DNA of 64,000 nucleotides from Trebouxia sp. TZW2008 (Eukaryota > Chlorophyta > Trebouxiophyceae > Trebouxiales > Trebouxiaceae). Location of the stretch: contig BDIU01000136.1 of NCBI GenBank assembly GCA_002118135.1, positions 124,001-188,000 on the forward strand, read 5' to 3'. Positions 1 through 64,000 of this stretch are shown piece by piece (position 1 is the stretch's first letter; each line of letters begins with the position of its first letter). Under the pieces are notes generated by a model that was given only the letters and a program-made list of their open reading frames with translations, made no database searches and was not told the origin of the DNA. The translations under genes were made by a program, and so were the position numbers.

Positions 1-1234
1 TTGTGCACTGCATTCCTGCACCAGAACTCAGGCAGGTAGGGACTTGAACTAGGTAAGCAACATTGCTCCACGAGAAGCCAAAGCGTTCTGCAACAACTCC
101 ATGGTTTGACAAGGATCCGTCATACAAGTTGGGCGCGTGATTGCTGCTGCATCATTCAGGGTGGCTGTCTGGCTCGATATGTGTTCCCATGATACTCTTT
201 GCACAATATCATGCAAGCCTGGTGTAGATGCACAGCCCGGTTGACCTCAACATTCACTGGCTGGCAATTTAGCTGACACCTATTGAGCTCACCAAGCATG
301 CCCATCTGCTTGGGCTCGATCCATTTTGGTGTGCACTGTGATGGTCCTGAGCTGTTTTGGGTCAACCTCCTTTGCAGTTTGGTGTCCATGCTGCATCTCC
401 TTGTCCAGGCTGCCATCCACCACAGCCAGCATCAACACGTTTGGCTTCTCCTGCAGAAGACACAGGATTTACAAATCTGCACAAGACATGCTGCATGCAG
501 TCAGAACTATGCATCAACCTCTGCCACAAGAATGCAGGATCACTGTTAGCACACACCTGCACAGGATGTCACACTACAGACAGACCCATCAAGCCAAAGA
601 TCTGCTGATGAAACACTTCTACGCATCGTGTTTTTGATCGCTGTGCATGCACAGCTCACACTCTAAACCCAAAGACGGACATGGAGAAGGTGGGTTGAGG
701 ATATTGTGGTCAATTGACAGATGCTCATGATGTCATGTCCACAAATTGTGTGCCACAATGGTGCAATGCAACCACCTTGACTTGTTGCAGCACCATTTCC
801 CTGATGTCGCTCACTGTCTGAGGATAGTCCTCATAACCGACAATCAGCCCTGCACTTCAGTACTTGACGTCACAGGCAACTGTAAACATCTCATTGAGAC
901 CTTGCTCAATACAATCAAATTGCACTTTCAGTTGAAATATTTCATCATTAGAATCAAAATCAGCAGTCTGCTCTAAGCCATGCCAGCGGAACGGAAGCAG
1001 GCCTTGGCTGTGGAGGAAGCGCAGCGTGTCACATTTGCGAAGACATCAGGGTGCGTTTAAATCAAAATTTTAGTGTTTCATGTGGTGTGTGCTTCTGCAG
1101 TGCATTTCCTCTTTGTCTTCCTGGCTGCAGTTTGTCTGTGCGTGTATGGATGTTTGAGTTAAGAGAAGGCAACTCATGTTTCCAAAGGGCATCAGCATCC
1201 GTTGCTGCAACGTACACATCAGTAATGCATGTAC
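1..1234. other. unresolved region downstream of the dynamin GTPase exons
   Basis: No exon chain could be assembled here. On the minus strand two stretches look faintly coding: about 960-720 (contains YEDYPQTVSDIREMVLQQ, but with an upstream in-frame stop) and about 300-240 (contains LNRCQLN, which loosely recalls the dynamin VNRSQ region). They may be remaining dynamin exons, decayed exons or chance. Confidence 0.3.
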
Positions 1235-1950
1235 CTGGGAGGTCAATGATGGTCAGTGTTGGCAGGTCACGCCCACGGACTGTCAGTCTGATAGGTAAGG
1301 GTGACACCCCTGCTGGGTTGCCAGCGTCCTTTACGAACGCCATGTTCTCAGCTTCAAGGTACTCGACAATTTGTGCTGTGTGACCAACAAGAGTTAGGTA
1401 ACATCTGATCGACCTTGGCTGAGCCCAATAGCACAAAAACAAGCAATCAAGCTCAGCTAAGAGCTCAGCACAACTGACCTTCATTTGATATAGGGACATT
1501 GCCTTGAACACCTGCAGCCCTTGGTTCCTTAAAGATCACAGTAGGTGAAATGACGCTTGGGGCCGTGACGAGGCTGATGACAATTGGTCGCCTTGTGACC
1601 ATCTTGTCTTTGGCCTTTGGCAGAATCTCCATGTTTATGAACGCCTCCAGCAGAGTGCTCTTCCCTACGCTCTGCAGGACAAGCGGCAATGCAATGCTGG
1701 TTGTTTCCGACAGCCGCGGCCAGAAGCCTGGGCTGGCATTTGTCTTCTCAGCGAGGTCGTTCCTGTGACCTAGGGTATATACCGGCCGGTCTACGGGGGG
1801 CATCAGTGCAGGCATTGTTTCGCATACCTGACTGCCGATGACGACGACCTGGGGCAATCTGTCCAAAATGTCTGCGACATCTGGCTGATCCGCTGCCAGG
1901 GAGACGAGCGCAGCGTTCACTTGCCCGGTCACCTTGAGGAGCTCGTTCAT
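1235..1950 (-). CDS. dynamin-like GTPase, N-terminal GTPase exons (3' end not resolved)
   Basis: Three exons on the minus strand join in frame: 1950-1828, 1671-1479 and 1375-1235, each bounded by GT-AG. The first ends VVVIGSQ and the second begins SVGKSTLLEAF, so splicing rebuilds a P-loop (GSQSVGKST). The second exon continues with the dynamin switch-I signature MVTRRPIVISL. The third ends LPTLTIIDLPG, the dynamin G3 motif. The ATG at 1950 (MNELLKVTGQVNAAL) places the P-loop near residue 40, as in short plant dynamin-related proteins. Dynamins are membrane-remodelling GTPases of vesicle, organelle or plastid fission. The TKxD (G4) motif, stalk and effector domain should lie downstream, at 1-1230 or beyond the window, but I could not identify them with confidence. 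It may be a truncated or decayed copy. The dynamin family is well supported; the subfamily is unknown. Confidence 0.75.
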
Positions 1951-2674
1951 GGTCGAGGCCGACAGACACACTTCGGGGGTCAAGACTTGCAACTCTGCGC
2001 CTCGCTTTGTTACTTACCTTGACTATCTCACGGCGCTGTAAGATTTTCCACCACACATCGGTCTCTGGGGTTGAAGCCAGCGTTGCTCTGCTCTCAGCAA
2101 TTTGTCTCAGTTTCTGGGATTCTAACGCTTCGCTTCCGAAGCAAAGCTTCCCATAACGCCAACCCTGCCGCAGGAGTTGCCTCCGACGGGGGAGCGTAAA
2201 GGGATACCAGAGGGACGACTGGGTTTGTCGGTGGGATCTGCCTCCTCCTCCTCCTCGACTCCACCGCGTGGAAACGCAATCGAAATCACTTGCTGCAAAT
2301 GCGCATGAAGGTCTTGAATATGAGGTGTCACGCGCCCATCAAGTGATTGGCACATAACATGCATGATCACATGGTGACAGAAGATGACAGATGTCTACGT
2401 AAGAGTGCTCCGGATGAACTCGATAAAACCGGCCTGTATGGGGTGTAGACAAATGTATGACACATTTCATATGTTGCCATCAGCACCAGCTACACAGTAC
2501 AACCTGTAGACTAGGAAAAGGCAAGCTGCTTATTAATACACATCTACACAATGCCAATTGCTAACGTTCACAACAAACGTCTTGACATGTCAATCTGAAA
2601 ACTGCAAGCAGTTCTAAATTCTAAGCTGAGGATGCTGCAACTAACTCAAGAAATGCAAGTATCATTTGACAATC
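1951..2674. other. intergenic: 5' region of dynamin-like gene and 3' region of phosphatase
   Basis: This holds the presumed promoter and 5' leader of the dynamin-like gene and the 3' flank of the purple acid phosphatase. 2100-2290 is GC-richer with a CTCCTCCTCCTCC run. A minus-strand open frame at 2370-2122 contains GGVEEEEEADPTDKP and could be an upstream exon, but no splice to the dynamin frame was established. Confidence 0.35.
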
Positions 2675-4493
2675 CTAACCGAAAAATGAACGAATTCTTC
2701 TTAGAAGGCTGACTGGTCTCGCTTTGGCAGGGTCCTGTTGCTGAGCATCAGATAAGCCGCTTGGCCCGGAGCGAATGACATCAATGCTATCACCAACAGC
2801 CATGACCCCATCTTGATTTCGATGCCATTCCCACACAGCATGTGTGCTATTCAACACATTCAGAATACCCATGCCATAACTGGGTTCTCTGAAGGCTGAC
2901 CATTCAGGTGTCGGCTTCAGGTAATCATTACTCAACCCCTCACGATTGCCACCATCACCAATGTTGATGTAAATGGGTCCCTTGTCATTCAACCTTTGCC
3001 GATAGACATGTAGTGAGCGCTCATAGGCATGCACATGGCCAGCAAAGACCATGTCCACACCATTGTCAAACAACAAATCCTCCATTGTGCTTCGCATGTT
3101 CTCCATTTCTCCTTGATGCGCAACATTGCTGTTGTACCAAGGTGCGTGCATGCCAACTATCAGCCAAGGAGTTCTTGATCTGTCCACTTTAGCCAAATCC
3201 TTTTCCAGCCACTTATACTGCTGAGACTTTCTTGTGTAGTCAGCGTAGCACCCCAGCATGATGACATGCAAGCCTGCCACCTCATAGGAGTAGTATAGAG
3301 CAGTGTTGCTCTCTGAGAAGCTTGAAGGCGTGTAGAACCTGGTCTCATATGCAAGGAAGCCTTGCTTGCCTTCCACGACTTCTTCCTCGTGATTGCCTTC
3401 AATGACTTGCCAAGGAATTCTGGAGGCTGAAGACTGTATAAGTCGGCCATAGGAGTCCCATCTGCATAGTGCAAGGCACTACTCAGACTGCTGCCTTACT
3501 CAAAAATCAGCACATGCGTATCAAGACTGACTTGCTCAGGCACTCGGGTAACAAGCAATGTCCTGGCATGCTTGGCCTTTAGGCATCAAAGTCAGCTTTG
3601 CACAAAGTGACTGAATGCTCTGCATGTGAGACCTCATGAATATCATCAAGAACATTGCAGCAACAATGAGACAGCAGTTATTTGGATGTGACGCACCGTG
3701 GTTGATACCCATCTGCATAAGACAAGTCGCCAACGTTCAGAATAGACACAGGCTGCAGAGCAGCAGCATGATCCAATGTGTCCATGGAGTTCTCTGTCTG
3801 ACCAAGGTCACCAATCAAGCCAAGACGGTATGGCAAGCTGTTCACGCCAGCCTTGGGCGGTGTTGTGAAAGAGTACAGCTCGCTGAGGCCAAGTCCAGGA
3901 TCTCCAACTTGATAGAAGTACTCTGTGTTGGCTTCAAGAGGACCTTCAGGGCCAAGACCAAGAACAACGCGATGCAAGGCACCTGACCAGTACTCATCTG
4001 CTGTGTAACAACTATAGCTGCCGCTGCCTGTGCTGAGCAATGCTGTTGAGTTGGTGCCGTACAGCACTGTGCTGTTGAGCTGCATTTCTGTCAGCCTGTC
4101 ACAGTATGAGTGAGACTTTGTCAGGGCCATGAGCGCATCGTCATCCTGTGGCATTGTGACCCAGTCAACAGACATTGCCCCAACACCTGCATGATAGTGC
4201 TGTCTGTGTTACAGTAAAGCAACACAAGCGCTGATGTGTTATGCTTGAACAGAGCTGAGTGTGTTACAGTAGTCCTGCGCTGCACCTGCCATGGAAATGT
4301 GGATCTGCTCTGGACTGTGAGGAGAGCTGCTGTTTGCACGCAGCAGCCTAGGATGAGACAAGCCCAGATCTGCAGAGGCTGGAGGTCGCTTGTACGAACT
4401 TGCAAACGCTCCACTCTGATCATAGCTTGACAGCAAGACTCTGCCAACGAGCAGCAGCAAGGAGCTGCGCAACAACTGGCTGGTGCAACGCAT
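2675..4493 (-). CDS. purple acid phosphatase (metallophosphoesterase), secreted
   Basis: Three exons, 4493-4286, 4186-3697 and 3461-2675, with GT-AG borders, sum to 1485 nt, an uninterrupted 494-residue protein, the usual size for plant-type purple acid phosphatases. Exon 1 begins with a hydrophobic signal-like stretch (LLRSSLLLLVG) and ends EQIHISMA, the start of the family's fibronectin-like N-domain. The metal-ligand blocks appear in order: GLIGDLG, NVGDLSYADGYQPRWDSYG (across the exon 2/3 junction), EGNHE, VGMHAPWYNSN and FAGHVHAYER. The family binds a binuclear Fe-Zn/Mn centre and hydrolyses phosphomonoesters, often in the secretory pathway or outside the cell for phosphate scavenging. 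The C-terminus (YGMGILNVLNSTHAVWEWHRN) is also typical. No key residue is missing. Regulation by phosphate starvation is common in the family but is not visible here. Confidence 0.95.
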
Positions 4494-5153
4494 GTTTGCG
4501 CCAGGTTGTAGTCCGCGAGGTAATGCTACAAACTATCAGGAGCCGCAGCTCGTCACTTGCATCAACAAGATGGCAAGCAGAAAGCCACCCAAGACAGCGT
4601 TAACTCTGATTGATAATTCGTCAGCTCAACAGCAGCAACTGGCGGTACTGTTTGCGTCGTTCTCTGCAGAGCTGTACTGAAAAATTCAATGCAGTCAAAC
4701 GCTCGCACTGTTGGCAACGTGGCTGTGCCTTTTGATGGTGCCCTCTGTGATGATGCAATGGGCAATGTAAGGCAGCCTGCATTTACTGTCTATATCTGTC
4801 ATTTAGTCAAAGCTTTGCTGCCTAAATTCATTTTCAAAACGCATGCAGATCAGTCTGCAGTTTCCATTCACTGACAGTCAAGTCACACAATGATGATGAC
4901 ATGCTGAGAAGCAGATTCCAGACATCAAGCTGTTCACAACACGTTGCTGCAAAGTTCTTAGGCACGTCGGAGATGCATTGCTGTAATGCAACATGCTCGT
5001 GCTGTAGCAGCTTCTGAAGATGCGTCATCTGCTGAAACTCTATCAATGTCAAGTGTCCACCATCCGTAGCTGCAGGCATCTATAGCATGGCGTCCAACAC
5101 TTGCTGCCTGTCCAGGCAAGTGTGTAGAAACGTACATAGATTCCTGATTGTGG
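4494..5153. other. intergenic, no gene seen
   Basis: Region between the phosphatase start and the 3' end of the first cupin gene, both on the minus strand. Only short open frames without family features are present. It should include the phosphatase promoter and the cupin 3' UTR. Confidence 0.4.
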
Positions 5154-6067
5154 TCACTTTGTCTGCCAGTGATCAAAGATTGGTCCTTTGCTGCCATACA
5201 CAGGATCTGTGGTTGGCACTCCAACCTTCCTGATGTTTGCTTCAGCTTCTTCCTTTTCCTCCTGACTTTTCCCATATTTCATGTCCCATTTGTATCCAAT
5301 CGGGTATGCACCAACCATGTCAAACCCTCCACAGGAAATGACGCTGCATGACACTTTATGTATGAGACCTATGAAGCCTGCTGCAATTGAGTCAGCCCTC
5401 AACAGCGAAAGTTGCAGCTTGCATCTGAAATAGTGCTGAATGCTGTTGGCTGCTGGTGCACAGCTTGTTGAGAGCAGTCAAAGTGATGAAGTCACCTCTC
5501 ATGCGATACTCCTGCTGGAATGACCATAATGTCTCCAGCACCCACATCATGCTCAACAGCCTGCTTTGGCCCTCCAAACCTGCAAAATAATGTAGCCAAG
5601 TCATTGCAGCGCTACACTTCAGCTTCACCATAATCTTGCCAAGTGTGCCATCAACATTCATTGGGCATTCTTTCTGCACGTTTTGCATGATGAGGCACAA
5701 GAAAGGGGACACTAGATCTTTGCAAGGCTGAGCTGTTGACAACTTGCAGAGCAGAGCTTGTGCCTCTGCGTACAGCTTGAGTGCATACAGCAGTAGGGAT
5801 GTACCTAGCGCAAGCCGAGCCCTTGTAGACACCTAGGATCTCATGCGATGTGGAGTGGTAGTGGGGATAGTCAAAAAGCGGAGCTCTCCATTTTGGTGGA
5901 AACCCATTTCTATCAAATGTCTGCTCTATCTCTTTGGCAAGATCTGATGAGCTGGCAGACGAAGCAAAAGCAGCTTTGTAGACAAGGACTGGTAGGTGTT
6001 GAACGCTGCAGTTAGGAAATTGATCATCGCCCTCAACCATTAGCACAGCCACCTCACAAGTACCCAT
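5154..6067 (-). CDS. YjlB-type cupin protein, tandem copy 1
   Basis: Three exons, 6067-5805, 5579-5496 and 5343-5154, join in frame to give about 178 residues, close to the single-domain YjlB-like cupin family. Exon 1 carries the first cupin motif (HYHSTSHEILGVYKGSA), exon 2 the second (GAGDIMVIPAGVSHE) and exon 3 the family-specific tail (GGFDMVGAYPIGYKWDM then TDPVYGSKGP). The two His and Glu of H-x-H-(x)n-E and the distal His of PAGVSH, which bind a metal in cupins, are present. The biochemical role of YjlB-like proteins is not established. The start is the first ATG in the open frame; an acceptor-like TGGATGCAG just upstream suggests a possible extra 5' exon. The next gene is a duplicate with identical exon 1 and exon 3 lengths (263 and 190 nt). 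Confidence 0.88.
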
Positions 6068-6793
6068 TGCACAAGACAAAGCGGAACGCCTGCATCCAAA
6101 AAATCATGATGTAATGCAGGAGTCAGAACTGACATGTTTGTTGGTTTGCTTTTGAGCAAGGTCTCACCTGCACTGCAGCTAATAGTGACCTGCACAAAAA
6201 CTGTGTGATACCAGCCGTGGCACTGCTTGGATCAACCAACAGCACTCATTGCGCTTCTTGAAATGCTTCGAAAGGTACGCTCTCGGATGCCCCCGCAGCG
6301 CGTGTTGTCACAGCATGCACGCTCGGTGCATATGCGTGCACCTGACGTGCAGCAGAGCTCTGCTGAAGTCGATTAGGTATCACGGCAGACAACAACGTGC
6401 TTCACAAACACGCGCAGGAGGTTTCACGAGGATCAAGCCCTGGCTCTATAAATGTCTATAGTTTCGCAATCCACAGCAACGATCAGTCCAACGGGGTCAA
6501 TTGAAAGTTGTAAGGGCAGTTTGACCCAACCACTATTAGCAACAACTAGCTACACACATTCGATGTCTTGTTCTCACAAATTAAGCTAGCCTAGTTCACC
6601 TGAACCTGTTGTGAGTCAAGATACAAGAACAGCTCGTCCTGAATTTTCGTTTAAATCATCAAGGTTGCCTGCCTGGCTTTGAGCAGCAACTCCTGTAGCA
6701 ATCAGATGCTGCCGTGACATCAGGGTGAGCATCTGACAGATGCTGTCATGTGGGAGTCTGGATGATCAGAACGTGATATGAAGTCCAAGCTGA
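6068..6793. other. intergenic between the tandem cupin genes
   Basis: Presumed promoter of cupin copy 1 and 3' UTR of copy 2. Around 6170-6250 the minus strand has a donor-like GCAGGTGAGACC, so a non-coding or short 5' exon of copy 1 may lie here, but the frame contains a stop near the junction. No other gene is seen. Confidence 0.35.
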
Positions 6794-7928
6794 TCATTTC
6801 TGCTGCCAATGATCAAGTACAGGTCCTTTGCTACCGTAAACAGGGTCTGCTGATGGTACTGCAACTTTCCTGATGTTTGCTTCCGCTTTCTCCTTTTCTT
6901 GCTGGCTTTTGCCATAGTTCATGTCCCAGTTGTAGCCTGCTGGATATGCACCCACCATCTCAAACCCGCCCTTGGACTGTACACTGCAAGCACCAAGACG
7001 CAATCAGTGACGGCATGCACAAGAGCCCAGACATAGCAGGACTGCACCCAAGACACTGCCGATACAGCTTTTGTGCCAATGGCCAACAGACTGAACCCAA
7101 CAGAATGCCATGACAGCTCGCATATCATAGCGACAGCAGGACTGAACCCAAACAAATGCCATCATAGCTTGCATGCCAAGGGACAAACCCAAACCCAGGA
7201 CACTGGCATTATTGCTTGCATGCCAAGGGGCAACAAGATTGAGCGGAACCCAAAATGCTGCCATTACAGCTTGTATACCGACAACTTGCAGCAAAATGAC
7301 AGTCTGCTGCCACTAGGTCTGGTGTGCACACAGTAAATTTTGGGCAAAACGTAGAGCAACAGTCACACTCACCTTTCATGAGCAACGCCAGCAGGGATGA
7401 CCATCACATCTCCTGCACTCACATCCTCTTCTACACCTTTTGATCCTCCAAGCCTGCATAGCACTCACAGTCGCCAGGCTGGACTCCAAGGCGTGCACCC
7501 TGCCCAACACATCTTGGCAGATGTAGATACGAAGAGCGTAATCTGTTGGCTTGCAGCGCTGTGATTGCAGCTGGACCACACTCGTGATCAGGCAGGTTGT
7601 GGATTGACATGGAAGATGTCAACATTCCAGCTGCGAAGGTGACTGCATGAAGGAAGGGCATTTACCTTACTCGTGCAGAGCCCTTGAAGACGCCTAGAAT
7701 TTCGTGCGAAGTGGAATGGTAGTGAGGGTATTCATACAGACCAAATCTCCACTGTGGTGGGAATCCGTTTTTCTCAAATGTCTGTTCTATTTTGCTGGCA
7801 AGCTCTGATGCACTGCCATTTGCTGAAAAGGCAGCCTTGTAAATTAGTACTGGTAAGTTTTGAATGCTGCAATTGGGGAATTGCCCATCATCATGAACGA
7901 TGTGTGCAGCTGCCTGGCAGGCGGCCAT
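6794..7928 (-). CDS. YjlB-type cupin protein, tandem copy 2
   Basis: Exons 7928-7666, 7453-7373 and 6983-6794 join in frame for about 177 residues. The protein parallels copy 1 throughout: DGQFPNCSIQNLPVLIYKA, HYHSTSHEILGVFKGSA, SAGDVMVIPAGVAHE, GGFEMVGAYPAGYNWDM and TDPVYGSKGP. Intron positions and phases are identical; exon 2 is one codon shorter. It is therefore a whole-gene tandem duplicate under continued protein constraint, since metal ligands and tail are kept while introns have diverged completely. Intron 2 holds a degenerate short tandem repeat (7030-7285). The start is the first ATG of the open frame, with an acceptor-like TATGCAG just upstream. The gene is divergent from the JmjC gene, itself a cupin-fold enzyme. 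Function of the family is unknown. Confidence 0.88.
7030..7285. repeat. degenerate tandem repeat in cupin copy 2 intron
   Basis: Four or so imperfect units of roughly 50-65 bp share AGGACTGAACCCAA, AATGCCAT(C/T)A and AGCTTGCATGCCAAGGG. They lie wholly inside intron 2 of cupin copy 2, and copy 1 has no counterpart in its corresponding intron. Confidence 0.6.
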
Positions 7929-8455
7929 TGCGCAAAACGACCTTGTAGACCTGCATATGTATATTGTACAATCACATGCATCACAGCATGATGCTCTGAC
8001 ACTGCTCTCATGCATACTAGTGGAAGTCACCACCTGCAATTCAGCCGTCTGCCTGCAATGTGGGCTGCCCCCTGACGCGGTCTACGCCCAAATTGACACA
8101 ATTTGCAGTGCACTTCTGGAAAGGAGCTTGCTGATGCCAAGAGAGCCCTTGAGGTCATATCATGTAAGCTTATTGCATGCGCATGCAGACTTGGTGCAAC
8201 AAAGGTAAGAAGTTTCGTCGCTATGCTAGCGTACAGAGTGTCGCCTCAAGCAGAATAGGCTGTGACTTGTAATCGCGTACGGGTCGCGGCTGGGTCTGTG
8301 CGCGCTTGTCGAGCCTGTATGTTGAACTGGTTCATGGTTGACCGGTCAACCAAAAGACTTCCGGCTCATTGTCAGACTTGCGCAGCGTGTTAGCAGGGCA
8401 TCAGCTCTAATGTGCTTTGTATGATCTGTGTGTGACCGCCAGTTCAGTCTCAACG
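7929..8455. promoter_or_regulatory. divergent intergenic region, cupin copy 2 / JmjC gene; possible 5' exon
   Basis: This 530-bp segment separates oppositely transcribed genes and should contain both promoters. On the plus strand 8041-8168 looks exon-like (open frame through DAVYAQIDTICSALLERS), ending at a consensus donor CATGTAAGC. It may be an upstream exon of the JmjC gene, joined to an acceptor such as TTCAG at 8446, but the phase does not fix one solution. Confidence 0.4.
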
Positions 8456-9274
8456 ATGCACAGAAGATTGGTCAGACACTTGTGGGACAGAAAGTTTAAC
8501 AGGCAACAGCAAAGCATCTCCACCAAAGTGCAAAGAATAGCATACAATGCAGAGCACCCTGAGTTGTTGGAGCAGCAGCTTCTGCAGCAATCAGAGCCTC
8601 AAGCTGTGATTGTGACAGGTGCCATGAACAACTGGAAAGCCATGTCATGGAGCATATCAGATCTTAGTCAGTATGGTCATTTGGAAATACCAGTCGAAGT
8701 ATCACACAACGGTGGAGACTACAGAGATCAGCATGCAGTCAGCAGTCACAGACACTTTGAGGCAGATGTGCTGCTACCATTGTCAGCAGTATTACAAGGC
8801 ATGCAGTCTAAGCATAATGAACAGAACTTGCAGAAGACTGTCTTGTACGCTGCACAAGTAGACTTGCTGTCTTTGATCCCTGTGTTAGAAGCTGGGATTG
8901 AGGCCCTACCTGTGAAGGTGATGCATGATAGACTGTACAAACGCAACACCTGGCTTGGTCCAGCAGGAACAATCACACCTCTTCATCGTGACCCATACTT
9001 CAACTTGTTTTGTCAGGTTTGGGGATCCAAATACATTAGGGTATATGACTCAAAGCATGCACAGCACCTGTATCCATTCAGCAATCCATTTCTGCGCAAC
9101 ACATCTCAAGTTCGGGTTGAAAAGGTCGACTGTAACTCTTTTCCAGGATTTTGCAAAGTTCCTTTTGCAGAATGTGTTCTGCAGCCAGGTGAAATGCTGT
9201 TCATTCCAAAGAAGTTTTGGCATTTTGTTCAGGCAAAAGCCCCAAGCTGGTCTGTCAGCTATTGGTGGACGTAA
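8456..9274 (+). CDS. JmjC-domain protein, JMJD5/KDM8-like 2-oxoglutarate oxygenase
   Basis: One long exon encodes about 272 residues ending at 9274. The double-stranded beta-helix shows GPAGTITPLHRDPYFNLFCQ, with the iron-binding H-x-D, then the co-substrate strand VWGSKYIRVYDS, and PGEMLFIPKKFWHFVQ with the distal iron His. The C-terminus SWSVSYWWT closely matches the end of JMJD5/KDM8-class proteins. N-terminal residues QAVIVTGAMNNWKAMSWSISDL match the family's pre-JmjC segment. These enzymes are Fe(II)/2-oxoglutarate hydroxylases; animal JMJD5 acts as an arginyl hydroxylase and in plants the class is tied to the circadian clock. The first ATG in frame is at 8456 (MHRRLVRHLW). The open frame runs further upstream and an extra 5' exon near 8041-8168 is possible, so the N-terminus is provisional. 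Confidence 0.88.
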   Translation: MHRRLVRHLWDRKFNRQQQSISTKVQRIAYNAEHPELLEQQLLQQSEPQAVIVTGAMNNWKAMSWSISDLSQYGHLEIPVEVSHNGGDYRDQHAVSSHRHFEADVLLPLSAVLQGMQSKHNEQNLQKTVLYAAQVDLLSLIPVLEAGIEALPVKVMHDRLYKRNTWLGPAGTITPLHRDPYFNLFCQVWGSKYIRVYDSKHAQHLYPFSNPFLRNTSQVRVEKVDCNSFPGFCKVPFAECVLQPGEMLFIPKKFWHFVQAKAPSWSVSYWWT

Positions 9275-9898
9275 CCTTGTATCGCAAAGTGTAAGTTAGT
9301 ACAATGTACATTTCGTTTACACATGTCAAAGTTGGATTGCTCCTGCCCCTGTATGCCTTGTCACGAAAGCACTCATGGTATCATTAGTTAGCATCGTTTC
9401 AATTTCCAATCACGACATGGACATCCTGTTACAGAGCATTGCGGCGGCTCCTGCATTGCCCCGGCTGTGTGTTGTATCAGAACTGACTCAAGCAAATTGT
9501 TCGGGTAACAGCTGCACATGCGCTGTGCAGACTCCTTTGAGAGTCCATTCAATGTACAGCACTGTACAGAAGAAAATTCACATATGATTCTGTGCACTTC
9601 ATGCTATCTAGACGGGCACTACTGGATCACAAATGGTGGGCACATACTGTAGTATTTGATAAGCACACATGCAAACTCACATGCAAGCCCTGAGCTACTC
9701 TACTAAGCTATCACAGTGTCAGTAAACAAGCATGGTCACTATTGCGGGCTGTACAATTGCAGCAACAGGTTGGCATCACTAAGGTCCTTCACCACCAGGC
9801 TGACTGGGATCACTGCAACTGCATGATGGTCTCATTTGTTTGACGTCCCGATCAATCATTCCTTGCAATTGGCATTATTGCGCGCGCAAGGCAGATGC
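9275..9898. other. convergent intergenic region
   Basis: This holds the 3' flanks of the JmjC gene (+) and the TFIIIC gene (-). A TGTAA polyadenylation-type signal of green algae occurs about 15 bases after the JmjC stop. No further coding sequence was recognised. Confidence 0.4.
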
Positions 9899-12800
9899 TC
9901 AATCAGAAAGAGCTCCAAAGCCTGCGCCGGGTGCGACAAAGTAGTGCTTCGCCACCTGCGTCAAGAGAAAGAAATGCATTGGCACCACAACACTGCAATC
10001 AGAAGAGACATACTGATCTGGTGCCTGTCTCATGGTCTGCACTCTGTACAAACTGGAAGATCGTGCTTGCCATGAAATTGTGGGGGAACAAGCATCAAAG
10101 TCCCAGCCAGACATGCCATACTCACTTTGACTACACATAAACAAGCATGAAGACATGCCATACTCACATTGGCACATACACTTGCGTGAAGTTTTTGCGC
10201 ATGAACTGACCTGCATTGGCAGTGGTGTTCGGGATCCAAAAATGGAAGGCACAGCTGCCTCTGGTGCCTTGCTGACGCTTTGGACTTGCAGAATGTTCTG
10301 CCCTGCCATCAACTCCACTAAAGCCCTTGCCTGCTGAGGTGTCAGTGCCTGCAGCTGGCTGATCAGCAGCTCCGCTGGAATGCCTGCAGCATCGATTCAA
10401 CTCTCATTACGGCCTTGATGTGACCGCATCTGCAATTTGTGCAAGCAGATTAGGCAATGGCTTCGGCACACAAAACAGATCAGGGGCTCCTTTCTCAACT
10501 TTGCAGACTGGGTCTGGAAAGCAGATGGCAAACACAACAGAGAGAGGAGCTGCTGTGCGGGCGCCCAGGCTGGGACATTGTTGTCTTACCTGGATTGCGC
10601 ATGACCACTGAAAGGGCCCGCTGCGTCAGGGCAGTCCAGAAGGGCTGGTTCAGCTGGCCCCTATCATCAAGCCAGGGATGCAGCAAACAGGCACCTTCCT
10701 CAGTGACTACTGCATTTCCTGAGGTTGACCCCACAGCAGACATTGGATTAGCTGAGCCTTTCCGGGCAGTGACTTGAACACGACAGATGTCTTCAGCGTC
10801 TACTGCCTGTCCTGAGCTTGATGCCAAAGCAGGTAGAGGAACAGTGGAGCCGTTCTGGTCAATATCTTGGATACGGCTGGTTCTGAGAGGATTTGCAGAG
10901 CCGCTCTGATCAGTGTGCTGGACATGACTGGCTTTCAGAGGATTTGTAGAGCCGTTCTGGGCACTATCCTGGACATGGCTATGTCTGGCTGAGCCTTTGC
11001 CAGAGGTTTGAGCTTGCAACCCGGCCAGTGACTGGAAGTCTTGAGCAGGTGTATTGTCCTCTACGACAGAGCCCTTGTAGCCAGCTGTGAGTCTGTCAGT
11101 CAGTGCTGTTGCAATGAGGACATTCTGGTCAAAGGCTGGTGCCCAAATGGTCTGCTTCTGCGCAAGCAGTTGGGTTAGAGCCAGAGATGCCAGCTTGTCA
11201 TGAGTGCCACGCTCAGGTGAGTGTTGCAGCTTGTCTGTGAGCTGAGTCTGAGTGAGCCCTGATGCCCCAGCCTCTATGACATGCCTGCATGACGAGGAAC
11301 TGTGTGGGCATGCAGTATTGACTGAGCATTGAGAACATATACTCAGCCAATGCTGTAAGAATAGCAAGCCGATTTTGAGTATGCAGCAGTTCCTTGTGTC
11401 ACAGTGAAGCCAATCTGAGTATGAAGCTGGCTGATTCAGACCATGCAGCAGTCTTCCACGACACAATCTTGTACGCAATCCCATGCAGCAAAGCCTGAAG
11501 CTTATTGAACTTTGTAAGCACTTGTTGGCTAATGTGAGGTATAGACACAGACAGAATGAGGCGCCTCGGCAATGCATACAGGACAAAACAGCTGCAAGGT
11601 ACCTATTCAAGTCTGAAAGCGTACAATGGTTGATGTGAGGTGCAGACAGACAGGGGGCCCACTCAAAGGCCGGTCTCAAAACAGTAAGGCTGCAGCGCAT
11701 CTTCTTTGCCTCAACTTGTGTCAGCATGGGTTGGCTGACGTGGGTTGCAGACAGAATGCGCAGGATGTTCACAGGAAGCTGCAAATGTCAGCAAGGCTGC
11801 CAGGCATCACCTTTGCATCTTAGCCATGATAGCCTCAACATCAGGTCTGGCCTGTTTGGCATCAACGCTGTTTTCATCAGCAGCAGCACCATTGGCTTCA
11901 GCAGGTCCAGGCAGGGCTTCAGCTTGCGCTGTAGGCCGCCCTTTCCGCTTGCCTTTGCGACTCTTAATTTGCTGCTGCTGCCCCTGCTGCTGTGACCCCT
12001 GCTGCTGTGGCTGCTGTTGCGCATGCTTCTGGCTAGCCCCGTTGTTGATAGGTGCATCCACTTCTGGACCAGGCTCACTGGGCTTCTGTTGCACATGCTT
12101 CTGGCTAGCCCCATTGCAGGCAGCTGCGCTCGCATCCAATTCAGTTTCTTGGGGGTTTTGAAGGTCTAAGTGACCTTCTGGCTTATCACTGCCAAGCTGC
12201 ATGTCCGATGTGGGGTCCAGTGACGGATTGGGGTCATAAGTGTGTTCAACGGGATTCGCAGGAGGGCAAATGGTGATGGGTATGTCCACCTGTACTGGTC
12301 CTGTAGCCCCACTGAGAGCAGTTGAGGATGAGGGGTCCAGAGGGGGCAGCATGGATACCTCCACCTGCAGCAAACATACGCCATTTTGGCTAGCACCTTA
12401 AGGCTAACTTGATCAGGTCAGTTTTATGCACGTTGCCAGTCACTCAACACAGCATTGCAGCAATCACAAGTTGATCTTGCCTTTGCAGGCTTGTCAGATG
12501 TTATGTTCAAAGGCAATACAGGGCTGCAAGTGTTGAGCTTCAGCAAAAATAAGCAGGGCAGTCTGCATGCAAGCCATCTTGGCCAAACATGCGCAAATCC
12601 ATGGCCTCAGCGTCATTGGCTTTGAGAAATGAGCCTGCCAGTGATGATGAGATGCTTCGCTGACTCAAGCGACAGTGACACTGTTTGTGCTGATGTGTAA
12701 CAGACTGTTGCTGATACCTTGACCTGGCCTGGTCTGAGTTGCAGCTTGCCAGCTGCCATTAGGGTCAGCACCTCACACACCATGCCTCCTGTCACTTGCT

Positions 12801-15800
12801 CATCACCGGCTATTGCCACTGTGGCCACATCAGCCTGAGCCTGTAGTCGTCAGACACAGCAAATATGTTCCTCACGTACCTGATGACATGCATGTTTGTG
12901 GGCCAGAAGAATGATTGCTTTCCATGCAGCAATACATTATCTTGTATAGTGACACTTAGAACAGAGACGCAGCTCAGCAAGAACAGTAGATGCTAGATCA
13001 GACGTAAGCCAGAAGATCTGCCACATGCCGAGAGTATTGCAGGCATGTTTTGCGAGTGCAATCCTGCTTCACGCCACAGCAAAATCAGGGGAAATGCATA
13101 TCATGAAGCTCAATGTTCTGACATTGTGCCCTCACCAGCTGACCACTGCCTTGTCTATCTGTAGGAGTTGGATGCAGCAGTCCCGCGAGCCGCTGCCTAG
13201 CCTCCACGGCCTCTGTCAGTACAGTCTGAGGCATGTCCAGCGCCTGCAGAACAGCAAGCATGGTACCACTACCAAGGCGGGCACCCAGATAAGGTAAGCA
13301 TAGTATTGCTGTCAATGCATGCATCTGGGCAACGACAGATATGGTATCATTGCCGATGCATGCATATGATGACTGACTGCGCTGATGCCAAGCAAAGCAT
13401 ACTCCAGCTGAGCGCGCAGTTGTCTGGGTGTACACAAGAGAGGACTCGGGTGCTTGAAGAAGGGGTTTGAGCGATATTTGGGAGCCTTGTGTCAAATGCG
13501 TTGCTGCATAAGCTATGTCATAGACTGCCTGAATTTCATGAACAAACAGTCATTGCCACAGTGTGGCACATGTGATCAGCCTTGTTGGCTGGCTAAAGCA
13601 TGTAAAATTACTCTCTCTCTCTCTCTCTTCTCTGCACACAGTGGGACAAGCTTTCAAAGCATTGCTTGTTATGCTGTCTACGTATAACACGTACCGGCTC
13701 AACTGTTGCTGCAGGATGGACCGTGTGCGTGCAGGTCATGTGGTTGCAGAGGCAAATTCTAGGGTGCAGAAGCAGGTGCAGGTTTAGAAGGTGCAGAGGC
13801 AAAGAGTCACATGCCTGTGTACAGTAAAGTCTTGTTGTAACGACTGCTCTGGTTACCAAGAAATTTATCCTTACATCAAGTTGTCCTTGCTCAGAATGCA
13901 GTGATTGGTCACCAGTAGCAATGTCCTTTCATCGAGATTGTCCTTACATTGAGTGTCCTTACAACAAGAGTTACTGTACATGCAGATCATAAAACTGCAG
14001 AGGCAGTCAGCAGGAAGTGCAGAAGAGAAGAGTCACCTCCACAAGCACACATGGATCATGTGGGTGCATAGGCAGCCTCCACAAGGTGCAAAAATCATCA
14101 GAAAGCTGTGTTTTAATTGCTCAAATGAGATGTACCAATGCTAGTATTAATGATAGTCTGGAATCAAACAGTAAACAAGACAGATGCAACAAGTCAGCTC
14201 CATGTGTAAATGCAGATCATATTGCAGTCAAGATCAGGTTGCAGGGGCAAGATCAGGCAAAAAGTTACCTCCATGTGCTCAGCAAAGAGCCTGGACAGCA
14301 TGAGGGGCCTCTTCACCCCTGACGCGTTCACCAAACCCTGCTGCTGCAGGAAGGCCAGGGCCGCTGTGATCTCTTGACTGGTGAAACGCCTTGACACAGC
14401 TGCCACCACATCATGCTCAGCAAGACCTGCAAAGGCAGCAAGCATTTTAGAGGACCTGATGCTGTTCAGGAACAGCGTGTGCTTAGCGCTTGTAGCGTAG
14501 CATCGATAGAGTAGGACCTGTATATCAGGCGTTACATACCAAGACAATGTAAATCACTCAGCCCAGCAAGCACAGCAAGTGTCTGTGAAAAGACCTGTGG
14601 CACTTTGCCGAGAAGGGTGTGATGCTGTGTCCATAGCTCAGGCCAAAGGATTTTTGATGCCGATGTACCGTGGAATGTGAAAGGCAGGGGTAGGCGATGG
14701 GCTGCTTGCTGTTTAGGAGCACCAAAAGGCTGCTTCCCAGATGTGTCAGCCAGGTACAGCATAAACTTGATGGGCTCTGCAGCATGTGCCTCCACCACAG
14801 TATGCTACAGGTCATTGCAAGCCAACATGACGGAGATTGTTCATTGTAGACAGACACCGTCAATGCTGCTCACCAGATGTGTCAGCCAGGTACAGCATAG
14901 TTAATGAGCTCCACAGCATGTGCCTCCACCACAGCGGGCTTGAGGGTCCATGATACGTGTCATGGCTGTGTCATTCAACACAAGTGAAGGAAAGCTGTGT
15001 TTCCCACTTACCAAATGCGTCAGCCAGGTACAGCATGGACTTGATGAGCTCCATGGCATGTGCCTCCACCACAGTGGGCTTAAGAGCCCCAGGCATCTGC
15101 AAGGGGCCCCTGGCTGGCAGGGGCACAGTCTTCCTCCACATCCTGCTGATGCCCCGCCCTGCATTTCATTTGAACAATCAATTAACCATTTGATAGAATT
15201 TACAGTCCAGGGCAGAAACCCAAATGTGACTCATCAGACTTTCTGGCTTGAAAGCACAGGTGTATGTGTCTGGCAACCACCGGCGATCAACTATTGACTC
15301 AATCATCCAGTCACGCACTTACTCTCTCCCTCACTGAGTCAAGCAACCTGTGGATGGTATTGACAGCAGATACAAAGTTATATACAGTCTAAATCAGGGA
15401 GTTAAAGGTGACTCGTCGAATATGCTGGCGTGAAAGCACAGGTGAGTGATAATGATCTGAGGCTAGGCAGGCTGAAAGGGGCAATTGGAAGACTGCAGAC
15501 GCAATCAATGACGGTTTCAGCCCCCTGGTGACGCTTGCAGTGTTGACAATAACCTGCCTGAATGTGCCTGGCATTGCAAGCAAAGTATAGAGGTCAAAAT
15601 CTATGGGAAACACAACCTCTGATTCACTTGCAAACAATGACATGCCATGATGACTAATTTCATGCAAACATCCCACAGAAGCAAGAGCTTAGAACATATC
15701 TCACCCTTGACAAGGCTTGCAGCAATGTCTCCTTGCGCCGCATCAAGCTGGTCGGCATCCGCAGACCTATGCCGCTTCCGTCTGTGAGTGGGGTATATGT

Positions 15801-18800
15801 CATCCTGCACCAACCCACATTGTCAGCATAGCCATCTCATCAAGCCTCGCTCCAATCGACCCAAAAGTGTTACGCCACTGTAACAACACACCCCAACATG
15901 CAAAGCACCAAGCAATGTGATGGATCTTGATGGCTTACTCTGCCTATGGCTTGAGCCAGTCAGACTTTGCCTGGGCTCAAGATACTGCATCTGAATAGCA
16001 CGATATCGTACCTTTCATTGCATGATCATACAGTAACTTCTCTTTGTAAGGGCACTCAATGTAAGGACACTCTTGATGTAAGAACAATGCAGTTTGGGCC
16101 GGCCGTGTATCGCAACTTCGATGCTAATTTCCAGTAAGGACAATCCAATGTAAGGACACTTTTTATGGTACCCAAAGCAGTCTTGATGAAGAGGAGTCCT
16201 TTTATCAACAGTAAGTCCACTCACCATCGACACTACCAGGCAGGCGTCATAAAGCTCCTGACCGATATTGAGAGGGTCTTGAACGTCAGGGCAAAATATA
16301 GGCGTCACATGATGTTTGTGATGTCAGCTGTTGTATCCATCCATTGTTCATGGCCAGATGAGATCAGCTAAGTGTGTGATGTGAATCCTGGCGTGCGCTG
16401 ATTGAAGGAATTGTCTTAAGTACCTGATACCTCTAGACAAAATCACGTTTGAAAGAGGTCTCGAGACAATGATAAACGATAAAGCACTGTGGTGTGACAT
16501 TTGATCTTACAGTACCTCAAGGCCTTCCAGCTGTGACGGCTTCCGCCGGCTTTCTGTCCGGCGAGGAGTGACATCCAGGATCAGCTGAATCATGCCCTCG
16601 ATCTCCTCCAGAGCCCGTTCATCCTCCTCATCCTCCACATCAAAGAGGGGCTCATATGGGTCCAGCAGGGCCCTGCTGGGGCTCAGGGGAGATCCCACTG
16701 GGGTGCCAGCTTTAGCGATGCCCTGTGCTGAAGCATTTGGTGACCTTGGGGCTTCAGCACTGCTGTTGCCTACTTGTGGCTGAGCTGTTGAGCCTTCTTG
16801 TGGCTGTGCTGAAGTGGGTTGATTTTGGAGCAGCTGTGGTGCAGGAGCATCGTCATTGGGGCTGACTGATCTGCTGGAGGCAGCTGTCATGAAGGTGTCC
16901 ATCACACTGGCAAGCCGGTCTGAGGAGAGATACTCTGTCCGCTTGTATTTGCGCTTGCCTGCATGTCGGCAAAACAGCAAACCTCTCAGCATGTGCGCTT
17001 GAAGTCATGACAGCACAAAGGTGCCAAGACTGACCATTGGGTCCTACTGGATCGTGTCAGGTTTGGCAGGATGCGTGACACATGTGTAATGAGGTCAAGG
17101 GAAGTCAGCCTAAATAGGTGAGCTTTCAAGATTCATGACAGCACAAAGCTGCCAAGACTGACCATTGGGCCCACCTGGATTGTGTCAGACTTGGCAGAAT
17201 GTGTGATACGTGTGCAGTGAGGTCAAGGGAAGTCTGCCTAAACATATTGGGCCGCCCCATTAACGTAGGCAGCTGCGGCCGCAACAGCTGCAGCCGCACA
17301 CAACAGGGTTTGCGAGGTCTTCGCTTCGTTCACAATGCACATCGCAGCCACAGGTAACTGACTCCAGCTGGTGGGGCAACCATTCAGGTGAGCTTTCAAG
17401 ATCTCACCTGCAGGGTCAATTGGCAGTGCTGCCTTGCTGGCGTTGGCTGCCTCAGCGGCTGCAGGTACAGCTGCAGGTACAGCTGCTGGTGTTTGAGGCC
17501 TGGTGGCAGGCCTGCTAGCCAATGCTACTGTGCTTTGCCCTGTTCCTGTTGATGCGACTGCCTGCTTGGCTTGCCTACAATGCAGCGCCCAAATCAGGCT
17601 TTCAGAAAGTGCACAAAGTGCTGCATTCTAGTCTCATTGCAGGGACAATTTTGACCGAGAAATAGAATGAACAGAACATACCTATTTGACGGACGCAAGC
17701 TGTGTGTAAAGGTGCTCATAAGCCTTGGGAGGCACATGACCTCAAACCTTGTGCTGCTTGAGGTCTTGATGCAATAGCAAATGGCCTTTAGGACTTGTGC
17801 ACATCTGTGGCAGTGTGCACATCTGTGACAATATGAACTATGCTTGGCAGACACAGTGTGTGACGCAACTCCAGGCAACGACAATTGACTGTATAAAGGA
17901 CAGGCTCCGATACTTTCACGACACTTGACTGCATAGAGGACACTCCAAGACCCATCTCTAGAGGCTCAGGATGCAGCGTACCAGGCAGCAAGCTTTCTGG
18001 CGTGGTGCCTGTGGTAGACATCAACACAGAGCTCCTTCAGTGTCTCCATGTGGGCTTGAGTCTCGCTGTATCGGGCCAGGGCCTTGTAGCAGCGCCGCTT
18101 GGCTGACTCCAGGGACACTGGCAGCTTGAAGCGGCGGAAGTTTACATAGTACTCAGGGCTTCTATGAGTGCGCCACCTGTACACAGTGCGACATTGGACA
18201 CAGTTTGAAGCGGCTGAGCTGGTTTGTCAGGGACACTGGCAGCTTGAAGCGGCGGCAGTTGACATAGTACTCAGGGCTTCTATGAGTGCGCCACCTGTAC
18301 ACAGTGCGACATTGGACACAGTTTGAAGCGGCTAAGCTGGTTTGTCAGGGAGACTGGCAGCTTGAAGCGGCGGAAGTGAACATAATACTCAGGGCTGCTG
18401 TGGGTGCGCCACCTGCCCACAAGCAACTAACTGTCAGGCGCAGTACGATACTGTCCAGGGTATTCAGCTCAGACAGTTGTGGGGATGGGAAGTGTTGGAG
18501 TCAAGTCATACTGTCTTATCAAAGTTGGTACACTGGAAAGCAGAATGTGATCCGCCGGCAGCAGCTGTATCTCTGCCAAGGTAACTTCGCCAGGAGTCAG
18601 AAGCTGGCATGAGGCCAGCTGTGAGCAGGAAGTTAGAGTCTGACACATGCAATTGACAGCCAAGAGGTCAAAGCATACTGCTTGAGAGCTGAAGGTCCTC
18701 GAATCTACAGACAGAGCTTGCAAGCACCTATCAACGAAACAAGCAAGTTGCAGATAAGCTGTGCGGCAAATAGCATGTAATGCACACGTCCAAATCAAAT

Positions 18801-21800
18801 CATGCGACCAGGCTATCTGTATTGGGCATAGGCTGCCAGACCTCTCTTCTATACAATTTGGAGATAGTGCTGGACAACACACTTAAGAGCAAAGTCTGCT
18901 TGGCCAAACGTTCAGCGTGAGTCACAGCAAGCAGCACTGCTGTTGACGCACCAATCTCATGAGCAGCAGCTGCGCATGCAGTTGGCATTCAGGTCCGCTC
19001 TGACACTAAGCTTGACACAAGAGGGGCCGACCTGGCGAATGACCTCAGTATAACTGTATCGTCCTCCACCGTGTACCTGTAGGCTGGTCCCTTTTTGGGC
19101 CGCTTCTGACCAGCAGCTTCACTGTCCTCAGCATCGCTGTCAGCCCTCCTTTTCACCCTACACAGGTGCCAAAATCATTGCACAAGAAATGGCTGGCAAC
19201 ATTGACTTTTAGCTCTTTGTGAGCATCATATCTGAGCAAGTTGCTCCAAGCTATCTGGCTGGGCCTGCTGAGCCTGTCTAGCACACGTTCAGAATGAAAG
19301 AATGAATGAAAGGAATGAACAACCATTGCCAAGGCAAGTACACCACAGATTATTAAAACCCTAACCCCACGCACAGTCTGAGCTAAGCGTATGAAGGAAA
19401 GGTCGTGCCGGACATCAAGTGCTCCATCATTTGTCACAGTCACGTAGCGAGTACAATTGCCAAGTTGCCAAGATGAGCACGGTCTTGCCAGAGAGAACAC
19501 ATGGATGAAAGCAAACGGCAGGTATGAAGGCAAGCTGGACCAGGCAAACCTATCTGCACTGATCATTATAGCAAGCTTCGCAGTGTGAACAACTTTGCAG
19601 TACATTCAAGTCTCTTGGTAAGGACACTCGATGTAAGGACATCCTTCATGTAAGGTCGATGCAAGTGGGAATGAGTGGCTGCAAAGAAAAGTCACTGTAC
19701 TGTCTGTGAAGACAGCAGTCTTAATGAGACAGAGACCGATTTGGGTGGCCACCTGGGGACAAAGCCTGGGCTAGATTTGCAACCTTCACAACATGAAACA
19801 GCAGCATACATCAATTAAGTCCTGTTATGGTAAGGATGAGAATTGAATCCTACTTTGAGGGCCGCCTGGGAACAAAGCCTGGGCCCAGCTCGCCATCATC
19901 AACCCTTGAAGCCTTTTCAGCCTTTCGTTTCTCATTCCTGACTCTGTAGGAACGGTCATCATCAGGGATCTCGCTAGCATGTCTGCGCTTCCTTCTGGGG
20001 GACAGGCCCTGCTTCTTGCGCAGCTGGCGCTCCCTGACCCTGCGGTTTTTCTCAATTTGCTCCTCTACCATCTGTGACAGAATGTGTCCTGACACACCTG
20101 CATATCCATGCTGGCCTGTCAGATCACGCACATCTGCACTGCTGTGTCATGCATTATTGTGTCACATGTTTGTGTCATTGCACCATCAGCAGCAGCGCCT
20201 GCATAGGCACATCAGGTTGTCAGTACACAACAGTGTGGACCTGCACACTGTTGTGTGAGTGTCAGGATAGCGATGAAGTATAGGCAATGATGCAGGTGAA
20301 CGATATGTGCCCTATTACTGAAACTTAAGCGTGGCCAGGCATGCGCAGAGGCTGGAGCTGCCACAGCAGCAGTCCAATGAGAGCAGATCCACACTGCTAC
20401 ACACCCTTTGAAACCTGCCATGCAGACATTTGCTTTGCTGTTGCCTGCATGTCGTGATGAGCGTGTCCGAGGTATAGTGAGCAATGGCATAACAGCTGTG
20501 TGTGGCATGGCTCCTGTGAAAGTTTGTGTGGGAGCTCTGAAAGTAATGCTCAGTAACACATTGATTTGACAGCTGTGAATGGTCATATGAGGGCACAGTA
20601 TCAATCAATCAATCAATCAACAGAATTCACAGTCCAGGGTAGCCAGATGTGACTCATCGGACTTCCTGGCTTCAAAGCACAGGTGAATGATCTGCAGTTG
20701 AAAAAGCAAGACCAAGCTCACCTTGAGCTGTCAAGCGCTGTGCGATGCTGACTCTACTCTTGGCTTCATGCTCTGCGACCACCTCAGGTGGTAGTATATT
20801 GAACGCCCGTGGTCTCAGCAAAGCCTTGCTGGTAACCTTGAAAACTGGATCTAGCCTGCCCAGCCTGGCCTTGCGTATGTTGGAGAGCGTGTTCACCTGC
20901 AGAGACAGCCTCTTGTTGACATGCCTGCGATCATTCAGGGACCTATGTATGTTTGAGAATCTGTTCACCTCACCGAAATAGCCTTAGGTGGAAATGTCGA
21001 GAGACATGCAATCTCCTGCCTGTGCGCTTGTCTGGCTCATGAAAGGCACTAGCAAATATGTAAATGATGGGTCAAGTTGTGGATGGTACCACTGCCTCCT
21101 TCTGAAGTGTTCTGAAGTGTTCCTACCAAAGCTGCTGTCTGCTACCTAGAATGTAAGTGCGTATCCCCTGGCAGCAACAGTGGGAGGTCAGAAGCTGACT
21201 GTTCAGAGCCAAAAACAGCACTGGAATGCAATGCAGACAAAGGATAAGAATGCAAGCACATGCCTTGAGGTGGTGACAAGGACCCTCGACCCTGTCCTGT
21301 CCAGTAGGCTGCATGTGCCATTTTGTGCAGACATGCAAACCATGGACAGCTTGCTGATTGGCCCTGGAACTGGCAGAAAGGAACAGACGCGGCCATACTC
21401 AATTGCAATCAAAACCAAACAGCTGCAAGTAGGAAGGTGGTTGCCATGCTGCTGGGCAGCGCTGCTGACCTACCTGCTCATACTCCGAGTTGAGCTCTTT
21501 GCAATGTGCATGCACTACAGCCAGCTGACATAGCCGTGCTGGTCAGCTGCCTGGGCAAAGGCTTACGGGCATGGGACTGCTCCAGGGTCCTTCCATGAAA
21601 TTTGTTCTAGGGGTAGGAGATGTTGTTTCTATGCTAGGCTGATGTATGCAACATAGAAAATATACCTGCTCATACTCCAGGTTGAGCTCTTTGGCGATGT
21701 GCATGCACTGCAGCCAGCTGACATAGCCATGCTGGTCAGCTGCCTGGGCAAAGGCTTGCTTGAGGGCATGAGACTGCTCCAGGGTCATCACGTGGAGCGT

Positions 21801-24800
21801 GTTCCAAGCTCTTCTGTTGAGAATGTCTGACACGGTGGTGGAAGGGAACCAGGAGGGGGCTTTCCAGGCCCTGCTTGCTGCCCCTTGGTTGGGCTTACTG
21901 CAGTAAACATCAGCAGACATTAATATATTGTTGACTGACAGTGACCGCCATGTTCTGCGTGAAGGTCTTTTGATCTGTGCCAAACAGGTCCCTGTGGTGA
22001 GCTCCGTACGACTGCTTCAGGGTCTTGATGTGGAGCGGGTTCCAAGTCCTTCTGTTGATAATGTCTGACATGGTGGTGGCAGGGAACCAGGAGGGGGCTT
22101 TCCAGGCCCTGCTTGCGGCGCCTTGGTTGGGCTTGCTGCAGCAAACAGCAGCAAAATTCAACACACATGCAATTGACACTGCCCGCTGAGATCTGCACAA
22201 ATGTCTCTAGGCCCCTGCTGACCGCGTGTCCATTTGTTGGAATTTGTGATAGTGCTTCAGTGTTCCAAGCCCATCTGGGGAGAATGTTTGACACGGTGAT
22301 GGCAGGGAACCAGGGGACAGGGGGAGGGGTTCCAGGCTCCAGTTGCTGCTCCTTGGTTTGGGGCTTGCTGCAGCAAACAGCAGCAGAAATCGACAGATTC
22401 CTGACAGCGTGTGTTCTGTGCAAAAGACTTTGTGGGATGTCTGACACAGTGGTGAAGGGGGACCAGGAAGGGGTTTTCAATGCCCTGCTTGCTGCCTTTT
22501 GGTCAGGCTTGCTGCAGTCAAACAGCAACAGATGTTAGATGGTACTGAGTGGGAATTCTGACTGCATTCTGAGTGATTCTGGGCTAGCTGCATTCACACG
22601 GGATGTACCTGTGTTGAATTGGGAGGGTTGTAAATGCCCTGCTGCAAGAGCAGTGATTGGCCTTGCTGCATCAAACAGCAGAAAGGAGAGTGCAACATGT
22701 TTTAGGGGATTTTCCTGCTAGCAAGGGCTGTGCTCAACACACGCAAAACGCACTTGCAGCAGCAGATGCAAACAGCAAGCAGTCCTCCGGTTGTAGTGGC
22801 TGCCAGCATTGCTCAAGAGCAGGAAGACTTGCTGCAGCTCGTATGTTTGTTTTCTCAAGAAGGAGCCTGCCACTTGCACTTTTGTAGGCAGCATGACAAC
22901 GGACATGCAGACATGCGTCGTTTACATCACTCTGCGCATGGCAATTGTGCTGCCAGTGTATGCTCAGCAGCATGAGACACAAAACAGGATCTGTCCACAA
23001 AAACCTGTAGTCCACAGACATTTGGGCCAGCTGCGCCCAATAGCCCTCCAGTCCCTCGTGTGTGCTCAGATCAAAGGAGCGCTGCACATACTCATCGCTG
23101 CCATTGTTGCCTGTAGCCTCAGGACTACCTTCACTCTTTTTCACCTCCACAATGCCTTTGGTCAGCGCCACATACCTGCAACAGTGGTACAGAATCTGAC
23201 CGAGTGCTGCATGCAGGCGTGCTCTCTTGCATTCACTGACATCACTGTACTGTCCAGGCTTATGGAATCCTGCAAGGGGAGTTGCATGGTGTGAGTTGTG
23301 GCTCAGGCGTCTGCGTTGTTGTTGCCCCATCTGTGAACAGATCGGTCACAGCTCACTTATTGCCACAGTGAGCTGCCATGTTAGTGGTGTGCTGGGTATC
23401 AGGGCCAGATGCTGATGTATGAACTGTAGATTTGGCTAATGTGCCAGCATCATGACACATTGGTGTTGCAGAAGGAGACTGTGACACTGTCAGCAATCAG
23501 CGGCAGCATGAAGAAGGAGAGCAGCACTGCTTTAAGACTTGACTTTTTGTGTACATTGGCCACAACACATGGGCCTGCTTTGTCCGGGACAAAGTCAAAG
23601 GTGATTTTGACATCAGGTCTGACCTTGAGGCCACTGTTGGTGCCAGAGGCTCTGGCCTGTCACCATCATTGTGTGGTGTCACAACACTCTCAACCAGACC
23701 CAGGCACCTCAGGATCTCAATGTGTTGCTTGGTACGGCGGTCTGCATTGTTGTCCATCAAGTCAAGCAGCTGCGCCTCTGAAAGTTCCCCTGCGCATTCA
23801 GCAGCCATTTGCAGAACCTGTATATTTGTTGTGATCAGCACAGCGTGTCTTGCCTTTTGCCTGCTGCTGCCCAATGCGTTAGTGGTGACAATGTCAAAGC
23901 AGTATGCAGCATCCACTGTATAAATACGCACACAATGCATGCACGCATGTGGTACAAACACAACACGCCCACAGCTAGCAAAGCTCAACATGACAGCTGA
24001 TTAAAAGCCGTGAGAGTGCACACGCACATAGATCTGTGCCCGAGAACAGCACTCACGCATTCTTTTGCCAGAGCTGGTGAGCTCCGCCAGGTTGGGGATG
24101 TTGTTGGTGGTGCCAATTACCTGCAGGTAAAGGTCCACAGGCATCCACTCCAACAGCTGCTGTGCATATGCATACAGCTCTACAGTATCAGACAACCACT
24201 GTGCTGTAGAGCAGCACTCACGCATTCTTTTGCCAGAGCTGGTGAGCTCAGCTAACTTGGGGATGGTGTTGGTGGTGCCAAAAGTCTGCAGGTATATGTC
24301 CACAGGCATCCACTCCCACAGCTGTTGTGCAGTGAAGCTGTTGGGGGAGGACCAGCTGTCTGCCCCGCTGGTCAGCTGGGCTGTGGTCTTGATGCGGTCA
24401 CTGTCTGGCATGGCAGCTCTGAACATGAAGACATGCTCCTTTGGCCGAGCCTGCTGCAGCTGCTGGTCTGCTTCTGCCAGGCGCTCATAGCCTCCTAGGC
24501 CTGAATGTGAAAGTGGAAACGGTTCCTGACTGCTGCTGCGGCCTTGATATTTGCAAGTCAACCCAAGAGTTGCCATTGTATCTAATACAGATTGGTGGAG
24601 ATTTTGCAAGCAGAGGTTGCACACAGACAGGCGTTATGGGCAAACAGCTGTGCTCACAATTCTGATGCCTCGTGTGAAGCGAGCGTCGTTTGGCATGTCC
24701 AAAACCTTGTCTGTGATTGGTGCTATGCCTCCTGGTGCATGTTTAGAGGCAGGCAGATAGGTTTATACGCAAGCTGGATAGACTGAGACAACATCAGAAT

Positions 24801-27800
24801 ATACACTCTCAAATATAGACTGTGATGTGCAGCTTTGCGCTTGTTGCATTGCAAAGACTCGAGAGCTGACCAATAAAGCGGCAGATCCAGTAGTACAGCA
24901 GCCTGATCCTGATCATCATAGGCCTCATGCAGCCTGCTAACAGATTCCTGCCCACATCACACCTTTTGCAGTGCAAGCATCATGAGACTCACCAATCAAG
25001 CGGCAGATCCAGTAATGCAGCAGCCTGATCCTGATCATCTTAGGCCTGATGTAACCATTGTCATACAGCCGGTTCACAAATTCCTGCCCAGCTTTGAGCA
25101 TGTTGCTGGGTGCTTTGCCCGGCCTGACAGGCTTTGGGGGAGGCTTAGCGTCCTGGGTCTGCTCCTGTTTGGCTGGCTTCTGCCTGATGCCCTGGTAGAA
25201 TTGCTGCACCCCTTCCTTGCGGTGAGCGCTGCTGATCGCCCTCCATTTTGCCACTAACTGCAAAAGAGGAAACGCAGTGGAGCAAGACACCCCAGGGCCA
25301 GCTGTGATGCAAAGACACAGCAGCATGGCTGGAGTATGCAAAGGCTGTGGGCATGGGGAGGCATCTGCCTTGCATTGATCACAAATGCTGCTGCTTTGCC
25401 CTTGACACACGCAAGGGCGGACACAAGTCACCAGCAGCGTGGCTGATCTATGTGTGCGCTATGGCTATGGTGAGGCATGTGCCTTGCAGTCATCACATCT
25501 GCGGCTCTGCCCTATATGTCTGGATGGGAACGCAGATTACCAGCAGCAGCACCTCTCATGTTGCTGCAAAATGGAACAAAACACCCAGGCATGCAATCTG
25601 AATGTTGAAAGCAGCTGTGTGTCACTGTTCAAGCGCGCGGCTGGGATGCTGTGCATGCCTTGCTCTGAAAGGCAGTTGATGCAGTGGCAATGTATCATAT
25701 TCTTGCTGTGCTCAGCAATTGGCTACTAGGTTCAATGCGCAGAAGCACGCTGCAGGTCTTTTAGTACCTGCTCAATAAGGGCGTCATTGACTTGCACACC
25801 AGGCTTGACATACGCCAGCATGTCTTTGGTCACAACAGTTGAGGATGCCAGAGTGACTGGTATGACCAGCTTCTGTGCTTTGCCGTGCCGGCACAGCGCT
25901 TCAAGGTATCGCTCAATGGTCTTTGAATCTGGCCCGTTGCCTGGGATCTCAGATGGGTCAGTATCCTGCAGCAGCGACCGTTGAATGTACATTTGGTCAT
26001 TTGGGTTTGATAAATCTCCAGCGAGAGCATGAGCAGCATTTGGCAAAACTTCAAGGCATTGTCAGTGTCAGCCAGCAAGTCTGCAGAACTGTCAAGACTA
26101 TGGCAGCACAAGACAATGATAGATGACTGGGATCTCAGATGGATCAGTATCCTGTGGCAAAAGCCAGCCATTGAAAGTATGATCAGTCATTTGGGTTTGA
26201 TGATATGCCAGCGACTTTGCGAGCAGCATATGGCAAAACTTGCAGGCATTGGCAGCGCCAGCAAGCAAGTCTGCAGAGCTGTCAAGGCTATGGCAGCACA
26301 AGACAATGATAGACGACTGCAACTGATGAGCCATGGCATGCTGAGCTCCCACTAATGCATAAAGACCCATGCTTGTAAAAGCAAAACCCCACAGGCAGCA
26401 GATCAAGCCTGTATGAAGGATCACAAGAACACTGCATATTGAGCATCATTTATTGACAGACACAAAGGTGCTCCCTTCTGCAGTTGCCACAGCAAGAAGA
26501 AGTCACAGTTGGTCAACATGAATCAAATATCAGCCATGACATGGTGATGCTGTGGCAATAGCAGGAGGGAGCACCTTGATGTCTACCAATCAATAGTGCT
26601 CAATATGCAATGTGCATTTGGTGTTTGGTTGTTCCAAAACAGCAGCAAAAGCTACAAAATACAGCGGCCACTAAGATGCTTGTTGCAGCCTTGTCTGGCT
26701 TTTCCAGGAGCAATCAAGCCAGAAGCAGTTGGAATGCCTTGACAATCAACAACAGTATGCACCATGGCTGAGATTTGCCTGAGGTATGATTGGGCCCGTA
26801 GGGTGGTGCAAAAGCATGCAAGGTATGATTGTCCCCATCAATGACAAGCACACCTTCAGATAGCGCCTAAGGGCGGACTTGAACAGGAAGCCAGCGTCTT
26901 CTAAATGTTCCAGCAGCCGCCTGATCCTGTCATAGGCAATCCTGCTCTGATCATTGATCCAGGGCTGCATGGTCAGCAGCTCAGCCTCAACCTTGCCCCT
27001 TATCTCTGCTTGTGCCTGCTCTGACTGGTTCCTCTCCCTGTCAGCCTCTGCTTGATCTCCCTCAACTACAGCACTGCCCGCTTCTGGGATCAGTGGCATG
27101 GCATCAACAGCGTCCTTGCTATGTGTGGCAGCAAGGCTTGGCTCATCCTTCTGCTCGGTCTGCTGTTGCCCTTGTGACTGATCCGCATACTGATCCTGCT
27201 GCTGCTGCTGCTGCTGGGACTGTTGGTTGCCTGCTACCTGACCAGCAGGCAGAATATCAGCTGGCGTGGCTGTGATCAACGGCACTTCAGAGTGCTCAGC
27301 ATCTGCAGTGAGCTCTGGGTCCATTGCGTCACACACAGCACTAAGCCAGCCCTGTGCTAGCCAAGGCCCTGTGGGCGCGTTTGACTGCCTATACTCTGCC
27401 AGCAACTCTGGTGGAGCACGTAAGCAGACCACCACTGACTTGCCCTTCTGCTCTTTGCACGCATACAGGCCTAAGCGAGAGGTGAAGTCCTGAAGGAAGT
27501 TGGGTTTGTGGAAGGTCCTGATGGGGAATTGCAGGTGCTTGCCTAGCTCTGACATGACAATGCCCTCCTCCCCTGGCACCATGCAGTGTCAGTCAGATTG
27601 TTGTTGAGTAGTAGTCAAGACCTTGATCGCCAAGATAGTGAAACTCAATGGTCAAGATGCTGCCCATCAGTGCAATAGTAAAGTAGCAAACAACACCAGT
27701 TAACAGTAACACAAAGGAAGCATTTGACAAGACTTCTGGGGAATAGACCTGTTGACAGCTGGGCTTTTGTACTTTAAGCATGAGCAGAAGCATGTCATGC

Positions 27801-30166
27801 TGATATGGCAAACTGACGCATGAGAGAGCTAAGCTCGCAGTAGCTTTGAGCACAGTCATCGAGATGCTGTAAGGAAGACAACCTGCGTTCATGACAATGT
27901 GGAAGAACTCCCTGGCGAAGGAATGCTCCGCCCCTAGGTCCCAAGAGCTGCTGGGGTCATTGTCATTCTCTTCACTTGCATTGGGTTTGGCTGCTTTGAT
28001 AGTTGTCCTATCAGACCCCTGAACCTGTAACCAAGCAAATCATTTGTGTCCAGAAGCACACTTCCCCGCTGATGTTTTGCCATGCAGTGATTGTCAAACT
28101 CAGAAGATAGCATGCTGCTGATACAAGCATCACAGCAAACCCTTTGTTTCAATGCATGCTCGCAACCGATCAAAAGCTATCAACAGAGTGATGGCTTCAA
28201 GGGTTTCACCCCACGTATCAAGAAGGAGTCACCTTTTGAAAGAACACAAACTGCCGTCGACTGTCTGGCACAGCGATGGTGGCTCAGCCATCAACAACAG
28301 GCTAGGTGGACATAGCTCAAGCACATCAGCACTTCAGTAAACATTGCTGCAATGCAAAGCTCACCACATGCACATCTAGTTCCAGGACGCCCTGCTTCTG
28401 CATTCTTGTCTGTAGTCGCCTCCAGAGGCGATGGTTCTGTTTCAAGCTGCCACTGTGCATGCGACTCAACACAAACCTCTTGAACTCGCTCCGCACAATG
28501 CCAACACCGTCAGGATCCATTTCTCTCATGCGTTTCAGCAGGTATGCAATAGTAGCATCGTCATCAGTCACAGCATACAGCTGATCATCAGAGACTTCTT
28601 TCTGCATTGCACACACACATATGTCTTGCAGTGGTACAAATTTGAGGTGCATTGCGCTGCATCTTTCAGGCAATGCACTTTTTGTGCATTACAGCTTACA
28701 TGCATTACCACCGACATCCCAACATCTCCATCTACATGCATGCAACCAAGAGCCTTTGGGCAACGAACCATATTGCAGGCCTTGATATGGCTGCATACCA
28801 AATCTGGCGAATGCACTTCAAGCGTGAATCATGCTGGTGACATGCTGAAAAGGGGCATACATGGACAGTGCAGAGCTGATGGCATCGCAGCCTTTTTCTC
28901 CGAGCAGAACAATGCAGCGAAGCACGTGACATATGAGGAAGTCCACAGCTATGGTCGCCTTTAGCTGACAAATGATTTAATCACCATTTGACAGATTCTG
29001 GCTGCACTACAAAGCACAAGAAGCACGCGAGCCAGATTGCAGGCATCCCATACTTACTGCAAACTGCAAGCCAGGGGCAAGCTTTGGGGCAAAGCGGGGC
29101 AGGTGCAGAATGTTGGTCTTTCCCATGGTCCCTTTGCTGTTCCTGACCTGAATGTCGCTTCTGATCACCAGATTGTGAATCTCCAAAGTCTGTAGGGCCC
29201 AGTTGCATTGTCAGGGTCTGCTTCAGGAAAGTCCGTGATGAAGAGCTGTATACATACAGGTCAGTCACAGCTTGTGCCTGTGCCTACCTTGACCACAATA
29301 AAGAAGTTCTTGTGTGGCACATTGCAGATGCGAGCGACATCTGGCTGGACAGCACCTTTATCTCTTGACTTTCCAGTGAGCTCTAGCGTCTTGCGCTGCA
29401 GGCAAAATGATACAAAATTGGCACAAAGCTAATGCAGATACTGCAGTCCCACTGGCATGGCAGCAACATACCATATCTGCGTTCAGAGGATGCACTGGAT
29501 CCCTTTCATATAGTCCCAAAGCCATATCTCTGGCTTCAGTGGTTGCCTGTCAGGAGCCACATAAAAATAAAAATCTGCTCAGATTTTTCTAGCTTTGACA
29601 TGACATAAACTGTGCAAGCAAGAGATGGGAAATGTACCAGCAAGGTGATGCCATCTTCCTCAGCGCTGTCTGTTGCAGAAGCCTGTGCATGCAACTTGGT
29701 CATCCTCTGACGGTGCATTGCATAATGTAGCAGCTAGCACTGAATGTTGAGCAGTGAGAGTACCTTGGATGCATCAGCACCATCTGCTTGACAGCCAGAT
29801 CTGCATGTTCAAAGCAAATCATTGAATGAGCAGAATATGCATGAATGGCTCCTGATAGCGTTTCTGAAATGTTTGCACACCTCTCTGCTGTGTGGGCAGC
29901 TGCATATTTGACCGAAATGTCTGGTCTCGCTTGCAACTCAGCCAAGACCAGCTTTCTCAGTGGATTAGTCAGCTCTTTCACTTCCTTCGGCAAACCATTG
30001 CTTAGCAACGTCCAAAGTCGAGTTGCGGTGCAGCCTGCGAAAGCGGCCACATAAGTGCTCGCTCATGTGATCGCATCACATACGCCGAAAATTAAAGTAA
30101 TATACCTTCCGGTCCCTCCAGCGCAATCTCATCTACCGCTTGTAGTACGAGCGTGTCCATGGTCAT
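9899..30166 (-). CDS. B-block-binding subunit of TFIIIC (GTF3C1/tau138-like), about 20-kb multi-exon gene
   Basis: A chain of minus-strand exons matches the plant TFIIIC B-block subunit from end to end. Exon 1 (30166-30106) reads MTMDTLVLQAVDEIALEGPE and splices in frame to CTATRLWTLLS. Then follow RICNVPHKNFFIVVK (29.3 kb), TNILHLPRFAPK (29.1), a low-complexity Q-rich segment (27.2), DNGYIRPKMIRIRLLHYW (25.1), EWMPVDIYLQTFGTT (24.3), LEGYWAQLAQMSVDYRFLW (23.0), WFPSTTVSDILNRRAWNTL (21.85), an SANT-like YTVEDDTVILRQVI (19.05), AHAMELIKSMLYLADA (15.0), a Q/P-rich linker (12.0), LHPWLDDRGQLNQPFW (10.65) and a terminal exon VAKHYFVAPGAGFGALSD (9956-9899). TFIIIC binds the internal B box of tRNA genes and recruits TFIIIB for RNA polymerase III. 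Exact borders of all internal exons are not fixed. The gene is full of local exon and intron duplications. Confidence 0.85.
13820..13978. mobile_element. MITE-like inverted-repeat element, copy A
   Basis: The segment starts TACAGTAAAGTC and ends GAGTTACTGTA, flanked by TA. Inside are the family hallmarks GTAACGACTGCT, GGTTACCAAGAAA and repeated GTCCTTACAT. It lies in an intron of the TFIIIC gene. See the findings entry on the dispersed family. Confidence 0.65.
14736..15081 (-). repeat. triplicated TFIIIC exon (PTVVEAHA exon)
   Basis: Three copies of a 65-70 bp exon-like unit lie at 15081-15010, 14942-14873 and about 14800-14736. The first is intact: PTVVEAHAMELIKSMLYLAD, then AFG before donor GTAAGT. 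The middle copy lacks 2 nt (ATTAACTATG for ATCAAGTCCATG) and is frameshifted. The last keeps the frame but has GGGAAGC in place of the donor and runs on into GKQPFGAPKQQ. This segment corresponds to the VELFK region of plant TFIIIC subunits. Confidence 0.8.
15197..15445. repeat. dispersed repeat 'TGTGACTCATC...AAAGCACAGGTG', two local copies
   Basis: 15197-15262 and 15384-15445 share ACAGTC(C/T)A, (A/G)GTGACTC(A/G)TC and CTGGC(T/G)TGAAAGCACAGGTG with a third copy at 20627-20685. All three are in TFIIIC introns. Confidence 0.55.
16029..16199. mobile_element. MITE-like inverted-repeat element, copy B (diverged)
   Basis: Begins TACAGTAACTTCTCTTTGTA and continues with repeated TGTAAGGACACT blocks; the right end is degraded near AAGAGGAGTCC. 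It lies in a TFIIIC intron. Confidence 0.55.
17008..17245. repeat. tandem duplication in a TFIIIC intron, about 125-bp unit
   Basis: Two copies of CATGACAGCACAAAG, then CCAAGACTGACCATTGGG, then GAGGTCAAGGGAAGTC. The phrase GGTGAGCTTTCAAGAT at the join recurs near 17386. Confidence 0.7.
18111..18425 (-). repeat. tandem triplication of a TFIIIC exon and flank, about 118-bp unit
   Basis: Nearly three units of about 118 bp. Each minus-strand copy encodes WRTHRSPEYYVNFRRFKLPV or a close variant, preceded by a TGTACAG or similar acceptor. Only the copy at 18185-18111 continues into the downstream coding sequence (SLESAKRRCYKALARY); the other two run into intron-like sequence. Confidence 0.8.
19601..19699. 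mobile_element. MITE-like inverted-repeat element, copy C (shortened)
   Basis: TACATTCAAGTCTCTTGGTA at the left, GTAAGGACA repeats inside and AAAGTCACTGTA at the right. Shorter than the other copies. It lies in a TFIIIC intron. Confidence 0.5.
20627..20685. repeat. dispersed repeat, third copy
   Basis: Shares ACAGTCCAGGG, ATGTGACTCATC and AAAGCACAGGTG with the copies at 15197 and 15384. Preceded by a short (AATC)n run at 20603-20620. Confidence 0.5.
21478..22690 (-). repeat. array of duplicated TFIIIC exon units, progressively decayed
   Basis: The intact exon at about 21900-21664 encodes SKPNQGAASRAWKAPSWFP through HGYVSWLQCMHIAKELNLEYE. Its 5' half recurs at 22140-22010 (WFPATTMSDIINRRTWNPLH), 22375-22255 (WFPAITVSNILPRWAWNTE), 22515-22430 (WSPFTTVSDI, then lost) and probably 22685-22620 (barely recognisable). 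Its 3' half recurs at 21590-21478. Units nearest the intact exon are best preserved. Confidence 0.85.
24040..24345 (-). repeat. duplicated TFIIIC exon (WMPVD exon)
   Basis: Two adjacent copies encode AQQLWEWMPVDIYLQTFGTT and AQQLLEWMPVDLYLQVIGTT, both followed by LAELTSSGKRMRE. Both frames are open, so two near-identical exons could be spliced in turn or as alternatives. Unlike most duplications in this gene, neither copy shows obvious damage. Confidence 0.8.
24868..25095 (-). repeat. duplicated TFIIIC exon segment (RIRLLHYW region)
   Basis: About 90 bp at 24991-25090 (YIRPKMIRIRLLHYWICRLI) is repeated at 24868-24955, where the same DNA is recognisable (GGCAGATCCAGTA, CAGCCTGATCCTGATCATC) but the upstream part of the frame is interrupted. 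Confidence 0.7.
25320..25560. repeat. tandem duplication, about 115-bp unit, TFIIIC intron
   Basis: CAGC(A/G)TGGCTG, then GAGGCAT(C/G)TGCCTTGCA and the following sequence repeat at about 25320 and 25434. Non-coding. Confidence 0.6.
25945..26320. repeat. tandem duplication, about 185-bp unit, across a TFIIIC exon border
   Basis: The unit beginning GGGATCTCAGATGG, with TCAGTATCCTG, TTTGGCAAAACTT(G)CA and TATGGCAGCACAAGACAATG, occurs twice. The left copy includes the 5' part of the exon encoding DPSEIPGNGPDSKTIERYLE; the right copy retains only traces of that frame. Confidence 0.75.
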
Positions 30167-31170
30167 GTGGATCACAGGAAGCACGTGTGAGAGTCGGGAC
30201 GTTCATGTACCTCTAGCTTCTGTCTGAGAGTTGCTGTTGCAAACTCGTTCAGAGGCACAGCAAACACGAACAGTGAAGGGCGACACGGCAGTTTCTTTCG
30301 CAAAGCAATGCCGGTCATCGCGGTCTGAAGAAGAACATTGCAAGCAATTAAGCCATGCTGTGCTATGACAGTAATCAGTAGGGGCGATGTCCCGTGTAAT
30401 TACGGTCGACTTCATGTTAATTTACAAGTTGGGGACGGACCATCTGCGTTCTCGCAACATCTTGAAAACGCTACAGCCGGGTCGATATTGTGCTGTTGTG
30501 CATGATCGCCAGCGTTTGAGACACTTGCAGGCGTCATACGTGTTGGCCTTGAGCTGGGCAAGGCTCGTGATCTTTTAGTGGAAAACGCTTCGGAATGCGT
30601 ATAACTTCTGGGCTGCAGCATCGCTTATGCTGAAAACTCGTTCAAAGCTTGCTTGATTGCCTTCGATGCCTCACAACAAGCGAAAAGCTTCGAGTTGCAG
30701 CAGCCTGCGCGCAATCCCGCTGTGAACAGCTGTAAACAGGTGGTACATCCAGTTTTGCTAGAAAACGTATTTGGGATCGAAATTGAACCGTAATTACACG
30801 GGACATCGCCCCCACTGGACAGTAATTCATCATGTGGCACAGGTGGACTGTACAGTCCTGATCGGTCGTTCGATTCAAGACGACAAAAGCCAGGCTGCAA
30901 GGCAGCAGGCAAGACATTCTGCGGAAGATGCTGAAACTCTATGCCTGAGTTTGTGCAAGAACACCGCTAGTACCTAAAAGTATAGCTATCAGGTATCTGC
31001 AAACTTTGCAGACTCTTTGAACTTTGAAAGTCATACATGTCCAGGTGTAATCAACAAATTTTAAAGCACTCAGTCTGTCATTTCTTGCTCGACTGCCACA
31101 AGTTTCAAATGAAATTGGTCATGAAATGAACAGCAGCGATAGCTACTGGCTGCTGCTGACGCTGCATCTA
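30167..31170. other. intergenic between TFIIIC start and polyprenyl synthase stop
   Basis: This contains the TFIIIC promoter side and the Mutator-like element described separately. No protein gene was recognised; the open frames at 30203-30415 and 30625-30917 run through the transposon ends. Confidence 0.45.
30376..30817. mobile_element. non-autonomous Mutator-like DNA transposon with perfect 9-bp target duplication
   Basis: The 442-bp element has 31-bp terminal inverted repeats, 30376-30406 and 30787-30817, with a single mismatch at position 5. They begin CAGT(A/G)GGGGCGATGTCCCG. It is flanked on both sides by the direct repeat GACAGTAAT (30367-30375 and 30818-30826). A 9-bp duplication is typical of Mutator-like elements. 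The interior has no transposase-like frame, so it would depend on an element elsewhere. It sits between the TFIIIC 5' end and the polyprenyl synthase 3' end. Near-identical ends and an exact target duplication point to recent insertion. Confidence 0.88.
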
Positions 31171-33527
31171 TCACTTTGACCTTGTCAGAACTCGGTTTGT
31201 TATTTGTGTCAGAGCCCTCCTGCAGATCTCTGCGTGTACGCTTTGTGGGTCAGAGAACTTGGTGATCTGCATCAACAACACAACACTCAGCTGCATTGGT
31301 GGTGTTGATGCATCAAAAGCCAAAACAAATGGAATGCTGACACATTGCTCGCTTTAAACTTGCCTACTCATCAGTACTGACTACAAGGAACACAAAGCAG
31401 ACATGACAATCTTGACCACAATGCAATAACCTCCCTGCATGTGCATGACAGCTGCAACTCGCCCTTGCCCATGAGCTTACCGTTTCAGCTGCCAAATCAC
31501 ACTGCTCCTGCGCCATCTGACGGGTTCGTTCAATGCCCTTGCTGGCAAAAACAAGCTCATTTGCCCTGCTGACATCTCCATCATGTTTGAATTTACGCTG
31601 GATCATATCGTTGAGTTCTGGGTGCTCTTCAGCAGCGAACAGTACAGGCGCTGTGACCACACCACTTTTGATGTCGTTCAAGTTAGGCTTGCCAAGTTCG
31701 CTGCTGCCACTGGTGAAGTCCAGGACATCATCTATGAACTGCACCACAGCAAGAAACATTGGATTGGTGACCAGGCCTCATCGCGTTCAGGACAACTTTG
31801 TCACAAAGAAGCTGTTTCAGCAGAGTCAACAGTGATAACAAGATAGAATGAATGAGACTTTGCCATGGGGGTCCAGCAGGGGTTCAACAAGACAATGTCA
31901 GTTGGGTATAGCAGAAGCAGAAGCACATGTCAAACTGACCTGGAAGGCTAGACCCAGATGCCTGCCATACTGCCACGCAAGCTCACAGTCTGACCGTGGT
32001 TGCCCTCCAAGGATAGCAACAGCTTTGCAGCTGTTAGCCATGAGAGACGCAGTCTTGTAGAATGTCTTTTTGACATAGTGATCAATACTCAGAAGATCTT
32101 CAGGCTGTGATGTCATCTGCAAAAGCATATGCAGGTCAGAACGTATTGGGAGGACTCAAGCAAGTCAAAGCAGCTTGCAATGAGACGTCAAAATCGCCGC
32201 GCTTGCATCCTGTGAGGTAACGACATATGCATGTGGCTGTTTGTGACCATCCCTATGGGCATGACTGACCTGCAGAATTTCTCCAGATACCAAGTGCTCG
32301 ATGACTTGAGAAAGGAGCTCTATGACCTCTGTGTTTCGCAAAGAGGCAAGGGAGACAGATGCTCTAGCGAGCAAGAAGTCTCCAGCTAGTATAGCAATCT
32401 TATTGCCCATGGCAGAGTTCAAAGCTTTCAGGCCTCGTCTTGTTTCCGCATTGTCTATGACATCGTCATGGAGTAAGCTGGCAACATGAATCATCTCAGT
32501 GATTTCAGCTATACGCTGCTGCCGCCGCCGAGGTTCTATTGGATGATGATTGACTGGGCTCTGATCCACTGTCAGCAGATGGGCAGCTGGTATTACAGCT
32601 GAGAATGCAGATGCCATGAGTACCAGCATTGTTGGCCGCAGCCTTTTGCCTTCTGCACCAATCTGCAGTGCAAATTCTGTTCACACAGCACTTCTGCTAA
32701 AACACATGCTCAACAATGCCAACAGGCACTTTACACTCATATGTATTTGCCATGTTCTGCATCTGCATGGTTGCATCATGATATGCCTTGACTGTAGCTA
32801 GCTGTGCCTGCCATGCCCACAAGGTGGGGCCACAGTAACAAAGGAGGCTGATGCTGGTCAAGACATGCCTGAAAGAAGTACTCTGCTGCTCTACCCAATG
32901 CAGGTATGTCAGTCAGCAGACTGCGCCGCAATCGCTCTGAAATGCTGTCTATTTCAGGCTCTGCTATTGCAAAGGGGTCAATGGGGCCCTGCTTGTCGTC
33001 GTCCCAACTCTGCAGCATGATGCGACCTGTTTTACACAACAAGTTGGGACAATGACCGCATGCATTGTGATATCATTGCAAGAGCTGTAAGCTACATGTA
33101 AGACTGATTTGCTGCAAACCAAGTCAGATATCACCTGCACATAGTGAGCTGCTGCAGATGCTGTGCTAAATGTTTGGCGTGTCCAGCAGGCACTGGGCAG
33201 AGCTGTAGCCCAGGCATCGCGCACTGATGTTGGCTGCTGCTCGGACTGTTGCAGGGACAACTACAGAAAGGGTATGATATGGTGAGGCAAAAGTAGACAC
33301 AATTGATGCCTGTGATCGGAGCAAGCGTCTGATCGCACCTGGAGCAGAAATGGGAGTCCTTGAAAGCTGGCAGAACCTGTATGGTCATAGCAGTAGGTGA
33401 GAGGAAGACCATTGAGGCACTGCTGATCACTGACATCAACAGTACGCCTGCCGATTGTACCTGTACAGGGAAGTCCTGAACGCAATCTCAAGCTGCCGAC
33501 TGTGACGAGGCGGCTAAGCTGTTGCAT
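31171..33527 (-). CDS. long-chain polyprenyl diphosphate synthase (solanesyl diphosphate synthase-like)
   Basis: Minus-strand exons encode a trans-isoprenyl diphosphate synthase. The first aspartate-rich motif is LLHDDVIDNAETRRG (32.45 kb), the second FIDDVLDFTSGSSELGKP (31.73 kb). Between them lie GDFLLARASVSLA, SGEILQ and TFYKTASLMANSCKA, all family signatures. The last exon (about 31260-31171) reads ITKFSDPQSVHAEICRRAL and ends VLTRSK. The exon with SWDDDKQGPIDPF follows AAAHYVQ in phase. These enzymes extend farnesyl or geranylgeranyl diphosphate with isopentenyl diphosphate to make the side chain of ubiquinone or plastoquinone. The first exon (MQQLSRLVTVGSLRLRSG) is Arg- and Ser-rich like an organellar transit peptide, so mitochondrial or plastid targeting is inferred. 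The junction after exon 1 is uncertain because the simplest splice breaks the frame. Confidence 0.9.
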
Positions 33528-34138
33528 GCCACGCGCAGGGCGTGACGAGCCTTCACGGTGCTAAACAGATGTACAGGTTACACAGGAATTTACAGTGCGG
33601 GCAAAAAAGATGAGGTACAGGATTGATCAGAGACAAAGCAAATTGTGCAAAGATTTTGAACGCAAGTCTCCGCCTTGCTTTCAGTTCAGGTGTGCCGCAT
33701 ACTTGATCATGGCATGAGGCAAGTCGCAGGCGTTGGCGGATTCAAGCAATCGTTCCTGTGCCAAGTCAGGGGCACTAAAGATTACTCATCCTCGCAGCAA
33801 GGTTGCATCGCAATGGGTGCAGCCGCCTGACTGCCCTTTTCTGATTGCATTCGCGGACCTAGCTGAGAACTTAGCAGGTAAGCAGCAAAAGACACTTCGC
33901 AACATTGCCATGGGTGTCTGTTACTGCGTCCGAACGCATTGCTGCCTGACGGTGTAGACGACCTGATGATGCAAAATAATTGTGTTGCCCTTGTACTTTT
34001 GTGGCAAGTGCCATGCTTACTTGAGCCATTGGGATGACGCAGTGTGTCATTTGCATCCTTGCCTCCCTATTGTGACCCTGTGTTGGGGTTCGACAGGATA
34101 GCAGCTCTTTGACCTATCTGCTAACACGCAGATCAGCC
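33528..34138. promoter_or_regulatory. bidirectional promoter region, polyprenyl synthase / RPS2, with a possible 5'-UTR intron
   Basis: About 610 bp separate the divergent start codons. On the plus strand a donor-like CAGGTAAGC at 33875-33883 and an acceptor-like CTAACACGCAG ending at 34131, eight bases before the RPS2 ATG, would define a 5'-UTR intron of about 250 bp. 5'-UTR introns are common in ribosomal protein genes. Confidence 0.45.
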
Positions 34139-35782
34139 ATGGGTGACCGTGGCGGAGACCGTGGTGGCTTTGATCGTGGATTTGGAGGACGCAGAGGAGA
34201 CAGAGGCGACAGGGGCCGTGGAAGAGGTCGTGGCAGGGGCAGAGGCAGGAAAGACGAGGAGGAGAAATGGGTTCCTTGCACAAAGCTAGGCCGCTTGGTT
34301 CAGCAGGTGCAGCACAGTCACTGTAGCAGCACATGTTGCCTCTGTCAGCCTCTTTTAGACTGCAGACACTGATCTCCAAGTGTTCAGGAGGTCTCAGGCA
34401 TTGTCAGAGCCCTCAAAGTAGTTGCAGTTTACTGCAAGCGCAGAGATGAATTGACACCCACCAGCTCAGAAGCAAAGAAGCATGCTCAACAAGCCTGGAC
34501 TTGGCTGCTGCAGGGCAAGATCAAGTCCTTGGAACAGATCTACCTGTTCTCCATGCCAGTCAAGGAGTACCAGATTGTTGAGAACTTCCTTGGCAGCGCA
34601 TTGAAGGATGAGGTCATGAAGATCATGCCAGTGCAGAAACAGACACGCGCTGGTCAGAGAACCAGATTCAAGGCCTTTGTTGTTGTGGGTGACCAGAACG
34701 GACACGTCGGCCTTGGTGTGAAGTGTGCAAAGGAGGTCAGTTTGCCACTCCAAGCTTTTACTGCCCTCAGCATGTCTGCATCAAGCAGTCTCAAGTGTGC
34801 GGATGCTGGCTGCAGTTGCCAGGCAATGCCATGTGACTATAGCTGTGCTTTACAGACGCAATTGCAGCCAAACAAAAGCTGTGTGATCCTTGAATTTATT
34901 GCCTTGTTTCCTGACTGCAGCTGCAGTCCAGCAAAGCCCATGTGGCCTCTGTACTTTGTCCCCTGATGTTCAAGTTTACTCACAGCCAAAATTGATCACA
35001 GCCAAGCAAAACCTGCATGGCCTCTGCATCTCTGGCTTGCTGCACAAGTACAATTGCAGTCACAACAAAAGCGTAGCCTTACATCCATTGCTTTTATACG
35101 CAGGTTGCAACTGCCATCCGAGGAGCTATCATTCAGGCCAAGATGACATGCATTCCTATCAGGCGTGGATACTGGGGTAACAAGATTGGCAAGCCTCACA
35201 CTGTCCCAACCAAGGTGACAGGCAAGTGTGGCTCTGTCACAGTGCGCCTCATTCCAGCACCCCGTGGTGCTGGTATTGTGGCTGCCCGTGTGCCCAAGAA
35301 GGTCCTGCAAATGGCTGGCATTGATGACTGCTACACAGCATCACGAGGGTCTACCAAGACCCTGGGCAACTTTGTCAAGGTATGCCGGTACATGATAAAG
35401 CTTGGTGTATCACTGCGCCAGGCAGCAAACTTGTCGGTTTATGCTGCTGAGCTTTCAGTCCGCTTTGCGCTATGATCCACTGTCTTTTCCTGTTTGGCTG
35501 TCCACGCACTTGCATGACGTGCAACAAACTTCAGCTATAACAGATGCATGGGGTCTGTTTGCTGTTTAGTCTAGCGCTGTGACTTCACCTTGCTGTTTGC
35601 TGACATGAGTGTGGCAATTGCAGGCAACCTTCTACGCGTTGCAGCACACATACGCCTTTTTGAGTCCTGAGCTATGGAAGTCAACTCAGTATACCAAGGC
35701 GCCACTACAGGAGTTCACAGACTTCTTGGCCAAGCCCACCATTGACGCGCCTAAGGCGATAGACAGTGCTCCCGCTTACTAG
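34139..35782 (+). CDS. RPS2: 40S ribosomal protein S2 (uS5)
   Basis: Four exons, 34139-34306, 34514-34735, 35104-35379 and 35624-35782, total 825 nt and give 274 residues, the usual size. The N-terminus is the expected Arg/Gly-rich tract ([16 protein letters not shown]), followed by [12 protein letters not shown]. Later exons carry [68 protein letters not shown] and [18 protein letters not shown]. uS5 lines the mRNA entry region of the small subunit and affects decoding accuracy. Exon 4 ends APAY before TAG. A TGTAA signal lies about 50 bases past the stop. All junctions are GT-AG and keep the frame. Codon use is conventional with no anomaly. Confidence 0.97.
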
Positions 35783-36390
35783 ATGTTGTAGCATACTTCA
35801 CAGCAATTTTATGCTTGACGTTGCTGCTGCTTGTAACATAGCTCATCTCCAAAATTTGCGTGCGGGTGACAACAAGCGCATCAGCAGATGTCATTGGCAC
35901 AGTCATGGCATTGCAGCTAATAACGGGCTGTGTGGGGCTGTTGTATTTTTGAGGCATTGAGCTCCAATGCGGGGGTTCTTGTGGCCATTCGTTGATCAGA
36001 CCATGCATGCGAGCAGTTGCACGCAATTGCACCATTGGCTTCTGGCCTGTTGCATCTGCTCAGCAGGCTTCAGTAGAAAAAGCTGCTCATGCATGGCATT
36101 GGAAATCGAGCCAATGTATGCAATCGCCGAGTTGAGCATCATGATCATCACATGCAAGCCATTGCAAGATTGCCTGCACAACAGACACTTCCTACTTAAG
36201 GTGCTTGTGCTTACCTGCGGGCACTTGGAACTGCAGATCTGAAGTCAGTCATAAGCTAGCAAACTAACGACTTTGGTCCTGATAAACGGATAACATGATC
36301 ACAGTGGTGGGTTTCTACACTTCTCTCTAACAGCATCCAGGGCATAATATTGGAAAAGGAGTTATGAAAGCCGTTCAACTGCAGCGATGC
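35783..36390. other. convergent intergenic region
   Basis: 3' flanks of RPS2 (+) and the T-F-x-P protein gene (-). No coding feature was recognised. Confidence 0.4.
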
Positions 36391-39300
36391 TCAAATCCAC
36401 TCCCTTGTCCTCTGTGCTGCACGCTCTGCATATCTGGCACTGCTTCGGCTGGTGTCGCCTGCATGGCTGCGGGTCCTGGCAATGCGGTGAATGTATGATG
36501 GCATAGTCTTGATCTTTGGTGAAAATGTACACTCTTGCAGCTCCTTCTCCTGCAAGCAGTTATACAAGGTTGGTGCATCATGCATCATCGCACCTGCTCT
36601 TTAGGCAACACACAACCTCATGCAAAAATAGTTTGATGACAAATTGAGCTGAAGCTGAATCATGACTGACTGACCTATGACACAATCAAGCCAGCTGATG
36701 CTGAACCTACAGTGCACGTGAGCAGTCTTGCAGCACGCAGATAGCGTGCGCGGAGCATGTGCATTCAAAACACAACATGGCATGCATCATGCACAATGTA
36801 GATCCAAATTGTAGTTGACCCTTCAAACAACTTTGCATAAAATGTGGATACCCTCACACTTAGTGCAGCTGATGGCTCTCTCATCGCATACATCAGGACG
36901 CAGACCTCAAGATCTGTTCAGGATCACGAGACAAGACAAAGCAGCTGCATGACTGCATCAGAGTGTGAAGGAATGTTTCACCTCTCTGCAGCGGCGCTCC
37001 TCAAGGCGCTGAGCCAGCTGAGCCTGCCTCTTGGCGTCCACCTGAGCCAGGTACGCCCCCGGCTGCCGCAGATTCAGCTGAGCCCTCACATCGTGGTACT
37101 TGTTTGTGTTGGGCTTGAAGGTCAGCTGGGCCTCCTCCTTCATCAGAGCCTCCAGCCGCATCTGCTCCTGTACATCACAGCAGTCTTGCTTGACATGGTT
37201 TGCAGGCAGATTTTGTGAATACATGAATAGGACACCGACTGTGCTTTGTTGTGCGTATGCCCATGTGCTGAATGTTGCCAACCTTCCTTTGTCAGAGCCT
37301 CCAGCTGGAGCTGCGCGGCATTGCATTTCAGATCCTACGGGCTGCAGCTGAAATATACTCAGCAAATATGTATGTCATGAGCAAATCACGACTGTAGCAG
37401 TGACATGTCACTTACATCTGATGCCAAGTTGTGTGAAAGGTCAAAATTGCGCCTTATCAGCTGCACAAAAGTGTATATGCGTAAGCCACCACAAGTGTCA
37501 TATTGGACAGTACTCACCAGGGAATGCTTCACAAATCAGGCAGCTGCAAGCTTGATGACAGTCCATGTTCAGATGCATGGAGCTGCATGCCATGCATGCA
37601 CCTGCAAAGTATGGAATCCATGAGCAGCGTACCAGGTAGCAGTCACGTCTGAGGCGGTCGCCCTCACTCAGCTCCTCAAAGCTCCTGCCTGGCAGGTCAT
37701 GGGCCCTCTTACTGATGGCAGGCTTGAAGGTCATTACCTGTGCATCACACATCGTCAGTCTACACTTGCTGCTACATGTGCTGCACCAGCAAACTCAGGA
37801 TGCAGCATGCAATGTCTGCAACAGTGCTCGTGTTGATGCGTTTAGCATGCAGTTACATGCCATGCTGCACCATATGCAAATCCCAGATCTCGCAGCGAGC
37901 TCAACGTCTGAATGGCATGTATGGCCTGGCAAAATTGCAGATGGAGAGCAAGCATGGTCCTAGGCAGCCCCTGCAGTCATGTCATGAACAGCCAAGCTGA
38001 AATTTACCTGAGGGGCAGGGCGGGATGTTTGCGCTCCCTCCTGCTACTTGGGTTGGGCAAGCTACACACTCGCTGACAAACATGTACACTCAACACAGAC
38101 ATTCTAGGCAGAACTTACCTGGCTGTCAGAGAGGGGCAGCGCTGCATGCTTGTGGTCCCTGCGGCCGCCGGGGTTGAGCAGGCTGTCCAGAGCAGCAGTC
38201 TGAGCCACCAGCTCATTTTCCAGCCTCTCTATCAACTTTGTGCCACTCATGTTGCTGCCATCCTGATATGAACACAAAAAGGTTGCCTGAGTCGTAGCTC
38301 TGCAGCAACGTTGTACATTGTTTGGGATCATAAAGCAGAAATCTCAGGCTTAAATGTCAAAATATCCTGGCTGGACAAACAATTGGTCTAGAAACGGTAC
38401 AGGAGATTCGACTCTTGCAGCTGGCACAGCACAGCACAGCACCGCACAGCACAGCAAAGCACAGCACAGTTGCCAACACCTAATTCCTGAGACCAGGCTG
38501 AGATTTAACAGCACAAAATACAATTCAGTCTCAGGGCACACCGCAACACAGCATGGAGCCAGGAATGTACCTGGTTGAGAAGGCCAGACTGGGACATGGC
38601 AGCAGCGGCCTGGCTAGCCTGCAGAGCGTGACGCTGCCTCTCCTGCAGGATGCGGCGGGTGCCCTGAGACAGCGCCAACCCACCGGACTTCATCTGCTGT
38701 TGGTGAGCTGCTAGCTCCTGGGCCACCTTGCTCTTCTTTTCCTGCACAAAACATCAACATGAACCATCTTTGCTGTGGTGCACTACACGAGCTAGCCTTA
38801 GCAAGATAGCACTTACGCCACACACAGCTAGTAAATGTGCTGTTCTGTCATTTACCATCCTGCACGAGAGCATCACACTGGTTTGTCCCCTAACACTGGG
38901 TTGTCAGGGGACAAACATGCTGCTGCTGCTTACTGTGCCAGTCTGTATGCAGACTGGCGCACGGCCTGAGTGTGTGCTTCTGCGGGGCTGTCAGATGGTC
39001 CAGCTTGCAGACAATGTTCTTGACTTGCTACGACATGTGGTACAGAGCAGACATGATGCTGTCGATGCAAGAGGCACTTGGTGTGATGTGAGGTAACAAA
39101 GACAGCGTTGGTAACACCCTGCTGAGGTGTATAAACAAGGAGCGCTCAGTGCAAGTCTCAGCAGGACAATTTCAAGCCAGCAACTTATTAAACATTGCAC
39201 TTCCTGAGGTGCAGACAAGTTTGCAATGATGACTGGGGATGAATCACATCACCTGCACTATGGTCAATAGCACTCATGCGGTGCATAGCGCTATCTGTCT

Positions 39301-42300
39301 GAGACATTTTAAGGCACTGAGCGAATTTGCAGCAGTTACCTCCAAGAAACGTGTTTGTCTCTCCAGGAACTCGTCAAAGTCCAAGTCAGCACTGAAGCTG
39401 CCGTACTTGGAAGCAGTTTTGAAGCCCTTGGGGCCCCAGGAACTGCCCTCCAGGTCAGCCAGCTGGGCCAGGGCACTTGCCTGGCTCCTGCCCCCCTGGG
39501 TCTGGGGGCGGCTGGAGATGGGGCTGGCTAGCTGGGCTAGGGCTTCTAACCCCCCTGGGACCCCCTTCCTGCCCTCTGGGGACCCCTCTGGACTGCTGTC
39601 ACACACATGATTAGTTCAGTCATTGCAGGGCCTCCGTTAACGATTGTTGATCAGCAGGTTGCAGTGACAAGACCCCATTGACACAATGCATTGATCAACT
39701 CAAACTGGCAGATGGTGCAGCACAGCTGTTCATGCCCTTCAGCACACAGCTCACAGCCAACATCATGCATGACACATGCTCACACAGCATCTTGACCAAA
39801 CTCTGCAAACAGCTCACAGCAGAACTGCATGACGCATGCTAACACAGCAGCGTGCTGACACAGCAGCTAGACCATGCAGCAAATACCTGACAAGCAGAGT
39901 CGATTTAGTGGTGAACAAGGCAGCACACACCTGACAAGCAAGTCCTCGTACTCTGACAAGTCAAAGGCAGCAGCAGTGACACAGTGGCTATCGCAGGCAG
40001 CAGATACCTGACAAGCAAATCCTCATACTCTGACAAGTCAAAGGCAGCAGCAGGTGCCTGCTGCTTTGGGGCACTTTGAGGCCTTGCCCTGCGCTGGAGG
40101 GCAAAGTTGGTCTGAGGCCTGAAAGTGCACTCCACCAGGGAGGGGTCGTGCAGCAGGCGGCCCCTTGTGGCTGTCATGGCATTGGCTCTCAGGGTGTCCA
40201 CCCTCTGTTGTACTCCCAAGCCATAGATCTGGGGGTTGAGGCGGGCGGCATGGGGGGAGTGGGCTTTGTAGTCTGCCATCTCAGCCTGCATCCATAGGCT
40301 AGTCAGAAGTTTGATCAATGTCACAATTTGAGCCAAAGAAAGTTGCAATCTGAGAAGATATGATGCACATGCATGCTTGGCACTTACAGTGGTGTGCAAC
40401 AAAACTGGGTTGTTTGCTACATCTTCTATGCTAGATGGTGGAGCTGACCATGCATGGTGCATTGGCACAGCTGCAACACGCAAGCTTGTCTGCACAGTCA
40501 AAAGCTCAGCATCTCAGGTCAAGTTGACAGGCTTACGATACAGAATTTGTTGAAGAGGTGTGCTACAGTACTCTCTGAAGCTGTGCGCTTTTGATGCAGA
40601 GCACACTTTGATCACTGTAAAGCATAAAGTTCCAAAACAGGCTGATGACGTGACACCAAGAGCAAGAAAGTTTCTGGGTGCTCTAGCCAAATGCCCTGCA
40701 AATGAGGTCATGAGTGTCACCTGTCTGAGCTGGTCCCTAATCTGCTGTTGCCTCTGCAGCATCTCCATTCCGCGTTCATACAGCTGCTGGCCCCGCCCAG
40801 TGGCCCTAGAATGCACGCTGCTAGCGCACTCACTCTCAGCGTCATCCTGCTGCTGACTGGCAGCGTCTGCTGTTGCAGGGCGTTTGCCCTCAGGAAAGTC
40901 CAGGCGCTTTTTGGCACCCTGAAATCAGAAGTCAGTGTCATGCTGATTCCTAAATGATAGGCTTTTGAGTTTTCACAAATGTTGCTCTCAGCACCATGCT
41001 GCTGCTGACTGGCAGCATCTGCTGTTGCAGGGCCCTGAGGGAAATCCAAACGCTTCTTGACACCCTGTATGTACAAGGAATTGTCATGCTGATGACTGAT
41101 TGGCCCTGAGCTTCCAACACAGTATGCGCACAAGGGGATTTGCCAGGCTACACATTCACAGAATTGTGCCTGGAAAGATTAGGTCATTGTGTTTAAAAAC
41201 AGAGAACGAGGCCTTCGTGCCTTGCAGGAGCTGATGCAAACAAGCAGGTGTAGCACTCTGTGAGCTGCGCTGAAGGGCCCAATCAGGGATCACGACATTT
41301 ACAAAGGATTGCCAGCACTGCAATAAGGCACGACGCCTCACAACAATCCGGCCTACAAATGACACCAGCGTTGACCAAATTTGCATATGCAGAGGTGTGG
41401 TGATGATGGGCAAACCACTCATGGGCAGATAGCCAGCCCGCTTGCCAGCCTTGCGCTGCAATCTAATGCACATTTGCAATAGCATGGCTTGGCTGACCTT
41501 GCTTGATGGCTGGCAAAACAAGACTTGTGCCACTCACACTAGTGCCTATGCTGTGATGTGTCATATGCTATCCTTTGAATTGTTACCATAGTCATTGTTT
41601 TGATCAAAAGTATCATCATGATGAATATTAGGATTCTTGTTGCCATGGTGACCACTGTTGATGGTTGTTGAAGGTAGTATCAGTCATGGGTATGATAGCA
41701 ATCATCGTTGTTACTGTTGTCAAGGCTTGACTGACCTTGGTGGAGGGCTGAGGGCTGTGGGATGAAGCAGGGCGGCCTCGGGCAGTGGCTGGGCGGCGAG
41801 CCGACTGAGCCAGCCGTTTGGAGGACTCATTGATCTTGGGGCTGAAGGTACACTGAGCCAGCTCCTCCTCCAGCTGACTGCGCTTCAACTCAGCATACCT
41901 GCACACACCCAATACAGGGATCACACCCAGACATGACTTGTGGTAGCCTAAGTCAGGCACAGAGACACTAAGAAGACACATCTGCTGCATATGCAATTCA
42001 GTGGAAACATGCAGTGTGGCATGGTGGGCACTAGCCTTCATGACCTTGAAGTTGCGAAAAGGTACATCACGGTTGTCTTGATGCTGATGACAATCTTCAT
42101 TGTACAGTGCATATGCATCTGCAGCAGCGCAATTTTCCAGCAGATTAGTCATCAGACATTATTGATCAGCAGATGCCAGATATGTATCACATCTTTAGGC
42201 GAGAGTTGCGCTTCACCTAAGAGCATTCCTGTGCTTCCAGTCCATGCTCTTGTGGTACATCTCAGCTGCTTCGCTGTCAGTGATGGGGCGGGTATGCTGA

Positions 42301-43748
42301 GGCACCGTCCATTCAAGCTCCTGCTCCTCTCCGCCTGCCTCCTGCATGTCCCTGAATTCCCTCTGACTTGCCTCTGTGGCGTACTTCAACCCAGCAGGGT
42401 CAGGCTTGGGTGGAGGGCTGCTTTTGTAGTTCAGCCCTTTGAAAGGGGCTACATCACCACTACGCCAATGGTTCTGAGACGCAATGTCATCCTCAGTGAA
42501 CCTCCACCCCTCGTTTGGCCCAGCTACAGAAGAGGGGGTCTTGCTGACTCGCCTGTTGGGGCTTGTGTTGACGCTGAGATTGTGACTTAGGGGACCCTGC
42601 TCAGATCTGCCAGTCTGCTGCTCACTGGGTGCTGAGTAACCCTGAGCTGAGTTTCTGGAGGTGGTCCGCCTGAGCAGGTCAACTGGTGCATCCCCTCTGT
42701 TGGCTGTGTCAGTGGCAGCAGTAACAATGGCTCGCTGGGAAAGCTGTCGTGCCACCTCAGGAGGGAGCTTATGCAGCAGGTCTGAGTCAATGCCAACCAA
42801 CTCAGCTTCAAGTGCCTACACCCAGTTGCAACTGTTGTCAGGACGTTTCATCACACCCAGAAAGATGATTGCTGATTAATGCATCAGTTTGCAGCTGGCA
42901 AGCACAGCATTCTATGCATAAAGTTGCACCAGCAGGTCAAGGAGCATCATTCAATGATTTCTCACGGAATGCTGTTACAGAACAAAACACATTGACAGCA
43001 AGTCATTTGCATGCTGCATGCGTGCACGGGCATACGTACTGTGATCCCAGATTGTGTACTCAGATGTGCTCATAGCCAAGAATCACTCAAACAATAGTCT
43101 GCAAGGAGAACCATGGATCATGCACACTGCTGTACCTTTTCTGCTGCCAAGAGGCTGTCCATCTCCTGCATGCCACCTTTTGGGGGCCTGCTTTGTGCAG
43201 CAGCAGGCTGCTGCCTCGCGCTGTCCCAGTAGGGCCCACGCTCTGATTGCATCAGTGTCTGGAAAATGTTGCTTGGGTTTGCTGACCCTGCTTCCGTCTG
43301 ATGGCGCCTTTGCAGAGTCACTGCAGGGCTGTTGACTGGTGTCAGAGCGCCGTCCATCAAGCTGCCAGTTGGTAGTATTGATGCTTGGTCTGAAAAACCC
43401 TGTGCAGGTAAGGCGCAAAGGTTGGTGCAGGCCAAGTACAGGTCAGTAGGCATTTCAACAAAGCTGGCAATGACAACGGCAAGGTACCTGATTGGTCGCT
43501 CTAGCTGGGCCAGCACCAGCAGCCTTGTCAGTGCCTCGACCTACATCAATATGCTGGCGAGTCACAAAGTATGTTCTGAATGATGAGCCTCAAAGCCTTG
43601 GCAATAGGGGCCAAGGCAGCCAGGAATTCAGACCACTCCAGGGCACACCTGTAGTATTGTCTGACAGCAGGCCTAGAACGTCGGCATCAGCCGTAGTCAG
43701 ATGCGCGTCTTCCTCTGACGCCTCGCGAACAGGATATAGAGTAGACAT
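36391..43748 (-). CDS. multi-exon protein with repeated T-F-x-P motifs and coiled-coil segments (function unknown)
   Basis: The first exon (43748-43649) starts MSTLYPVREASEEDAHLTTA; the last ends QRTREWI before TGA at 36391. Between them at least ten exons are Ser/Pro/Gln-rich or predicted helical. Five carry a repeated short motif: AQCTFSPKINESSKR (41.85 kb), VECTFRPQTNFALQ (40.1), VMTFKPAISKRAHD (37.73), AQLTFKPNTNKYHD (37.12) and QECTFSPKIKTMPS (36.53), consensus C/T-T-F-x-P-x-(I/T). Charged helical stretches such as LAQVDAKRQAQLAQRLEERR follow. Proteins with dispersed CTFxPxI motifs are found in flagellated protists and algae, but I cannot assign a named family. A cytoskeletal or ciliary role is only an inference. 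Borders of the middle exons are approximate. Several exons have local duplicates. The gene is divergent from the Alfin1-like gene. Confidence 0.75.
37960..38195. repeat. decayed exon duplicate in the T-F-x-P gene
   Basis: The exon segment at about 38195-38120 (GGRRDHKHAALPLSDSQ) has a diverged partner at about 38060-38008 sharing GAGGGGCAG, GCATG/GGATG and TTG(A/G)GCA(G/A)G in the same order, but without an open frame of comparable length. Confidence 0.45.
38424..38470. repeat. (GCACA)n microsatellite
   Basis: About nine imperfect GCACA units in an intron of the T-F-x-P gene. Confidence 0.9.
38881..38916. repeat. short perfect inverted repeat (hairpin)
   Basis: GTTTGTCCCCT and its exact complement AGGGGACAAAC are separated by a 14-base loop. 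Intron of the T-F-x-P gene; function unknown. Confidence 0.7.
39870..40060 (-). repeat. partial exon duplication in the T-F-x-P gene (FDLSEYEDLLVR)
   Basis: The exon end AAFDLSEYEDLLVR with its donor GTATCTG (about 40055-40005) is copied at 39990-39930, where the same peptide is followed by GTGTGTG. A third fragment (CTGACAAGCAG) lies near 39890. Confidence 0.75.
40830..41075 (-). repeat. duplicated exon in the T-F-x-P gene (KKRLDFP exon)
   Basis: Two copies encode GVKKRLDFPQGPATADAASQ (41070-40980) and GAKKRLDFPEGKRPATADA (40920-40830). Both are preceded by an acceptor-like CAG. The downstream copy continues into the next coding segment (SVHSRATGRGQQLYERGME); the upstream one runs out into intron. 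Confidence 0.75.
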
Positions 43749-44227
43749 GCGCGCACACCAGTCAGTATGCGAAGAGCTGCACTGCGATAGCCCGTTGAAT
43801 CAATTCCGCGAACTGCAGGATGAGGCAGCCAGCCGCACAGCCTGCTACGCACCCACCAAGACGCGTAAGTACCAGCTGACCTTGCCGGTCAAGCCTTGAA
43901 GGCAAACGTAGCAAAATATTTTGTCAATGCGCGGACAGCTGCTGGCGCAAGCAAGGCTTCAACGAAGCTGAGGCATGCGCCGCAGGCACATAGCTCCGCT
44001 GCAACCTCTCGAAGTCCACATAGGTGCTGAAGGTGTACTAAAAGTGCTCGGCCTGGCAAGTTACGGTTTGGCAAACCGTAATACATGCGAGCAGCTTGCC
44101 TGAATTGGCTTGTGACGCCGTCAACTAACGAGGAGGGAGCTTTACTTACAGCTGATGAAATGCAGCAAAGCAGGAAGCAGTGCTCACAGCGGAGAACATT
44201 GCGAGCGCGCTTACAACTTCAGTCACA
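43749..44227. promoter_or_regulatory. bidirectional promoter region, T-F-x-P gene / Alfin1-like gene
   Basis: 479 bp separate the divergent ATGs. No specific box can be assigned with confidence. A short inverted repeat GTTACGGTTTGGC / GCAAACCGTAAT occurs near 44061-44085. Confidence 0.5.
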
Positions 44228-45803
44228 ATGATGCGTAGTCCGGAGGATGTTTTCGAAGATTTCAAAGGGCGAAGAAAAGGCATACTTCGTGCTTTAACAA
44301 CAGAGTAAGACGTACTTCCTTTTGGCTCGCCTCGTCACAAGGCCAAGGCAGTCAGCACGATGACCTTGATATTTGCCTGTGTTGTGCAGTGTGGACAGAT
44401 TGTACGAAGAGTGCGATCCAGAAGCAGGTGTAAAACGAAACAGCGCTTGTTGTCAACCAGCTTTTTAGCCAACTGCAAACGCTCGCTCTGAACGGATGTT
44501 TGCCGTCCGCCGTGCTGTCTTTTGTAAGTCCTGATTTGTCGCCGCTTTCCGCAGAGAATTTGTGCTTGTATGGAATGCCGGACGGGACATGGGCCGTGGA
44601 CTTGCCAGCTGAGGAGGTTCCTCCTGAGATGCCCGAGCCGTCCCTGGGGTGAGGTCTTGTGCTGCTTTGTCGCTTGAAATGCCTCTGATCTAGCTGTGAT
44701 GTTGCGTATGACGTTCCCTTGTTTGATCTTGCAGGATCAATTTTAGCCGGGCTGGTATGCAGGTAACCTGCCTGCCACTCACGCACAGCCGTATACATAG
44801 TCTCAGGCAGCTTGCCTTGCTTGGTCTCTGTGAAAATGCTCCGCTACGCTTGTTGTGTGAGACGTACTGCGATGCATGCAGAGGCGAGACTGGCTGATGC
44901 TTGTAGCAGTCCACTCAGACACCTGGTTGTACGCTGTCGCCTTCTACAATGGTGCACGTTTGAATAAGGACGGCAGGTAAGCAGCTGACTGATGCGAGCC
45001 GTCTCCTGCGCACTGCTACTCAGCTCGGACGTTGCATACCACAACGACTGCGTTTGACAGGGAGCGACTTTTTGAGTTGATCAACGATCTTCCAACCTGC
45101 TTTGAGATTGTGAACGGCAAGTCCGGAGCAGCGGCTAGGCCACAGAACCGAAAACGAGCGCCAGCACCCATGGCCAGAAGTGGACCAGGACAGCCAAAGT
45201 TTCAGCGACCGGTGAGCACTTGAATTTTGGTCAAGACTTGGCAGCATCTCCTGGTTCACACAGCTAAGGTTTGTGTGCATGTGACAGATGCATCCACAAG
45301 CTAGACCTCAGGCCCGGCCAGCTGACCGTGCCAATCCTAGGCACACAGGATATGATGATGAGGAGGAAGAGGATGAAGATGACAATGATGAAGCTGATGG
45401 TGCCTTTGCTGACGGAGAAGGAGATCCTTGCCCAAATTGTGGACGTGTATACAGGTACAGCCACTGCTGCTGCTTCTGTTTGCTGTTGGTGCTCACACTT
45501 TGGACTAGTGCACATTTTGATGTTTGTTTGCTTGTCTGCAGGACTGGTGATTTTTGGATTGCATGCGACTTCTGCGATACGTGGTATGATGGCAAATGTG
45601 TATCGGTAAGGCCTGCACAACATGTGGCTGCATTTCTGCTGGGTGTTACAGCTCAAGACAACTTAAACAATTTGTGTTTACAGCTCTGCTTGCTTTTGCA
45701 GCCAGCACGTTTCTGACCTTGCTTGTCCTTGCAGATGACACCTCAAAAGGCACAGAGAATGGGCAAATGGAAATGCCCGGCATGTGAGCGGCGGAATGGT
45801 TAG
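44228..45803 (+). CDS. Alfin1-like PHD-finger protein
   Basis: Nine exons with GT-AG borders encode the complete protein. It begins [20 protein letters not shown], the start of the N-terminal Alfin domain, which continues [60 protein letters not shown] and [20 protein letters not shown] variable linker includes an acidic run ([15 protein letters not shown]). The C-terminal PHD finger shows the zinc ligands [25 protein letters not shown] and WKCPACERR, in the C4HC3 order except that the usual His falls in DTWYDGKC, where Tyr stands in the usual WFHGKC position. Alfin1-like proteins read H3K4me2/3 in chromatin and are restricted to green plants. The W of DTWYDG and the acidic pre-finger residues fit histone binding. 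The Tyr for His substitution at a zinc ligand deserves checking. Confidence 0.93.
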
Positions 45804-47141
45804 CATCACAATTGTATCATACACAATGCCAGGATCAAAGGTTGTTGCTGTTGTTGGCAATCCTGTGCATAGTTGCTGTTGGCTTACCCTCATACAGATG
45901 ACAAAACCAATTGGCTGCAAGGGTCAATGCAACTGGCAGAATGAATGAAACAGAGTCTTGTACTTGCGTTGGGTCTGGTGGTTGATTATTGCTCTCAAGT
46001 TGCCAGCCCAGCCGCTTGCCGTGTGCGTTTTGTGCTCGTTATTGTACCTGTTTAGAAAGCCTACTGTTCAAAGCATGCATACACAGTGACAAGCTTTATG
46101 TTGCGGGTGCACATGAAGTGTGATCAGTCTGCCTTGTCTGCTGTGTCAGGTACTCACACATAGGTCTTGTTCTCTCTTCTCGTGGCGTTGTAATGGATCG
46201 CACATGTTGTTAGCAATTGTAATGTCTTGTTGCTCGAGCCAATATCAACGGTGCACAGTAGCTCATATTTGCAAGGGTTACAGTCCTTCATCAGCTGCCT
46301 CCAAAGACGCAATTAGCGCTACTCATGCAGATCAACAGAGGCTGATTTTACTACACCGGTTTTGTAAACTGACACTCATTTACAGTGTGATCCACCTGAT
46401 TTCGCTTTTGCATCAGGGTTTGCTCACCGAAACCCGCTCTGATGCTGTGAAATTTACATTTGCCATTTGGCGGTAGTGACATTACCGCCAAGTCCAAGAT
46501 CTTGGACCCTGTACGCTAGTTGAAGCTTCCCAGAGACATTTTGACCTTGCTCACCAAAAAGCTGATAAGAGAAATGAAATCCTGAGTGCTCAACAGGGAA
46601 AGCCTTGTGTCACTCTGAGCTTATGCTGGGATGCCCGAGATGAGTTCACATTCCAAAGTGGACAGCAAAACAACACATTCAAGCTTAAACCAGCTGCCAG
46701 GCATAAGGCCTGACATGCACCCACACCAAAGCTCAGATGTAAGAATAATCAGTACTCAGTGAGACTCTCCAACCGCTTAAATCTTGGGTTCAGGGCATGT
46801 GTGGTGACTGCAAGTCGTGGAATGCACCCTCGGAAGTTCAAGCACAGCCATATCAGTTTGTCAACAGGGTGTACAGCATCTCATCATCCAATTCAGGTCA
46901 TTGCTCTGCTGAATGGCAAACAGCACTGCCGATCTCATGCTGTGCTGAAGTTGCAAACTGCATCTTGCAGCTGTAGCCATTACCCAGCATAAGCACGGAT
47001 GCGCTTTCTGCTCCCAATCACCTTGGTCTGCAGGCAGTAGAACAGCTTCAGTACCATAACATTCCCTGCAACACAAGCTCAAGCAAGCAACTTGCTGAAG
47101 ATATCGGCACTGGCAGACTTTCATCAGCATCACATGCAAAG
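45804..47141. other. convergent intergenic region
   Basis: 3' flanks of the Alfin1-like gene (+) and SMC5 (-). No convincing coding sequence. A minus-strand patch near 47040 with acceptor and donor-like ends (ECYGTEAVLLPADQ) could be an extra terminal SMC5 exon but is unsupported. Confidence 0.4.
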
Positions 47142-57640
<10,499 letters not shown>

Positions 57641-57642
<2 letters not shown>

Positions 57643-57907
57643 GGCGCCGGAGGACCCTCACACCAAGTTGTCAAGATCAGTGTCGGTATACGAGTCTTCG
57701 GCCGCAAAGAGCAATGCTTGTGTTCAGCAGGCTCTGCTCAGGCTGACCGGCCCAAAGCGCTGCACATACTTTGTACAGCGCATTGCCATGCACTATGCAG
57801 CGCTCAATTTGGGAACAGTACATGCTGTGCTCTGTGCTGTGCTGCAGGGAAGTAAGCACCAGTTTTTTTGCATTGAAAACCGAGGGATGGTATTGGGTGA
57901 TGAGTGA
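57641..57907 (+). CDS. small ORF, 88 codons, divergent from and overlapping the SMC5 start codon
   Basis: An uninterrupted plus-strand frame starts ATGGCGCCGG and stops TGA at 57907. The protein begins MAPEDPHTKLSRSVSVYESS and has a Leu/Ala-rich middle (YFVQRIAMHYAALNLGTVHA). I recognise no family. Its ATG and the SMC5 ATG share the palindrome CATG at 57640-57643, so the two 5' leaders must overlap. A donor-like GGAAGTAAGC at 57848-57857 suggests it could be the first exon of a longer gene squeezed before the kinase 3' end. It may also be a chance frame in the SMC5 promoter. Confidence 0.35.
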
Positions 57908-58191
57908 GCATTTTTCAGCTTGTAACACATTCAAGACAAGTTGTTGCTCAAGATGCAGTTTAGTTCAAGCAGGTCTGTGCGTTAAAGAGCGGCATTGCTG
58001 CATCAACAACCTCGAGAGCCAGGTATCGTTAAGCCTGCAGCTGGCTCTTGCTGCTTTGAATTTGGTCTTTGTCCAGCTTGAAAAGCACGTGACTGACAGG
58101 CACACAACTACTCTCGTGAAAAGCTGGCCAGCATAAATATCCTTCGACATATGATTTGCAGATCCGTGGTGTAAGCAGGCCCCAAACAATA

Positions 58192-61100
58192 TCATGGATC
58201 ATCTGATGCATCTGACAAAAATGGATGCTTGAGGGCTTCAGCAGCTGATAAATCAGACTGACCAGGCCACTTCCACATTCTGAACCTGCAACACACATTT
58301 GTCTGGGAACTGGAATATCCAGCAATGGCCATCGCAGACGCTGAAAGTCTCTGGCAGCACAGTGTGCAGCAAAAAATCATCCCAAGATGTCACTATACAT
58401 CTGATGTAGTTTAGTTCGAGCACAGCTTGCCTTTGATGCATTTATCAGAGCCCAGCCTTCAGGCGTGCAGAAGCCCACATACAAAGCGCTGTTATGCACA
58501 CAATTATACGCTGAGCAGCGGCATGCAGGGTCTATGCTATGTACATGGATAGGAAGGCATCCCACCTGATCCAAAGCTTTCTCATTCTATGACAGCAGCC
58601 CCCATGCCTTCCATAACAGCCTAGTGTGCTGTCCTGACTGTCAGCTTCAGCGTTTATTTGAACGCCTGCATTGGTACAGGAGGCAGAATCAGATTTGTGT
58701 CAAGCATGTATGCAAGTGCGTATTGAATTGCTGGCTGAAACATTATAATCAAGTCTGATCAGTGATGCTTTGCTATCAAGTGCTGCACTGCAATCAGTTG
58801 TGCCCAAAGCTGGCCTCGTGCTATTCATTGAATGCAGCAAATCAAAGCTGTTGAGTAGTCAAGGCTGTCATTGGCAGAACATTGACCAACTTGCGCATGT
58901 CGATTGCATTGTCTGATCATAAATTTCAGGAACAAAGCCTGCACACACCCATGCAAACCTGCAAGTTAGCGGTTGTTGAGACAGCACATTGGTGCAGGCG
59001 CTCGATGACAAGGAGACACTGTACCTGTGACAAGCAGTATGAGCTTGGACAGCTGATGAACCTTGCCCATGTCTTGCTCGGGCCAAGCCTTGCCATCAAT
59101 GATCAGGGCCAAAGTGAACAGCAGGAAGAACACATCAGAGCAGTTGTGCCACCAGCGACGATACAGCCTGTCATAAAGCGGAGTAGGTGGCATTGCTGAC
59201 CCAACTGATGCCTTGTAGCCAAATCTGCAACATGCACAGGTCTCAAACCACGTCTAGATTTTCACAACGGTGCAGGAATTGCTGTCTTTGTCGAGTGCGG
59301 CACAATATGCGCATGAAAAGCTGGTTGCAATCAGGCTCGACTTCATCGATTGAGGGGCAATGCCATGCAAGCATCAGCAAAATTGAAGCTGTGATCAGCA
59401 ATATGCGCATCATTTGGTGACGTGCGCAAGAAATGTGGAAGTTTGTGACACCTGCACATGGGTTGAACACAACGGCAGGGTAGCTGAGCACATGCATTTG
59501 AAAGCTTACTTAGTTTCAGTAAGGCCAGGAGAACCACCCTGCACAGGCTCCAGATCAGCATGACCAAAGTCAATGATCTTAAAGCGGCGAAACTTCTGTT
59601 GCTCTGCCGTCTGCTGTTGAGTATACCCATCTCCAAGTTGATCACTGTTATTGCCATTGTGATCATGCCCATTTTGCTGCTCACGCTCAAGGCTCATAAT
59701 TGCAGGCTGAGTGTCAAGATCACTGGTTGATGCCTGCCAACTGCGCTCTGAGGGTCCTAGTACAGCGTCATGACCTGAAGGCTGTGATTGACCAGGCGAG
59801 TTGTGATTTGCAGGCTGTGGTTGGCCAGGTGAGTGTCCATGCTGATATAGGTGGCGGTGAGGAGAGCGTGCAGCGCCCTTGACAGATGCGTCTGTCAGGT
59901 ATTTGTAACCGGTGAATGAATATTTTGTGCTAGGTTGCATGGGCCAAGGTGACGCGTGGCTTTCACCAGAAGTGCTGGCGGCTTCTGAGTTTTCCCACTC
60001 AGTATGCTCCATGATGTTGGAGCAGCGCAGATCCCAATGTCGCAAGCCTGCAGGCTACACAGTGTTGAGAGCCAAGTGCTTTGCTATGCACATGTTGATT
60101 GACTGTGTCCATGATCTGGGTTGCTGTCATGATGTAATTTAACAACCCTTTCAACAAAGTAAAGCACTATTTCCTCTGTTGTCTTGTCAAGAAATGAGAG
60201 AAATTCATTTACTGAGCAGAGTGCAAGTTTGCTCCCGGTAAATCAAGTGGGGTTGAGTTGTTTCTGCTCATACACGCTGATGCTCAGCTTGCACCAAAGT
60301 TAAACCTCACGATCATACCTAGCAACAGCTGGGCATCTGCCAAAGCTGTGAGGGTCTCATGCAGCATGTCCTGGATGTACCAAATGTCTGAAAAGCCATG
60401 TTGTTGCAGCCTCTCGCTGACCTTGATGCCATTGAGCTTTTCAATCACAATGCCTGTATGCAAAGTAGACGCGTTGGACATATACAAGCATGGCTGATGG
60501 CAAGTGTATGACGGTTGACGCCTTTACTCACAGGGAACATGGTGTGCACAACAAAGTGCTGACGTTGTGGCTATGAAGCAAGCTGGGCAGCTGCAAGCAT
60601 GACTGCCGGACACTACAAGAACAGATGCCCCAAGACGCAACAGATGCCAGCTGCCTGCCAACTTAATCAGGGTCGGCATCACCTTTGAGAACACCTTTGT
60701 GCTGAAATATGACAGCAGCCTGCACCATCATGAAGCCTTCTGGAATTCCTGCTTGTAGCGCTTCTGTAATGCATCTGCCAATGACATACTCCCTCTCCAA
60801 GCTGTCTCCTGTTGATAAGACAAGCATCCTCATGATGTGCTGGAGGTTGTATAAAGGCACACCTAAAAAGTCCGTCGGGCAAGCTCCTCAAAGTTGTCAA
60901 CAACTCAACACACATCAATTGAGCAATCACCTGCCCCTAGACATGCTGCTAACAGTTTGGAGTGGATTTCTTTCAAGACAAGATTTGTCGGCAAGCCAGC
61001 TGGATTCAGCAACTCATATACAGCTCCCTGCATAAGTAGAGTTGTGAGAGGCACACTGGCACAAAGCTCAAGTGCTTGCAGACTCGCAAGCTGCAGACCA

Positions 61101-61308
61101 AGCATTGCACCTGCACGCCTTGGCCAAGTGCTTTGCCGATCTTGAGATCGGCATTCAAGGCAGTTCCTCTTTTGGCTGACCAGTGTTTCGGAACCTCGAT
61201 GACTCGCTGTGAAGCAAGCTTGTCAGGAGCCCTCGGCTGCCTTCTAGTGTGCGCTAAGAATCCAGGTTGTAGCAAAGACTCATCAGGGCAATCAGATTCG
61301 TCGTGCAT
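58192..61308 (-). CDS. atypical Ser/Thr protein kinase with a large insertion between catalytic loop and DFG
   Basis: Exons on the minus strand build a protein-kinase fold. Glycine-rich loop: [14 protein letters not shown] joins [20 protein letters not shown], the VLK lysine being the likely ATP-binding residue. The N-lobe continues [11 protein letters not shown] and [15 protein letters not shown]; the hinge is near [16 protein letters not shown]. The catalytic loop is [14 protein letters not shown] (HRD written H-W-D, Asp and Asn kept). About 135-140 residues rich in Ser, Gln, His and Asn follow before [16 protein letters not shown]. The C-lobe has [20 protein letters not shown] and the last exon ends [14 protein letters not shown]. 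The first ATG in frame is at 61308; the open frame extends slightly upstream, so a 5' exon is possible. Substrate and pathway are unknown. The exon set between 58.3 and 59.0 kb is incomplete. Confidence 0.8.
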
Positions 61309-61972
61309 GCGCAGCAAAGCTGCTGCAGTTTCCGTTGACAAGACACGTCAAGGTGACCAGGTTTTTGCCAAACAAGCTTTTATCGGAAACAATTAGCAGC
61401 GAAGTTAGCTTTGTTTGGCACCGCAATGGCACAAGGATGTAGTCGAATGACGCAGCAAGATGCCACCTGAAACCGGTTGTGCTTGTGCACAAGGCTAAAG
61501 TGACACAGGCCTAGCTATAGTGCACAATTTTGAATTTGGGAAATTTTACACAGTGCAAACTTTGAAGCTCTGACTCTGCGATTGATTAAATTGTACCTGT
61601 CAGTTGCTGGGTACATATGTTGCAGTCAATCAGCTCACCAGAACAAACGTTGCAGAATTGAGACTGGACATTCATTGCAGACACTCATTCACTCAGGGTG
61701 TGCCTTATATGTCTTCAATGCTTGTCTGGCCCTGCAGAACTCGTAATGCAGGCAGCAACTGACAAACTCAGCCTATGCTGTCATTGTGGCAGATGTGCAT
61801 GCTTTGATGGCCAAGAGAAACACATAGCACAGACAGCATACACAGGGAGTGCCTTGACAGTGTGACACACTGCAGCCCTGAGCCATGGAATAAGGCATCA
61901 ACGGCAGCAATGGGACAAACTGCAGAATTGGAATACCATGCGACCATGAATAACTAGCATAGGAAGACTATG
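61309..61972. other. intergenic, no gene seen
   Basis: Region between the kinase start and the stop of the PH-domain gene. No coding features; it should include the kinase promoter. Confidence 0.4.
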
Positions 61973-64000
61973 CTAATCTGATTGAGCAGTGTCAGGCTTC
62001 AGGTGCTCCTTGTACAGTCCTGCCGCCAGGTCTGAGAATGCCGCAACCCACTCATCTCGTGACCTGCCATTGCTGTTGGCGACCAAGTGAATGGCGCTGT
62101 TGCCAGTGAAGACAACTGTGAAGGCCTTGTCCTCATCTGCTTCCATTGACCCCTCTGTTGGCTTTTTGGCAGCACCAAAAGGGATAATACTTTTGAACTG
62201 GTCCCAACCTGTTACAGTCATCGTTAAGGCAGTGAACACTAACAGAAACATGCTATCACAGCTTGCAGTGCAGTCAACCCTCCAAACAAATGAGCTGTTC
62301 CGTATGCACATGCATGACAATGGCTAGGGATTAGCTTCTCCATATGAGCTGGAGATGGCAGTGATGTCTTGGCATGAACAGCACCTTGCATCTGTGTGAC
62401 AGCTTTGCATACTGTGTATGCATTGCACTCACCCTTTGTACCGTTAGAGCCAGGGAATTGGCCAGTGCCAGTTTCAACCTTCACAATCTTCTTGACGTCT
62501 ATGCTGCGCTCCTTGTTCTTAGCTTCACCATTGCGGTGTGTCTTTGTTGCACCAGGCACTGCAGATCGGGACACCGCCCACCGCAAGGTACCAGAAGCTG
62601 CACTGCAGCAGTGCATTGCAAATTCAGTCTGTCTGCTGCAACCTGGCAAGCTGTTGATCTATGTAGACAGCAAGTTCATGGTGCTGATCACAACCCATCA
62701 CAAAAGGGTAGCAGTCACAGCTAAGTAAAGCTGGGCAACTGCTGTGCTGAAGGATTCAATCATCTGGAGAAATCTGCTTGTGCACAAGAGCCTTGAGAAG
62801 AATGCAGAATGTTTGCTGGGCTGTTCAGCATGGATGCTGGGTCTGGGAGACGCAAGTCTTCTTCTGCCCAGCTGTCTTGGCTGCTCGTTAGCCCTCCTCC
62901 CAACCACACTAGAGAGGCTTGAGCCAGAGTAAACCATGTTTTGGCAAAGGGTGGGGGCAGACCTGAACCAGACATGCCGCTGTTGGACCTCTGAGGACTT
63001 GTACATGACAAAGGGAGCGCCTTCAACCAGGGCTCTGAGCTGCTCATTGAGGCGGCGCTTGTGCTCAGCCTCCAGCTCATCTTCCAGCTGGATGGCGTAG
63101 GCTTCCAGCTCTGAGACCTGCCGTTCCCTGGCTGCCCGCTCCTCCTTCAGCACCCTCTCCAGCTTGGACACCTGCAAAGCATTGGACACCATACCTGTCA
63201 GGAGTAATGCTTCTTGATGGGCTTGGTTTTCATTGGTGGCTTGGACGTCTTCTGCGCAACAGCCACTGCCGTGAAAAGCTGCAGCGCTCACTGACTCGGC
63301 TGTCCATGCTTCCTGGCAGGCTATCCTTGTTGAGTGCCTAATGGTTGCATCACAGCCATTGCGCAATATGATTCCAAATGCTTGGCATAAGTGAAGCAAG
63401 CTCATTGTAGTGGTGCACTTCCTCGTTTGCATAGACAAGGCGGCTGTCACTCAACAGCAGCACATGCAGATAGGCGCCTTGTATGTACCTTGACAAGCAG
63501 GGTGAGGGGGCCTGGCTGGTTGCCCATTGCATGATTGGGACGCTTAACCCCTGCATAGGGTCCCTTAGCACCCCCACCCCGCTCCACTGCAAGGGCTTGC
63601 AGGTCATGCTCACTCACCACCCTGCCTAACCCGTCCTTTGGTCGCCCATAATCAGCTTCCACCTGACAAAAAAGCAATGCAGAGCTTGCAAGTATGATTT
63701 TTGCACAACAGTGACATGCAACTTGCCATTGAGATCCTTGCCAAATCCAATCTTGCTGCAGGCTGCTGTGGCTGAGAACAATGCCATTGCTTGATGTAGG
63801 AACACATCCTATGCATCCGCAAAAGGAGCTTGCATGCTGACATGCATTTCTGTGAAGAAGACTGACCTGATCAGTGGAGGAAGCCAACAGGCCATCAGCC
63901 GCATCAACATCCTGATCAGCATCCCCATCAGACTCGCCCTGCTTCTGTGTGGCCGCTTCCAGCAAGGAGGTTCCCCCTTCCTGCACCAAGTCGCATGTTC
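61973..64000 (-). CDS. coiled-coil and C-terminal PH-domain protein (N-terminus beyond window)
   Basis: The gene enters from the right edge. An acidic exon (64000 to about 63868) contains SDGDADQDVDAADGLLAS and splices to VEADYGRPKDGLGRVVSEHD. A coiled-coil exon at about 63172-62963 reads SKLERVLKEERAARERQVSE and continues with EDELEAEHKRRLNEQLRAL into FVMYKSSEVQQRHVWF, the first strands of a PH domain. The exon at about 62635-62433 continues ASGTLRWAVSRSAV and RSIDVKKIVKVETG. The last (62208-61973) has AFTVVFTGNSAIHLVANS and SRDEWVAAFSDLAAGLY, the C-terminal PH helix with its invariant Trp, and stops after DTAQSD. PH domains bind phosphoinositides or proteins, so membrane recruitment or signalling is likely. 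Coiled coil plus terminal PH recalls SWAP70-like proteins, but the missing N-terminus prevents assignment. Confidence 0.82.

What the first reader, a model, noticed from the sequence alone, without database searches (positions are those of the whole stretch)
14736..26320. Serial exon-plus-splice-site duplications throughout the TFIIIC gene, with graded decay
Within one gene at least eight independent local duplications (14.7-15.1, 17.0-17.2, 18.1-18.4, 21.5-22.7, 24.0-24.3, 24.9-25.1, 25.3-25.6, 25.9-26.3 kb) copy 65-240 bp units, usually an exon with one or both splice sites. Typically one copy keeps frame and splice signals while the others carry frameshifts or lost donors. This looks like an ongoing process that makes exon-sized tandem duplications and discards most of them. 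I infer a genome-wide tendency, since the T-F-x-P and SMC5 genes show it too.
Basis: partly seen in the sequence, partly recalled or inferred. Interest (0 to 1): 0.8.

Follow-up and report, generated by a model that had tools for sequence, protein, structure and literature searches.

The report
Half-exon duplications throughout an algal genome
In a sample of this lichen alga's genome (Trebouxia), genes often carry extra, decaying copies of nearby DNA pieces about 100 to 200 letters long that tend to straddle one edge of an exon, pointing to a frequent local copying error whose products splicing can probably hide.

Summary
All eight arrays exist in a minus-strand TFIIIC gene (about 30160 to 10127) of a Trebouxia genome; orthologue proteins from three other Trebouxia carry each exon once. 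The extra copies are not whole exons: in six arrays they are partial exons with one exon edge, in two they are intronic. Copies upstream of the complete exon carry its 5' part, downstream ones its 3' part.

The genome-wide inference holds in a 230-kb sample: 73 local direct arrays in 20 of 23 stretches, about 15% of the sequence, with 2 local inverted pairs; none in shuffles or 50 kb of E. coli. Spacing peaks at 100-199 bp (57 of 106 pairs). No unit tested recurs elsewhere, so this is no transposon family. Units straddle an exon edge twice as often as random placement gives (46 vs 23.1 of 81); a simple decay simulation does not reproduce this.

Best reading: frequent local duplication by break repair, tolerated because half-exons lack one splice site. 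TFIIIC is ordinary for this genome. 'Ongoing' is not shown: pairs at 95% identity or more are rare (1 of 81). RNA data, sister-genome DNA and a eukaryotic yardstick were not available.

The parts
10127..30160 (-). TFIIIC B-block-binding subunit gene that holds the arrays
   Evidence: tblastn with Trebouxia orthologues P0121-P0123, exon by exon
14726..15089 (-). Array A: complete exon 15159-15010 and two downstream copies of its 3' part (one with a 2-nt deletion, one with the donor GT lost)
16993..17242 (-). Array B: intronic head-to-tail duplication, spacing 125-128, gap 3 bp
   Evidence: between exons matched at 17990 and 16959; one place in the genome
18110..18421 (-). Array C: two upstream copies of acceptor plus 5' part, then the complete exon 18190-17990; spacing 118
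   Evidence: one place in the genome
21471..22693 (-). Array D: three or four upstream copies of the 5' part, the complete exon, and a downstream copy of the 3' part with a stop
   Evidence: one place in the genome
24034..24331 (-). Array E: downstream copy of the exon's 3' part and donor, 32 bp from the original
   Evidence: one place in the genome
24844..25090 (-). Array F: downstream copy of the 3' part and donor region of exon 25257-24993
25312..25547 (-). Array G: weak intronic duplication, spacing 113, 69%
25938..26319 (-). Array H: intron end, acceptor and about 28 exonic nt duplicated head to tail with a 6-bp overlap
   Evidence: one place in the genome

Best explanation
The arrays are traces of a frequent local duplication process in this Trebouxia genome. 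It leaves a second copy of a stretch, most often with 100-199 bp between copy starts, in direct orientation, either head to tail or some tens of bp away from the original (shown). The likeliest source is repair of staggered or paired breaks by fill-in and end joining, as described for natural insertions in rice and small tandem duplications in mouse and human cells (inferred). A unit often has one end in an exon and the other in the neighbouring intron. The new partial exon then has an acceptor without its donor, or a donor without its acceptor, is probably skipped in splicing (inferred, no RNA data) and decays, while the complete exon stays under selection (decay shown). Units lying inside an exon are about half as common as random placement gives, and 6 of 10 have a spacing divisible by three, as selection against frame damage predicts. 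Why exon-edge units outnumber intron-only ones by more than simple decay predicts is not settled.
For: 73 local direct arrays in 230 kb, 20 of 23 stretches, 2 local inverted pairs, 0 in shuffles and 0 in 50 kb of E. coli. Spacing 57 of 106 pairs at 100-199 bp. Units are unique: one genomic place for each of 5 window arrays and 0 of 93 units matched elsewhere in 294 kb. Of 31 single-pair arrays in the window chunks and first 17 stretches, some are head to tail and many have a gap of 26-117 bp, the mix of tandem and nearby non-tandem copies that PMC7407515 reports for rice. Geometry: 5'-part extras lie upstream in 26 of 28, 3'-part extras downstream in 16 of 18. Over the same residues the main copy is at least as close to the orthologue as the extra copy in 11 of 11 compared stretches, 250 vs 200 of 287 residues (in array C the compared stretches run a few residues past the copied unit). 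Orthologue proteins carry the exons once. Glutamate dehydrogenase repeats the pattern. Ku, PolA-family and XPG-family matches are present.
Against: A neutral simulation with random placement, constraint on the main exon and the same detection gives an exon-edge to no-exon ratio of 0.43-0.58, observed 2.19, so random formation plus decay alone does not fit. Pairs of 95% identity or more are rare (1 of 81). No RNA evidence for skipping and no direct evidence for the repair pathway. Microhomology at junctions was seen in single cases only (for example the 6-bp overlap in array H).
Confidence: 0.58

Rival explanations
1. Duplication is targeted to exon-intron boundaries, for example because breaks or template switches are set by nucleosomes placed on exons, or by transcription and RNA processing. 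A unit length near one nucleosome would then be causal.
For: Exon-edge units 46 vs 23.1 expected, also in the six later stretches alone and in all three identity bins, robust to local shifts and stricter exons, and not reproduced by the decay simulation. Median spacing 149 bp, quartiles 116 and 179.
Against: Pairs touching no exon show a similar 100-199 bp range, and a purely intronic array lies in the same gene. The simulation is crude (exact tandem units, even ages). The nearness to nucleosome length is numerical only.
Confidence: 0.25
2. The extra copies are functional: alternative or mutually exclusive exons, or new introns made by tandem duplication.
For: Array E's extra copy keeps an open frame over 33 residues (region in 29, 72, 73). 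A potato gene gained an intron by a duplication crossing an intron-exon boundary (PMC4974935 abstract).
Against: No extra copy in TFIIIC is a whole exon; frameshift, lost donor and stop occur. No AGGT-type intron-gain signature in 236 introns. Orthologue proteins lack internal repeats (7 of 7 tested). Exon-edge spacings are not enriched in multiples of three (14 of 46).
Confidence: 0.08
3. Artefact: assembly error, or a transposon or satellite family.
For: Palindromic elements (13 in 170 kb, 2 in 60 kb) and one 112-bp array at 49.96-50.42 kb do occur.
Against: Array units unique to their place; copies commonly differ by 10-40%, which an assembler does not invent; direct and local with only 2 local inverted pairs.
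Confidence: 0.03

Closest known systems
Patch-mediated break-repair duplications in rice (Vaughn and Bennetzen 2014; seen only as summarised in passages of PMC7407515)
   Same: Direct local duplications, tandem, partly tandem, or copied from within 200 bp of a break, 10-1000 bp
   Different: Here spacing peaks at 100-199 bp, about 15% of sampled sequence lies in such arrays, and exon edges are over-represented
Small tandem duplications by CST and Pol alpha-primase fill-in (PMC8355091, passages)
   Same: Short direct duplications proposed to come from offset nicks and fill-in
   Different: Shown in mouse and human cells with designed breaks (43-bp overhangs in the passage seen); no pathway evidence here
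[quoted passage not shown] potato RdRp case PMC4974935 abstract)
   Same: Tandem duplication in genes; the potato duplication crosses an intron-exon boundary, like the 5'-part class here
   Different: No AGGT signature here and no evidence yet that new introns are spliced
Tandem exon duplication giving mutually exclusive exons (named from general knowledge)
   Same: Exon sequence copied next to itself
   Different: Whole exons with both splice sites there; half-exons with one edge here
Introners (PMC9860276, search listing only)
   Same: Genome-wide change of intron content
   Different: Introners copy themselves into many genes; these units are unique to their place

Membership tests
Short local duplications from break repair | Direct copies within about 1 kb, locally derived | tested here: met
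   73 direct arrays vs 2 local inverted pairs in 23 stretches; units unique
Short local duplications from break repair | Mixture of exact tandem and nearby non-tandem copies | tested here: met
   gaps between copies from overlap to over 100 bp in 31 single-pair arrays
Short local duplications from break repair | Dependence on end-joining or fill-in enzymes | not testable with these tools
   Ku and PolA-family matches exist in the genome, which shows presence only
Short local duplications from break repair | Microhomology or filler at junctions | tested here: inconclusive
   6-bp overlap in array H, 32-bp filler in array E; most junctions are too old to read
[quoted passage not shown]
   236 introns, no excess over shuffled partners at any threshold
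Intron gain by boundary-crossing duplication (potato type) | Duplication crosses the intron-exon boundary | tested here: met
   46 of 81 pairs cross one exon edge, predicted exons; arrays A, C-F and H with orthologue-based exons
Intron gain by boundary-crossing duplication (potato type) | A new intron is spliced | not testable with these tools
   no RNA data
Tandem whole-exon duplication | Complete exon with both splice sites copied | tested here: not met
   no such copy in the TFIIIC arrays; 4 of 81 pairs in the sample vs 3.1 expected
Introner or other transposable element | Related copies at many places | tested here: not met
   1 place each for 5 arrays in 68.5 Mb; 0 of 93 units elsewhere in 294 kb

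The most novel reading that the evidence does not exclude
This alga has a duplication process of about nucleosome length that is focused on exon-intron boundaries and keeps seeding introns with ready-made half-exons carrying an acceptor or a donor. By extrapolation from the sample (73 arrays in 230 kb of 68.5 Mb) that would be on the order of twenty thousand arrays, raw material for boundary-crossing intron gain and new exons, a scaled-up version of the single potato case.
Probability: 0.18. Interest if true: 0.82.

Novelty: new variant of a known kind. Interest (0 to 1): 0.6.

Why it matters
If it holds on whole assemblies, a lichen alga offers thousands of natural duplications of exon edges at many stages of decay. 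That makes two questions directly testable: how short tandem duplications form, and how often they become new introns or exons. It also warns annotators: predictors can splice partial copies into proteins, as my own did. In two Trebouxia genome papers the words 'tandem' and 'exon' do not occur in the main text held (PMC12712428 and PMC11523091, word searches). My nine paper searches listed no report of it, but I saw listings only and the library holds open-licence papers only.

Tried and rejected
AGGT intron gain: no signature. Exon preference judged by bases in exons: no excess (0.26 vs 0.29), which first suggested random placement; the test by exon edge reversed that. Detection bias as the full cause of the edge excess: simulated and insufficient. 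A 5' over 3' bias (28 vs 18) is too weak to claim. A sharp lower size limit near 97 bp, suggested by BLAST, is partly a matter of method: the ungapped scan found 13 pairs at 60-99 bp and 12 below 60. Loss of a repair gene: Ku, PolA and XPG families give matches; nothing further tested. Sister-genome DNA could not be reached, so comparison rests on proteins.

Rows dropped before counts: class tests used pairs with spacing 60-300 bp (81 of 106); predicted exons under 30 bp or with coding score under 5 were ignored; low-complexity pairs were filtered; the intron test used introns of 50-600 bp between retained exons. The exon model was trained on the window and the first 17 stretches; on TFIIIC it recovered 5563 of 6096 orthologue-supported bases among 7039 predicted.
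Full report
What genome and gene. The window lies at G000:C132:124001-188000 of a 68.5-Mb, 527-contig assembly. A polyprenyl synthase from it is 92% identical to proteins of Trebouxia sp. C0004 and C0005, 88% to C0010, and 100% to an unnamed protein (P0001), so it is a Trebouxia species, not identified further. The gene is a TFIIIC B-block-binding subunit on the minus strand. Proteins from Trebouxia C0004, A1-2 and C0006 (P0121-P0123) match it exon by exon from about 30160 to 10127.

The arrays. Repeats are present at all eight places named. The orthologue proteins have no internal repeat and each duplicated exon stretch of the window matches one stretch of them. Aligned in gene orientation and by tblastn: array A has the complete exon 15159-15010 and two downstream copies of its 3' part, one with a 2-nt deletion, one whose donor GT is lost. 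Array C has two upstream copies of acceptor and 5' part, then the complete exon. Array D has three or four upstream copies of the 5' part, the complete exon, and a downstream copy of the 3' part with a stop. Arrays E and F have a downstream copy of the 3' part with the donor region. In array H the intron end, the acceptor and about 28 exonic nt are copied head to tail with a 6-bp overlap. Arrays B and G are intronic. Over the same residues, the main copy matches the C0004 protein at least as well as the extra copy in 11 of 11 compared stretches from arrays A, C, D, E and F, 250 against 200 of 287 residues (one stretch is a tie, and in array C the stretches run a few residues past the copied unit).

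Genome sample. Seventeen 10-kb stretches from every tenth contig (three of the 20 requested did not exist) and six more from long contigs were scanned the same way. The first 17 gave 49 local direct arrays covering 24.9 kb of 170 kb, in 14 of 17, with 2 local inverted pairs, 13 palindromes and 0 arrays in shuffles. The six later ones gave 24 arrays covering 10.5 kb of 60 kb, in 6 of 6, with no local inverted pair and 2 palindromes. Fifty kb of E. coli gave no local direct pair; that only shows the method is quiet on ordinary DNA. No other eukaryote could be scanned, so I cannot say how unusual this rate is among algae.

Size. In an ungapped scan that treats all spacings alike, 106 pairs fell 12 below 60 bp, 13 at 60-99, 57 at 100-199, 11 at 200-299 and 13 at 300-1000; among those at 60-300 bp the median was 149 and the quartiles 116 and 179. 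In simulation detection was 0.98 or more from 80 bp upward at identity 0.8 or more (0.84 at 80 bp and identity 0.75), so the peak and the fall above 200 bp are not made by the method; spacings under 60 bp are under-counted. The nearness to nucleosome length is suggestive only.

Exon relation. With a self-trained exon model, bases in arrays are no richer in exon than under random placement (0.26 vs 0.29). Asking instead what each unit covers: of 81 pairs, 28 carry the 5' part of an exon (11.5 expected), 18 the 3' part (11.6), 10 lie inside an exon (19.7), 4 cover a whole exon (3.1) and 21 touch none (35.1). The six later stretches alone, on which the model was not trained, show 12, 9, 3, 0 and 3 of 27. 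The excess holds when units are shifted locally by 250-900 bp, though the 3' part then falls to the border (18 vs 12.3, 56 in 1000 shifts reach it), and with stricter exons. It holds in young, middle and old identity bins. In the window's own 12 pairs the same test shows no excess, with few pairs and a coarse model. 5'-part extras lie upstream in 26 of 28 and 3'-part extras downstream in 16 of 18, as head-to-tail duplication with one end in the exon requires.

A second verified gene. In L018 the glutamate dehydrogenase gene has three successive copies of one exon's 5' part at about 7311, 7433 and 7627; only the last continues as a complete exon. The Trebouxia A1-2 protein P0126 has no internal repeat. 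Family searches of the whole genome also showed such groups, for example an XPG-family exon at C57:178778, 178933 and 179105, two of the three with in-frame TGA, and single extra copies with a TGA beside a helicase exon (C352:40532) and a kinase exon (C130:70887). These are examples, not a count.

Mechanism. Shown: local, direct, unique units, mostly 100-199 bp apart, often crossing one exon edge, one copy intact. Inferred: formation by fill-in and joining of offset breaks, and tolerance by skipping of half-exons. The edge excess could come from where duplications form or from which survive. A simulation with random placement, slower change in the main exon, free change elsewhere and the same detection gave edge to no-exon ratios of 0.43-0.58 against 2.19 observed. 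It assumes exact tandem units and even ages, so I take it as a sign that simple survivorship is not enough, not as proof of targeting.

Whether it continues. Of 81 pairs, 1 has identity of 95% or more, 8 of 90% or more, 30 lie at 85-90% and 28 at 80-85%. In the window the first pair of array C is 97%. Either the process has slowed, or near-identical copies are collapsed in the assembly, or conversion and deletion remove them.

Literature. Small direct duplications from break repair are known (PMC8355091 passages; PMC7407515 passages). Intron gain by tandem duplication is known (PMC3443670 passages), and a potato case crosses an intron-exon boundary (PMC4974935 abstract). In two Trebouxia genome papers the words tandem and exon do not occur in the main text held.

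Noticed in passing
window 13800-13989, 16029-16198, 19593-19683, 47422-47624, 50397-50621, 55363-55510: A dispersed repeat in both orientations (64-79% alike, 'TGTAAGGACA'-type motifs), probably a short non-autonomous element.
   Followed up: no
window 26422-26620: A 200-bp imperfect palindrome inside a TFIIIC intron, hairpin or MITE-like; 15 palindromes also occur in the 230-kb sample.
   Followed up: no
window 5151-7956: Two stretches of 200 and 600 bp repeated 1.6-1.9 kb apart, apparently a tandem pair of related genes.
   Followed up: no
window 49960-50424: Array of 112-bp units, 3-4 copies, in a stretch where my model predicts no exon with confidence.
   Followed up: no
G000:C57:178778-179254: An XPG-family nuclease exon present in three local copies, two with in-frame TGA.
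   Followed up: no
L010:3456-4155 and 5039-5610: Two multi-copy arrays (spacing 147 and 125, 82-88% alike) in a predicted protein kinase-like gene (name by eye).
   Followed up: partly
window about 32866: Possible GC-AG intron in the polyprenyl synthase gene (CAG|GCATGT); the protein joined across it matches P0001 at 100%.
   Followed up: no
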